A stretch of DNA of 49,180 nt from Bacteroidales bacterium. Lineage in GTDB: Bacteria; Bacteroidota; Bacteroidia; Bacteroidales; UBA932. The stretch is from assembly GCA_017509685.1 (NCBI GenBank), contig JAFWPA010000062.1, positions 1-49,180 on the forward strand. The letters run 5' to 3'. The notes under the pieces are model-generated. The model searched no databases. It saw nothing but the letters and a program-made list of their open reading frames with translations, and was not told where the DNA came from. Made by a program: the position numbers and the translations under genes. Shown here piece after piece: positions 1-49,180 of the stretch (positions within the stretch are counted from its first letter, which is position 1; each line of letters starts with the position of its first letter).

Positions 1-800
1 GTGCCAGCCGAAAAGGCTATATGGTTTCCCTGGCCTACGACTACAACAACTCCATGGTGGCTCCGTACACCAAATCCTGGGGCGCCTCCGTGGCTGCCTA
101 CGGGGATATGGACGCCCTGCCGCTGTACCAGGAGATCCAGGTGGACATCAAGTCCATGCAAACCGTCTCCCTGTATGGAAAGATATCCAAAGTGCGCGCT
201 TCCCTGGGCGGCGTAACGGCAGAACAGGGCTACAGCCTGGGTGCCCAGGCCTACGGCTACCTGGCCGGTGGGCACTTCTATCCGTCCATCGACGCCACCG
301 CCGATTTCGGCTTCCTGCTGCCGATAGACCGCAACAACTCCCTGTGGCTGCGCACGGCGGGAGGACATAACTTCGGCGATCCGCAGACGGTATTCGGCAA
401 TACGTACTTCGGCGGCTTCCGCAACAACCGCGTGGATTACCGCAATGCGTTCCAGTACCGTACCGCCCTGGCTATGCCGGGAGCCGGCATCGATGCCATC
501 CAGGCACACTCCTACGCCAAGGCCACGGCCGAGCTGAACTTCCGGCCCATCCGCCTGAACGACTTCGGCGCCCTGGCCTGCTATCCCACCTGGATCCATT
601 GCTCCCTGTTTGGGATGGGCCTGTCGGCCTGGAATCCCGGACAGCCGCACCAGATGTACTACAGCGCGGGTGTCCAGGTTACCACGGAAATCGTGTTCCT
701 GAACTATCTCAAAACCACCCTTTCCATCGGCTATGGCCATCTGTTCGCCCCTAACGGCGTACACGGCAACGAAATCATGCTTTCCCTCAAACTCCTGTAA
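1..800 (+). CDS. Outer-membrane beta-barrel protein, C-terminal part (5' end outside window)
   Basis: The reading frame is open from base 3 to the TAA at 798-800, so the true start lies upstream. About 265 residues are visible. They alternate polar and hydrophobic residues in short stretches rich in Tyr, Phe and Gly, and end in a strand-like segment with a hydrophobic final residue (IMLSLKLL), as outer-membrane barrels do. A first in-frame Met occurs at 21, but it is inside the domain and is not a convincing start. The stop overlaps the next start by one base (TAATG), so the two genes are probably translated together. In Bacteroidetes such barrels often follow a beta-propeller or peptidase-like domain, which would be outside this window. 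I cannot assign a substrate. Confidence 0.6.
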   Translation, partial: ASRKGYMVSLAYDYNNSMVAPYTKSWGASVAAYGDMDALPLYQEIQVDIKSMQTVSLYGKISKVRASLGGVTAEQGYSLGAQAYGYLAGGHFYPSIDATADFGFLLPIDRNNSLWLRTAGGHNFGDPQTVFGNTYFGGFRNNRVDYRNAFQYRTALAMPGAGIDAIQAHSYAKATAELNFRPIRLNDFGALACYPTWIHCSLFGMGLSAWNPGQPHQMYYSAGVQVTTEIVFLNYLKTTLSIGYGHLFAPNGVHGNEIMLSLKLL

Positions 801-1846
801 TGTCTTTCGTAGCCGCCCTCCTTCCCGTCGTCATCTACATCCTTGTGGTGTATATGCTGGACAGCTTCGCACTTATCAGCGTCAAGCGTCTGCTCCTGCT
901 GGTGCTGTGCGGAATGGTGGCGGCCCTGGCCTGCTTCGGCCTTTTCAGTCTTACGGGCTCTTTTATCCCTGAAAGGGTGGCCGATTATGTAAATCCGGTG
1001 GTGGAGGAGCTGGTGAAAGGCCTTCCGCTGCTGTATCTGGCCCGCAATAAGAAGATGGTCTTTTTCATCGACAGCGTGATCTGCGGCGCGGCGGTGGGCG
1101 GCGGTTTTTCCATCCTGGAGAATCTGTTCTACCTGCTGCTGGGGGACCCGATGAGCATGGGCACCGTCCTGTTCCGGGGCCTTGAGGTAGCCCTCATCCA
1201 TATGGGCTGCAGCGCCCTGGTTGCCGCTGGACTGATGTTTGCCGTGCGCCTGGTGGAACGCCGCCGCTCCCGGCTGGAAATCAAGCGGAAGGATGTCTGG
1301 ATGACCGTTTTCCTGCTGGTGGCGGCCCCGGCCCTGCACGTTTTCCATAACGCCTTCCATTTCAACCCGCTCCTCCAGTTCCTCTTTGTGTTCGGTGTGA
1401 TGGGCGGCCTCCTGGTGTGGACGTACCAGTACGACGGCGATATGATTCACCGCTGGCTGGACAGGGGACTGGACAAGCAGATAGAACTGCTCCAGTCCAT
1501 CCGGGAAGGGAAGCTGGCGGAAATCAAAACCGGCGCCTACCTGCTTTCGGTGAAGGATTCCTTCCCGCCGGAGGTCTTTTTCGACCTCATCTGCTACGTG
1601 GAATTGAACATTGAACTGTCGGTGGCCGCCAAGAGCCGTTTCATGCTGCACGAGGCCGGACTGGCGCTGCCCATGGACGAGGAAGAGGCTGCGCTCATCC
1701 GTTCCCAGTACGAGGAATACCGGCAATTGGAGAAAAGGCTGGGGCAGAGCGCCCGGATGACCATCGCCCCCGTGGTGAAGTTTTATCCTGCCGATAAAAA
1801 GGCCCTGGAAGACCTTCTGGCTGAGTGCCGCGCTCCACGGCGTTAG
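800..1846 (+). CDS. PrsW-family intramembrane metalloprotease
   Basis: 348 residues with about eight hydrophobic segments in the first 220 residues, then a soluble C-terminal part rich in charged residues. The PrsW family signatures are present in order: paired Glu at 69-70 (VEELVKG), Glu-Asn at 107-108 within FSILENLF, His134, and His180/His183 in LHVFHN. Characterised PrsW proteins cleave membrane proteins such as anti-sigma factors (family knowledge). The substrate here is unknown. The extra 120-residue cytoplasmic tail is not part of the protease core. The start codon overlaps the stop of the upstream barrel gene, so the two are likely co-expressed, which may hint at an envelope-stress role (inference). 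Confidence 0.85.
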   Translation: MSFVAALLPVVIYILVVYMLDSFALISVKRLLLLVLCGMVAALACFGLFSLTGSFIPERVADYVNPVVEELVKGLPLLYLARNKKMVFFIDSVICGAAVGGGFSILENLFYLLLGDPMSMGTVLFRGLEVALIHMGCSALVAAGLMFAVRLVERRRSRLEIKRKDVWMTVFLLVAAPALHVFHNAFHFNPLLQFLFVFGVMGGLLVWTYQYDGDMIHRWLDRGLDKQIELLQSIREGKLAEIKTGAYLLSVKDSFPPEVFFDLICYVELNIELSVAAKSRFMLHEAGLALPMDEEEAALIRSQYEEYRQLEKRLGQSARMTIAPVVKFYPADKKALEDLLAECRAPRR

Positions 1847-1851
1847 TTTCG

Positions 1852-1883
1852 TTTGCATTTATGGACACATTTTACGATATTTG
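1852..1883 (+). promoter_or_regulatory. Candidate promoter of the membrane AraC-type regulator
   Basis: TTTG at 1852-1855, a 20-base spacer and GATATTTG at 1876-1883, compared with the Bacteroidetes consensus TTTG-N19-21-TAnnTTTG. The -7 box has one mismatch, at its first base. It ends 8 bases before the ATG at 1892, so the transcript would have almost no leader. It lies just after the stop of the protease gene and would separate the regulator from it. Confidence 0.45.
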
Positions 1884-1891
1884 TGTTCATT

Positions 1892-2974
1892 ATGGTGTAT
1901 TCCTTTCAGGAACTGTTGCTTAGCGTATCACTGGCGGTGTATGTAGCCGTCTGCGTGGTGGTGGGCGTTGTCCGCTGGGGCCACAAATGCGAGCCCTATG
2001 CCAAGCACCTGGATTACTATTATCCCGGCTGGCGGGCGCTGGCCCTGAGCGCCCTGTCCAACCTGTCGCTTACGCCGGTCATTTTCCTGCCCGGTGAGGC
2101 CGATGCCATCCTGCAGCTTCGCATGACGCTTATTCTGGCATCTCCTTTCCTGTGTTCCGTACTCATTTTCAGTTATTTCGGAAGAGTACTCCAGGTTTCG
2201 TGGTGGCGCAAGCCCATCTATGCGATGAGCGTGTCCTATGTGGTAATGGAGGTCATCGCCCTGGTGTGTACGCTGCTGCCGGGAACGCAGATGCAGGGCG
2301 CCTTCCTGCGCTGGTATTTCATTGCCGGCGGCATCCTGGCCCTCCTTTACCTGCTTAGCCTGATCCTGGCCCTCCGGATGATCATCCGGCCGCTCGCCCG
2401 TTTCTCGGAAGAGAGTTTCTCCAACCCCGACGACTTCCCCGAGCAATATGCCAAGTCGCTGATTTACATCCCGTTCCTGCACTTGGTGATGAGCTGGAGT
2501 ACCACGTTCAACGGCCATGTTCCGGCCCTTTCCTTCGGTCTCTTCATGCTGTCTGTCCTCACCGTGATTATCCTGCTGGGAGCCCTCTCTCCCCACCGCG
2601 CCCTGGAAGTGGAGCGCCTGGAGACGGAACTCATTGCCAATGAAGAGACATCGGCCAAGGACGATACTTTGTCGGCCGAGGGGAAAGACGCCATCCTGCA
2701 GGCCATCCGCAAGCGGGTGGAAGAGGAGCAGGCCTTCCTGGACAACCACCTTACCCTGGGCAAGCTGTCACAGGACTGCGGGTACAACCGGACCTATGTC
2801 TCGGTGGTGCTGAACGAGACCCTGGGCGGCTTTTTCAACTACGTGAACCGATGTCGCCTGCAGTATGCCGAGGCCTACAGACAGGAGAATCCCAAGGCCG
2901 ATGTAGACGAGATATCCCTGAATTCCGGCTTCAACAGCCGCCAGTCTTACTACAACGCCCGCAAGCGTTTATAG
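1892..2974 (+). CDS. Membrane-anchored AraC-family transcriptional regulator
   Basis: 360 residues from the ATG at 1892. An alternative TTG at 1853 would add 13 residues but overlaps the likely promoter, so I prefer the ATG. Residues 1 to about 230 hold roughly seven hydrophobic segments. A charged linker follows. Residues about 287-360 form an AraC/XylS-type double helix-turn-helix (LTLGKLSQDCGYNRTY ... ISLNSGFNSRQSYY), ending right at the C-terminus. This puts a DNA-binding domain on the cytoplasmic side of a membrane sensor, a design common in Bacteroidetes. No ligand can be inferred. Neighbours are the PrsW protease upstream and cysS downstream, with cysS having its own promoter. The second HTH is short but complete in outline. 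Confidence 0.85.
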   Translation: MVYSFQELLLSVSLAVYVAVCVVVGVVRWGHKCEPYAKHLDYYYPGWRALALSALSNLSLTPVIFLPGEADAILQLRMTLILASPFLCSVLIFSYFGRVLQVSWWRKPIYAMSVSYVVMEVIALVCTLLPGTQMQGAFLRWYFIAGGILALLYLLSLILALRMIIRPLARFSEESFSNPDDFPEQYAKSLIYIPFLHLVMSWSTTFNGHVPALSFGLFMLSVLTVIILLGALSPHRALEVERLETELIANEETSAKDDTLSAEGKDAILQAIRKRVEEEQAFLDNHLTLGKLSQDCGYNRTYVSVVLNETLGGFFNYVNRCRLQYAEAYRQENPKADVDEISLNSGFNSRQSYYNARKRL

Positions 2975-2984
2975 TAAAAATACG

Positions 2985-2992
2985 TATATTTG
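2985..2992 (+). promoter_or_regulatory. Promoter -7 box for cysS
   Basis: TATATTTG matches the Bacteroidetes -7 consensus TAnnTTTG exactly. It lies 24 bases before the cysS ATG at 3017. No clean TTTG -33 box is visible at 19-21 bases upstream, only TTTA at 2968-2971, which is too close. Confidence 0.6.
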
Positions 2993-3016
2993 CACGACAG
3001 ACTCCGACCCATTATC

Positions 3017-4465
3017 ATGAGAACATTATATCTGACCAATACCCTTACCCGCAATAAGGAAGTTTTCAAACCCATCCACGAAGGCCGCGTGGGCATGTAT
3101 GTGTGCGGCCCCACCGTTTACGGAGACGCCCATCTGGGCCACGCCCGTCCGGGCGTCACCTATGATGTGCTGTTCCGCCTGCTGCAGTATTTGGGCTATA
3201 AGGTGCGCTATGTGCGCAATATCACCGACGTAGGCCACCTGGAGCACGACGCCGATGAAGGCGAGGACAAGATTGCCAAGAAGGCCCGCCTGGAACAGCT
3301 GGAGCCCATGGAGGTGGTGCAGTACTATACCGAACGCTACCACGAGGCCATGCGTCTGCTGAACGTGCAGTCTCCTTCCATCGAGCCCCGCGCCAGCGGC
3401 CACATCATCGAACAGATAGAGACCGTAAAGAAGATCCTGGCGGCCGGTTATGCCTATGAGAGCAACGGCAGCGTGTACTTCGACGTCCAGAAATACAACC
3501 GGGACCACAACTACGGCGTACTCAGCGGCCGTACGCTGGAGGCCACGCTGGAAGGTACCCGCACGCTGGACGGCCAGGGAGACAAGCGCGCCCCCTACGA
3601 CTTTGCCATCTGGAAGAAGGCCGAGCCGCAGCATATCATGCGCTGGCCCAGCCCCTGGGGAGACGGTTTCCCCGGCTGGCACCTGGAGTGCTCTGTAATG
3701 GGCGAAAAATACCTGGGTCAGGAGTTCGATATCCACGGCGGCGGCATGGACCTGATGTTCCCGCACCACGAATGCGAGATTGCCCAGAATGTGGCCTCCC
3801 GCGGCACGCAGGGCGTGCACTACTGGGTGCACAACAACATGATCACCATCAACGGCCAGAAGATGGGCAAGTCCCTGGGGAACTTCATCACCCTGCAGGA
3901 ACTGTTCAAGACCTACAGCCCCATGACCATCCGCTTCTTCATCCTGCAGGCCCATTACCGCAGCACCCTGGACTTCTCCAACGACGCCCTCGCTGCCGCC
4001 GAAAAGGGATACAAGCGGCTGATGGCCGCCTGGCGTGAGATTGCAAGCCAGGTTGGCAATGAACCCGCCCATGACGTCAAACCCTCCCAGGCCGTAGAAG
4101 CCATCCGTGAAGCCGTGCTGGACGCTCTGTGCGACGACCTCAACACCCCCATCGCCATCGCCCACCTGTTCGATGCCGCCAAACTGATCAACGGCGGTAC
4201 CCTACCCGAAAAGGACAAAGTGGCCATGAAGCAGCTGTTCGACGAAATCGTGGGCGGCGTGCTGGGCCTCAAGGACGAAGAAGCCGGCGCTTCCGGCAAG
4301 GCCGAAAAAGCCCTGGAAGGCGTGATGCAGCTGGTGCTGGACGCCCGCAAGAAGGCCCGCGAGGAAAAGAACTGGGCCGAGAGCGACCGCATCCGCGATA
4401 CTCTGGCCGCCTTCGGCATCGCCGTCAAGGATACCAAGGACGGCGCCACCTGGACATTGGAATAG
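3017..4465 (+). CDS. cysS: Cysteinyl-tRNA synthetase
   Basis: 482 residues, the usual length. A class I synthetase that charges tRNA-Cys. Signature HLGH (HIGH) lies at 39-42 and KMGKS (KMSKS) at 282-286. The zinc ligands expected for CysRS are in place: Cys30 in [10 protein letters not shown], Cys225 in WHLECS, His250 and Glu254 in [10 protein letters not shown]. The start is set by the ATG at 3017. A longer frame opening with TTG at 2990 would begin inside the -7 box and is rejected. The stop is one base before the exonuclease III start, so cysS leads a short run with the next two genes. Confidence 0.98.
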
Positions 4466-4466
4466 T

Positions 4467-5216
4467 ATGAAATTCATCTCCTGGAACGTAAATGGCCTGC
4501 GGGCCGTGGCGGGCAAAGGCTTCGCCGACATCTTTGTGGAACTGGATGCAGACTTCTTCTGCCTGCAGGAGACCAAGATGCAGGCCGGTCAGCTGGACCT
4601 GGAGTTTCCGGGATATCAGTCCTACTGGAATTATGCCGACAAGAAGGGCTATTCCGGTACGGCCGTTTATACCAGACACACGCCGCTTTCCGTGCGGTAC
4701 GGCATGGGCGTGGACGAGCACGACCACGAGGGCCGGCTCATCACCCTGGAATATGAAAAGTTCTTCCTGGTGTGCGCCTATGTTCCCAATTCCCAGGATG
4801 GGCTGAAAAGGCTGGATTACCGGATGCGCTGGGAGGACGACCTGCGCGCGTATTTATCGGCCCTCCCTAAACCCGTCATCTACTGCGGAGACCTCAATGT
4901 GGCGCACGAGGAGATAGACCTGAAGAACCCTTCTACCAATCACTTCAACGCCGGCTTCTCTGACGAAGAGCGCGGAAAGTTCTCCCAGCTCCTGGCCGCC
5001 GGTTTCGTGGATTCCTGGCGCTTCCAGCATCCGGAAGAGGTGAAGTATTCCTGGTGGAGCTACCGGATGAATGCCCGGGAGCGGAACGCCGGTTGGCGCA
5101 TCGACTACTTTGTGCTGTCCGAATCCCTGAAGGACGCCATCGTTTCCACGGAGATCCACAATGAGATCTTCGGCTCCGACCATTGCCCCATCGAGCTTGT
5201 AACGAACTTATCATAG
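4467..5216 (+). CDS. xth: Exodeoxyribonuclease III (AP endonuclease)
   Basis: 249 residues, typical of the ExoIII/XthA family. It cuts the backbone at abasic sites in base-excision repair and has 3'-5' exonuclease and 3'-phosphatase activity (family knowledge). Visible motifs: WNVNGLRA with Asn7, LQETK with metal-binding Glu35, the GDLNVAHEEIDL motif, WRIDYF, and the C-terminal GSDHCPI with the catalytic Asp-His pair. The start follows the cysS stop by one base, and the stop at 5214-5216 is two bases before the next ATG, so it is transcribed with cysS. Confidence 0.96.
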   Translation: MKFISWNVNGLRAVAGKGFADIFVELDADFFCLQETKMQAGQLDLEFPGYQSYWNYADKKGYSGTAVYTRHTPLSVRYGMGVDEHDHEGRLITLEYEKFFLVCAYVPNSQDGLKRLDYRMRWEDDLRAYLSALPKPVIYCGDLNVAHEEIDLKNPSTNHFNAGFSDEERGKFSQLLAAGFVDSWRFQHPEEVKYSWWSYRMNARERNAGWRIDYFVLSESLKDAIVSTEIHNEIFGSDHCPIELVTNLS

Positions 5217-5218
5217 CC

Positions 5219-6244
5219 ATGCTTTCCTTTACCTGTGACTACAACGAAGGCGCTCATCCCCTTATCCTGGAGCGTCTTGTAGCTGTTAATCTGCAGCAGG
5301 AACCCGGCTACGGGGCCGATGGTTTTACCGCATCGGCCAAAGCCCGCATCCGCGAAGCCTGCGGCTGCCCTTCGGCCGAAGTTTTCCTGCTCACCGGAGG
5401 CACGCAGACCAATTCTACCGTCATCGCCACGATGCTCCGGGACTACCAGGGCGTGGTGGCGGCCACCACGGGCCACATCGCCGTGCACGAGGCCGGCGCC
5501 GTGGAGTACACCGGCCACAAGGTGCTCACCCTCCCTTCCCGGCAGGGGAAGATGTGCGCCGCAGACCTGTCGGCCTTCCTGGAAGGTTTCTATGCCGATG
5601 GTTCCTTCGACCATATGGTGTTCCCCGGGATGGTGTACATCTCCTTCCCCACAGAGTACGGTACGCTGTATTCCCGGGAGGAACTGTCGGCCATATACGC
5701 GGTTTGCGGGCAGTATCAGCTGCCGCTGTTCGTGGATGGCGCACGCCTGGGTTATGGGCTCACCAGCCCTGCCTGTGACATCACGCTGCCGGAACTGGCA
5801 CAACTGTGCGATGTGTTTACCATCGGCGGCACCAAAGTGGGCGCCCTCTGCGGGGAAGCCGTGGTATTCCCTTCCGGAAAAGCCCCGGAGCACTTCTTTA
5901 CCATGGTCAAGCAGCACGGTGCATTGCTGGCAAAAGGCCGCCTCACAGGCATCCAGTTCGATGTCCTGTTCACGGACGGGCTGTATTTTAAGATTGCCCA
6001 AAACGCCATTGACCGGGCCATGGAACTCAAGGCCCTGTTTGTGTCCAAAGGCTATGACCTGTTCCTGGATTCTCCCACCAACCAGCAGTTCGTGCTGCTG
6101 GACGCCGCCGCCATGGCCCGCCTGGAAGGCAAGGTGGCTTACGAGGTATGGGAAAAACGGCCCGACGGCCGTTCGGTGGTACGTTTTGCCACCAGCTGGG
6201 CCACTACGCCGGAGCAGATAGAAACCCTGGCAAAACTCCTGTAA
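5219..6244 (+). CDS. Low-specificity threonine aldolase / beta-eliminating lyase (PLP enzyme)
   Basis: 341 residues from the ATG at 5219. A longer frame from 5183 would overlap the exonuclease gene and lacks family similarity. This is a fold-type I PLP protein of the beta-eliminating lyase/threonine aldolase group, which splits L-threonine or L-allo-threonine to glycine and acetaldehyde. Expected residues are visible: the phosphate-binding segment LTGGTQTN (59-66), His86/His90 near the ring, Asp173 and Arg176 in VDGARLG, and the Schiff-base Lys206 in IGGTKVGA. Other activities in this group, such as alanine or phenylserine cleavage, cannot be ruled out. It is the third gene of the cysS run. 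Confidence 0.9.
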   Translation: MLSFTCDYNEGAHPLILERLVAVNLQQEPGYGADGFTASAKARIREACGCPSAEVFLLTGGTQTNSTVIATMLRDYQGVVAATTGHIAVHEAGAVEYTGHKVLTLPSRQGKMCAADLSAFLEGFYADGSFDHMVFPGMVYISFPTEYGTLYSREELSAIYAVCGQYQLPLFVDGARLGYGLTSPACDITLPELAQLCDVFTIGGTKVGALCGEAVVFPSGKAPEHFFTMVKQHGALLAKGRLTGIQFDVLFTDGLYFKIAQNAIDRAMELKALFVSKGYDLFLDSPTNQQFVLLDAAAMARLEGKVAYEVWEKRPDGRSVVRFATSWATTPEQIETLAKLL

Positions 6245-6265
6245 TAACCGATAACCCTTTCCGAT

Positions 6266-6958
6266 ATGAAACGTTTTTCCATCCTGCTCATGGCCCTGGC
6301 CACCCTCATCTCTTGTGATGAGTTACAAAAATATATGAATGGTAAAGGGGAAGATGACGAAAACAGCCCCGACAAGGGGAAAATTGAGTTTCCGGACGGC
6401 GCCGGTGTCCAGCTGGATGACCAGGGAAAAGGTTCCCTGCGTATAGTTGCCACTCACTACTGGAGCGCCAACCTGGACGGGCACGGCACGGATACGTCCT
6501 GGCTTACCATGGAACCTATGTCGGCCGAGGAAGGAGGGGAGTACACCCTGCAGTTCACGGCCGATGGCCAGCCCACCAACGGCCAGTCCCGTGGCGTGGA
6601 GGTGATTATCAAGGTGGGAACGGAGCATAAGTTCCGCTTCAACGTGGACCAGGGCGGCCAAGGCGGCCAGGTCTATATTTCCTCCGTGTCTCTGAATCCT
6701 GCCGGCCCTTTGAACATGAAGGTGGGTGACCATGTAGAGGTGTACGCTTCTTACCTGCCGGAAAATGCCACAATGACAAATCTTCGTTGGGACAAGCCCG
6801 ACGGAACGGACACCTTTGACATTGTTTCCAATAACCCGTTACAGGCCACCATCCACGCTATGAGACCCGGCAGTGCTACCATTACGGTCAAGGCCCCAAC
6901 CCCCGACGGCCAGAATAACGGCCCCCAGGCCACGCTGGATGTAACCGTGACGGAGTAA
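6266..6958 (+). CDS. Lipoprotein with Ig-like domains
   Basis: 230 residues. It starts with a lipoprotein signal (MKRFSILLMALATLISC, lipobox LISC with Cys17). The Cys is followed by Asp-Glu, an acidic stretch that in Bacteroidetes favours export to the cell surface (inference). After a charged linker come two beta-rich parts: residues about 36-135, which resemble a BACON-like domain, and about 140-230, which resemble a bacterial Ig-like (Big_2) domain (ISSVSLNPAGPLNMKVGD ... GSATITVKA). These domains typically hold surface proteins together or bind carbohydrate. No catalytic motif is visible. It is 21 bases after the aldolase gene and may be transcribed with it. No specific function can be assigned. 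Confidence 0.75.
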   Translation: MKRFSILLMALATLISCDELQKYMNGKGEDDENSPDKGKIEFPDGAGVQLDDQGKGSLRIVATHYWSANLDGHGTDTSWLTMEPMSAEEGGEYTLQFTADGQPTNGQSRGVEVIIKVGTEHKFRFNVDQGGQGGQVYISSVSLNPAGPLNMKVGDHVEVYASYLPENATMTNLRWDKPDGTDTFDIVSNNPLQATIHAMRPGSATITVKAPTPDGQNNGPQATLDVTVTE

Positions 6959-6978
6959 AAACCCAAGCACTTGAATTG

Positions 6979-7016
6979 TTAGGAAGGCGGAAGTGCCTTC
7001 CCTTCCATCTTCTGCA
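6979..7016. repeat. Short GGAAGG/CCTTCC palindromic repeat, copy 1
   Basis: Follows the lipoprotein gene and can fold as a hairpin of GGAAGG and CCTTCC arms. A related copy is at 10952-10995. In the two copies the core AGTGCCTTCCC has the same orientation, but the flanking arms (one ending CTTCTGCATAG, the other a CGGAAGG/CTTCCGCC arm) are exchanged. It runs into the larger repeat starting at 7021 and may help end transcription. Confidence 0.5.
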
Positions 7017-7020
7017 TAGT

Positions 7021-7118
7021 GCAACCTGTAACGCGCTTTTGGGCCTTTTCCGCGTTATCGGTTGCATCGGTATGTAAGCAATAACGCACTTTTACGGGAA
7101 AAGTGCGTTATACGTTGC
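7021..7118 (+). repeat. Intergenic hairpin repeat, family 1, copy 1
   Basis: About 98 bases between convergent genes. It contains a perfect 13-bp stem with a 5-base loop at 7081-7111 (ATAACGCACTTTT and its complement), preceded by an imperfect palindrome, TAACGCGC to GCGTTA, at 7029-7057. The outer ends GCAAC and GTTGC also pair. An inverted copy lies at 25310-25409, likewise between convergent genes. It probably acts as a two-way transcription end or an mRNA 3' hairpin (inference). Confidence 0.8.
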
Positions 7119-7145
7119 AGAAGGTCTTAAGAGGCTAGAGACCCC

Positions 7146-7619
7146 TTACTGCGTCAGCTGATACACGCCCACGCCCAGCAAGGAGGCAGTGAGCATAATG
7201 GCACCGGCCAGGAGAACGCCTCCCAGGGCGGCCAGGGTGCTTTTCTTGAAATCCATATTCAGGATACTGGCGGCCAGCATACCCGTCCAGGCGCCCGTGC
7301 CCGGCAGCGGAATGCCCACGAACAGGAACAGGGCCCAGTAGAGGCCTTTTCCGGCTTTTGCCTCCAGTTTCCGGCCGCCTTTTTCACCCTTTTCCAGACA
7401 CCAGGTGAAGAACTTGTCTATCACGGGCTTGTCCTTTCCCCATTCCAGCACCTTGCGGGCGAACAGGAAGATGATGGGGACGGGAACCATATTGCCGATG
7501 ACCGCCACAATGATGGAAGGAATCAGGGGAAGTCCCCAGATAACGGCATAAGGGATGGCGCCGCGGATTTCGATGAGCGGCACCATGGCGATAAGGAAGA
7601 CCCAGATATACTTTTTCAT
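7146..7619 (-). CDS. Small multidrug-export-like membrane protein (COG2426 / Sm_multidrug_ex)
   Basis: 157 residues from the ATG at 7619. A longer frame reaching 7802 overlaps the kinase gene and does not encode the family. The protein has about four hydrophobic segments. It carries the features of the small multi-drug export family: an N-terminal helix followed by IEIRGAIPYAV (residues 18-28), then a helix with P-V-P (NMVPVPIIFLFARKVLE), a positively charged cytoplasmic loop, and IPLPGTGAWTG before the last helices. The biochemical role of this family is poorly established despite its name. It starts 4 bases after the PfkB kinase stop, so the two are in one transcript. Confidence 0.8.
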   Translation of the reverse strand: MKKYIWVFLIAMVPLIEIRGAIPYAVIWGLPLIPSIIVAVIGNMVPVPIIFLFARKVLEWGKDKPVIDKFFTWCLEKGEKGGRKLEAKAGKGLYWALFLFVGIPLPGTGAWTGMLAASILNMDFKKSTLAALGGVLLAGAIMLTASLLGVGVYQLTQ

Positions 7620-7623
7620 GGGA

Positions 7624-8622
7624 TTATGCAGGTTGGTTAGCGGCGATGAGGGCCTTGATTTCCTCTTTGGCGGTGCGCCAGCGGGGGATGTCAATCTTGG
7701 TGCCGATGACTTCCACCACCTTGGCGGCGATGATGGAGCCCACTTCTCCGCAGACGCGCAGCGGCATCCCCAGGGAATGGGCATAGAGGAAGCCGGCGGC
7801 ATAGGTGTCTCCGGCGCCGGTGGCGTCGATGGGGGTGGCAGGCCAGGGCTCTATGAAGTGGTATTCGTCGCCGGACTTGATCATGGAACCGGCCTTGCCT
7901 ACTTTCACCACGGCAATCTTGGCGTGTTTGGCCAGTTCGTCAATGGCCTGGCGGGGTTCCATCTTGGTGAAGGCCTTGGCCTCGGACTCGTTGGCAAAGA
8001 CAATGTCCACGTAGTTCTCCACCAGGTTGTGGAAGAATGCGTCGTTGGATTCCACCACATTATAGGAGGCCATGTCGATGGAGATGATGCAACCGGCCTG
8101 TTTGGCCAGGCGGGCCGCCTTGGAGATGAGTTCCTGGTTCTGCACCAGGTAGCCTTCAATGTGGAAGTAGTCGTAGCCCTGGAACTGTTCCAGGCTCAAA
8201 TCGTCCGGGCCCAGTTCCAGCGTGGCGCCCATATAGTCGGCAAAGGTGCGCTCTGCGTTGGCGCCGGTGATGAACACCATGCACCGGCCGCTGGATTTCT
8301 GGCTGTAGAGCATCTGGGCCTTTACGCCGTACTGCTCCATGGTGCTCTTGAACAGATTGCCCAGGTCGTCGTTGCCTATCTTGCCCAGGAATCCCGACGG
8401 CATCCCGAAGATGGCTGTGCAGGTGATGGTGTTGGCTGCGCTGCCGCCCGGAACGTATTTTACGCCGTATCCCTTGAGCACTTCCCAGATGCGGTCTCCG
8501 GTTTCCATGTCCACGTGCTGCATACTGCCCAGCGGAAGGTGAAACTGTTTGAGGAGGCTGTCGTCCGGAAGGACGGCCAGGATGTCGGTAAGCGCATTGC
8601 CGATACCAAGGATGGATTTCAT
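7624..8622 (-). CDS. PfkB-family carbohydrate/nucleoside kinase (adenosine-kinase-like)
   Basis: 332 residues, the usual size for the ribokinase/PfkB fold. The N-terminal glycine motif GGSAANT (59-65) and the C-terminal signature DATGAGDTYAAGF (about 267-279, catalytic base Asp272) are both intact. The start of the protein (ILGIGNALTDILA) and the overall length fit the adenosine-kinase-like subgroup found in Bacteroidetes, but ribose or fructose derivatives remain possible. It phosphorylates a sugar or nucleoside hydroxyl with ATP. It is the first gene of a two-gene minus-strand unit, read from a promoter shared back to back with the YbhN-type gene. Confidence 0.88.
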   Translation of the reverse strand: MKSILGIGNALTDILAVLPDDSLLKQFHLPLGSMQHVDMETGDRIWEVLKGYGVKYVPGGSAANTITCTAIFGMPSGFLGKIGNDDLGNLFKSTMEQYGVKAQMLYSQKSSGRCMVFITGANAERTFADYMGATLELGPDDLSLEQFQGYDYFHIEGYLVQNQELISKAARLAKQAGCIISIDMASYNVVESNDAFFHNLVENYVDIVFANESEAKAFTKMEPRQAIDELAKHAKIAVVKVGKAGSMIKSGDEYHFIEPWPATPIDATGAGDTYAAGFLYAHSLGMPLRVCGEVGSIIAAKVVEVIGTKIDIPRWRTAKEEIKALIAANQPA

Positions 8623-8642
8623 AGGGCGATAGGATTAACATA

Positions 8643-8650
8643 CAAAAATA
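8643..8650 (-). promoter_or_regulatory. Promoter -7 box for the PfkB kinase gene
   Basis: On the minus strand the bases read TATTTTTG, an exact TAnnTTTG match, 20 bases before the ATG at 8622. No perfect -33 box was found. It lies back to back with the plus-strand box at 8674-8681. Confidence 0.55.
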
Positions 8651-8673
8651 ACCAATATTTGCGGAAAAACCAT

Positions 8674-8681
8674 TACCTTTG
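8674..8681 (+). promoter_or_regulatory. Promoter -7 box for the YbhN-type gene
   Basis: TACCTTTG matches TAnnTTTG exactly and ends 7 bases before the ATG at 8689, implying a leaderless or nearly leaderless message. An upstream TTTG at 8658-8661 is only 12 bases away, too close for the standard -33 spacing. Confidence 0.55.
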
Positions 8682-8688
8682 TTATGGT

Positions 8689-9699
8689 ATGGACAAGAAA
8701 GTAAAGAATATCCTGAGCTATGTATTCTGGGCGGTGGTAGCCGTTGTCCTGGTGTACTTCTGCCTGCGTGCCGTGGACTGGGAGCAGTTTGGCACTGCCA
8801 TACGGGAGTGCAAGTGGGAATACGTTATTCTGTCCATGCTGCTGGGCGTGCTGTCTTTCTACATACGGGGACTTCGCTGGAGAATGCTCCTCAAGCCCTT
8901 CGACCCGGGAATATCCGTCATTACCTGCTTCAACGCCTACAATATATGCAATGTCGTGAACCTGGCGCTGCCCCGTGCCGGTGAACTGGCCAGAATGGCC
9001 ATTGTGGCGAAAGATTCGTCCCGGGATGCCCAGGGGAAACGCCGTATGACAGCCGACGAAGTCCTGGGAACCATTGTGGTGGAACGCGCGTGGGATATGA
9101 TTTTCGTGTTCATGATCGCTGTCCTGCTCCTGGTTCTGAAGTGGGATGATTTCGGCGCCTATTTAAGCGACCTTCTGCTGGCTATCGGCCAGCGGAAAGC
9201 ACTCTGGGTACTCATTGCCGGCGCATTGCTGTTCATTCCCGTCATTGTCCTCCTTTCCTGGAGCCTCAGCAGCCGGGGTGGCGTTTGGGCTAAAATCTGG
9301 GGGTTCGTCACCGGAATGGGGAAGGGGCTGGTTTCATTTCGTCAGATGGAAAAGGGCTGGCTCTTCATATTGTATACCGTTTTCATCTGGACGCTGTACT
9401 GGCTCATGAGTTCTGCCATACTGTGGGCGCTCAAAGGCATGGATGCGTTTAGCGGTCTCACGCTCACAGACGCCCTGTTTCTGTCTGTCGTGGGCAGCCT
9501 TGCTTCCATGTTGCCGGTCCCGGGAGGATTCGGCGCCTACCACGGTCTGGTGGCCGGAGCCCTCAAGAGCCTCTGGAGCATTCCCGTGGGAACCGGTATG
9601 GTTTTCGCCACCCTCAATCACGAATCCCAGGTAGTTACCCAGGCTGTCTGCGGCCTGGCATCCTATATTCACGAGAGCTTTTTCCGCAAAAAGAAATGA
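8689..9699 (+). CDS. YbhN/lysylphosphatidylglycerol-synthase-type flippase-like membrane protein
   Basis: 336 residues from the ATG at 8689. The open frame extends far upstream through the antisense of the kinase gene, but only this Met precedes the membrane domain and lies downstream of a promoter. About eight hydrophobic segments are visible. Typical features of the LPG_synthase_TM (UPF0104) family are the conserved early segment FYIRGLRWRMLLKP, NLALPRAGELARM, the VVERAWD motif near residue 130, and a late LPVPGGFGAYHG segment. The family includes membrane parts of lipid aminoacyl transferases and likely lipid transporters. No aminoacyl-transferase domain is attached here, so a lipid or polyprenyl-linked transport role is more likely (inference). 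It overlaps aroE by 4 bases. Confidence 0.85.
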   Translation: MDKKVKNILSYVFWAVVAVVLVYFCLRAVDWEQFGTAIRECKWEYVILSMLLGVLSFYIRGLRWRMLLKPFDPGISVITCFNAYNICNVVNLALPRAGELARMAIVAKDSSRDAQGKRRMTADEVLGTIVVERAWDMIFVFMIAVLLLVLKWDDFGAYLSDLLLAIGQRKALWVLIAGALLFIPVIVLLSWSLSSRGGVWAKIWGFVTGMGKGLVSFRQMEKGWLFILYTVFIWTLYWLMSSAILWALKGMDAFSGLTLTDALFLSVVGSLASMLPVPGGFGAYHGLVAGALKSLWSIPVGTGMVFATLNHESQVVTQAVCGLASYIHESFFRKKK

Positions 9700-10403
9700 A
9701 ATTCGCCCTTATCGGTCACCCGGTGGCCGGCTCCCTGAGTCCGCGCCTGATAACCGCCGCTTACGACGGCCGGCACACTTATGACCTGCTGGATTTCGAG
9801 CGGTTTGAAGACGCGTGGCAGGCCTTTGTGCATGGATATGACGGCATCAACGTCACCGCACCGTTCAAACAGGACGCCTTCGCCAAGGTCGATGTCCTTG
9901 CCCCCCGGGCACAGGCCACCGGTGCGGTGAATCTGGTGGTTCCCTGCGATAAGGGCTATATGGGATACAATACGGATGTGGACGGAGTGCTTACGGCATT
10001 GGAAGGGTTGTCGCTTTCCCACGCCCTTGTGGTGGGCACCGGCGGTGCCGCCCGGGCGGCCGTGCACGCTGCGCAGCTGCTGGGCTGCCGGGTCACCGTC
10101 ACGGGACGTTCGGTGGAGAAGGCATCGGCCCTGGGCTGCCCGGCCGTATCCTTTGACGAAGCGGCCTCTCTGCGGCCCGATGTTATCCTCTATACCCTTC
10201 CCGGCCGTGCTCCCGTGCCCTCCGGGCTGCCTTTCTCCCAGGCCGTGGTGCTGGAGGCCGAATACCGGATTCCGCAGCTGTGTACCATTCCTTGCCGCCA
10301 GTACATCAGCGGGCGCCAGTGGATGCTGGGCCAGGCGGTGGCCGGTTACCGCATCTTCACCGGAGAAGATCCCGATGTTGAAAAAATGCAGTCACTAATT
10401 TAA
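9696..10403 (+). CDS. aroE: Shikimate dehydrogenase
   Basis: 235 residues, somewhat short for AroE (about 270). It reduces 3-dehydroshikimate with NADPH in aromatic amino acid synthesis. Visible: the substrate-binding SLSPRL (13-18), catalytic Lys58 in NVTAPFKQ, catalytic Asp94 in YNTDVDG, and the nucleotide-binding loop GTGGAARA (114-121). The reduced size seems to come from shorter loops in the C-terminal half. The ATG overlaps the stop of the upstream membrane-protein gene (ATGA). The other shikimate-pathway gene in this window, aroK at 36957, is 27 kb away. Confidence 0.95.
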   Translation: MKFALIGHPVAGSLSPRLITAAYDGRHTYDLLDFERFEDAWQAFVHGYDGINVTAPFKQDAFAKVDVLAPRAQATGAVNLVVPCDKGYMGYNTDVDGVLTALEGLSLSHALVVGTGGAARAAVHAAQLLGCRVTVTGRSVEKASALGCPAVSFDEAASLRPDVILYTLPGRAPVPSGLPFSQAVVLEAEYRIPQLCTIPCRQYISGRQWMLGQAVAGYRIFTGEDPDVEKMQSLI

Positions 10404-10415
10404 CACTAATATATT

Positions 10416-10937
10416 ATGTCACTGAACAAAGTTATGCTGATCGGTAACGTTGGAAATGACCCCGAAGTGCGTTACCTGGAATCCAATCCCCAAAATCCCG
10501 CCGCCAATGCAAAGGTGGCATCCTTCCGCCTGGCCACCACCGAAAGGTACCGTGACCGCAGCGGAGAACTCCGCGAAAACACGGAGTGGCACAGCATCGT
10601 AGTCTGGCGCAACAACGCCGATGTGGCCGAGAAATTTGTGCGCAAAGGCTCCCAGGTTTACATCGAAGGCAAACTGCGCACCCGCCAGTGGACAGACCAG
10701 ACCGGTAACAAGCGCTATACTACGGAAGTGGTCGCCGATACCCTGCAGCTCCTGGGCAAACGCCCCGACAGCGAGAATGTGCCCCAGGGTGGTTACGCCC
10801 CGGCTCCCGCAGCGGCACCTGTTGCTCCCGCAGCACCGGTTGCACCTGCAGCGCCCGTGGCTCCCGCCGCACCCGTGAATCCGGATTACGCCGGTCCCCT
10901 TCCGGCCGCCGGTCCCTCCGACGACCTCCCGTTCTAA
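10416..10937 (+). CDS. ssb: Single-stranded DNA-binding protein
   Basis: 173 residues. The N-terminal OB-fold (residues 1 to about 112) carries the usual LNKVMLIGNVGNDPEVRY start and the EWHSIVVW segment. The tail is a low-complexity linker of Ala-Pro-Val repeats (about residues 130-155), followed by the acidic tip DDLPF, which in SSB proteins recruits repair and replication partners. The start is the only sensible ATG, 12 bases after aroE. It protects single-stranded DNA in the cytoplasm. The linker is more Ala/Pro-rich than the Gly/Gln-rich tail of enterobacterial SSB. Confidence 0.97.
   Translation: MSLNKVMLIGNVGNDPEVRYLESNPQNPAANAKVASFRLATTERYRDRSGELRENTEWHSIVVWRNNADVAEKFVRKGSQVYIEGKLRTRQWTDQTGNKRYTTEVVADTLQLLGKRPDSENVPQGGYAPAPAAAPVAPAAPVAPAAPVAPAAPVNPDYAGPLPAAGPSDDLPF
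10809..10878 (+). repeat. Ala-Pro-Val coding tandem repeat in ssb
   Basis: Repeated units of about 18 bases encode the motif VAPAAP several times in the SSB linker. Codons differ between units, so the repetition is stronger in protein than in DNA. Confidence 0.6.
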
Positions 10938-10951
10938 GCCATCGAACCATC

Positions 10952-10995
10952 CCTATGCAGAAGGTGGAAGGGTAGTGCCTTCCCTTCCGCCTCCT
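10952..10995. repeat. Short GGAAGG/CCTTCC palindromic repeat, copy 2
   Basis: Lies between convergent ssb and the phosphatase gene. GGAAGG and CCTTCC arms around AGTGCC can pair. It is related to the copy at 6979-7016, with flanking arms exchanged. A likely 3' hairpin for ssb, without a clear T-run. Confidence 0.5.
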
Positions 10996-11002
10996 TCCCT
11001 TT

Positions 11003-12790
11003 CTATCCTAAATAGTGGATGAACAGCAGGGTGATGTCATCACTCTGCGGGGCTTCACCGACGAAGGCGGTGATGGCATCCCTTACGGCTTCCAGGTGCT
11101 CCTGAGCCGTTCTTCTGGTGTGCATCACTTCCTCCAGCCGTTCGTCTCCGAAGAGTTCGTGGTTGATGTTCTCGGCCTCGGTGACGCCGTCTGTGTAGAG
11201 GAACAGGGCATCGTCGTGATGAAGGTCTATGCTCTGCTGCTGGAAATCGAATTCCTGCATGATACCCAGCGGCAGGTTGGCCATGACGGGCACCATGTCA
11301 ATCTTGTCCGTGAAGATGAGCGGGGCGTTATGGCCGGCGTTGCAATACTCCAGATGACCGGTCTTCATGTCCAGGACTCCACAGAAGAACGTGACGAACA
11401 TATTGCTCTCGTTCATGTCGGACATGGAGGTGTTCATCTGGCTCACAATCTGGGTGGGGCTGGTTTCGCGGCCCGCCAGGGAACGGAACAGGCTGCGCGT
11501 CACGGCCATTACCAGGGATGCCGGAACACCCTTTCCGGAAACATCTCCCACGCAGAAGTACAGGCGTTCTTCCCGGATGAAGAAGTCATACAGGTCTCCA
11601 CCCACTTCCTTGGCAGGCACCAGCATGGCGGCCATATCCAGGTCTTTCCGTTCCGGGAAGGCGGGGAAGATCTTGGGGATCATGGACATCTGGATGTTGT
11701 GGGCAACCTGGAGTTCGCTCTGGATCTTCTCCTTGCGCTCGTTCAGCTGCTTGTATTTCATCTGGTTCCTGGCCACGTAGCGCAGGATGAAGAGAATCAT
11801 GAGTATGCCCAGGACTTGCAGCAGGAACACGCGCCTGCCAACGGTCTTGAGACTGCCGAAAATCTCTTCGTCGGGAATGACAATGGACAGGGACCAGCCT
11901 GTGCGGGAAACCGGTGCGAAGAACACGTGGTTCACCATACCCCGGGCGCGGATGGACATACTGCCGGTCTGGCCGGCGAGCATGGCATCGTTCAGCTGGG
12001 ACACACCGGTGCTGTCTTCCATCTGCCTGGCAAAATCACTGAGCGAGGTTTTCATCACCAGGGTTTCGGCCGGGCAAACCATAAACTGGCCGGCGCGGCT
12101 TACCACCATGCTGAAGGCCGTGGGATACACGTGGATGCTGCCCACCAGTTCCGTGAGCCAGTCCAGGGAAATATCGGCGGTGATGACGGCGGCCGTATGG
12201 CCTTTTACATCCTTGATGGGCAGCGAGTAGGTGACCATGAGGATGTCGCCGCCGCCTTCGTCATAGTAGGGCTCGGACCAATATCCGCCATCCAGTTCGA
12301 TGGGTTTGGTAAACCATTCCTGAGAAGGATAATCGTATTCCTCTGTGGCCAGGGACAGGCTTTCCAGCTTTCCGTCGGGCCGAATGGTGGTATAGGGAGA
12401 AAAGAGCGGATATTTCTTAAGATAGCCGGGAACCAGTGCCACCGTAGAGCCTTTGACCACCGGATTGTCGGTGATGATGCGCTGGGTCACGCGCACCAGG
12501 CTGTCGGGGGTGTTCAGGCACCACTGGGCAATCCAGACACTGTTGCGCACGGCGGCTTCGGCCTGGTTCACCACGTCCATAATCTTCAATTCCGTGGCCT
12601 CCAGCTCGCTCTCTGCACGCTGAGTGGCTTCCTGCTTGATTCCGCGGCGGGAGAAATAATACTGGGTAAGGGAAGTGGCCTCCAGGGTAACGACGGCTAC
12701 AATAATCAGTAACAGTCCTCCCCAGGCACTTTGGCGGGCGACTTCCTTATCTGTGATTTCGCGCTTTTTCATACGTGCTAAGTTACGCAT
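11003..12790 (-). CDS. SpoIIE-type PP2C phosphatase with periplasmic Cache-like sensor
   Basis: 595 residues from the ATG at 12790; an internal ATG at 12772 is an equally possible start. Order: short cytoplasmic tip, membrane helix (about 22-42), a periplasmic domain (about 50-315) that looks like a double Cache sensor (YPSQEWFTKPI, GGDILMVTYSLPI, AVITADISLDWL), a second helix (about 320-340), a short helical linker (341-370), then a SpoIIE/RsbU phosphatase domain. Metal-binding aspartates appear at Asp399 (GGDLYDFF) and Asp416 (GDVSGKG), and the end has SDDITLLFI. Such enzymes dephosphorylate anti-anti-sigma proteins in partner-switching systems. No such partner is encoded nearby. No HAMP domain is evident. 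Confidence 0.88.
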   Translation of the reverse strand: MRNLARMKKREITDKEVARQSAWGGLLLIIVAVVTLEATSLTQYYFSRRGIKQEATQRAESELEATELKIMDVVNQAEAAVRNSVWIAQWCLNTPDSLVRVTQRIITDNPVVKGSTVALVPGYLKKYPLFSPYTTIRPDGKLESLSLATEEYDYPSQEWFTKPIELDGGYWSEPYYDEGGGDILMVTYSLPIKDVKGHTAAVITADISLDWLTELVGSIHVYPTAFSMVVSRAGQFMVCPAETLVMKTSLSDFARQMEDSTGVSQLNDAMLAGQTGSMSIRARGMVNHVFFAPVSRTGWSLSIVIPDEEIFGSLKTVGRRVFLLQVLGILMILFILRYVARNQMKYKQLNERKEKIQSELQVAHNIQMSMIPKIFPAFPERKDLDMAAMLVPAKEVGGDLYDFFIREERLYFCVGDVSGKGVPASLVMAVTRSLFRSLAGRETSPTQIVSQMNTSMSDMNESNMFVTFFCGVLDMKTGHLEYCNAGHNAPLIFTDKIDMVPVMANLPLGIMQEFDFQQQSIDLHHDDALFLYTDGVTEAENINHELFGDERLEEVMHTRRTAQEHLEAVRDAITAFVGEAPQSDDITLLFIHYLG

Positions 12791-12799
12791 TTTTTTGGA

Positions 12800-13576
12800 T
12801 TATTGCCGCTGACGGACGGCTTCGAACAGGAGGATGGCGGCCGAGACGGACACGTTGAGGCTGTCCAGGCGGCCCAGCATGGGAATGCGGATGTGGGCGT
12901 CGGCGGCCTGCCGCCACTGGTTGGTGAGGCCGGTGGACTCGGTGCCCATCACGATGGCCGTACCGCACTTCATATCCACGTCGTAGTACAGGGACGAATC
13001 CTGCAGTTGGGCTGTCAGGATCCGGATGCCGCGTGCCTTGAGGAACGCGATGATATCGGCCGATGCCGCCGCCACCACGGGGACGGTGAACACGGCGCCG
13101 ATGGAAGCCCGGATAAGATTCGGGTTATAAAGGTCTGTGAGCGGATCGCCGATGAGGACGACATCGGCCCCGGCGGCATCGGCACTGCGCAGCACCGCCC
13201 CCAGGTTTCCCGGCTTCTCCACGCTCTCCAGCACCACAATCAACGGATTCTCCGGCAATTCCAACTCCTCCAGTGTAAGGGACTTATACGCTACTTCTGC
13301 CATAATTCCCTCGGTAGAATCCCGATAAGCAACTTTTCTGTACAGCGCCAGCGGGAGTTCTACATAAAGGCAATCCATTTCGGGAATGTCGGTACAGATT
13401 TCCGGACAGTAAAAGATGGTTTTTACCTGGAAGTTTCCCTCCAGGCAGTGTTCCAGTTCACGACGGCCTTCTACTACAAAAAGACCCTGCTCCCGCCGCA
13501 CTTTGGATTTTTCCTGCAGCAGGAGCAGATTCTTGATTTTAGGGTTCTGGGCCGATGTGATCTGTTCGGTTCTCAT
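12800..13576 (-). CDS. TrmH/SpoU-family RNA 2'-O-methyltransferase
   Basis: 258 residues. The N-terminal part (about 1-100) looks like an RNA-binding SpoU substrate domain (ITSAQNPKIKNLLLL, FVVEGRREL). The C-terminal part has the three SPOUT motifs: motif 1 PGNLGAVLRSADAAGA, motif 2 around AIVMGTESTGL, and motif 3 SLNVSVSAAILLFE, which form the knotted SAM site. It methylates ribose in rRNA or tRNA; the exact target cannot be read from sequence. Its stop is 9 bases before the phosphatase start, so the two are probably co-transcribed, though their functions seem unrelated. Confidence 0.92.
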   Translation of the reverse strand: MRTEQITSAQNPKIKNLLLLQEKSKVRREQGLFVVEGRRELEHCLEGNFQVKTIFYCPEICTDIPEMDCLYVELPLALYRKVAYRDSTEGIMAEVAYKSLTLEELELPENPLIVVLESVEKPGNLGAVLRSADAAGADVVLIGDPLTDLYNPNLIRASIGAVFTVPVVAAASADIIAFLKARGIRILTAQLQDSSLYYDVDMKCGTAIVMGTESTGLTNQWRQAADAHIRIPMLGRLDSLNVSVSAAILLFEAVRQRQ

Positions 13577-13599
13577 CGAGATTGATTCGAAGGTTCAAG

Positions 13600-13615
13600 C
13601 AAATCTGCAGATTTG
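13600..13615. promoter_or_regulatory. Perfect 16-bp palindrome upstream of the methyltransferase gene
   Basis: CAAATCTG followed directly by CAGATTTG, 23 bases before the ATG of the minus-strand methyltransferase gene. It could be an operator. On the minus strand it also contains a weak -7-like CAGATTTG. No regulator can be named. Confidence 0.35.
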
Positions 13616-13641
13616 CCGGCCGGAGGCCGCGGGGGTTTTTA

Positions 13642-13658
13642 AGGGGGCAGAGCCCCCT
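13642..13658. terminator. GC hairpin downstream of lysS
   Basis: AGGGGGC and GCCCCCT form a 7-bp stem with an AGA loop, 26 bases past the lysS stop on the minus strand. It lacks a clear T-run, so it may be a weak terminator or a 3' stabilising hairpin. A similar hairpin follows parC at 39382-39400. Confidence 0.45.
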
Positions 13659-13684
13659 AAGATAAGTCGTGGGTGAAAAATTCG

Positions 13685-15199
13685 TCAGAATTTTTCCGGC
13701 CTCATGGTAGGGAAAAATAACACATCTTGGATGGTCTCTTGTCCGGTCATGAACATGGTAAGGCGGTCGATGCCGATGCCGATACCGGAGGTAGGGGGCA
13801 TGCCGTATTCCAGGGCGCGTACGAAGTCGTAGTCGATGTACATGGCTTCGTCGTCTCCCTTGCTCTTGAGGGCGGCCTGCTCCTCGAAGCGGTCCAGCTG
13901 GTCCACAGGGTCGTTGAGCTCGGAATAGGCGTTGGCCAGTTCCTTGCCGTTCACAAAGAGCTCGAAGCGCTCCGTGAGGGTGTCGTCGTAGCGGCAGCGC
14001 TTGGTGAGGGGAGACATCTCCACCGGGTAGTCGATGACGAAGGTGGGCTGGATGAGGTTCTTCTCACAGTATTCGCCGAAGATGGCGTCGATGAGTTTGC
14101 CCACGCCCATTTCCGGAGAGACTTCCACGTTCAGCTTCTTGCAGGTTTCCCGCAGTTGAGCTTCGTCCATTCCCTTCACGTCCACGCCGGCGTATTCCTT
14201 GATGGCGTCCAGGATTTTCAGGCGGCGGAAGGGGCCCTCGAAGGAAATCTCGTTGCCGCCGATGACCTTCTTCACGCCGCCGGTGGTCTCGGCCACGCGC
14301 TGGAGCATCTTCTCCGTGAATTCCATCATCCACAGGTAGTCCTTATAGGCGATGTACATCTCCACGCAGGTGAATTCCGGGTTGTGGGTCTTGTCCATAC
14401 CCTCGTTGCGGAAGTTCTTGGCAAACTCGTACACGCCTGCAAAGCCGCCCACGATGAGGCGCTTGAGGTACAGCTCATTGGCAATGCGCATATACATATC
14501 CACATCCAGGGCGTTGTGGTGGGTGATGAACGGACGGGCCGTGGCTCCGCCGGGAATGGGCTGCAGGATGGGGGTCTCCACTTCCAGGCAGCCGGCCTCG
14601 TTGAAGCACTGGCGCATGCAGTTGATGATCTGGGCGCGCTTGACGAAGGTTTCCTTCACCTGCGGGTTCACTACCAGGTCTACGTAGCGCTGGCGGTAGC
14701 GGAGCTCCGGATCCTCGAAGCTGTCGTGTACGGTACCGTCGGCATCCGTCTTCACGATGGGCAGCACGCGCAGGGACTTGCTCAGGACGGTGAGTTCCTT
14801 GGCGTGGACGGAGAGCTGGCCGGTCTGGGTGTAGAAGGCAAAGCCCTTGATACCCACGATATCACCGATGTCCAGCAGCTTCTTGAACACGGTGTTGTAC
14901 AGGGTCTTGTCTTCTCCGGGGCAAATCTCGTCCCGTTTCACATACACCTGGATACGGCCTTCGCTGTCCTGCAGTTCCATAAAGGAAGCGGCGCCCATGA
15001 TGCGGCGGCTCATGATGCGGCCGGCGATGCAGACATCCTGGAAATTGTTTTCCTCTTCCTTATAGCCGGCGGCAATGGCCGCAGTGCTGGTATTCACGGG
15101 ATACAGCGGTGCGGGGTAGGGGTTGATGCCCAACTCGCGCAGCTTGCCAAGGGATTCCCTCCGTCCGAGCTCCTGCTCGTTCAACTCATAATATGCCAT
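13685..15199 (-). CDS. lysS: Lysyl-tRNA synthetase (class II)
   Basis: 504 residues from the ATG at 15199; a TTG two codons earlier is less likely. The N-terminal OB-fold anticodon-binding domain (about 55-160) is followed by the class II catalytic core. Motif 2 is visible as [15 protein letters not shown] and motif 3 as [14 protein letters not shown] near the C-terminus. It charges tRNA-Lys in the cytoplasm. It is 21 bases downstream of the lipoprotein gene and probably shares its transcript. Length and motifs are normal. Confidence 0.98.
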
Positions 15200-15220
15200 A
15201 GTCAATGATGGATAAACGCA

Positions 15221-16432
15221 CTATTTATCGGAAGAAGAAGGCAGCAGGTCGTGGAAATACTTGGTGAGCTTGCCTGAGATGTCGGAAGCCTTGTTGGTAA
15301 CGGGATCCCAAACGGGGTCGTTGCCGACACTCTCCAGGGTTTCATCGGCAGAGCCGTCGGCATAATGGATGCCGGGAACCACGTCCCAACCGCTTTTCTC
15401 ACCAGCCACCACCATGGGAACCAGGCTGGCCTGGGCCAGGTTGGTGTTGTTGTCGAAGAAGAGTTCTGCCTTCAAGGACTTGGAGATGCTTTTGGCAGCG
15501 GCTTTGGCGCTGTCTTCGTTTTCATAGTGGCTGTCGATGTCTTTCAGGTCCTGGACATCGGCTTCGGCAATCAGGATGGCCTGGCCGCCCATGAGGCTGA
15601 GCTTGTTGATTTCTGCGTCGTCCACATCCATGGAGATATTACCGTCGGTAATGTGCATATTGAACTCCAGCTTGCCGTCCAGCAGGAAGACGCTGGTGGT
15701 ATTGTGGGTGAGCTCGAAGATGCCTACTGCAAAGTCTTCGGCAACGGTGACGTCGGTGCCGGTGAACTTATAGTCCGGAATCTGCAGGGTGAAGTTGGCG
15801 CCAATGGTATCATCGGCGTCCAGTTTGCCGTTGCCGTTCTTGTCGTTGATGACGGGATTCACCACCAGGTCCATAAAGGTGCCGCCATTCTGGGTCAGGT
15901 GAAGGCCGATGGTCTGGGGGACGTAGGCGCTGAGGGTGACTTCTCCCTCATAATACAGGAGGAGAGCGGTGCTGCTTTCGCCCTTGACTTCCATCTGGAG
16001 CTTGTAGTCCTTGCCGTTGTAAGGCATGGTGAGGCTCACGGGATTGGAGCTTGCGGTATAAGTGACCTTCTTGTCCTTGCTCACGGTAATCTCGCCGGTA
16101 ATCTGGGAAAGTTTGATAAGGATTTCCACCTTGTTGCCGCTTTCTTTGACAAACAGGTTCCGCAGGTTTTGGACAAAATCTATTACGCTTTGGTCCGCCT
16201 GTCCTTCCTTGACAATATCGGAAAGTTCGTTGATAAGACCCAGGCCGGTCTGGCCCCAGGCTTTCCAATTATCGGGATCCACTTCATTCAAGGTAGCTAC
16301 CAGAACGTCGGCCGTTTTCTGCTTCACCTCGCTGGGCGACATCGGGGTGGGGGTGGGATTGACGTCTTTCTTGCAGGAGAGCGCGCAAAGGGCTACGACG
16401 GCGGCGCTCACAATCAAATAGATTTTTTTCAT
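15221..16432 (-). CDS. Lipoprotein of unknown function
   Basis: 403 residues. A lipoprotein signal is clear (lipobox ALSC, Cys20), followed by Lys-Lys-Asp and a Pro-Thr linker. The rest is rich in beta-type sequence, with no recognisable catalytic motif. Residues near 210-225 read NDKNGNGKLDADD, which has the spacing of an EF-hand or dockerin-like calcium loop, but only one copy is present. I do not recognise the family. It is the first gene of a minus-strand unit leading into lysS, back to back with the glucan operon. A link to that operon is possible but not shown. Confidence 0.7.
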   Translation of the reverse strand: MKKIYLIVSAAVVALCALSCKKDVNPTPTPMSPSEVKQKTADVLVATLNEVDPDNWKAWGQTGLGLINELSDIVKEGQADQSVIDFVQNLRNLFVKESGNKVEILIKLSQITGEITVSKDKKVTYTASSNPVSLTMPYNGKDYKLQMEVKGESSTALLLYYEGEVTLSAYVPQTIGLHLTQNGGTFMDLVVNPVINDKNGNGKLDADDTIGANFTLQIPDYKFTGTDVTVAEDFAVGIFELTHNTTSVFLLDGKLEFNMHITDGNISMDVDDAEINKLSLMGGQAILIAEADVQDLKDIDSHYENEDSAKAAAKSISKSLKAELFFDNNTNLAQASLVPMVVAGEKSGWDVVPGIHYADGSADETLESVGNDPVWDPVTNKASDISGKLTKYFHDLLPSSSDK

Positions 16433-16458
16433 TTCTTCGTAAAATTAAGAATAACGTA

Positions 16459-16466
16459 CAAAGATA
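16459..16466 (-). promoter_or_regulatory. Promoter -7 box for the lipoprotein-lysS unit
   Basis: Reads TATCTTTG on the minus strand, an exact TAnnTTTG match, 26 bases before the ATG at 16432. The region upstream on that strand is A/T-rich without a perfect TTTG. Confidence 0.65.
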
Positions 16467-16492
16467 AGCATAATTTTTTTAACCGTTCGGTC

Positions 16493-16524
16493 CCCGGTTT
16501 TTCCCGCTCTTCCTTAAAACCGGG
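16493..16524. promoter_or_regulatory. Palindrome between the divergent lipoprotein and glucan operons
   Basis: CCCGGTTTT at 16493-16501 and AAAACCGGG at 16516-16524 form a perfect 9-bp inverted repeat with a 14-base spacer. It lies between the two back-to-back promoters and just upstream of the -33 region of the glucan operon. This is where an operator for a dimeric regulator would be expected (inference). No regulator gene is adjacent. Confidence 0.45.
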
Positions 16525-16530
16525 CGGGTG

Positions 16531-16562
16531 CTTGTATTTCCCCCGAAAAATGCGTAATATTG
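16531..16562 (+). promoter_or_regulatory. Candidate promoter of the alpha-glucan operon
   Basis: CTTG at 16531-16534, a 20-base spacer and TAATATTG at 16555-16562. Each box differs by one base from the TTTG / TAnnTTTG consensus. The -7 box ends 21 bases before the ATG at 16584. The weak match would suit an activated or regulated promoter. Confidence 0.45.
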
Positions 16563-16583
16563 TAGAAATTGATAACCAAGCAT

Positions 16584-17909
16584 ATGAACAAATTTTTTCT
16601 GGCCGTAGCGGCCGCCGCCTGCCTGGCAGCCTGTGCCCCCAAAACGCAGTATCACCCGGAGTGGACCTACAACTCCGTAGTCTATGAAGTGAATATCCGC
16701 CAGTTCTCCCCGGAAGGGACCTTCCAGGGAGTGGAGCAGCAGTTGCCCCGCCTCAAGGACCTGGGTGTAGACGTGCTGTGGCTCATGCCCATGTACGAAA
16801 TCGGCGTGGTGGAGCGCAAGGGAACCCTGGGCTCGTATTACGCCATCTCGGACTACAAGAAGGTGAATCCGGAGTTCGGCACCATGGAAGACTTCCAGAG
16901 ACTGCTGGACGCCGCCCACGCACAGGGCTTCAAGGTGATTCTGGACTGGGTGGCCAACCAGACCGCCCCGGACCATGTGTGGATGGACGGCAAGCCGGCC
17001 GATTTTTATGAAAGGGATGCCGAAGGCAACGCCATCTGGGAATATGACTGGACCGATACCCGCAGCCTCAACTACGAGAACCAGGAGGTTTGGTGGGCCC
17101 AGGACGACGCCATGCGCTTCTGGCTGGAAAAGGGCGTGGACGGCTTCCGCTGCGACGCCGCCGGGGAAATGCCGGCCGATTTCTGGTACGGCATCCTGCC
17201 CAAGATGAACAAGGACTATCCGGAAATCTACCTGCTGGCCGAGGCCGAGCGTGATAATCTGGCCGACCCGCTGGTTACCTTCGACTGCAACTATGCCTGG
17301 GAACTGCATCATTTACTCAATGACCTGGCCCAGGGCAAGAAGACGGTCCAGGACCTCAAGGACTATGTGGCCCGGGACGAAGCCCGCTTCCCCAAGGAAG
17401 CCTTCCGCCTGGCCTTCACCTCCAACCACGACGAAAACTCCTGGGCCGGAACCGAGTTCGAGCGTGAGGGCATCTATGCCGATGCCTGCGCCGTTCTCTG
17501 CGCCACCCTTCCCCATACCCAGCTGCTGGTGTACACCGGCCAGGAAATCGGCCTGGACCGCCGCCTGGAGTTCTTTGAGAAGGACCCCATTACGGACTGG
17601 AGCGCCAACGCCTACACGGAATTCTGGAAGAAACTCATCCAGCTGAAACACAACCCGGTGCTGGCCGCCGGCGAGCGTGGCGGAAACCTGGACTGGTGGG
17701 AAGTCCCCGTCCCGGAGACCGTAGTGGCCTTCTCCCGTCAGCTCAAGGACAATCAGGTGATTGTGATCGCCAACTTCGGCCAGGAGCCCTATGCCCCTGT
17801 ATTCAATATCCCCGATGTAACCTACACCAACTGCTTCACCGGAGAAAAGGTGGAGGCTCCGTACCAGCTTGAGCTGAATCCCGGAGAATATGTCGTCTTA
17901 ACCCGATAA
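16584..17909 (+). CDS. GH13 alpha-amylase-family lipoprotein
   Basis: 441 residues from the ATG at 16584, preferred over a Met five codons upstream because it opens a standard signal (MNKFFLAVAAAACLAAC, Cys17). The TIM-barrel carries the GH13 catalytic triad: nucleophile Asp191 (GFRCDAAG), acid/base Glu220 (YLLAEAE) and transition-state stabiliser Asp283 (TSNHDENSW). It cleaves or transfers alpha-1,4-glucan. It is compact, with a short C-terminal beta domain and no extra binding module. The residues after the lipid Cys (APKTQ) are not acidic, which favours a periplasmic location over the surface (inference). It is the first gene of a packed operon; 3 bases separate it from the next. Confidence 0.93.
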   Translation: MNKFFLAVAAAACLAACAPKTQYHPEWTYNSVVYEVNIRQFSPEGTFQGVEQQLPRLKDLGVDVLWLMPMYEIGVVERKGTLGSYYAISDYKKVNPEFGTMEDFQRLLDAAHAQGFKVILDWVANQTAPDHVWMDGKPADFYERDAEGNAIWEYDWTDTRSLNYENQEVWWAQDDAMRFWLEKGVDGFRCDAAGEMPADFWYGILPKMNKDYPEIYLLAEAERDNLADPLVTFDCNYAWELHHLLNDLAQGKKTVQDLKDYVARDEARFPKEAFRLAFTSNHDENSWAGTEFEREGIYADACAVLCATLPHTQLLVYTGQEIGLDRRLEFFEKDPITDWSANAYTEFWKKLIQLKHNPVLAAGERGGNLDWWEVPVPETVVAFSRQLKDNQVIVIANFGQEPYAPVFNIPDVTYTNCFTGEKVEAPYQLELNPGEYVVLTR

Positions 17910-17912
17910 ACT

Positions 17913-19901
17913 ATGAAAAAAACCTTTTTGGCGCTTATGGCTTCCCTGGCTCTGGCCGCTTGCGGCGGCCCCGCCCCCATTGATCCGCCCAATTTGGAAG
18001 ATGCCTCTTCCGACCAGATTGCCCGCGTAGAACCGCTCAGCTGGTGGGTGGGTATGAAAACACCCCTTCAGCTGCTGGTGCAGGGGCCGGACATTTCGGC
18101 CTGTGACGTGAACGTATCCGGAGAAGGTCTCCGGGTGAAGGCCGTCCACCGGGCCGCCAGTCCGGACTATCTCTTTGTAGACGTGGAAGTGGCGGCATCG
18201 GCCAAGCCGGGCACGTACTATTTCATCTTCACCCGCGAAGGGGAGTCCTTCAAGTATGCCTACCAGCTGCGAGAGCGCCGGAAGGGGAGTGCCCAGCGCG
18301 AGAGCTTCACCACGGCCGACATGGTCTACCTCATCATGCCGGACCGTTTCGCCGATTCCGACGCCACCAACGAGGAAGGATTCAGCCATATCGTCTCCCC
18401 GTACGATGACGGGTCCGAGCACCAGTGGACCATTCCCTTCCTTACTGACAAAATGGACCGCAAGGATCCGGTGGCCCGGCACGGAGGAGACCTCAAGGGC
18501 ATCATCGACCATCTGGACTACATCGAGGACCTGGGTGCCACGGCCATCTGGTGCACCCCGCTGCTGCTGGACAACCAGCCGGCGGAGAGTTACCACGGCT
18601 ATGCGTGCGCAGACTATTACCACATAGACCCCCGTTTCGGAGACAACGCCCTGTACAAGACCTTTGTGGAGGAAAGCCACAAGCATGGCCTAAAAGTAAT
18701 CATGGATATCGTCACCAATCACTGTGGTACGGCGCACTGGTGGATGCACAATCCTCCTTTCAAGGACTGGTATCACGTGAACGAACCCTATATGCAGATG
18801 AACGCCCTGTTCTCCGTATATATGGATCCCAACGCCTCCAAGGCCGACCGTGACCGTCAGGAAAGCGGCTGGTTCGTGCCCTCCATGCCGGATATGAACC
18901 TGGACAATCCCTTTGTCCTGCGGTATTTTCAGCAGTGGGCCGTGTGGTGGGTGGAGTACGCAGACCTGGACGGTCTTCGCGTGGATACCTATCCCTACAA
19001 CGAGCCCGAGCCCATGAGCAAGTGGTGCAAGGCCGTACTGGAAGAGTATCCCAACCTGAATATCGTGGGCGAATGCTGGGACTACAACATCCCGCAGCTG
19101 GCCTACTGGCAGAAAGACAACCCCAACAAGAACGGCTTTAACTCCAACCTGCCGTCCATCATGGACTTCCCGCTGGAGCACGCCATCCATCAGGCGCTGA
19201 ACGAGGAGCAGGTGTACTGGGACGAGGGCATGACCCGCGTGTACACCGTGCTGGCCCAGGACTTCGTGTATCAGGACCTGAGCCATATGATGACCTTCTT
19301 CGCCAACCACGACCACGCCCGTACCGGCGACACCTTCGGCGCCGATCCCGACAAGATGAAGCTGGCCATGGCCCTGCTGGCCACCGTGCGTGGTATCCCG
19401 CAGCTGTATTACGGCGACGAAATGATGTTCCTGGAGCGCAAGGACTGCATCAGCCATGACGGCGCCAAGCGCATCGACTTCCCCGGCGGCTGGGAGGGTG
19501 ACCAGACCAACCTGTTCACCGCCATCGGCCGGGCGCAGGCTCCCGCCCTGTATGCCCAGGCGGCCGATTTGCATGACTATACCCGCACCCTGTTCCGCTG
19601 GCGCAAGGGCAGCGATGCCGTCCAGAACGGAAAGACCCTCCACTTCCTGTCCCGCCGGAACGAAGGAGCCCGTAACATCACGGACAACAGCTATTCCTAC
19701 TTCCGCTATACCGACAAGCAGGCGGTCTTCGTGTACATCAACAACAACCGCCAGCCCCGCGTACTGGATTGGAGCCATTACAAGGAATTTGTAGAGGGCC
19801 CCGTTACGGGTACCGACGTGATTACCGGCGAAAAGGTCGAATTGAAAGACGGCCTGTCCATCGCCCCCAAGAGTGCTTTAATTGTAGAATTTGACCGATA
19901 A
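17913..19901 (+). CDS. GH13 neopullulanase/cyclomaltodextrinase-like lipoprotein
   Basis: 662 residues. Lipoprotein signal with Cys17 (LAAC), then a beta-sandwich domain (about 35-125) like the N-terminal domain of cyclomaltodextrinases and SusA. The (beta/alpha)8 barrel runs from about 135 to 570 with catalytic residues Asp358 (GLRVDTYPY), Glu387 (VGECWD) and Asp467 (FANHDHART). A C-terminal beta domain ends at LIVEFDR. The MVYLIMPDRFAD opening is typical of the maltogenic/neopullulanase subgroup that degrades maltodextrins, cyclodextrins or pullulan. The overlap with the next gene (TAATG) shows translational coupling. The exact substrate is uncertain. Confidence 0.93.
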   Translation: MKKTFLALMASLALAACGGPAPIDPPNLEDASSDQIARVEPLSWWVGMKTPLQLLVQGPDISACDVNVSGEGLRVKAVHRAASPDYLFVDVEVAASAKPGTYYFIFTREGESFKYAYQLRERRKGSAQRESFTTADMVYLIMPDRFADSDATNEEGFSHIVSPYDDGSEHQWTIPFLTDKMDRKDPVARHGGDLKGIIDHLDYIEDLGATAIWCTPLLLDNQPAESYHGYACADYYHIDPRFGDNALYKTFVEESHKHGLKVIMDIVTNHCGTAHWWMHNPPFKDWYHVNEPYMQMNALFSVYMDPNASKADRDRQESGWFVPSMPDMNLDNPFVLRYFQQWAVWWVEYADLDGLRVDTYPYNEPEPMSKWCKAVLEEYPNLNIVGECWDYNIPQLAYWQKDNPNKNGFNSNLPSIMDFPLEHAIHQALNEEQVYWDEGMTRVYTVLAQDFVYQDLSHMMTFFANHDHARTGDTFGADPDKMKLAMALLATVRGIPQLYYGDEMMFLERKDCISHDGAKRIDFPGGWEGDQTNLFTAIGRAQAPALYAQAADLHDYTRTLFRWRKGSDAVQNGKTLHFLSRRNEGARNITDNSYSYFRYTDKQAVFVYINNNRQPRVLDWSHYKEFVEGPVTGTDVITGEKVELKDGLSIAPKSALIVEFDR

Positions 19902-22171
19902 TGAAACGAACCCTTTCCCTTTTGCTGGCAGGTCTGGCCCTGTGCGCCTGCGGTGCCGGCAGTACCCGTAGCGTGGCCCCTTCCGGGGAAGTGAAGACGC
20001 TGCAAAGCCCCGACGGCAAACTGGCCCTTGCCGTGGGTCTCACCGCCCAGGGAACGCCCGTTTACTCGCTGGACCGCGAGGGTGCGGCCGTCATCAAACC
20101 CTCCCGCCTGGGTTACAAACTGATTAGCGGCCCGGATCTGTCCAAGGGATTCGTCCTGGCAGGGTCTTCCACCGACTCCTTCGACGAAACCTGGACGCCG
20201 GTCTGGGGAGAGGAAGCCGAAATCCGCAACCATTACAACGAGCTGCTGGTGTGCCTGAAAAAGGAGGACGGCGTGGCCATGAACATCCGTTTCCGCCTGT
20301 ACGACGACGGTTTGGGTTTCCGCTACGAGTTCCCCATGGAGAACAAGCTCACCTATTTCAAGGTGGCCGATGAACTCACGGAGTTCGCCCTTACGGGAGA
20401 CCACACCGCCTGGTGGCTTCCCGGCGATTACGACACCCAGGAGTACAATTACCACGAGTCCAAGCTGTCCGACGTCCGCGCCCTCAATTCCGTCGCCCGT
20501 CCGTACAACGCTTCCCAGACGGTGGCATCGGCCATGTCTGTCCAGACATCCCTGCAGATGAAAACCGCCGATGGCCTGTACGTGAATATCCACGAGGCCG
20601 AGGTCCTGGACTATCCCACCACCAACCTGGAGCTGGACGACAGGAATTTTGTCTTCACCACGCTCCTTACGCCCGACGCCCAGGGTGTGAAAGGCCGCTT
20701 GCAGGCCCCCTGCCACAGCCCCTGGCGCACGGTGCAGGTGTGTGAGAAAGCCACCGATGTCCTGGCTTCCCGCCTCATCCTGAACCTGAACGAGCCCTGC
20801 GTCCTGGAGGATGTTTCCTGGATCCATCCCGTGAAATACATGGGCGTATGGTGGGAGATGATTACCGGCAAGACGCACTGGTCCTACACCTCCGACTACC
20901 CGTCCGTCCAGCTGGGCGTTACGGATTATTCCAAGGCCAAGCCGCACGGCCGTCACGGTGCCAACAACGAGAACGTGCGCAAATACATCGACTTCGCTGC
21001 CGACAATGGTTTCGACGCCATCCTGATAGAGGGTTGGAACGAGGGCTGGGAAGACTGGTTTGGCGCCCAGAAGGACTATGTGTTCGACTTTGTGACGCCT
21101 TACCCGGACTTTGACCTGCCGGGGCTCAACGCCTATGCCCACAAGAAGGGCATCCGCCTGGTGATGCACCACGAAAGCTCTTCCTCCACCGTGAACTACG
21201 AGCGGCATATGGAGAAGGCCTACCAGCTGATGAACCAGTACGGTTACAACGCCGTCAAGAGCGGTTATGTGGGAGATATCATTCCTTACGGGGAGCATCA
21301 CTACAGCCAGCCGCTCATCAACCACTATCACTATGCCGTTGTTGAGGCTGCCAAGCACCATATTATGGTGAACGCCCACGAGGCCGTGCGTCCCACGGGC
21401 CTGTGCCGCACCTGGCCCAATATGATTGGCAACGAGAGCGCCATGGGTACGGAGTTCCGCAGCGACATCAATCCCGGTCACACCACCATCCTGCCGTTCA
21501 CCCGTCTGCAGGGCGGTCCCATGGACTACACGCCCGGTATCTTCGAGCAGGACATGTCCGTCACCGCTCCCGGGGAAACCGGCAAGATGCGCCATACCAT
21601 CGGCAACCAGCTGGGCCTGTATGTGACCTTCTACAGCCCGCTGCAGATGGCGGCCGACCTCCCGGAGAACTACGCCCGCTTCATGGACGCCTTCCAGTTC
21701 ATCAAGGACGTGGCCGTTGACTGGGACAAGAGCCTGTACCTGGAGGCCGAACCCGGCGCTTACATCGTGACGGCCCGTCACCCCAAGCTGTCCACGCTGA
21801 ATGCCGCCGCCGAGAGCACGTCCAAGCTGTCCGATGCCAAGAAGGACATCGTCACCAACGCCGCCAAGTTCGTGTATAACCTGCCCGAAAACGCCACGGC
21901 GCGGGATCTGGCCAAGGCCAAGCCGCACGACGTATGGTATGTGGGTGGCATTACGGATGAAACCGCCCGCACGGTAGACGTGAAACTGGACTTCCTCAAG
22001 CCCGGCACGGTGTATGAGATGGTGCTGTACATGGACGCTCCCACCGCCGACTTCGAGTCCAATCCCCAGGCCTACAAGATTATCCGCAGCGAGGTGGTGA
22101 GCACCGACGTCATCGACGTGAAGATGGCCCGCTCCGGCGGCTTCGGCATGACCTTACGAGAGAAGTTTTAA
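19901..22171 (+). CDS. GH97 inverting alpha-glucosidase (SusB-like) lipoprotein
   Basis: 756 residues. Signal with lipobox LCAC (Cys17). Three-part GH97 layout: N-terminal super-beta-sandwich, TIM barrel, C-terminal beta domain. Glu425 (MHHESS), Glu494 (NAHEAVRPTG), Glu512 (GNESAM) and Glu518 (GTEF) have the same spacing (69, 18, 6) as Glu439, Glu508, Glu526 and Glu532 of SusB of B. thetaiotaomicron, as I recall them. These are the catalytic base, acid and calcium ligands. Glu181 lies where SusB Glu194 would be. This supports the inverting alpha-glucosidase class rather than the retaining alpha-galactosidase class. It releases glucose from the ends of malto-oligosaccharides, fitting the two GH13 enzymes upstream. 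Confidence 0.95.
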   Translation: MKRTLSLLLAGLALCACGAGSTRSVAPSGEVKTLQSPDGKLALAVGLTAQGTPVYSLDREGAAVIKPSRLGYKLISGPDLSKGFVLAGSSTDSFDETWTPVWGEEAEIRNHYNELLVCLKKEDGVAMNIRFRLYDDGLGFRYEFPMENKLTYFKVADELTEFALTGDHTAWWLPGDYDTQEYNYHESKLSDVRALNSVARPYNASQTVASAMSVQTSLQMKTADGLYVNIHEAEVLDYPTTNLELDDRNFVFTTLLTPDAQGVKGRLQAPCHSPWRTVQVCEKATDVLASRLILNLNEPCVLEDVSWIHPVKYMGVWWEMITGKTHWSYTSDYPSVQLGVTDYSKAKPHGRHGANNENVRKYIDFAADNGFDAILIEGWNEGWEDWFGAQKDYVFDFVTPYPDFDLPGLNAYAHKKGIRLVMHHESSSSTVNYERHMEKAYQLMNQYGYNAVKSGYVGDIIPYGEHHYSQPLINHYHYAVVEAAKHHIMVNAHEAVRPTGLCRTWPNMIGNESAMGTEFRSDINPGHTTILPFTRLQGGPMDYTPGIFEQDMSVTAPGETGKMRHTIGNQLGLYVTFYSPLQMAADLPENYARFMDAFQFIKDVAVDWDKSLYLEAEPGAYIVTARHPKLSTLNAAAESTSKLSDAKKDIVTNAAKFVYNLPENATARDLAKAKPHDVWYVGGITDETARTVDVKLDFLKPGTVYEMVLYMDAPTADFESNPQAYKIIRSEVVSTDVIDVKMARSGGFGMTLREKF

Positions 22172-22174
22172 TCC

Positions 22175-23848
22175 ATGGATATCATTACCATTTCCTGCGT
22201 AAACGACGGTAAAGATTACCAGTTGGAGCAGGGACAACCCTTATCCACCATCGCCCCCAAGGCGGTGGTGGATGACCGTACCGGCAAGGAGTATCCCGTG
22301 CTGGCCGCGCTGGTAGACCACCAGCTCAAATCCCTGGACTTCCCGGTGTTTTATCCGCACCGGGTAGAGTTTGTGGGCTACAACCATCCCGAAGGCCGGC
22401 GCACCTACCTGCGTTCGCTCAGCTTCCTGGCTCAGCGCGCCGCGCGTTCCGTTTTCCCGGAGAAGATTTTCAAGATCAACCACAGCCTGCCCAGCGGCCT
22501 GTACTGCAAGTTCCGCGGGGAGCACGTGGCCGATGAGGACATCCTCCGCCTGCGGGAAGAAATGCGCCGCCTGGTGGCCGAGGACCTGCCGTTCACGCAC
22601 GAAAAGATTCTGTCGGCCCAGGCCGAAGAGATCTTCAAGGAACAGCATCAGCCCCTGAAAGCGGGTTTGCTTAATTCCCTGGGCAGCTACTTCTGCACGG
22701 TGTATTACCTGGACGGGGTGGCCGACAATTTCTACGGCCCGCTGGTGCCTTCTACCGGCTATCTGAAGGTCTTTGACCTGATGCCCTTCCACCACGGATT
22801 CTGCCTGCAGTATCCCCGGTTCGAGGACATTACCCGCACCATTCCCCGTCAGAAACAGCTCAAGCTCACCGTTACCCTGAAGGAGTACGGCCATTGGTGC
22901 AAGACCACGGGCGTGGTGAGCGTGGGGGCTCTGAACCGCCGCCTGCTGGAAGGCGAAGCCGTGGATCTCATCAACATCTGCGAGGCCCGGCAGGAGCGGG
23001 GATACGCAGACCTGGCCGATAAGATCTATGCCGCCCGGGACCGCGTGAAGATTGTGTTCCTGGCGGGACCGTCTTCCAGCGGAAAAACCTCTTCCTCCCT
23101 GCGGGTGGCCCAGCAGTGCAAAGTGCTTGGGCTGAACCCCAAGGTGATAGAACTGGACAATTACTTCGTGGAACGCGACCGCACGCCCAAGGACGAATTC
23201 GGTCACTATGACTTCGAGGCCCTGGAGGCCATGGACCTAGAACTGCTGGGACAGCATCTGAACACCCTGCTTTCCGGCGGGGAAGTGGAGCTGCCGCGCT
23301 ACGACTTCAAGCAGGGGAAACCTTTCTTCGAAGGCAAGAAGATGCACCTGGAGGAAAACGACATCCTGGTGATGGAGGGCATCCACGCCCTGGATCCCAA
23401 CATGGTTCCTTCCGTGGACCAGAGCCGTATCTTCCGCATCTATGCATCGGCCCTTACCTCCCTGAAACTGGACGAGAACTGCTGCATTTCCACCACGGAC
23501 AACCGCCTGCTGCGCCGGATGGTGCGCGACAACCGCGTGCGGGGCATCTCGCCGGCCGAGACCATCATGCGCTGGGCTTCTGTGCGCCGCGGCGAGGAAA
23601 AGTACATCTTCCCCTTCCAGGAAAATGCCGACGCCCAGTTCAATACGGCCCTGCTGTACGAACTCCCGATGCTGCGGTACTACGCAGACCCCCTGCTCCG
23701 CCGCATCCAGCCTTCCTCCCCGGCCTATGCCGAGGCCGTGCGCCTGCTCGATTTCCTGGCCTACATCGTGCCCCTCCAGCCCGCCGAAATCGCCGCCATC
23801 CCGCCCACGTCCATCATGCGTGAATTCATCGGAGGACAGACGCTATGA
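22175..23848 (+). CDS. Uridine-kinase/phosphoribulokinase-like nucleoside kinase with N-terminal TGS/ThrRS-like domains
   Basis: 557 residues. Residues 1 to about 60 resemble a TGS domain, and about 60-230 resemble the second additional domain of threonyl-tRNA synthetase. From about 290 a uridine-kinase-like P-loop domain follows, with Walker A GPSSSGKTSS near 297-306, ELDNYF and the EGIHAL segment. This fused family is widespread in Bacteroidetes and clostridia and is annotated as nucleoside kinase; its true substrate is not settled. It starts 3 bases after the GH97 stop and so appears to be in the glucan transcript, although a metabolic link is not evident. The next start overlaps its stop by 4 bases. 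Confidence 0.85.
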   Translation: MDIITISCVNDGKDYQLEQGQPLSTIAPKAVVDDRTGKEYPVLAALVDHQLKSLDFPVFYPHRVEFVGYNHPEGRRTYLRSLSFLAQRAARSVFPEKIFKINHSLPSGLYCKFRGEHVADEDILRLREEMRRLVAEDLPFTHEKILSAQAEEIFKEQHQPLKAGLLNSLGSYFCTVYYLDGVADNFYGPLVPSTGYLKVFDLMPFHHGFCLQYPRFEDITRTIPRQKQLKLTVTLKEYGHWCKTTGVVSVGALNRRLLEGEAVDLINICEARQERGYADLADKIYAARDRVKIVFLAGPSSSGKTSSSLRVAQQCKVLGLNPKVIELDNYFVERDRTPKDEFGHYDFEALEAMDLELLGQHLNTLLSGGEVELPRYDFKQGKPFFEGKKMHLEENDILVMEGIHALDPNMVPSVDQSRIFRIYASALTSLKLDENCCISTTDNRLLRRMVRDNRVRGISPAETIMRWASVRRGEEKYIFPFQENADAQFNTALLYELPMLRYYADPLLRRIQPSSPAYAEAVRLLDFLAYIVPLQPAEIAAIPPTSIMREFIGGQTL

Positions 23849-24804
23849 ATGTAGGAATCATCGGTGCCGGGCATATTGCCGAAAAGGCCGCTACCACCCT
23901 GGGGGCCATGGATGATATGCATTGCCTGGCCATCGGCTCGCGTACCCTGGAAAAAGCGCAGGCTTTTGCGCAGCGTTTTAGCATTCCCCGTGCCTATGGC
24001 TCTTATGAGGAGTTGTTTGCGGACCCTGATGTGGAACTGGTCTATATTGCCACGCCCCATTCCTGCCATTTTGCGCAGGCGCGGGACGCAATCCTGGCCG
24101 GCAAGCCCTGCCTGGTAGAAAAGAGTTTCATGCTCAACGCCACCGAAGCGGCGGCCATCCTGGCCCTGGCGCGGGAGAAAGGCGTTTTTGTGGCCGAGGC
24201 CATGTGGCCGCGCTATATGCCCGTGCGGGAAATCGGCCGGGAACTCATTGCTTCGGGCGTCATTGGAGAGTCCAGAATGGTCAGCGCCAGCATCGCCTAC
24301 AATGTGTCGGAGAAGGAGCGTGTCCTGACGCCCGAACTGGGCGGCGGCGCCCTGTTGGATCTGGGCGTGTACGTGCTCAACTTCGTGCGCATGTACTTTG
24401 ACAGCCCCATCGAAAAAATCAACACCACCTGCATCAAGGCGCCTTCCGGCGTAGACGCCACCGAGGACATCACCCTTGTCCTGGCCGATGGCACCCTATG
24501 CTCCCTGCAGGCATCGGCCTGGTGCCAGGGCGGCAACGAGGCCGTGATTGCCGGTACCACCGGCTACCTGGTCTTTGACGACCTCATCCATCCCACCCGT
24601 ATCAGCGTCTGCCGCAAACGCCACATCGTGGAGCGCGTGGTGGAACTGCCGCCGCAGATCACCGGCTTCGAATACCAGTTTCGCGCCTGCCGCGACGCTA
24701 TTGTCGCCGGAGTCCTGGAAGCACCCCAGATGCCTCACAGCGAAATCCTGTACGTGATGCACCTGATGGACCGTCTCCGTGCCGAGTGGGGGCTTGCCAT
24801 TTGA
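23845..24804 (+). CDS. Gfo/Idh/MocA-family NAD(P)-dependent oxidoreductase
   Basis: 319 residues. An N-terminal Rossmann fold begins at once with GIIGAGHIAEKA (4-15). The family EKP-type motif is seen as CLVEKSFMLN with Lys93. The C-terminal half is the alpha/beta substrate domain (GGGALLDLGVYVLNFV). The sequence resembles the dimeric dihydrodiol dehydrogenase or glucose-fructose oxidoreductase branch. It oxidises or reduces a sugar-like or cyclitol substrate that cannot be named. It overlaps the kinase gene (ATGA), so it belongs to the same transcript. Confidence 0.9.
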   Translation: MNVGIIGAGHIAEKAATTLGAMDDMHCLAIGSRTLEKAQAFAQRFSIPRAYGSYEELFADPDVELVYIATPHSCHFAQARDAILAGKPCLVEKSFMLNATEAAAILALAREKGVFVAEAMWPRYMPVREIGRELIASGVIGESRMVSASIAYNVSEKERVLTPELGGGALLDLGVYVLNFVRMYFDSPIEKINTTCIKAPSGVDATEDITLVLADGTLCSLQASAWCQGGNEAVIAGTTGYLVFDDLIHPTRISVCRKRHIVERVVELPPQITGFEYQFRACRDAIVAGVLEAPQMPHSEILYVMHLMDRLRAEWGLAI

Positions 24805-24807
24805 CCC

Positions 24808-25299
24808 ATGCTGCACATCCGTACTGCTACAGAAAACGATATCCCCGCCATCATGAAAGTGCTGGAGGCGGGGCGGAATATCATGCTGGAATCCGGCAAT
24901 CTGAACCAATGGCCGGCCGGATATCCTACCGAAGAGATGGTTCGGAAGGACATCGGCCCGGGGTATGGAAAAGTGATGGAGGAAGACGGGAAGGTAGTGG
25001 CCTATTTCGCCTGCATTCCTTCACCCGATTCTACTTATGCCGTAATCGAAGACGGCCAATGGTTGGATGACTGTAAACCTTATTATGTAGTACATCGTAT
25101 GGCCAAACTCCCCCATGTCCACGGGGTATTCCAGGCCATGATGGCTTATTTGGAAGGCATTACGGACAACATTCGCATCGATACCCACAAGGATAACCAT
25201 ATTATGCAGCACAACCTGTCAAAATACGGTTTCACGTATTGCGGCATCATTTATATCGCTTCCGGGGCCGAGCGCCTTGCTTTCCAACGGCTTCGATAG
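24808..25299 (+). CDS. GNAT-family N-acetyltransferase
   Basis: 163 residues. It starts as GNAT proteins do (LHIRTATENDIPAIMKVLE), has a central strand with GKVVAYFAC, a VVHRMAKLP strand before the acetyl-CoA helix, and ends with NHIMQHNLSKYGFTYCGI, the usual late helix and strand. It transfers an acetyl group from acetyl-CoA to an amine. The substrate is unknown. The CoA-binding loop is a weak match to the Q/RxxGxG/A consensus. It follows the oxidoreductase by 3 bases and is the last gene of the plus-strand operon, with a family 1 hairpin repeat 10 bases after its stop. Confidence 0.85.
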   Translation: MLHIRTATENDIPAIMKVLEAGRNIMLESGNLNQWPAGYPTEEMVRKDIGPGYGKVMEEDGKVVAYFACIPSPDSTYAVIEDGQWLDDCKPYYVVHRMAKLPHVHGVFQAMMAYLEGITDNIRIDTHKDNHIMQHNLSKYGFTYCGIIYIASGAERLAFQRLR

Positions 25300-25309
25300 C
25301 CCACCATTG

Positions 25310-25409
25310 GCAACGCATAACGCACTTTTCACGGAAAAGTGCGTTATTGCTTACATACCGATGTAACCTACAACGCGAAAAACCCAGAAAAGTGCGTTAC
25401 AGGTTGCAG
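25310..25409 (-). repeat. Intergenic hairpin repeat, family 1, copy 2 (inverted)
   Basis: About 100 bases, the reverse complement of the element at 7021-7118 with scattered differences. The 13-bp perfect stem with a 5-base loop is at 25317-25347. Long segments match exactly, for example TCGGTATGTAAGCAATAACG on the minus strand. It fills the gap between the converging acetyltransferase and permease genes. Confidence 0.8.
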
Positions 25410-25414
25410 GGAGA

Positions 25415-26656
25415 TTATTTCTTCTGGACAAGCTGGCCGATGCCCCAGCAGAGGGCGGCTACGGCCATGCCGTTGATGGAGGCAAAGCCCCAGTGCACCA
25501 TGTTGGCCACCACGGCGCCTGCCACGACGCCTGCGACGGCGCTCCAGTCAACCACCTTTTCCTGCACATCTTTGCCTTTGTGGGTAAAGTAGTGGAGGAC
25601 GAGGATGATGCCCACGGGCGGCAGGGTGCAGTTGAGCACGTTGAGCCAGCCGCAGAAATTCCAGTACAGCCACACGGCGGCCACGGTTCCGATGATGCCG
25701 GAGAGGATGACCATGGTCTTCTTGGACAGGCCGAAGATGTTGGACAGGCCCAGACCTGCCGTGTACAGGGCGTTGTCGTTGGTGGTCCAGATGTTCAGGC
25801 CCAGTACCAGGACGGCCAGGTAAAAGAGGTTCAGGTTGAGCATCACCTCGAAGATGTCATTACCGCCCGCATAGATGCTGGACACAGCCCCGAACAGGAA
25901 CATGAGGCTGTTGCCGATGAAGAAGGCCACCACCGTGGTCCACAGTCCCACCTTGGCGCTCTTGGCAAAACGGGTGAAGTTGGGTGTGGCCGTACCGCCG
26001 GAGACGAAACTGCCCACCACCAGGCCGGCACCGGCAATGATGCCCAGGTCCTTGGTGCCCTTGGAGAACTGCTCTACCAGGCCGGCGTCACCGTGCTTCA
26101 CAGCCAGAACCATGGCTACGGTACCCAGAATGGCCACAGCCGGAACGGCGATGTAGCTTACGATGGTGAGGCTCTTGATGCCGAAGTAGGCGCTGGCGGT
26201 CATCAGCACACCGGCCACGAGCACCAGTACATAACCCTGCCAGGGCATGAAGTCGGGAGTGACCTCCAGATGCAGGATTTCCTTGGCCACGGGGATGGCG
26301 AACATGGCCAGTCCCACGCCGAACCAGCCCGTCTGCGTGAAGCTGATCATGGCGCTGGGGAGCCAGCTGCCCTTGGTGCCGAAACTGCGGCGGGCCAGCA
26401 TGTCCAGGGAAAGACCGCTCTCGGCGCCAATCCAGCCCAGGGCGCCCGTGTAGGCCGCCAGGATAAGGCCGCCCAGAATGAGGGCCCATACGAAGCCGTT
26501 CCAGTCCAGGCCTGCGGCCAGTTGCTGGCCCACCCACATGCTGGCGCTGAAGAAGGTGAAGCCCAGCATCACCATGAACATGCTCAAGGTGCTTTTACGG
26601 CCGCTCTTGTCTACCGGAGCGGTCGTGTAATCGAAGTCCGTTTTATTATTTTTCAT
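25415..26656 (-). CDS. codB: NCS1-family nucleobase permease (cytosine permease-like)
   Basis: 413 residues from the ATG at 26656; a frame starting at 26683 would overlap the upstream gene further. Twelve hydrophobic segments are visible. The sequence fits the cytosine permease branch of the NCS1 transporters (FTFFSASMWVGQQLAAGLDW, SFTQTGWFGVGLAMFA, GGTATPNFTRFA, NDNALYTAGLGLSN). It brings a nucleobase, most likely cytosine, across the inner membrane with a cation. Its start lies inside the end of the phosphoribosyltransferase-like gene (11-base overlap), so the two are translated together. No cytosine deaminase gene is adjacent, so the base transported is not certain. Confidence 0.88.
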   Translation of the reverse strand: MKNNKTDFDYTTAPVDKSGRKSTLSMFMVMLGFTFFSASMWVGQQLAAGLDWNGFVWALILGGLILAAYTGALGWIGAESGLSLDMLARRSFGTKGSWLPSAMISFTQTGWFGVGLAMFAIPVAKEILHLEVTPDFMPWQGYVLVLVAGVLMTASAYFGIKSLTIVSYIAVPAVAILGTVAMVLAVKHGDAGLVEQFSKGTKDLGIIAGAGLVVGSFVSGGTATPNFTRFAKSAKVGLWTTVVAFFIGNSLMFLFGAVSSIYAGGNDIFEVMLNLNLFYLAVLVLGLNIWTTNDNALYTAGLGLSNIFGLSKKTMVILSGIIGTVAAVWLYWNFCGWLNVLNCTLPPVGIILVLHYFTHKGKDVQEKVVDWSAVAGVVAGAVVANMVHWGFASINGMAVAALCWGIGQLVQKK

Positions 26657-27737
26657 ATTGCTGAAGGATGGAATTGATAGCATTGATACGCTGCATGGCG
26701 ATTGTTTCCAGCGACAGGGCGGGGGCGTTCTCCAAAAGGCACGTCTCGTCGGCCCACAGCTGCTCGAGGGTATCGTCCGTCAGGCCGCTAAAGTGCGTGA
26801 CGTCCAGCCACTCGGAAAAGCTCAAAGGCTTGTCGAAGCCCAGTTTTTCGGCCACCAGGGCTTTGGGGTCTATGAGCGAAGCCCGTCCCCAGACGCCCTC
26901 CCAGTACTCCAGGGCCTCGTGGAAGTGAACCGGAATCTCGTACCGGCGGGCGCCACCGTCATAGATGATGCACTTCTCCAGGATGGAGTAGGGATGGTCC
27001 AAGACATAGCGGCGGAATTCGGGAGACACGGCGCCGCCCTTCCAGCCGAAGTCGATGTCGGGCACGTTGATGCCCGTGGCGCCCTGATTCTCATACACCG
27101 TGAACACGCCTTCGTAGAAGAAGCATTCGAAGCCTTCGAACTCGGGGAAATACCTACGGATCTGCCGGGCCATTTCTTCCATGAGGTCGATGGCGCGCGT
27201 GCCGCCGATGGTGAAAAAGACAATCTTGCGGATGCTGCCTCCCTTTCGGCGGAAACGGTCCACCACCTGGTTCAGGCACAGGCGAAGGGTGTCTCCGGTG
27301 GCGATGATGTCGCCAATCACCAGCGTGCGGTCCCGGGTGATGCGCAGTTTCTCGTACTTGATTTCCAGGCCCGTGATGATATGGTCTTCGATGATGCGCT
27401 CGCAGGAGACGAAGTGTATGTCACTCACCCTGATGCCATTGCGGTGGCACGCCTCTTCTATGGGATAGTTCAGGCCCCCGCGCAGGATGGTGAGAATATC
27501 GACATCGCCGCCCTGGCCTTGTGGAAACAGATGGCGGAGGGCGGCGACGGTGGGAGGAAGCATCGACAAATAGGAATCAAAGCCGACGACTTCCGGAAAA
27601 GCCATCAGGCGACGGGTGCCGGCATGGCTCAGGATGAAATAGTGATTGGTGAACTGCCTGGACTGCAGTTCGTATATACTTGTCTCTTGTTGCAGGCCCA
27701 CAAACCGGAGGCTCGCAGATGGAAGACGGTTGGACAT
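26646..27737 (-). CDS. Phosphoribosyltransferase-domain protein coupled to the nucleobase permease
   Basis: 363 residues. Residues about 60-200 contain a type I phosphoribosyltransferase fold: an ILRGGLNYP loop (84-92) and a PRPP-binding motif LVIGDIIATGDT (139-150). The motif is unusual: the first acidic residue is Gly142, and the usual GGT end reads GDT. The C-terminal 160 residues (WKGGAVSPEFRRYV ... EWLDVTHFSGL) are not from a family I recognise. Together with the permease this suggests salvage of an imported base to a nucleotide. The substrate is unknown. The start ATG directly follows a hairpin and T-run in its own leader (see 27738-27765). A non-enzymatic regulatory role, as in PyrR-like proteins, is possible. 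Confidence 0.7.
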   Translation of the reverse strand: MSNRLPSASLRFVGLQQETSIYELQSRQFTNHYFILSHAGTRRLMAFPEVVGFDSYLSMLPPTVAALRHLFPQGQGGDVDILTILRGGLNYPIEEACHRNGIRVSDIHFVSCERIIEDHIITGLEIKYEKLRITRDRTLVIGDIIATGDTLRLCLNQVVDRFRRKGGSIRKIVFFTIGGTRAIDLMEEMARQIRRYFPEFEGFECFFYEGVFTVYENQGATGINVPDIDFGWKGGAVSPEFRRYVLDHPYSILEKCIIYDGGARRYEIPVHFHEALEYWEGVWGRASLIDPKALVAEKLGFDKPLSFSEWLDVTHFSGLTDDTLEQLWADETCLLENAPALSLETIAMQRINAINSILQQYEK

Positions 27738-27765
27738 AAAAAACCCGATTAAGAACTTAACCGGG
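27738..27765 (-). promoter_or_regulatory. Terminator-shaped leader hairpin abutting a start codon
   Basis: On the minus strand CCCGGTTAA, loop GTTC and TTAATCGGG form a 9-bp stem (one G-T pair), followed by six T and then at once the ATG at 27737. It lies just downstream of the -7 box at 27769-27776. It could act as an attenuator, a ribosome-access switch or a 5' stabilising hairpin for the base-salvage operon. Confidence 0.6.
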
Positions 27766-27768
27766 ATA

Positions 27769-27776
27769 CAAATGTA
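27769..27776 (-). promoter_or_regulatory. Promoter -7 box for the permease/phosphoribosyltransferase operon
   Basis: Reads TACATTTG on the minus strand, an exact TAnnTTTG match. The expected transcription start falls at or just before the leader hairpin. Confidence 0.6.
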
Positions 27777-27821
27777 CTACACTCCCGCCGATCTTCCAAA
27801 TATAATTGAGAAAAAACTTCG

Positions 27822-27829
27822 TATCTTTG
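27822..27829 (+). promoter_or_regulatory. Promoter -7 box for uvrA
   Basis: TATCTTTG, an exact -7 match, ends 6 bases before the uvrA ATG at 27836. The message would be leaderless or nearly so. The -33 region is A/T-rich without a clear TTTG. Confidence 0.55.
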
Positions 27830-27835
27830 CAGTCA

Positions 27836-30589
27836 ATGGCAGGCAAGGAATTCATACAGATACGCGGCGCGCGGGCTAATAACCTGCAAAACATTGACGT
27901 GGACATCCCCCGGGGCGAATTCGTGGTGGTGACCGGCCTCAGCGGCAGCGGCAAGAGCTCCCTGGCCTTCGACACTATCTATGCCGAGGGACAGCGCCGG
28001 TATATGGATACCCTTTCTACCTATGCCAAACACTTCATGGGCATCCTGGAGAAGCCGGAGGTGGAAGAGATTACGGGCCTGAGCCCCATCATCGCCATCG
28101 AGCAGAAGACCACCGGCAACAATCCCCGCTCCACGGTGGGCACCATTACGGAAATCTACGACTTCCTGCGCCTGCTGTACGCCAAGGGCTCCCGGGCGTT
28201 CTCCCCGGAGACGGGCAAGGAGATGGTGCGCTACACCGACGAACAGATTGTAGACCTCATCCTCACCCAGTACCAAGGCCGAAAGTGCTATCTGCTGGCG
28301 CCGCTGGTACGGGGCCGAAAAGGCCATTACCGGGAACTCTTCGACCAGCTGCGCAAGCGCGGTTATACAGAGGTGCGCATAGACGGCGATATCCTGGAAC
28401 TGCAGGAAGTGCAGGCCCTGGACCGCTACAAGCCCCATTTTATCGAACTGGTGGTGGACCGCCTGAAACCGGAGGCCGGCGAGGACCGGCGCATCCGGGA
28501 ATCCGTGGGCCGGGCCATCAATATCGGCAAAGGATCCGTGGCCGTCCTGGACCAGGAGAGCGGCAAATTAAGCCACTATTCCAAGCACCTGGTGGACCCG
28601 GAGAGCGGGCTTTCCCTTCAGGAACCGCAGCCGCATAGTTTCTCCTTCAACTCGCCGCAGGGCTATTGCCCGCACTGCAAGGGCCTGGGCACCATTGTGG
28701 ACGTAAACATAGACACCATCATCCCGGACCGCAGCAAGAGTGTGGCCGATGGTGCCATCGTGCCCCTGGGCCGCGTTAGGGAGAACCGTAAATTTGACAT
28801 CATCCGCGCCATCGCGCGCAAATACAATTTCAGCCTGTACGACCCCATCGACGCCCTGTCCGACGAAGCCGTGAGCCTGCTGGTATACGGCTCCGAGGAC
28901 CTTTTCCGCGTGGGAGAAGGCTCTCTCACGGAGATGGAAAGCTGGGACGGCGTCATTGAAAACATAGAGGATACCATCACTTGCCCGGTGTGCAACGGGA
29001 CCCGGCTGAATAAGGACGCGCTGTGCTTCCGCATAGACGGAAAGACCATCCCGGAAGTGGCCGCCATGGAAATGACGGAGTTGCGGCGCTGGCTGGATAC
29101 CATCCCGGAAGGCTTCAACGAAAGGGAGAAGAACGTGGCCCGGGACATCCTCAAGGAACTGCGGGAACGCGTCCAGTTTATGCTGGACGTGGGCCTGGAT
29201 TACTTGTCGCTGGACCGTCCTACGGGCTCACTGTCCGGCGGCGAGAGCCAGCGTATCCGCCTGGCCACCCAGATAGGCTCCAAGCTGGTGAACGTGCTGT
29301 ATATCCTGGACGAGCCTTCCATCGGCCTGCACCAGAAGGATAACCGCAAGCTCATCGCTTCCCTGAAGGCGCTTAGGGACGAGGGCAACTCCGTGATGGT
29401 GGTAGAGCACGACGCCGAGACCATGATGAGCGCCGATTGGCTGGTGGACGTGGGCCCCGGAGCAGGGGAGAACGGCGGCCGCATCTGCCTCAACGGTCCC
29501 CTGAAGGAACTGCTGAAAAGCGGTGAATCGCTCACGCTGGACTACTTGCGAGGAAAGCGTCGCATCGAGGTACCATCGGCCCGCAGGAAAGGCAACGGCC
29601 TTTTCCTCACGCTCAAGGGCGCTACGGGGAACAACCTCAAGAGCGTGGATGTGAGTTTTCCGCTGGGCTGCCTCATCGGCGTGGCGGGCCTTTCCGGCTC
29701 CGGCAAGAGCTCCCTGGTGAATGAGACCCTGATGCCCATTCTCAAGCAGAAGTTTTACCGCTCCAAGGAGCGCCCGCTGCCTTACACCTCCCTGGAGGGC
29801 ATCGAGAATATAGACAAGCTCATCGAGATAGACCAGAGCCCCATCGGCCGCACGCCACGGTCCAATCCCGCCACCTTTACCGCCGTCTTCAACGACATCC
29901 GCACCCTCTTCGAGGAAACGCCGGACGCCAAGGTCCGCGGTTTCAAGGCGGGCCGATTCTCCTTCAACGTCCCCGGCGGCCGATGCGAGGAGTGCAAGGG
30001 TGCCGGCATCAAGGTCATCGAGATGAACTTCCTGCCCTCCGTGCACGTCCCCTGCGAAGTGTGCGGCGGCAAACGGTACAAGGAAGACACTCTGGCCGTG
30101 AGGTACAAGGGCAAAAACATCAATGACGTGCTGGAAATGCCCATTAGCGAGGCCTACGAGTTCTTTAAGCCCGTGCCGCGCATCGCCGCCAAACTGAAGG
30201 CGCTGGTAGACGTGGGCCTGGGCTACATCCATCTGGGCCAGAGCGCGGTCACCTTGAGCGGCGGCGAAAGCCAGCGCATGAAACTGGCGGCCGAACTGTC
30301 CCGCCCTTCCACCGGCAAGACCTTATATATATTAGATGAGCCCACCACCGGCCTGCACTTCGAAGACATCAAGGTGCTCATGGGCGTTCTGCAACGCCTG
30401 GTGGATGCCGGCAACACCGTAATCATCATCGAGCACAATCTGGACGTGCTCAAGAGCGTGGACTACCTCTTTGACATGGGCCCCGCCGGCGGCCGTGCCG
30501 GTGGCCGCATCGTGGCCCAGGGCACGCCGGAGGAAATAGCAAAGGATCCGGCTTCTGTCACCGGACCCTTTTTGAAAGAGGTGTTGTAG
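27836..30589 (+). CDS. uvrA: UvrABC excinuclease subunit A
   Basis: 917 residues from the ATG at 27836; a frame from 27806 would begin upstream of the promoter box. It is the damage-recognising ATPase of nucleotide excision repair. Both ABC modules are complete: Walker A GLSGSGKSSLAFDT near 34-47 and GLSGSGKSSLVNET near 627-640, with signature LSGGESQRIRLA and LSGGESQRMKLA. Zinc-binding Cys pairs appear as CPHC and CPVC in the first half, and as CEEC and CEVC in the second. Monocistronic. Its stop is only three bases from the stop of the opposing kinase gene, with no room for a terminator. Confidence 0.98.
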   Translation: MAGKEFIQIRGARANNLQNIDVDIPRGEFVVVTGLSGSGKSSLAFDTIYAEGQRRYMDTLSTYAKHFMGILEKPEVEEITGLSPIIAIEQKTTGNNPRSTVGTITEIYDFLRLLYAKGSRAFSPETGKEMVRYTDEQIVDLILTQYQGRKCYLLAPLVRGRKGHYRELFDQLRKRGYTEVRIDGDILELQEVQALDRYKPHFIELVVDRLKPEAGEDRRIRESVGRAINIGKGSVAVLDQESGKLSHYSKHLVDPESGLSLQEPQPHSFSFNSPQGYCPHCKGLGTIVDVNIDTIIPDRSKSVADGAIVPLGRVRENRKFDIIRAIARKYNFSLYDPIDALSDEAVSLLVYGSEDLFRVGEGSLTEMESWDGVIENIEDTITCPVCNGTRLNKDALCFRIDGKTIPEVAAMEMTELRRWLDTIPEGFNEREKNVARDILKELRERVQFMLDVGLDYLSLDRPTGSLSGGESQRIRLATQIGSKLVNVLYILDEPSIGLHQKDNRKLIASLKALRDEGNSVMVVEHDAETMMSADWLVDVGPGAGENGGRICLNGPLKELLKSGESLTLDYLRGKRRIEVPSARRKGNGLFLTLKGATGNNLKSVDVSFPLGCLIGVAGLSGSGKSSLVNETLMPILKQKFYRSKERPLPYTSLEGIENIDKLIEIDQSPIGRTPRSNPATFTAVFNDIRTLFEETPDAKVRGFKAGRFSFNVPGGRCEECKGAGIKVIEMNFLPSVHVPCEVCGGKRYKEDTLAVRYKGKNINDVLEMPISEAYEFFKPVPRIAAKLKALVDVGLGYIHLGQSAVTLSGGESQRMKLAAELSRPSTGKTLYILDEPTTGLHFEDIKVLMGVLQRLVDAGNTVIIIEHNLDVLKSVDYLFDMGPAGGRAGGRIVAQGTPEEIAKDPASVTGPFLKEVL

Positions 30590-30592
30590 AGT

Positions 30593-31213
30593 TTATTCGG
30601 CGGGGAAGAGGCCGTAAAGCTCGGCGTCTATCTTGTCTGTGATGAACTGGAAGTCCTCCGGGCGGTTCTCGAACTTGATGTTGTCTACGTCGATAATCAG
30701 CAGGCGGGCTTTGTAGTCCTTGATCCAGTCTTCGTAGCGCTGGTTGAGGCCGGTGATGTAGTCGATGCGGATGGAACGCTCGTACTCACGGCCGCGCTTC
30801 TGGATCTGGGCAATGAGGTTGGGGATGCTGGAACGCAGGTAAATGAGCAGGTCCGGCGGGTTTACCAGGGACATCATGAGGTCAAAGAGATCGCTGTAGT
30901 TCTCGAAGTCCCGGGTGGACATCAGGCCCATCGCATGCAGGTTGGGCGCGAAGATGCGGGCGTCCTCGTAGATGGTGCGGTCCTGGATGATCACTTCCTT
31001 GTGCTTGGAGATTTCCACCACGTCCTGGAAACGCTTGTTCAGGAAGTAGATCTGGAGGTTGAAGGACCAGCGCTCCATGTCCTCGTAGAAATCTGCGAGG
31101 TAGGGATTGAAGTCTACGGACTCGAATTTGGGCGTCCAGCCGTAATGCGCTGCAAGCATCTTGGTGAGCGTGGTCTTTCCACTGCCAATGTTACCGGCGA
31201 TAGCGATATGCAT
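30593..31213 (-). CDS. Deoxynucleoside kinase, second of a tandem pair
   Basis: 206 residues of the dNK family (dAK/dGK/TK2-like). P-loop GNIGSGKTT at 7-15, the DRTIYEDARIF segment with the catalytic Asp-Arg pair, and an arginine-rich lid QKRGREYERSIR. It phosphorylates a deoxynucleoside, probably deoxyadenosine or deoxyguanosine, for DNA precursor salvage. It is a paralogue of the gene 12 bases upstream, with similar sequence throughout. Such pairs in other bacteria form heterodimers with different specificities (family knowledge). Which one prefers which base cannot be told from sequence alone. Confidence 0.9.
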   Translation of the reverse strand: MHIAIAGNIGSGKTTLTKMLAAHYGWTPKFESVDFNPYLADFYEDMERWSFNLQIYFLNKRFQDVVEISKHKEVIIQDRTIYEDARIFAPNLHAMGLMSTRDFENYSDLFDLMMSLVNPPDLLIYLRSSIPNLIAQIQKRGREYERSIRIDYITGLNQRYEDWIKDYKARLLIIDVDNIKFENRPEDFQFITDKIDAELYGLFPAE

Positions 31214-31225
31214 AGTATAATGTAT

Positions 31226-31837
31226 TTAAAATAATCCGTACAGTTCCGCGTCTATCCTGTCTGTAATCTGGGCAAAGTCTTCCGGGCGGTTCAGGAAGTC
31301 CAGGTTGTCGGCGTCTATCTCGATGAGCCGGCCTTTGTAGGAGGAGATCCATTCTTCGTAGCGCTGGTTGAGGCCGCTCAGGTATTCGATGGAGATGGAC
31401 TGTTCGTAGTCCCGGCCGCGCTTCTGAATCTGGGCCACCAGGTGTTCGATGCTGGAGCGGAGGTAAATCATGAGGTCCGGCTGCTTCACCACCTCCATCA
31501 TCACGTTGTAGGTGTCCATGTAGGTGTTATAGTCCCGTTCCGAGAGATTGCCCTGGGCGTAGTTGTTGGCCACGAAGATGTGCACGCCTTCGAAGAGGGT
31601 GCGGTCCTGGATGATGACGTCCTTGGACTTGGAAATCTCCAGGACGTCGTGCAGGCGCTGCTGCAGGAAGTACATTTCCAGGGCGAAGGACCAGCGTTTG
31701 ATGTCCTTGTAGTAATCGGCCAGATAGGGGTTGTAGGTCACCGACTCGAACTTGGGCGTCCAGCCATAATGGCGGGCCAGGAGCGTGGTGAGCGTGGTTT
31801 TTCCACTTCCGATATTTCCGGCGATTCCGATGTGCAT
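31226..31837 (-). CDS. Deoxynucleoside kinase, first of a tandem pair
   Basis: 203 residues, same family and architecture as its neighbour: P-loop GNIGSGKTT at 7-15, DRTLFEGVHIF, and lid QKRGRDYEQSIS. The two proteins share the segments HYGWTPKFESV and YLRSSI, and end similarly (RIDAELYGLF against KIDAELYGLF), pointing to a local duplication followed by divergence. It is the promoter-proximal copy. The gap to the next ATG is 12 bases. The predicted partner is the second kinase. Confidence 0.9.
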   Translation of the reverse strand: MHIGIAGNIGSGKTTLTTLLARHYGWTPKFESVTYNPYLADYYKDIKRWSFALEMYFLQQRLHDVLEISKSKDVIIQDRTLFEGVHIFVANNYAQGNLSERDYNTYMDTYNVMMEVVKQPDLMIYLRSSIEHLVAQIQKRGRDYEQSISIEYLSGLNQRYEEWISSYKGRLIEIDADNLDFLNRPEDFAQITDRIDAELYGLF

Positions 31838-31880
31838 ACAGGGACGGGGTCTTTATTCTACAAAGTTGGCAAAAGTTTCG

Positions 31881-31888
31881 TAAATTTG
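31881..31888 (+). promoter_or_regulatory. Promoter -7 box for the MBL-birA run
   Basis: TAAATTTG matches TAnnTTTG exactly, 22 bases before the ATG at 31911. The -33 box is not clear. Confidence 0.55.
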
Positions 31889-31910
31889 CAATTGCTTTAG
31901 AACAACACTT

Positions 31911-32582
31911 ATGCTCCATACACGCATTTTTCCTTTCAATCCGCTGGGTACCAATTGCGTCGTCCTTTGGGCCGATGGTTGCCGTCATTGCACGGTAGTT
32001 GACCCCGGCATGTCCTCCGACGACGGAGAGCGGCAGCTGCTGGACTTTTTCTCCCAGGTGGGGGTAACCCCGGACGCCATCCTGCTCACCCACGGCCACT
32101 TTGACCACGTGTGGGGCGTAGAGCGCATCCTGAAGATTTTCCCCGTTCCGGTGTACCTGCATCCCCTGGACAGAGGGATTCTGACCAACGGGGCTTCGGC
32201 CTTCCACGGTATGCCCTGCATGAACTTCCTGCGTCACGACTTCCCCACGGAGGATGTGGCCGATGGCGACACCGTCACCACCGGCGGCGTGCGCTGGAAG
32301 GTGCTGCACACCCCCGGACATACGCCCGGCGGCGTGTGCTACTGGTCGGAGGAGAACAACGTGCTGCTCAGCGGGGATACCCTCTTCGCCGGCAGTATCG
32401 GCCGCACGGACCTGGAGGGAGGGGACTATGACCAGCTGATGACCTCCATCAAGGAGAAACTCCTGAATCTGCCGGGCCAGACGGATGTGCTTCCCGGCCA
32501 CGGCCAGCCCACCTCCATCGCGCGCGAGGGAATGACCAATCCTTTCCTGGAACCGTTCAACGAACCCTTGGAAGAGTCATAA
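31911..32582 (+). CDS. Metallo-beta-lactamase-fold hydrolase (glyoxalase II-like)
   Basis: 223 residues. All metal-binding motifs are present: THGHFDH (60-66), HTPGHTPGG, SGDTLF with the bridging Asp, and PGHG near the C-terminus. This is the small YcbL-like branch related to glyoxalase II, thought to act on thioesters such as S-lactoylglutathione or similar compounds. The true substrate is unknown. It overlaps birA by one base (TAATG). It shares its intergenic region with the divergent deoxynucleoside kinases. Confidence 0.92.
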   Translation: MLHTRIFPFNPLGTNCVVLWADGCRHCTVVDPGMSSDDGERQLLDFFSQVGVTPDAILLTHGHFDHVWGVERILKIFPVPVYLHPLDRGILTNGASAFHGMPCMNFLRHDFPTEDVADGDTVTTGGVRWKVLHTPGHTPGGVCYWSEENNVLLSGDTLFAGSIGRTDLEGGDYDQLMTSIKEKLLNLPGQTDVLPGHGQPTSIAREGMTNPFLEPFNEPLEES

Positions 32583-33301
32583 TGAACGTCGTCTGGCTGG
32601 ATACTGTGGATTCTACGAATTCCGAGGCCTTGCGGCGGCTGGCTCAGTTGCCGTCTGGCACGGTGCTGGCGGCGCGCGAGCAAACGGCCGGACGGGGACA
32701 GCGGGGGAACACCTGGTTCTCGGAACCGGGGAAGAACCTCACGTTTTCCATGGTCCTGAAGGATCTTGCGATATCTGCCCCCGATGCCCCCAGGCTCAAT
32801 TATCTCACCTCCGTAGCGGTGGCTTCCTACCTGGAATCCAGGGGTGTAAAGGCCGATATCAAGTGGCCCAATGACATCTACGTGGGCGGCCGAAAGATTT
32901 GCGGCATGCTGCTGGAGAACACCCTGGGCCCCGACGGGCGGCTCCTGGCTTCGGTGATAGGGATAGGCATCAATATCCATCAGAAAGACTTTCCGCAACT
33001 GGCGAATGCCACTTCACTATGCCTTTGCACGGGAAAGGAATATGAGCTGACAGCGGAACTGAAGGCGTTTCTGGATACATTTGAGGGGCTCTTGCCGCAG
33101 CTGCTGTCCGAGGAACTCTCCGCCGCCTATTCGGCCCGGCTTTTCCGGAAGGACGTTCCGGCGCGGTATCACGACCTCCTCACCGATTGCGAGTACCAGG
33201 GCGTCATCGAAGGCGTAGAGCCCGACGGCCGCCTGCACATTCGCAGTCTGGACGGCAGAGACTGCTATTATCGATTTAAAGAGGTAAGCTATATATTATG
33301 A
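32582..33301 (+). CDS. birA: Biotin-[acetyl-CoA-carboxylase] ligase
   Basis: 239 residues, lacking the N-terminal DNA-binding domain found in E. coli BirA, so it is a ligase only (group I). It activates biotin with ATP and attaches it to a carrier-protein lysine. Visible: the biotinyl-AMP loop GRGQRGNTW (37-45), KWPNDIYV (94-101) with the catalytic Lys, and the GIGINIH strand. A small C-terminal beta domain follows. It is coupled to the MBL gene by TAATG and overlaps the acyltransferase gene by 4 bases. Confidence 0.95.
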   Translation: MNVVWLDTVDSTNSEALRRLAQLPSGTVLAAREQTAGRGQRGNTWFSEPGKNLTFSMVLKDLAISAPDAPRLNYLTSVAVASYLESRGVKADIKWPNDIYVGGRKICGMLLENTLGPDGRLLASVIGIGINIHQKDFPQLANATSLCLCTGKEYELTAELKAFLDTFEGLLPQLLSEELSAAYSARLFRKDVPARYHDLLTDCEYQGVIEGVEPDGRLHIRSLDGRDCYYRFKEVSYIL

Positions 33302-34416
33302 AGAGAGAAGTCTGGTTGGATTTCCTGCGGGTGACCGCCTGCTTCCTGGTGATGACGGTTCATTCCACGGAACCGTTCTACCTGGGCGGCGAGGGTACCT
33401 TGGTGCAGTCATCGGCCGATGCCTTCTGGGTGAGCGTGTTCGAGGGCCTGGCCCGCTGCTGCGTGCCGCTGTTTGTGATGATCTCCGGCTACCTGCAGCT
33501 CCCGCTGCACCATTCCACCGGGGAGTTCTTCCGCCGCCGGGCCATCCGTATTGTGGTGCCGATGGTCATCTGGACCGTGGTGTACGCCCTGGTCTGGGGT
33601 CATCCGGTGGCCAATTTCAAGGGCTTGCTTCTGAACTTCAACTATGCCGCGGGGCATCTGTGGTTTGTGTATATGCTGCTGGGACTGTACCTGATCATGC
33701 CCGTGCTGTCTCCTTGGCTGGAGAAAGTGTCCCGCAAGGAACTGGGGCTGTATCTGGCCCTGTGGTCGCTTACGCTGTTCATCCCCTATGTGCGGTCGGT
33801 TGCCGGCGGTCTGGCCCCCATCATTTACGCCCGGGACGGCCTTCCCGCTCCGGCCCTGTTCCCCCTGTGGGGCGAGGCTTCCTGGAATCCCTTCGGCCTG
33901 TTCTACTATGTGAGCGGCTTCGTGGGCTACCTGTTGCTGGGCGTGTACGTGCGGCGGTTCGTCCCTTCCGGCCGGCTGGTACGTGTGCTGGGCTGGACAT
34001 TCTTCCTGGTGGGTTTCATCTTTACCTGCTTCGGCTTCCTGCAGCAAATCTGTGAAGGCGGATACTTCCCGGTGGAAGGGTCCGTTGAAGTGGCCGTGAA
34101 CTGGGAGTGCGCCATTGCCTTCTGCGGCTTCCCCGTGGCCCTCACGGCGCTGGGCCTGGTGCTGGTATTCCGCCCGATTGCCGTTCCGGAGGACTCCGGC
34201 TTTTATAAGTACATTATCCAGCCGCTGGCTGAGGCCGGTTACGGCATGTACCTCATGCACATGCTCATCCTGGGACCGGTTGCAGGCTGGCTGCACGGCA
34301 TGTGGAGCACGCCGGTTGTGATTCTGGCCACGGCTGCCATCAGCTTTGTCGCCTCCGGCCTTATTGCCGTATTGGTGCGCCACATCCCCGTGGTGGGCAA
34401 ATGGATTATCGGCTAA
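33298..34416 (+). CDS. Acyltransferase-3 family membrane protein
   Basis: 372 residues with about ten hydrophobic segments. The Acyl_transf_3 signature is clear: REVWLDFLRVTACFLVMTVHS at the N-terminus with the conserved His21 region, then PLFVMISGYL and RRAIRIVVPMVIW. Such proteins transfer acetyl or other acyl groups to sugars of the cell envelope. No SGNH extension is attached, so this is the stand-alone type (WecH-like). Acceptor unknown. The ATG overlaps the end of birA and is followed after 3 bases by the HAD gene, so it is part of the four-gene run. Confidence 0.9.
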   Translation: MKREVWLDFLRVTACFLVMTVHSTEPFYLGGEGTLVQSSADAFWVSVFEGLARCCVPLFVMISGYLQLPLHHSTGEFFRRRAIRIVVPMVIWTVVYALVWGHPVANFKGLLLNFNYAAGHLWFVYMLLGLYLIMPVLSPWLEKVSRKELGLYLALWSLTLFIPYVRSVAGGLAPIIYARDGLPAPALFPLWGEASWNPFGLFYYVSGFVGYLLLGVYVRRFVPSGRLVRVLGWTFFLVGFIFTCFGFLQQICEGGYFPVEGSVEVAVNWECAIAFCGFPVALTALGLVLVFRPIAVPEDSGFYKYIIQPLAEAGYGMYLMHMLILGPVAGWLHGMWSTPVVILATAAISFVASGLIAVLVRHIPVVGKWIIG

Positions 34417-34419
34417 GTT

Positions 34420-35076
34420 ATGGTAAAACTGCTCATTTTCGACTTCGACGGCACGCTGGCCGACACCCGGGAACTCATTGTGAAAACCAACCAGGAGGCC
34501 CAGCGGCGCATGCATTATCCGGTGTGCGAGCCGGAGCGTATCATCGCCACCATCGGTGTACCGCTGCGGGAAGGCATCCTCACCATGTATCCCCAGATAC
34601 GCCCGGAAGAACTGCCTCAATGGGTAAAGGTATACCGGGAAGTGTTCGATTCCCTTAAACACCAGATTGTCCCGGCCCTTTTCCCGCACGTGAAGGAGAC
34701 CCTTGCTGCACTGTGCAGCCAGGGCTACACCTGTTCGGTGGCTTCCTCCCGCGGATCGGAATCCCTGAACGACTTCCTGCGGGACATGGGTATCGCTCCC
34801 TATATTTCCTATGTACTGGGGGCCGATGACGTCACCCACGCCAAACCGCACCCCGAACCCGTGCTCAAGACGCTGCGGGACCTTTCCGTCCCCGCCAGCC
34901 AGGCCATGGTCATCGGCGACATGCCCGTGGATATCCAGATGGGCCTGGGCGCCGGCGCCTGGACCTGCGGCGTAAGCTTCGGCAATGCCGACCGCCCCAC
35001 CCTGGAAGCCGCCGGTGCCCACTATGTCATTGACGATTTCGGCCAACTCACGGCCGTGGTGGATTCCATCGGCTAG
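34420..35076 (+). CDS. HAD-superfamily phosphatase (phosphoglycolate-phosphatase-like)
   Basis: 218 residues, subfamily IA. Motif I FDFDGTLADT with nucleophile Asp8 and Asp10, motif II in SVASSRGS, Lys in THAKPHPEP, and motif IV IGDMPVDIQMG are all intact. A helical cap domain lies between motifs I and II. It removes phosphate from a small metabolite, perhaps phosphoglycolate or a sugar phosphate. The presence of a glycerate kinase gene next to it would be consistent with two-carbon metabolism, but a separate repeat and promoter region divides them. Last gene of the MBL-birA run. Confidence 0.88.
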   Translation: MVKLLIFDFDGTLADTRELIVKTNQEAQRRMHYPVCEPERIIATIGVPLREGILTMYPQIRPEELPQWVKVYREVFDSLKHQIVPALFPHVKETLAALCSQGYTCSVASSRGSESLNDFLRDMGIAPYISYVLGADDVTHAKPHPEPVLKTLRDLSVPASQAMVIGDMPVDIQMGLGAGAWTCGVSFGNADRPTLEAAGAHYVIDDFGQLTAVVDSIG

Positions 35077-35094
35077 CCGCCTGCGGCCGGGCTT

Positions 35095-35196
35095 GGAACG
35101 TTTGGTAACGAACTTTTGGCCATATTTTCGTAACGCCATGACCCGCGGGTTTTGGCGTTACGAGTTTTTGGGCTTTTTCTCGTTATGGGACGTTCC
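35095..35196 (-). repeat. 102-base hairpin repeat, family 2, copy a
   Basis: Begins 18 bases after the HAD stop. Ends GGAACG and CGTTCC pair, and an inner perfect 10-bp stem CGTAACGCCA/TGGCGTTACG frames the centre. Its reverse complement matches the copy at 39244-39345 at 100 of 102 positions. The rest of the gap to 35292 is A/T-rich and probably holds the glycerate kinase promoter, though no clean box was seen. Confidence 0.9.
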
Positions 35197-35292
35197 ATTA
35201 CCACTTCGACCAAACAATAACCCTGCAAAAAAAATATATGTTTTGCATGTTAAATTTTATGTTTTGAAGGATTTGTGTTTATTTTGTGCCTT

Positions 35293-36306
35293 ATGAGGAT
35301 TATCGTCGCGCCGGATTCGTTCAAGGAGTGCCTGTCGTCACCGCAAGTGGCGGCCAGTTTGGGGGCGGGAGCAAGGGCAAGATGGCCGGAGGCCGAGGTG
35401 GTGGAACTCCCCCTGGCCGATGGTGGCGAAGGCACCCTGGATATCCTGGCAAAAGCCTTACAAGCAACGCCAATGACGGCCGCTGTCCACGACCCTTTGG
35501 GCCGACCGGTGCAAACCCGTTATGCCATCTCGGGCCATACCGCCATCATAGAAGTTGCGCAGGCCGTGGGACTGTCCCTTTTGGCTCCCGAGGAACGGAA
35601 CCCGTTAAAAGCATCCAGTGCCGGATTGGGAGAGCTTCTACTGGCAGCCCACGGAAACGGATGCCGCCATTATATGATAGGTATGGGCGGCACGGCCACC
35701 TGTGATGGCGGTGCCGGTATGCTCAGCGTGCCGGGAATCCTTCAGTTGCAGGATGCCCGCTTTGAATTGCTCTGTGATGTGGATGCTCCCTTTCTGGGCC
35801 CGAAGGGTGCCGCACGGGTTTTTGCGCCGCAGAAAGGAGCCTCACCGGAGGACGTGGAGGTTTTGGAAGACAGAATGAGGAAACAAGCTGCCAAGTTGCT
35901 GGTCCAAACCGGTGTGGATGTATCCTGCCTCCCTGGTGCCGGTGCTGCGGGCGGTCTTGCCGGTGCCCTTGTGGCTGCATTTGGGGCCGATATCAAAAAA
36001 GGCATAGACCGCATCCTGGACCTGGTCCACTTCAGGGATATGGCCGCCGGCGCAGACCTTGTCATCACCGGCGAAGGCAAGTCCGATGCCCAAACCCTGA
36101 TGGGAAAAGTGCCCATGGGTGTTCTTCAAAACGCTGGCAGCACGCCGGTCGCCCTTCTTTCCGGCTGCATCGAAGACCGTGCAGCCTTGCAACAAGCCGG
36201 TTTCAGTTCCATCGTTGAAGTCAGTCCCCGTTCCATGCCACTTGCCCAAGCCATGAACCCTTCCGTTGCCACCGGAAACCTGTTCAAGGCGGTGAAGGCC
36301 CTTTAG
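35293..36306 (+). CDS. glxK: Glycerate kinase (PF02595 family)
   Basis: 337 residues from the ATG at 35293, preferred over a Met six codons upstream because MRIIVAPDSFKECL is the family start. It phosphorylates D-glycerate, giving 2-phosphoglycerate in the GarK/GlxK class. Typical segments: LADGGEGT (about 43-50), MGGTATCDGGAGM in the middle, and ITGEGKSDAQTLMGK in the C-terminal half. Flanked on both sides by copies of the 102-base hairpin repeat in opposite orientation, so the gene sits inside an inverted pair. Monocistronic by layout. Confidence 0.9.
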   Translation: MRIIVAPDSFKECLSSPQVAASLGAGARARWPEAEVVELPLADGGEGTLDILAKALQATPMTAAVHDPLGRPVQTRYAISGHTAIIEVAQAVGLSLLAPEERNPLKASSAGLGELLLAAHGNGCRHYMIGMGGTATCDGGAGMLSVPGILQLQDARFELLCDVDAPFLGPKGAARVFAPQKGASPEDVEVLEDRMRKQAAKLLVQTGVDVSCLPGAGAAGGLAGALVAAFGADIKKGIDRILDLVHFRDMAAGADLVITGEGKSDAQTLMGKVPMGVLQNAGSTPVALLSGCIEDRAALQQAGFSSIVEVSPRSMPLAQAMNPSVATGNLFKAVKAL

Positions 36307-36307
36307 T

Positions 36308-36409
36308 GGAACGTCTCATTACGAGAAAAAGCCCAAAAACTCGTAACGCCAAAAACCGCGGATCGTGGCGTTACGAAGATATGGGCATAAGTTCGTTACG
36401 GGACGTTCC
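36308..36409 (+). repeat. 102-base hairpin repeat, family 2, copy b
   Basis: Starts one base after the glycerate kinase stop. Same length and structure as the other two copies, with about 11 differences from copy a. Outer arms GGAACGTC/GACGTTCC and the inner 10-bp stem are kept; several changes fall in the variable middle. Confidence 0.9.
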
Positions 36410-36446
36410 AAACGTGCACGGGATGTCCCTGTCGAGCCCGAAGGCA

Positions 36447-36477
36447 TTTGTTTTCTCGACACTTTTCGATATCTTTG
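36447..36477 (+). promoter_or_regulatory. Promoter of bcp
   Basis: TTTG at 36447-36450, 19-base spacer, TATCTTTG at 36470-36477: an exact match to the Bacteroidetes consensus. The ATG is 16 bases further at 36494. Confidence 0.8.
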
Positions 36478-36493
36478 CGAAAACGCACAGGAT

Positions 36494-36949
36494 ATGCTCA
36501 AGATTGGAGACAAGATGCCGTCTTTCGAGGTGATCGACCAGGACGGGAACGTGGTGAAATCGGAGGATTTCATCGGCAAAGGGAAAAAGACCATCATTTA
36601 TTTCTACCCTAAGGACAATACGTCCGGCTGCACGGCCGAGGCCTGCTCTTTCCGGGACAATTATGCCGCGCTTACCGAGGCCGGTTACAACGTGGTGGGC
36701 GTGAGCAAGGACAGCGCCAAGTCCCACACGGGGTTCCGTGCCAAATATGAGCTGCCCTTCCGGCTGCTGGCCGATACCAGCACGCAGATGCTGCAGGACT
36801 TCGGGGCCTGGGGCGAGAAAAAGATGTACGGCAAGACCACGATGGGCACCCTGCGCCGCACCTTCATCTTTGACGAGAACGGCATCCTGGAACGCCTCAT
36901 TGAGAAGGTGGATACCAAGGACGCCGCCGGGCAAATCTTAAACGCTTAG
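36494..36949 (+). CDS. bcp: Thioredoxin-dependent thiol peroxidase (Bcp/PrxQ)
   Basis: 151 residues from the ATG at 36494. A longer frame from 36365 runs through the hairpin repeat and the promoter and is rejected. It reduces hydrogen peroxide and organic peroxides in the cytoplasm using thioredoxin. The PrxQ pair is visible: peroxidatic Cys46 and resolving Cys51 in TSGCTAEACSFRD. The usual FYPKDNT precedes them and the GVSKDSAKSH segment follows. aroK starts 7 bases after its stop and probably shares the transcript. Confidence 0.96.
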   Translation: MLKIGDKMPSFEVIDQDGNVVKSEDFIGKGKKTIIYFYPKDNTSGCTAEACSFRDNYAALTEAGYNVVGVSKDSAKSHTGFRAKYELPFRLLADTSTQMLQDFGAWGEKKMYGKTTMGTLRRTFIFDENGILERLIEKVDTKDAAGQILNA

Positions 36950-36956
36950 TCTCCTT

Positions 36957-37454
36957 ATGCTCATTGCATTGACGGGATTTATGGGAAGCGGGAAAACCAG
37001 CGTTGGCCGCCTGGTGGCCGATGCCCTGGGCTGCCCTTTCCTGGACCTGGACGAAATCATCGTCAAAAAGGCGGGCCGCAGCATCCCGGAGATTTTCCAG
37101 GCCGATGGCGAAAAAGGCTTCCGCCGCCTGGAAAAGGACGCGCTGGAAAAGACCGTGGCCAAATATGCCGAAAACACCGCCGTGCTGGCCCTGGGCGGCG
37201 GCACCGTAACCGTTTCCGGAGCCGTGAAACTGCTGCAGGAAAAGACCCTCTGCATCTATCTGGAGGCCGATATTGACACCCTCATCGCCCGCTTGCAAGG
37301 CCAGACAGAAGGTCGTCCGCTGGCCGATGAAAACATGGCCGCACGCCTGGCGCAGCGCGAGCCCCTGTACCGGGAAGCCTCGCATGTAACCATCGATACG
37401 GCCGGTCTCACCCCCGAGGAAATCACCGACGAGATTATTATTTCCTGTTTGTAA
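36957..37454 (+). CDS. aroK: Shikimate kinase
   Basis: 165 residues. It phosphorylates shikimate with ATP in the aromatic pathway. The P-loop GFMGSGKTSVG lies at 7-17, shikimate-binding Asp32 in FLDLDEII, and the GGGTV motif near residue 81. The adenine-lid Arg occurs in EGRPLAD. Normal length for AroK. Co-transcribed with bcp. Its last codons overlap the promoter region of recJ, whose -33 box is at 37448-37451. Confidence 0.95.
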   Translation: MLIALTGFMGSGKTSVGRLVADALGCPFLDLDEIIVKKAGRSIPEIFQADGEKGFRRLEKDALEKTVAKYAENTAVLALGGGTVTVSGAVKLLQEKTLCIYLEADIDTLIARLQGQTEGRPLADENMAARLAQREPLYREASHVTIDTAGLTPEEITDEIIISCL

Positions 37455-37479
37455 ATCTGCTTCGTTTTGCCTATCTTTG
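37448..37479 (+). promoter_or_regulatory. Promoter of recJ
   Basis: TTTG at 37448-37451 (inside the last aroK codons), 20-base spacer, TATCTTTG at 37472-37479: an exact consensus match. It ends 7 bases before the recJ ATG, so the message is likely leaderless. Confidence 0.8.
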
Positions 37480-37486
37480 TAAGACT

Positions 37487-39223
37487 ATGGGCATTAACGA
37501 ACGTCAGTGGATTGTCAAGCCGGTAGAGCACCCTGAAAAGGCTGCCAGGCTGGCTACGGAACTCGGGATAGACCGGGTTCTGGCGGACCTTTTGGTTCAG
37601 CGTGGCGTAGAGACGTTCGAACAGGCCCGTTCTTTCTTCCGCCCCCGCCTGGAAGACCTGCACGATCCCTTCCTGATGAAGGACATGGACAAAGCCGTGG
37701 AGCGCGTGCATCAGGCTGTTACGGGCGGTCAGAAAATCCTGGTTTACGGAGACTATGACGTAGACGGCACCACCGCCGTGGCACAGGTGTATTCTTTCCT
37801 GAAACAGTTCACCTCCAAGGTGTCCTTCTATATCCCGGACCGCTACGACGAAGGTTACGGCCTCTCCTACAAAGCCCTGGACTGGGCAGGAGACAATGGA
37901 ATCAACCTGGTCATCACCCTGGACTGCGGCATCAAGGCCATTGAAAAAGTGGAGTATGCCCGCACCAAGGGAATTGACGTCATCATCTGCGACCATCACC
38001 TGCCGGAGGAACAGCTGCCCAAGGCCGTGGCCGTACTGGATCCTAAACGGGAAGACTGCCATTATCCCTTCGACGACCTCTGCGGTTGCGGTGTAGGCTT
38101 CAAGCTGGCCCAGGGTTATGTGCAGCAATATGGCCTGGACAAGGCCCTGCTGGATCCGCTGCTGGACCTGCAGGTGGTTTCCATTGCGTCGGACCTGGTG
38201 TCCATGACCGGGGAGAACCGCATCCTGGCCCACTTCGGCCTCAAGCGCCTGAACGAGAATCCCCGCAAAGGCCTGCTGGCCATGATCAACCTCTCCAAGC
38301 TGGAGCCCGGCCATATCGGCATCGACGACATCGTCTTCAAGATTGGCCCCCGCATCAACGCCGCAGGGCGTATGGAAAGCGGCCGGCTGGCGGTAGAGCT
38401 GCTCACCGCTACCGATGACCGTACGGCGTTCCATATCGGCGAGCAAATCAACGACAATAACAACGAGCGTAAGTCCATCGACCGCGAGATTACGCAGGAG
38501 GCGCTGGATATGGTCACTGCCGGAAAAGCCCTGGCCACCGCCAACGTGACCATCGTGTACAACCCCACCTGGAACAAGGGCGTGGTGGGCATCGTAGCCT
38601 CCCGCCTGGTGGAAGCCTATTACAAACCCACGGTGGTGCTCACCAAGAGCAACGGCTTCGTCACTGGCAGCGCCCGCAGCGTGCAGGGTTTCGACCTGTA
38701 TGCCTCCATCGAGAGCTGCGCAGACCTGCTGGAGAACTTCGGTGGCCATATGTATGCAGCCGGCCTTACCATGAAAGAGGAAAACGTCGCGGAATTCTGC
38801 CGCCGCATGGACTCCTTCGTGGCCGAAAACATCACCCGCGAAGAGCTCACCCCCATCGTGGAAATCGACGCCCGCCTGGATTTCTCCCAGATAACACCCA
38901 AATTCACCCGCATCCTCAAACAGTTCCAGCCCTTCGGCCCCGGCAACAACAATCCCGTCTTCATGACCGAAGACGTGTACGATGCCGGCAACGGCCGCAA
39001 AGTGGGCGCCGGCGGTGTGCACCTGAAACTGGACCTGATGCAGGAAAGCCAGCCATACCGCCAGATTGCCGCCATCGGCTTCAATATGGCCGATTACTTC
39101 GACCACATCAAGGCCGGCAATCCCATCGACGCCTGCTATTCCATTGTGGAAAATTTCTACCGCGGCTCGTCCACCATCCAGCTCCGCCTCAAAGACATCC
39201 GCGAGCGGGATGAACTAATCTAG
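37487..39223 (+). CDS. recJ: Single-stranded-DNA exonuclease RecJ
   Basis: 578 residues, normal length. A 5'-3' exonuclease acting on single strands in recombination and mismatch or base-excision repair. Manganese-binding motifs of the DHH family are present: YGDYDVDGTT (87-96), LDCGIK (145-150), CDHHLPEE (168-175), and the DHHA1-type region with GRMESGRLAVELL. The C-terminal OB-type part ends in LRLKDIRERDELI. It has its own promoter overlapping the end of aroK. A copy of the 102-base repeat lies 20 bases downstream. Confidence 0.97.
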   Translation: MGINERQWIVKPVEHPEKAARLATELGIDRVLADLLVQRGVETFEQARSFFRPRLEDLHDPFLMKDMDKAVERVHQAVTGGQKILVYGDYDVDGTTAVAQVYSFLKQFTSKVSFYIPDRYDEGYGLSYKALDWAGDNGINLVITLDCGIKAIEKVEYARTKGIDVIICDHHLPEEQLPKAVAVLDPKREDCHYPFDDLCGCGVGFKLAQGYVQQYGLDKALLDPLLDLQVVSIASDLVSMTGENRILAHFGLKRLNENPRKGLLAMINLSKLEPGHIGIDDIVFKIGPRINAAGRMESGRLAVELLTATDDRTAFHIGEQINDNNNERKSIDREITQEALDMVTAGKALATANVTIVYNPTWNKGVVGIVASRLVEAYYKPTVVLTKSNGFVTGSARSVQGFDLYASIESCADLLENFGGHMYAAGLTMKEENVAEFCRRMDSFVAENITREELTPIVEIDARLDFSQITPKFTRILKQFQPFGPGNNNPVFMTEDVYDAGNGRKVGAGGVHLKLDLMQESQPYRQIAAIGFNMADYFDHIKAGNPIDACYSIVENFYRGSSTIQLRLKDIRERDELI

Positions 39224-39243
39224 TCCGGCCTATCGGTGGCCTA

Positions 39244-39345
39244 GGAACGTCCCATAACGAGAAAAAGCCCAAAAACTCGTAACGCCAAAACCCGCAGGTC
39301 ATGGCGTTACGAAAATATGGCCAAAAGTTCGTTACCAAACGTTCT
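39244..39345 (+). repeat. 102-base hairpin repeat, family 2, copy c
   Basis: Between the converging recJ and parC genes. It differs from the reverse complement of copy a at only two positions (one in the loop, one at the last base), though the two are 4 kb apart. Confidence 0.9.
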
Positions 39346-39381
39346 AAGCCCGGAAACCTGCGCCGTTAAGGCCCCGGGGGG

Positions 39382-39400
39382 TTAGGGGGCCGTCCCCTAA
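39382..39400. terminator. GC hairpin directly after parC
   Basis: TTAGGGG and CCCCTAA form a perfect 7-bp stem with a 5-base loop that starts at the base next to the parC stop codon. There is no T-run on the minus strand, so efficiency as a terminator is unclear. Similar in form to the hairpin after lysS. Confidence 0.45.
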
Positions 39401-42163
39401 TTAGAATAAGGTAGGTTCCCAGCCTTCGAAATCGGCCGGGGCGTCATCCTCGCCTCCTTTCAGGAGGTCGGAGGACTGGCCGGTCTGTTCAATTTCAGTG
39501 GCGGGAGCAACGTCATCGGCCTCCAGATCCACGTCGATGGCGTCATCGGCGTCCAGGCCTTCGGCGATGGTGGGGGCTTCGGGCTCCAGGTCGTCTTCGG
39601 GCTTGTGCAGGGGTTCGCCGAATTCCACGCGTTTGACTTCGTACGGGGAAACCTTCTTGCCCTTGGCGGTGACGCCCTTCTTGGCGATGAATTCCTCGGC
39701 GTCCACGGTTTCGGCTTCACGGTGTTCGTGCTTGCCGCCGAAGGTGAGAATCAGCTGCGGATGAAGGTCGTCGGAGATGTCCACCAGCTTGGAGCCACGG
39801 GCATCGGCGATGAACAGGACGGGGGAGTTGTTGCTCTCCGTGAAGCTGAAGCGCTTCACGTAGTAGGCCTTGGCGGCATTGTCCCAGTACAGCACCGTAT
39901 ACACGCGGCCGGGATCCAGCTTTTCAATGCGGATGACGTCGCCTTGGTACTTGTTCACCAGGTCGTAGGTGGTGGTGTAATAGCTGCCGTCGGCGAAGAT
40001 GGCCAGTACGCGGTCCTGCCCGGCGAACTTGCCCAGGTGCTGTCCGCGGCCTTCCTCGTTCAGACGCTGGATATCGGGGTCGTACCAGATGTCCTTGCCT
40101 TCCAGGGTGGTGATGCCCTTGGACTTGAGCTGGATCTTGGCGATGGCGTTCTTGGTGACCAGGTTACCCCTGGAAGCGCGCCCCTTGATGGCCAGGGAGG
40201 AGAAGTCCCATTCCAACTGCAACTTCTTGAGCCCCTTCTTGGGACGCAGGTTAATCTTCACGGTTTCGGCTTCACCGTTGTGGTTCACCGTGAACCAGAG
40301 GATCTTGGAATCGGGGGCGCCGGTGGTGATGTCGTAGTCGTTGTCGCGGGTGATGGAGGTGATGGCGAAACGCTTGGCATAGTGGGTGGGGCCCTTTCCG
40401 TCGCGGTAAATCACGTTGTAGATGGTGCGTTCGTCGTTGCGGTTGAAGACGCCGGCATAGAGCAGGTCCTTGCCGAAGAAAGCCTTTTCGCTCACCTTGG
40501 TCACGCGGTACTTGCCGTCCTTGTGGATGACGATAATCTCGCTGAGGTCCGAGCACTCGCCGATGAATTCTCCGCCGTCGTCCTTCTTGAGGCCGATACC
40601 CACGAAGCCTTCCTCCAGATTGGCATACAGCTTGGCGTTGTTGGACACCACCTTGGTGGCGGCAATAGTCTCCAGGGAAGAGATTTCCGTGAGACGCGGC
40701 CACTGCTTGCCGTATTTCTTCTTGAGTCCCTTGAACCAGTCGATAGTGAACTCCGTGATGTGCTCCAGGTGGTCCTTCACTTCCTTCATCTGGTCTTCCA
40801 GGGCGTAAATCTTCTCGTCCAGGGCCTTGGTGTCGAACTTGGAGATCTTGCGCACGGGCTTCTCCACCAGTTTGAGGATGTCGTCCATCACGATGGGCCG
40901 ATGCAGCAGATCCTGGTACTGAAGCATCTGTTTGAAGATGTCGTCCAGCTGCTCTTCCCAGCTCTTCTGGTTCTGTTCCAGCACCTTGTAGATGCGGTTT
41001 TCGAAGAAGATGCGCTCCAGGGAACTGTAGTGCCAGTCGTTCTCCAACTCGCCCAGTTTCACCTCCAGCTGCGCTTGCAGGATGTCCCGCGTGTGGTAGG
41101 TGTCATATTCCAGGATTTCGTCCACGGTGAGGAACACCGGCTTATTGTCCCGGATGACGCAGGCGTTGGGCGCAATCTTGGTTTCACATTCGGTGAAGGC
41201 GTAGAGGGCGTCGATGGTCTTGTCCGGGGAAACATCGGCCGGAAGATGGATGATGATTTCCACCTTGTCGGTGGTCATGTCATCTATCTTCTTGATATTG
41301 ATCTTCTTCTTGTCCTTGGCCTTGATGATGCTGTCGATGATGGCCTGGGACGTTTTGCCGTAGGGAATCTCGGTGATGGTGATGGTGGATTTGTCCACCT
41401 TGTTGATGCGGGCGCGCACCTTCACCATACCGCCGCGCTTGCCTTTGTTGTACTTGGAGCAGTCTGCGATACCTCCGGTGGGGAAGTCCGGCAGCAGCTC
41501 GAAGGGTTCTCCCTTAAGGATGGCAATGGAAGCGTCGATGAGTTCGTTGAAGTTGTGCGGCAGAATCTTGGAGGAAAGACCGGCGGCGATGCCTTCGGTA
41601 CCCTGGGCCAGCAGCAGCGGGAAGCGCACGGGCAGTTCCGTGGGTTCCTGGTTGCGGCCGTCGTAGGAAGTCATCCAGGGCGTGACCTTCTTGTCAAAGA
41701 CCACCTCCTTGGCAAAGTTGGAAAGGCGGGCCTCGATGTAACGCGGGGCGGCGTTGGAGTCTCCGGTGAGGATGTTGCCCCAGTTACCCTGGCAGTCGAT
41801 GAGCAGCCCCTTCTGGCCCAGGGTTACCAGGGCGCCCAGGATGGACTGGTCTCCGTGCGGATGGTACTGCATGGCCTGGCCCACGATGTTGGCCACCTTG
41901 GTGTAGCGGCCGTCGTCCATCGTGGCCATCGTGTGCAGCACGCGGCGCTGAACGGGCTTGAAACCGTCTACGATGTGGGGGACGGCACGGTCCAGAATGG
42001 TATAGGACGCATAGTCCAGGTACCATTCCTTGAACATGCCGGAGAGCTTGTACTTGCCGGCGTCGCTGCCCAGGAGTTTGTCAAACTTTCCCGAAGCCGC
42101 AGCGTCCTCGCCCAGCTCTTCTTCCTGTTCCTGTCCTTCGATGTCTTCCCAGTCTTCTGCCAT
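39401..42163 (-). CDS. parC: DNA topoisomerase IV subunit A
   Basis: 920 residues. The N-terminal winged-helix and tower domains of the GyrA/ParC family carry the cleavage tyrosine Tyr142 (AAPRYIEARL) and the HPHGD motif at 101-105. The C-terminal half is a beta-pinwheel, followed by an acidic tail of about 70 residues rich in Asp, Glu, Pro and Ala. The length, the N-terminal acidic extension and LIDCQGNWGNILTGD fit the Bacteroidetes ParC rather than GyrA. The residue after HPHGD is Gln106, where quinolone-sensitive enzymes often have Ser. It decatenates chromosomes with ParE, which is not in this window. Last gene of the exbB run, 2 bases after era. Confidence 0.93.
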   Translation of the reverse strand: MAEDWEDIEGQEQEEELGEDAAASGKFDKLLGSDAGKYKLSGMFKEWYLDYASYTILDRAVPHIVDGFKPVQRRVLHTMATMDDGRYTKVANIVGQAMQYHPHGDQSILGALVTLGQKGLLIDCQGNWGNILTGDSNAAPRYIEARLSNFAKEVVFDKKVTPWMTSYDGRNQEPTELPVRFPLLLAQGTEGIAAGLSSKILPHNFNELIDASIAILKGEPFELLPDFPTGGIADCSKYNKGKRGGMVKVRARINKVDKSTITITEIPYGKTSQAIIDSIIKAKDKKKINIKKIDDMTTDKVEIIIHLPADVSPDKTIDALYAFTECETKIAPNACVIRDNKPVFLTVDEILEYDTYHTRDILQAQLEVKLGELENDWHYSSLERIFFENRIYKVLEQNQKSWEEQLDDIFKQMLQYQDLLHRPIVMDDILKLVEKPVRKISKFDTKALDEKIYALEDQMKEVKDHLEHITEFTIDWFKGLKKKYGKQWPRLTEISSLETIAATKVVSNNAKLYANLEEGFVGIGLKKDDGGEFIGECSDLSEIIVIHKDGKYRVTKVSEKAFFGKDLLYAGVFNRNDERTIYNVIYRDGKGPTHYAKRFAITSITRDNDYDITTGAPDSKILWFTVNHNGEAETVKINLRPKKGLKKLQLEWDFSSLAIKGRASRGNLVTKNAIAKIQLKSKGITTLEGKDIWYDPDIQRLNEEGRGQHLGKFAGQDRVLAIFADGSYYTTTYDLVNKYQGDVIRIEKLDPGRVYTVLYWDNAAKAYYVKRFSFTESNNSPVLFIADARGSKLVDISDDLHPQLILTFGGKHEHREAETVDAEEFIAKKGVTAKGKKVSPYEVKRVEFGEPLHKPEDDLEPEAPTIAEGLDADDAIDVDLEADDVAPATEIEQTGQSSDLLKGGEDDAPADFEGWEPTLF

Positions 42164-42165
42164 AA

Positions 42166-43047
42166 TTAGAACTCATATCCAAACCGGCGCAGCTCCTTGC
42201 GGGACTCCCGCCAGTCGGGGTCAACTTTTACAAATGTAGTTAAAAATACCTTCTTCTGGAAGAAGTCTTCCATTTCCAGGCGGGCTTCGGTGCCCACTTT
42301 CTTGAGGGCGGAGCCGCCCTTGCCGATGATGATGCCCTTCTGGGAATCCCGCATCACGTAGATGACGGCCGATATCTCATAGCGGTCCTCTCCCTCGTGG
42401 AATTCCTCAATCTCTACCTGGCAGGAGTAGGGGATTTCCTCGGAGTAGTTGAGGAAAATCTTCTCCCGGATAATCTCCGAGGCAAAGAAGCGGAGGTTCT
42501 TGTCTGTGAACTGGTCTTTGTCAAACCAGGCCGGGGCTTCCGGCAGCTGGGAGGAAACCGCCTCCAGGATGCTCTCCAGGTTGAATTTTTCCTGGGCCGA
42601 TACGGGGATGATCTCCGCCTTCGGAAGCTGTCCTTTCCACCATTCCATGAGTTCTACCACCTTCTCCTGGGAGGAGATGTCAATCTTGTTGATGACCACC
42701 ACCACGGGGCAGTCCACCTTCTGCAGTTTCTGGATGTAGGCTTCGTTCTTGTCGCCTTTCTCCACGGTGTCCGTCACGTACAGGATGATGTCGGCGTCGC
42801 CGATGGCCGTGTCTACGAAGGACAGCATGTTCTCCTGCAGCCGGTAGTTAGGCTTGAGGATGCCGGGGGTGTCGGAGTACACAATCTGGTAGTCCTCCCC
42901 GCTCACGATGCCCATGATACGGTGCCGGGTGGTCTGGGCCTTGGCTGTCACGATAGACAGCTTTTCCCCCACCAGGGCGTTCATCAGCGTAGACTTACCC
43001 ACGTTGGGGTTGCCGATGATATTGACAAAACCTGCTCTGTGCGCCAT
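42166..43047 (-). CDS. era: GTPase Era
   Basis: 293 residues. An essential GTPase that assists 30S ribosome assembly by binding the 3' end of 16S rRNA. G1 is GNPNVGKST (12-20), G2 lies around TTRHRI, G3 is SDTPG, and G4 is NKID. The C-terminal KH domain has YEISAVIYVMRDSQKGIIIGKGGSALK, with the GxxG loop. Normal length. Start and stop overlap rluB by one base, and parC follows by 2 bases, so all three are translated from one message. Confidence 0.97.
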   Translation of the reverse strand: MAHRAGFVNIIGNPNVGKSTLMNALVGEKLSIVTAKAQTTRHRIMGIVSGEDYQIVYSDTPGILKPNYRLQENMLSFVDTAIGDADIILYVTDTVEKGDKNEAYIQKLQKVDCPVVVVINKIDISSQEKVVELMEWWKGQLPKAEIIPVSAQEKFNLESILEAVSSQLPEAPAWFDKDQFTDKNLRFFASEIIREKIFLNYSEEIPYSCQVEIEEFHEGEDRYEISAVIYVMRDSQKGIIIGKGGSALKKVGTEARLEMEDFFQKKVFLTTFVKVDPDWRESRKELRRFGYEF

Positions 43048-44189
43048 TATACGTATGCTCCCATTTTGAGGATGTTCACTTCACCTTCCGTGAGGTAACG
43101 CCAGTCGCTCTTCTTGAGGCCTTTCTTGGTGAGGCCGGCGAAGTACACGCGGTCCAGGGCCTTTACGTCATAGCCCAGGGACTCGAAGATGCGGCGTACC
43201 ACGCGGTTCTTGCCACTGTGGATCTCGATACCCAGCTGACGGTGGTCGTGGGCGTCGATGTATTCCAGCTCATCGGCAGCTACCACGCCGTCGGAGAGCT
43301 CGATGCCGGCCAGGATCTTCTGCTGGTCTTCCTCCTTGAGGGGAGCGTCCAGCACTACCTGATAAATCTTCTTCTTGTTGTAGGACGGGTGCGTGAGGCG
43401 CTCGGCCATCTCGCCGTCGTTGGTGAACATGAGCACGCCGGTGGTGTTCTTGTCCAGCCGGCCCACGGGGAACACGCGGGTGGGGCAGCCCTTCAGCAGC
43501 TCCATCACGGTTTTTTCGGCGTGGGGGTCGCTGGCCGTGGTCACGTAACCCTTGGGCTTGTTCATCACAATGTACACTTTCTCTTCTCCCTTCAGGCGCT
43601 GTCCGTTGAAGCGGATGTCGTCGGTGAGGATGTTCACCTTGGTGCCCAGTTCGGTCACCACTTCGCCGTTCACGGTGACTACACCGCTCTGGATGAGGGT
43701 GTCGGCCTCCCTGCGGGAGCACACGCCGGAGTTGGCGATGAACTTGTTCAGGCGCACCACCTCCTTGATTTCGGTGGGGGCGGTGTCGTCGTCGCTGTAA
43801 CGGCCGTTCACCTGTGGTTTGCGGGAGAGCATGGCGTTCATGCCTTCATCGGCCTGGCTGCGCTTGGCGTAGGGCTTGCGGGCGCTGGGCTTGCTGCCGG
43901 GACGGCCGCTCTTGAAACCGGGCTTGTCGCTGTTGAAACCGGGTTTGCTGCCGAAGGACGGCTTGCCGTAACCGCTCTTGCGGGGACGGTCGTTGTTGCT
44001 GCCGTAGCTGCGGCGCTCTCCGTTCTGGGGACGTCCTTCGCCGTCACGGCGGGGGCGGTCGTTGTTACCATAGCTGCGGGGACGGTCATTGCCGTAACTG
44101 CGGCTGGTGCTGTAATCTACTTTTTCTGCATGACCCTCGGAGGGTTTGCGGGTGATACGTTTTCTCGTACCTCTTTTGTTGTCTTCCAT
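43047..44189 (-). CDS. rluB: RsuA/RluB-family 23S rRNA pseudouridine synthase with a basic low-complexity N-terminal extension
   Basis: 380 residues. The first 140 residues are low-complexity: repeated NDRPR, SYGNN and GKP/GFKS units rich in Arg, Gly, Asn and Ser. An S4 RNA-binding domain follows (VRLNKFIANSGVCSRREAD, about 145-195), then the pseudouridine synthase domain with catalytic Asp246 in GRLDKNTTGVLMF. It converts a uridine in 23S rRNA (position 2605 in E. coli RluB) to pseudouridine. RluE or RluF specificity cannot be excluded. The extension is probably an unstructured RNA-binding tail. Coupled to era. Confidence 0.92.
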   Translation of the reverse strand: MEDNKRGTRKRITRKPSEGHAEKVDYSTSRSYGNDRPRSYGNNDRPRRDGEGRPQNGERRSYGSNNDRPRKSGYGKPSFGSKPGFNSDKPGFKSGRPGSKPSARKPYAKRSQADEGMNAMLSRKPQVNGRYSDDDTAPTEIKEVVRLNKFIANSGVCSRREADTLIQSGVVTVNGEVVTELGTKVNILTDDIRFNGQRLKGEEKVYIVMNKPKGYVTTASDPHAEKTVMELLKGCPTRVFPVGRLDKNTTGVLMFTNDGEMAERLTHPSYNKKKIYQVVLDAPLKEEDQQKILAGIELSDGVVAADELEYIDAHDHRQLGIEIHSGKNRVVRRIFESLGYDVKALDRVYFAGLTKKGLKKSDWRYLTEGEVNILKMGAYV

Positions 44190-44210
44190 AATGTTTTACG
44201 ACTCACGTCG

Positions 44211-44996
44211 TTACTTAAGTTTGAAAATATATGTAATGGTTCCTGTCTGTACGGCAGGTGCATTTGCGTCCATATTGAAGTGGGCCTTCAGGGCTGCGTT
44301 ACGGGCAGCGGCCCACAGGTTCTTGTCCGTGGCCGTGGTGCCCTCGGCGCCGGGTACGGCTTCCGTCACGGTACCGTACTGGTCCACTTTTACCTGTACT
44401 ACCACGATGCCCTCCGTCTGAGTGCCATAGGAGGGTTTGGGAAGGGTGCCCACCACGTTGCGGCCCTTCACGTGTGCGTTGGCGCTGCCTTCGGTCTTGC
44501 CTTCCGGGGTGTTTCCGTCCGGCTGGCCGGCCTTGAAGCCCTCACTGGTCTCGGAGGCGGCGTGCGGGGTGGCGGCATCTTCGTTCTTGGTGCTCATCCC
44601 GGGGAACAGGGCCTTGCGGTCTATCTCCGGTTCGGCCGGCGGGGCGGGTACCTCCACGTCTCCGTGGGCGTCCGGCTGCGCCTTCGGGGTAACGTTGGGG
44701 CGGTCGTTCACCACGGGCGATTCCGCTTTCTGGACCAGGTCCACTTCCCGCGTCAGGTCTATCTCTTCGGCCTGCGGCTGGCGTCCTACCTTGGTGACTA
44801 AATTCCGGCTGTCCGGATTCTCTTCTTCAAATTCGATCACCAGGGAGCTGCGCTCCGGCGGCGGTGGATCCAGGTATTGAAGGCCGCTGGTAAGCAGCAC
44901 CACCAGGGCAAGGGCGTGGACGCCCAGCGTAGCGATGACGCCGGTTGCCGTTGCGGTTTTCTCCCGCTTCCCCCTTATGCGCTGGTACGGCTGCAT
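44211..44996 (-). CDS. tonB: TonB-like energy-transducing protein
   Basis: 261 residues. One N-terminal membrane helix (about 17-38), a long periplasmic linker rich in Pro, Glu and Asp with little strict repetition, and a C-terminal domain (about 180-261) ending in TITYIFKLK, with GIVVVQVKVDQYGTVTEA as in TonB C-terminal regions. It would pass energy from ExbB/ExbD to outer-membrane TonB-dependent transporters. The C-terminal match is weaker than that of classical TonB, so a TolA-like or TonB-variant role is possible. It follows exbD by 6 bases; a small ACGAC/GTCGT hairpin lies at 44198-44211 towards rluB. Confidence 0.8.
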   Translation of the reverse strand: MQPYQRIRGKREKTATATGVIATLGVHALALVVLLTSGLQYLDPPPPERSSLVIEFEEENPDSRNLVTKVGRQPQAEEIDLTREVDLVQKAESPVVNDRPNVTPKAQPDAHGDVEVPAPPAEPEIDRKALFPGMSTKNEDAATPHAASETSEGFKAGQPDGNTPEGKTEGSANAHVKGRNVVGTLPKPSYGTQTEGIVVVQVKVDQYGTVTEAVPGAEGTTATDKNLWAAARNAALKAHFNMDANAPAVQTGTITYIFKLK

Positions 44997-45002
44997 ACCT
45001 GT

Positions 45003-45413
45003 TTATTCGGGTTGTGTGGCCAGGATTACCTTGTAGTGGTTTCTCTTGGCTATGTTCATCATCTGTACCACTTCTCCCACGGGGACGGTCTGGTCGCTGT
45101 AGATGGAGAAGGTGGGATCCTCTTCCTGCGACAGCAGGCCGATGAGTTCTTCTTCCACAACCTCGTAGGGAACGGGCTCGCGGGAGCCGTTCACGTGGTA
45201 GGTGTACACGTTGTCGCCCCAGTCCTTGATGCTCACGCTCACGGTGGCCTTGGCGTTCACCTGACCCGTGCTCTTGGGAAGCAGAAGCTTCAGGGCGTTG
45301 GGGTTGATGAGCGTGGAGGTCACCAGGAAGAAGATGAGCAGCAGGAACACGATATCCGTCATGCTGGATACCGAGAACGAGGCGTCTACCTTGGTGTTTC
45401 TCTTCAGGGCCAT
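45003..45413 (-). CDS. exbD: ExbD/TolR-family biopolymer transport protein
   Basis: 136 residues. One N-terminal membrane helix (about 13-34) with the proton-path Asp in SVSSMTDIVFLLLIFFLVTS, then a periplasmic domain ending VVQMMNIAKRNHYKVILATQ. This is the ExbD layout. It forms the ion-driven motor with ExbB to energise TonB. Three bases separate it from exbB and six from tonB, so the three are co-translated. Confidence 0.93.
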   Translation of the reverse strand: MALKRNTKVDASFSVSSMTDIVFLLLIFFLVTSTLINPNALKLLLPKSTGQVNAKATVSVSIKDWGDNVYTYHVNGSREPVPYEVVEEELIGLLSQEEDPTFSIYSDQTVPVGEVVQMMNIAKRNHYKVILATQPE

Positions 45414-45416
45414 GGC

Positions 45417-46124
45417 TTATTCTTCTTCTCCGGGTTCGTGAAGGACGATGTCGATGAACTCCAGGGTGGAGCTTTCCATCTTGTACACCAGGTCGCTCAC
45501 CTGGGAGGTGAGCCAGTTGTAGCCGAAGTAGGCGATGATACCCACGATAAGGCCGCCCACGGTGGTGAGCATGGCCGTGTAGATACCGTCGCTCAGGAGG
45601 GTGATGTCAATGTTGTTGCCGGCCTTGGACATGTTGAAGAAAGCCTTCACCATACCCATCACGGTGCCCAGGAAACCGATCATGGGCGCGCCGCCGGCGA
45701 TGGTGGCCAGGATGGGGAGTCCCTTCTCCAGGCGGGCCACTTCCACGTTGCCGCAGTTTTCAATGGCGTTCTGGATGTCGGCCATGGGACGGCCCATGCG
45801 GTGGATACCCGTCTCAATCATGCGGGCCACGGGGTTGTCGTATTTCTGGCACAGGGTGACGGCGCTCTTGATCTTGCCCTCGTTCATATAGTCGCGGATG
45901 TCCTGCATGAAGTGAGGATCAATCTGGGAGGCGTTCTTGATCATCCACCATTTGCGGCCAATGAGGTAGATGGCCAGGAAACTGAGCGCCAGCAGCACCC
46001 ACATCAGGGGACCGCCCATGGTGAACATGGACCACAGGCTGGTGTTCATCTGGGTAGGCTGTACGGGAGCAAGGGCCTGCGCCTCTTGCATAAGCGTGTC
46101 TGTCTGAAGAAGAGGAAGTAACAT
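45417..46124 (-). CDS. exbB: ExbB/MotA/TolQ-family proton channel protein
   Basis: 235 residues with three membrane helices (about 35-58, 130-155 and 165-195). The MotA/ExbB signature lies in LPILATIAGGAPMIGFLGTVMGMVKAF and the following DGIYTAMLTTVGGLIVGI. It forms the pentameric core of the motor with ExbD. The N-terminal 30 residues are Gln/Ala-rich. It has a strong promoter of its own (see 46157-46187) and heads the six-gene run down to parC. Confidence 0.93.
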   Translation of the reverse strand: MLLPLLQTDTLMQEAQALAPVQPTQMNTSLWSMFTMGGPLMWVLLALSFLAIYLIGRKWWMIKNASQIDPHFMQDIRDYMNEGKIKSAVTLCQKYDNPVARMIETGIHRMGRPMADIQNAIENCGNVEVARLEKGLPILATIAGGAPMIGFLGTVMGMVKAFFNMSKAGNNIDITLLSDGIYTAMLTTVGGLIVGIIAYFGYNWLTSQVSDLVYKMESSTLEFIDIVLHEPGEEE

Positions 46125-46156
46125 ATTTCGGTTTTTAATACATTCAAACTAACCCG

Positions 46157-46187
46157 CAAAGATACAAAAAAAGTCCCTTTTTACAAA
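46157..46187 (-). promoter_or_regulatory. Promoter of the exbB-exbD-tonB-rluB-era-parC run
   Basis: On the minus strand TTTG at 46184-46187, a 19-base spacer and TATCTTTG at 46157-46164: an exact consensus. The -33 box lies in the loop and stem of the batD terminator, so the upstream gene's terminator and this promoter share DNA. The ATG is 32 bases downstream at 46124. Confidence 0.8.
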
Positions 46188-46192
46188 GGGAC
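46166..46192 (-). terminator. Rho-independent terminator of the batD-batE gene
   Basis: On the minus strand GTCCCTTT and AAAGGGAC (46173-46192) form an 8-bp stem with a 4-base loop, followed by seven T. It ends the bat transcript 6 bases after its stop. Confidence 0.85.
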
Positions 46193-46198
46193 CCTTCT

Positions 46199-48805
46199 TT
46201 AGATCACTTCTATTTCCCCGGCTGGTATCCAGCCCTGACGGCCGTCGGCAATCTCTATCTGGGAGTAGCCGGACACGTTGTCCAGGATTTTGACGCGGGT
46301 GCCTTCGTGCAGGATGAAGAGGTCCTTGGCGCCGTTTGGCGAAGGGGAACTCTTGACGGAGGAGACGGGCCGCATCACAATAGCCTGGTCCTGGGCCCGG
46401 GCTTCCCGCATCTGCCACTGGGCGAAGTCCCAGCCGTTGATGGAGAGGATGAAGCACACGATGCCCACGAAGAAGCCCACGCGGCGGCGGCCCGGCGTGC
46501 TGCCCAGCAGGTACAGCAGGGCCATGGCCACGGCGGCGGCCAGGAACAGCAGGCCCAGCACCGCCCAGGAATTGGACGGCAGCAGGTAGCAGATGGCGTG
46601 GCCCCACTGCTCGAAGATAATCTCGGGAACCTCTTCAATGCGGTCCTGGGTGAGGCTGCGGGCGAACTCCAGGTTGTAGCGGACGTCGTCGTCGGACGGG
46701 TCCCGCCGCAGGGCGCGCTCGTACCACAGGATGGCCGGGGCAAGCTGGCCGTCCTTGAAATACGCATTCCCCAGGTTGTAGTACAGTTCCTTGGACATGA
46801 GTCCGGTGGCCTGGACGTCCTGCCAGTCCTTGAGGGCCCCTGCATAGTCTCCGTTGGTATAGGCCTCCACGCCGGCGTTCCACAGGGAGTCCGGATAGGA
46901 GAGCGCCTGGGCCTGCAGGCCCATAGGCAGCAGCAGAAGCAGAACGGCCAGCATAGCGGCCTTCACAGGCGTTTTCTTCATGGATGCGTCGATGGCGGTA
47001 ATGGTGGAAACGGCTTTTTCGTAGTGTTCGTTCATGGCATCGTGGCCGGCGTCGGGGGCATAGCGGGCCTCTTCACAGGCGTCCAGCAGGGCGGTGAAGT
47101 CCGTTGCGGTGGCCTCCGGTACCCCGCGTGCCACCAGCGAGGCGGCGATGTTCTCCTTGCTCATATCGGCCATGTCCATGGCCATCTTTTCGCTCACGAA
47201 GCCCAGGAGGCTGCGGTGCAGCTCTTCATAGAAGGCCGTGTACAAGTTCTTGCCCAGGAAGTCCTTGGCCAGCGAAAGCCGCTTGAGCGCCTGGCGCGTG
47301 GCTTTGCGGCTGCGCGTGCCCACTACATCGGCCCTGCGGGCGGCCACCTTGCGGAAGCCCAGCCAGAATCCCAGGCCGGTGAGGAGGATGAGGATAACGG
47401 CGGCCCACCAGCCCTTGGAGTACACGAAGAAGCCTTTATCGGCCCCCAGACGGGTCTTGGTGCGGATGAAGCGGATGTCCTCTCCCAGGTTCTTCACGCC
47501 CTTGCGGTCCACCACCAGCGTGGAACTGCCGTCCGGCGCGGCCACCGTGGCCGATGCGCTGCGCATCACCTTGAGCGGCAGGGCGGCCGATGTGGTCACC
47601 GCGTACTTGCGCTTGGCCACGTTGAAATAGGCGTATTCCACAGGACCGATGGTGAATTCTCCCGGACTGCGGGGGATGAAGGGATATTCGAAGGTCTTGG
47701 AACCGGAGGTGCCGCTCTTGTCGGTGTTCACGCTGGTCTTGACGTCATAGACCTCGAAATCCGGCGGGAAACTGATTTTTGGGGCTTCCAGCAGGGCGAT
47801 GTTGCCCTTGCCGGAGAGGGTGATAATCAGGGACGCGGCGTCATGCGTCTTCAGGGAATCCTTGCTCAGGCGTGCCTGGACGGTGAATTCACCCACGCCG
47901 CCACCGAAGTTGGCGGGCGGCGGGGCGGGCAGGGACTGTACGTGCACGGTGGCGGCCTTGGTGCTCACGCGCTGGCGCACGGTGGTGTAGTCGCTGCCGA
48001 AGAAATCGTCAAAGATGGAACCCGTGCTGCGGCGGCGCTGCACGTTCACCAGGCACACGATTTCGGCGGGGTCGATGGACAGGTCCCCGGTCTTCTGGGG
48101 GATGAGCACCCATTTGCGCAGGACGGCGCTGTTGTACATGGTTCCGTTCACCTGTTCCCGCTGGAATTCGATATTGGAAGGCGTCTCCACTTCCTGGCTC
48201 CAGAAGCCGTTGAAAGAGGGGAAATGGGCGTTCTCGAAGCCCACCAGATTGGCCCGGTGGTAGATTTTGAGGGTGGCCGTGACGGGTTCTCCCACCACCA
48301 CGCTGCTGCGGCTCAGGGACAGCCGCATAAAGATATCCTGGTCCGAAAGCCCCGTGCTCTGGCTGGTCTGGGCGGCCTGGCTGTCGGAGGCGGACTGCTG
48401 CGGCTGGGCATTGCTGTTACCGCCGCCGCTGACCACCTGGATGCTCACGGGCTTGGATTCAATCACCGTCCCCTTTACTTTGGCCGATGCCGGGCGGATG
48501 GTGAAAGTGCCCGTGGACTTGGCCTGCAGGATATAGGTATAGGATGTCTGTGAGGAGCGGGTGGTTTTCCCGTTCACCATCTGGATGCTGGTGGAAGTGC
48601 CTTTCTGGGGGCCCCACACTACGTTGAAATCCCCGCCGGCGTCCCAGTTGAACTCCGACGGGCTGTGTTCTCCTTCCACTACGAACACCACGTTGAAGCG
48701 TTCGTCCAGCTCTACTATGTTGTGCACCTCCACACGGATGGTGGACTGGGCCCATGCGGCCAGCCCCACCAGGGAGGCGACGATACTCACAAACAGTCTT
48801 TTCAT
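46199..48805 (-). CDS. batD: BatD-BatE fusion protein (Bacteroides aerotolerance family)
   Basis: 868 residues. Signal peptide (cleavage near AWAQ, residue 20), then BatD: beta-rich repeats in the periplasm (about 25-450) and a membrane helix (about 480-500). Residues about 500-607 form a cytoplasmic helical region. At Met609 a second signal-like stretch begins (KKTPVKAAMLAVLLLLLPMGLQAQA), followed by a TPR-containing BatE-like part (YTNGDYAGALKDW, YYNLGNAYFKDGQL, AILWYERALRRDP), two helices (LLPSNSWAVLGLLFLAA...), and a bacterial SH3-like domain at the C-terminus. In other Bacteroides batD and batE are separate genes. The fusion has no stop at the join. The role in oxygen tolerance is by family only. 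The start is 1 base after the batC-like stop. Confidence 0.88.
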   Translation of the reverse strand: MKRLFVSIVASLVGLAAWAQSTIRVEVHNIVELDERFNVVFVVEGEHSPSEFNWDAGGDFNVVWGPQKGTSTSIQMVNGKTTRSSQTSYTYILQAKSTGTFTIRPASAKVKGTVIESKPVSIQVVSGGGNSNAQPQQSASDSQAAQTSQSTGLSDQDIFMRLSLSRSSVVVGEPVTATLKIYHRANLVGFENAHFPSFNGFWSQEVETPSNIEFQREQVNGTMYNSAVLRKWVLIPQKTGDLSIDPAEIVCLVNVQRRRSTGSIFDDFFGSDYTTVRQRVSTKAATVHVQSLPAPPPANFGGGVGEFTVQARLSKDSLKTHDAASLIITLSGKGNIALLEAPKISFPPDFEVYDVKTSVNTDKSGTSGSKTFEYPFIPRSPGEFTIGPVEYAYFNVAKRKYAVTTSAALPLKVMRSASATVAAPDGSSTLVVDRKGVKNLGEDIRFIRTKTRLGADKGFFVYSKGWWAAVILILLTGLGFWLGFRKVAARRADVVGTRSRKATRQALKRLSLAKDFLGKNLYTAFYEELHRSLLGFVSEKMAMDMADMSKENIAASLVARGVPEATATDFTALLDACEEARYAPDAGHDAMNEHYEKAVSTITAIDASMKKTPVKAAMLAVLLLLLPMGLQAQALSYPDSLWNAGVEAYTNGDYAGALKDWQDVQATGLMSKELYYNLGNAYFKDGQLAPAILWYERALRRDPSDDDVRYNLEFARSLTQDRIEEVPEIIFEQWGHAICYLLPSNSWAVLGLLFLAAAVAMALLYLLGSTPGRRRVGFFVGIVCFILSINGWDFAQWQMREARAQDQAIVMRPVSSVKSSPSPNGAKDLFILHEGTRVKILDNVSGYSQIEIADGRQGWIPAGEIEVI

Positions 48806-48806
48806 A

Positions 48807-49180
48807 CTACCAATTCTTTTCCTTCTGACGGGACTTCAGGGCCTGGGCCTTTTTCTCGTCCACTTTTTCCTGTGTCTGTTTTTCCTTTTCCTGGATGGCC
48901 TGCAGCAGTTGCTGCGCCTGCTGGGGACTCAGCTGGACCTGCTGCTGATCCTGCTGCTGTTGTTGCTGCTGCTGATCTTTCTGATCCTGCTGTTGGTCCT
49001 GATTCTGCTGGTCCTGGTTTTGGTTTTGATCCTGATTTTGGTCCTGGTTCTGGTCCTGGTCCTGGTTCTGGTCCTGGTTCTGCTGGTCATTCCCGCCACC
49101 GCCGCCGTCGGGATTGTTCTCCAGCATCTTCCGGGCATAGACATAGTTCTCTTTCGCCTCCAGGTCGTCCGGGTCGATGA
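48807..49180 (-). CDS. batC: BatC-like TPR protein, C-terminal part (5' end outside window)
   Basis: The frame runs open to the window edge. A Met at 49127 is internal, since the residues before it (NYVYARK) continue a TPR-like helix. About 124 residues are visible. After the helix comes a very low-complexity stretch of Gln, Asp and Asn (about 60 residues), then a Lys/Glu-rich tail ending in RQKEKNW. The position directly before batD and the TPR remnant match BatC of the Bat operon. The Q/D/N stretch is encoded by tandem repeats (see 48951-49089). Confidence 0.75.
   Translation of the reverse strand, partial: IDPDDLEAKENYVYARKMLENNPDGGGGGNDQQNQDQNQDQDQNQDQNQDQNQNQDQQNQDQQQDQKDQQQQQQQQDQQQVQLSPQQAQQLLQAIQEKEKQTQEKVDEKKAQALKSRQKEKNW
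48951..49089. repeat. Tandem repeat encoding Gln/Asp/Asn in the batC-like gene
   Basis: On the plus strand, units of CCTGGTTCTGGT and CTGCTGTTG type repeat with small changes. They encode alternating Gln, Asp and Asn on the minus strand. The unit is 6 or 12 bases, so slippage would change length without breaking the frame. Confidence 0.75.

Follow-up and report, generated by a model that had tools for sequence, protein, structure and literature searches.

A 102-bp inverted-hairpin element family in a Bacteroidales genome, probably REPINs of a RAYT subtype that lacks a GT[AG]G foot

In published accounts of REPIN/REP-RAYT systems (TnpA-REP subclasses 2.2 and 2.5; PMC8049555, PMC8266576, PMC6006769), REP sequences are paired in inverted orientation into a long hairpin, copies are intergenic and lie after genes and between convergent genes, the repeats sit on either side of an HUH/Y1 gene, a single genome may contain several REP families each with its own RAYT, and copies are at times concentrated near the RAYT gene. 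The elements analysed here share these traits, but differ from the systems as described there in that a conserved GT[AG]G foot is absent, in their ~51-nt units with an A/T-GGCC-A/T loop and in the low number of copies found, only 16, while the associated RAYT of ~305 aa with its long C-terminal part exceeds the medians of the two subclasses, 151-165 aa. Subclass 2.6 of TnpA-Y1 (RAYT group 5; PMC6006769) likewise occurs in Bacteroidetes, carries NH[LIV]H and has atypical secondary structures that lack GT[AG]G, flank its genes and recur elsewhere in the genome, but its description (median 179 aa, YIH[QN]NP) sets it apart from the ~305 aa and YxxRN found here. A similar length (median 325 aa) and a long C-terminal tail are described for subclass 2.3, a group mainly of Chromatiales and Alteromonadales, which by its description differs in NHYH, YVDLNP and the lack of identifiable flanking REPs (PMC6006769). 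The TIRYT/TIRtrons of subclass 2.1 are also described with a Y1 protein longer than typical RAYTs and with inverted repeats flanking the gene that are not GTAG REPs, the published TIR consensus being GGGG[AT][CG]A[CG] (PMC3733652, PMC6006769). Intragenic REPs, finally, are described as palindromic inserts read through in a protein gene (PMC3733652), as is the case for one copy below.

The window, a stretch of 49,180 nt, belongs to a 2.31-Mb Bacteroidales MAG that is 79% complete. Its features are collected in Table 1.

Table 1. Repeat elements and gene neighbourhood in the window
Feature	Position	Strand	Remarks
REPIN-like element, family B	7021..7118	+	98 nt; between convergent genes, stops 6958 and 7146
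REPIN-like element, family B	25310..25407	-	98 nt; between convergent genes, stops 25299 and 25415
Gene neighbourhood, 14 query genes uvrA to rluB	27830..44189		homologues surround RAYT in 16 of 69 RAYT loci
REPIN-like element, family A, copy 1	35095..35196	-	102 nt; 18 nt past HAD-family gene stop
REPIN-like element, family A, copy 2	36308..36409	+	102 nt; 1 nt past glycerate kinase stop
REPIN-like element, family A, copy 3	39244..39345	+	102 nt; between convergent recJ and parC/gyrA-type genes

Three copies of equal length had been reported in the first-pass annotation, and their coordinates, strands and length of 102 nt each were confirmed. Copy 1, reverse-complemented, and copy 3 are identical at 100/102 positions, the two differences claimed, and copy 2, said to differ at about 11 positions, matches copies 1 and 3 at 91/102 and 89/102. 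The paired ends GGAACG/CGTTCC described for the copies are present, with CGTTCT in copy 3, as is the inner 10-bp stem (CGTAACGCCA/TGGCGTTACG). The claim of one long imperfect hairpin per copy agrees with 34, 36 and 32 dyad pairs of 51 in copies 1-3, and the distance of 1-20 bases after a stop codon was measured as 18, 1 and 20 nt, respectively. Folding, proposed as a check, gave -39.9 (+) and -53.7 kcal/mol (-) for the RNA of copy 3 with short flanks (z = -7.8 and -8.4), and none of 200 shuffles was as stable. Just outside one end, copies 1 and 3 have the 8 bases AAGCCCGG in common. The Rfam search of the window at the gathering threshold returned no match. A related second family, family B, is present in the same window (Table 1) and had been missed in the first-pass annotation.

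The genome-wide search suggested earlier revealed 13 further copies of family A, making 16 full-length copies in the MAG, on 12 contigs and at 71-105 bits; the next match was one half-sized unit at 28 bits. All 16 are exactly 102 nt long, and their dyad pairing (29-37 of 51) lies above that of shuffles of all 16 (mean 12.4, maximum 23), the symmetry spanning the whole element and not its ends alone. Each copy is a tandem pair of ~51-nt pseudo-palindromes in which a stem with GTTACG(A/C) surrounds an A/T-GGCC-A/T loop, and single units of ~50 nt exist besides the two-unit copies. Pairwise identity ranges from 63 to 100 of 102 positions (median 72). The recent spread proposed earlier is supported for copies 1 and 3 only, as recent copying or conversion, whereas the family overall has diverged. 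The GT[AG]G tetranucleotide that marks the 5' foot of REPs in the GTAG superfamily is rare in family A: it occurs at 5 of 32 feet, compared with 20 of 384 in control windows.

By the gene calls made in this analysis 15 of the 16 copies are intergenic, and a position check against stop codons, also called for in the first-pass annotation, placed most of the 16 directly after stops. Convergent gene pairs flank 8 of the 15 intergenic copies, whereas 5 of the window's 41 gene pairs are convergent (p = 1.4e-4, or 0.017 if a quarter is expected); one copy (L075) was left out of this count, as the gene called on its right is a weak frame of 93 aa, and with it the figure is 9 of 15. Family A has the make-up of a REPIN: a pair of inverted REP units that together fold into one long hairpin, in multiple dispersed and mostly intergenic copies.

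The earlier guess of a REP/BIME-like element, and the search for a linked Y1 gene proposed with it, were borne out in other species, where related elements flank genes for a RAYT-type HUH/Y1 transposase. The best 80 of 97 RAYT loci were kept, and 12 of 79 that came from other phyla were left out. With a model built from 15 of the MAG's own copies, elements flank the RAYT in 12/67 loci (E<=0.01), on both sides in five of them (L141, L143, L147, L182 and L200), and in 10 of the 12 an element lies within 35 nt of the 3' end of the RAYT match; in the other 55/67 the model found no flanking element at this threshold, and some of its matches sit away from the RAYT (L148, L150, L151, L155 and L159). 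A repeat common to the upstream and downstream flanks exceeded the 95% level of mismatched-pair controls in 40/65 loci and the 99% level in 29/65, compared to 0/50 far-window pairs above the 99% level, and 25/65 loci had no shared repeat above the 95% level. This test was used in place of a strict palindrome scan (1.16 per kb in RAYT flanks, 0.14 far away and 0.15 inside genes) because the scan missed many dimers seen by eye. Relatives of the MAG possess the REPtron arrangement, a Y1 gene with copies of the repeat on its flanks.

The predicted proteins carry the HUH motif and downstream tyrosine of class 2 RAYT/TnpA-REP enzymes. HxH and YxxRN are retained in all 66 intact RAYTs, with G as the middle residue in 2 and T in 1, and P follows in only 23/66 (YxxRNP; the signature common to class 2 is Y---NP), another residue taking its place in the rest, a difference from REPIN/REP-RAYT systems as published. 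Three broken genes (L203, L205 and L206) were excluded from the tree. Loci L140-L206 contain 64 intact RAYTs, and of the 45 included in set A4, 29/45 match NCBIfam REP_Tyr_transpos and 25/45 Pfam Y1_Tnp (E<=0.01), but weakly: the best member reaches 1.7e-8, and member 1 misses the Pfam cut-off and falls well short of the NCBIfam one. The C-terminal parts of 10 RAYTs gave nothing above cut-off in Pfam, with sub-threshold HTH-type matches only.

The association between element and enzyme is also evident across the genus. In a draw of 400 genomes, taken as one and the same for the element and RAYT scans, a strong RAYT (E<=1e-100; 58 genomes) is present in 21/29 model-matched genomes versus 37/371 unmatched ones (Fisher p = 1.3e-13 with the MAG's own genome and 6.5e-13 without it). 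The best 10 candidates per genome were scored, so that at least 29 of the 400 are model-matched, and some of these matches are weak (E 0.01-0.1 in G005, G010 and G413); 8/29 show no strong RAYT, although the MAGs are incomplete.

The gene neighbourhood of the three window copies points to a chromosomal home. It includes acyltransferase, HAD, glycerate kinase, peroxiredoxin, shikimate kinase, recJ and topoisomerase subunit A genes, along with others that we take from their ORFs, with no family search behind the names, to be uvrA, birA, MBL (metallo-hydrolase), era, rluB and dNK. The RAYT loci of related gut bacteria that lie amid homologues of these genes, in changed order, all fall within one 22-row clade, and elements are present in the same region of several species. 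No RAYT or RAYT remnant was found in the window, nor was a family A RAYT flanked by its own repeat seen in the MAG. The MAG's two strong RAYTs (C21 and C66) belong to another clade and were rejected as cognates since their flanking repeats differ; a Y1 gene found by Pfam on contig C51 was rejected as being of a different type (hmmsearch 19.9 bits), and that contig bears no family A element. The best reading of the three-copy cluster is that it is the home of a RAYT missing from the window, and the family A cognate would be a member of the home clade that has disappeared from this locus or belongs to the portion of the genome that the MAG lacks.

Comparison with relatives suggests that family A elements are probably mobile. 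The copy at position 14773 of contig C44 is an in-frame insert of 102 nt (34 codons) inside a gene, missing in two relatives, while two others bear different extra sequence at the site. The recJ-parC site is closed, the genes abutting, in four relatives (G101, G028, G157 and G005). Joined flanks of 13 copies gave a contiguous empty-site alignment for one only. Palindromic inserts read through in protein genes are also known from the Rickettsia palindromic elements; in contrast to these and to the intragenic REPs as described, just 1 of the 16 family A copies is intragenic.

A cis-acting RNA element, such as a hairpin serving 3' ends in both directions, a terminator or a stabiliser of mRNA, selected and non-mobile, would account for the 8 of 15 intergenic copies between convergent genes and for the strong folding on both strands. 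Base pairs were kept at 82.8% compared to 83.7% in shuffled alignments, and because covariation is absent on both the long-hairpin and the two-arm structure the selection on RNA structure suggested in the first-pass annotation is not supported. An intrinsic terminator (GC stem and T run) was discarded, as there is no terminator-like T run or site at the three window copies (5 in the region versus 5.0 expected). Against such an RNA also speak the copy within a gene, the closed orthologous sites and the blastn search with the element, which gave no match in 36 same-genus genomes, the later model adding weak matches in two (G005 and G010). We regard this explanation as very improbable, although a mobile element may have a secondary RNA effect.

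The lack of covarying pairs would suit a chromosomal protein-binding site of the parS, matS or nucleoid-protein kind, with symmetric words at fixed spacing. Four words (TAACGA, TCGTAACGCC, GGCGTTACGA and TCGTTA) are indeed conserved at constant spacing without indels, and copies recur in the same region of several species. Such a site is hard to reconcile with stem sequences that vary between species and between families of one genome, with copies scattered over 12 contigs and with elements that flank RAYT genes, and it merits very little credence. GC skew gave no clear signal for the position of origin or terminus in the 49 kb window. A classical MITE, derived by deletion from a DDE transposon and mobilised in trans by the transposase of that transposon through the terminal inverted repeats, is most unlikely: the elements are small, multi-copy, non-coding in 15/16 copies and have inverted-repeat ends, so that 'MITE-like' holds loosely for a small non-autonomous element, but direct duplications amount to 0-2 nt in all 16 copies, in line with the earlier claim of no target duplication, the symmetry runs through the entire element and related elements adjoin HUH/Y1 genes.

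We favour, at a probability of roughly 85%, a REPIN family that belongs to an apparently undescribed subtype of REPIN-RAYT system in Bacteroidales, one in which the GT[AG]G foot is missing. The 102-bp element would be a non-autonomous unit of two inverted REP-like hairpins. An HUH/Y1 RAYT/TnpA-REP enzyme most likely recognises it as a single-stranded DNA hairpin, which it then cuts and copies. By analogy with the TnpA-REPs studied in vitro, this class of RAYT may move the elements by single-strand cleavage and transfer, and copies would survive where they are harmless, directly after stop codons. One may further speculate, with considerable doubt, that the REPIN-RAYT locus is a local genome-shuffling engine at its chromosomal home across the genus: core genes (those for recJ, glycerate kinase, shikimate kinase and topoisomerase subunit A, and the presumed uvrA and birA) would have changed order and orientation between related species with REPIN copies at the joints, and variation in gene order would be produced at this one place by a domesticated transposase for single strands together with its hairpins.

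REPIN-RAYT systems are presented as a leading example of transposases that bacteria appear to have domesticated (PMC8049555). A large Bacteroidales genus whose genomes each contain several REPIN families, and in which one RAYT clade is retained in a single neighbourhood, provides a natural test series, in which gain, loss and gene-order change can be followed and the persistence of the system, the role of hairpins at gene ends and local rearrangement be tested. It also offers an anchor for naming RAYTs that curated models match only weakly.

The three 102-nt family-A copies reported in the first-pass annotation were confirmed in coordinates and strands (see table), and differ pairwise at 2, 11 and 13 positions. 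Their contig (C67, the window itself) belongs to a 91-contig MAG of 2.31 Mb, 79% complete, in which blastn located family A at 15 distinct places and a covariance model built from these 15 copies (R1) recovered 16 full-length copies at 71-105 bits. The next match was one half-sized 51-nt unit (28 bits), and the R1 match list for this genome held no truncated or gapped copies. All 16 are exactly 102 nt long, with pairwise identities of 63-100 of 102 (median 72). Copies 1 and 3 in the window agree over 110 positions (98%), 8 of which lie beyond the element, and this extended match fits a single recent copying or conversion event. Neither a terminator-like T run at the three window copies nor a target duplication at family-A ends was found.

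The element is symmetric about its centre over the full length (i+j=103), with 29-37 of 51 dyad pairs in the 16 copies (shuffle mean 12.4, maximum 23). Folding was run against controls for copy 3 and was much stronger than that of shuffles for either strand. The two halves are in turn roughly symmetric, each around its own midpoint (61.7% of cells pair, versus 27.5-35.3% when slid), and the element can therefore be read as two hairpin units of ~51 nt, in each of which a GTTACG-type stem encloses an A/T-GGCC-A/T loop. Lone units of ~50 nt, as well as longer arrays in tandem, are present in related genomes. Base-pair covariation beyond shuffles was not found in family A (82.8% paired versus 83.7% in shuffles); its symmetry is carried by conserved words, not by demonstrated structure-preserving evolution.

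Elements found with R1 adjoin open frames of ~306-332 aa with an MPNHxH motif in five related genomes (G341, G317, G379, G406 and G348). Members of this putative TnpA-REP-type transposase (RAYT) family have weak matches to Pfam Y1_Tnp (25 of 45 at E<=0.01) and to NCBIfam REP_Tyr_transpos (29 of 45), member 1 scoring below both curated cut-offs. The best PDB sequence match is 2xm3 (E 0.018), a transposase of IS200 type. A scan of GTDB genomes gave 79 loci from the best 80 of 97 matches, and 67 of these are in Bacteroidales/Bacteroidia MAGs, many of which have isolate names that refer to the rumen or to ruminants. HxH and YxxRN are kept in 66/66 intact proteins, 64 from the 67 loci and two from the own genome. 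In two loci (L101 and L082) the frame extends into the adjoining element, which supplies its last codons.

Built from own-genome copies only, R1 matches elements flanking the RAYT in 12 of the 67 loci (E<=0.01), at <=35 nt from the end of the RAYT match in 10 of the 12, with a few additional matches elsewhere within the loci. Without use of R1, a repeat common to both RAYT flanks passed the 95% control level in 40/65 loci and the 99% level in 29/65; 0/50 far-window pairs passed the latter. Among 400 genomes drawn from the genus, a strong RAYT accompanies a model match in 21 of 29, versus 37 of 371 unmatched genomes.

The family-A system works like REPIN-RAYT, sharing most of its structural features; it differs in the GT[AG]G foot, present at 5 of 32 feet. 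None of the TnpA-Y1 subclasses tabulated in PMC6006769 combines the length, Y motif, repeats and hosts of this RAYT; nearest by description are subclass 2.6 of Bacteroidetes (179 aa, with atypical flanking structures), subclass 2.3 (325 aa, without REPs) and 2.1/TIRYT. The group was not found described in the search listings and passages of open-licence RAYT/REP papers on Bacteroidetes, Bacteroidales, Bacteroides or Cryptobacteroides.

Comparison with relatives gives evidence of insertion. One copy contributes 34 in-frame codons to an open frame of 522 codons, in which Thump_like and PG_1098 ferredoxin-like domains are recognised; the insert is absent from orthologous DNA of G005 and G028, and its place holds other extra sequence in G101 and G171. 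When joined flanks of 13 copies were aligned to four genomes, the alignment ran unbroken through the insertion site for this copy alone. Where window copy 3 lies, recJ directly adjoins a convergent topoisomerase gene in G101, G028, G157 and G005, and a related element is present between the two in G164. In G028:C17 the two flanks of a further copy (L074) are separated by 3.3 kb and are on opposite strands, the layout that an inversion having one endpoint at the element would leave.

By simple codon-score gene calls, 15/16 copies are intergenic; 12/16 overlap a stop codon or lie <=31 nt from one, and 14/16 lie within 63 nt. Eight of the 15 intergenic copies separate convergent genes; inclusion of a weak 93-aa frame beside locus L075 would make it nine. 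Convergent pairs are 5/41 in the window (binomial p 1.4e-4 for the eight; 0.017 if 25% is expected). In other bacteria, REPs are described as mostly situated downstream of genes and between co-directional or convergent ones (PMC3733652). In the left flank of locus L080, a tRNA-like sequence, judged by eye, apparently just precedes the copy.

Other repeats are present in the own genome, which has strong RAYT matches on C21 and C66 and a weaker one on C79. On both sides the C66 gene is flanked by dimers of a different palindrome, whose loop is of GGCC type; GGGCAC-type units were seen by eye downstream of the C21 gene and are absent from the automated repeat listing. A second REPIN-like family, B (98 nt), is dispersed, both window copies being between convergent genes. 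A stretch of ~90 bases in front of the glycerate kinase gene has recurrences of 79-87% identity and is perhaps a repeated promoter region or another small repeat.

Locations of repeat elements and associated features (own genome unless a G number is given)
Feature	Location	Remark
Family A, copy 1	window 35095-35196	minus strand
Family A, copy 2	window 36308-36409	plus strand
Family A, copy 3	window 39244-39345	plus strand
Family A, in-frame copy	C44:14773-14874	L070:1774-1875
Family A, copy of L074	C47:92933	
Family B	window 7021-7118	
Family B	window 25310-25407	
Family B, near-full	C48, C60, C9	
Family B, partial	C70, C22, C56, C2, C86	including half copies
Stretch before glycerate kinase	window 35205-35295	
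Recurrence of stretch	C9:156151	
Recurrence of stretch	C51:34089	upstream of Y1 gene
Recurrence of stretch	C42:31134	
Tandem array, ~51-nt unit	G348:C70:2298-2483	
Tandem array, ~51-nt unit	G157:C18:65580-65786	
Tandem array, ~51-nt unit	G164:C12:41789-41942	
RAYT frame into element	L101:1476-2426	
RAYT frame into element	L082:2038-3036	

The TnpA-REPs studied cut single-stranded REP DNA, forming a 5′-phosphotyrosine link (PMC8266576). By analogy, the RAYT would recognise the family-A hairpin on exposed single-stranded DNA and would then copy or transfer it.

Homologues of 14 window genes were found by tblastn in the ~3-kb flanks of 16 of 69 RAYT loci (the 67 and two own), a shikimate kinase homologue in 13 of the 16. 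One 22-row clade (support 97/89) holds all 16 of these RAYTs, and the own RAYTs on C21 and C66 are placed in another group of 20 rows. Gene order varies around recJ: in 18 of 30 loci (own and the 29 best-matching of the genus) recJ has on its 3′ side one of six different window genes, namely topoisomerase 7 (own included), birA 4, acyltransferase 3, shikimate kinase 2, uvrA 1 and metallo-hydrolase 1. In the 12 remaining loci, no homologue of the 14 genes was found at this position. No RAYT or remnant was found within the window, and RAYT loci lie among homologues of its genes; the simplest reading of the three-copy cluster is therefore a footprint left by a RAYT that was lost or moved from this home. 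The RAYT could alternatively be encoded in the fifth of the genome missing from the assembly. Repeats concentrated near their transposase gene have been interpreted as recent local multiplication (PMC8266576).
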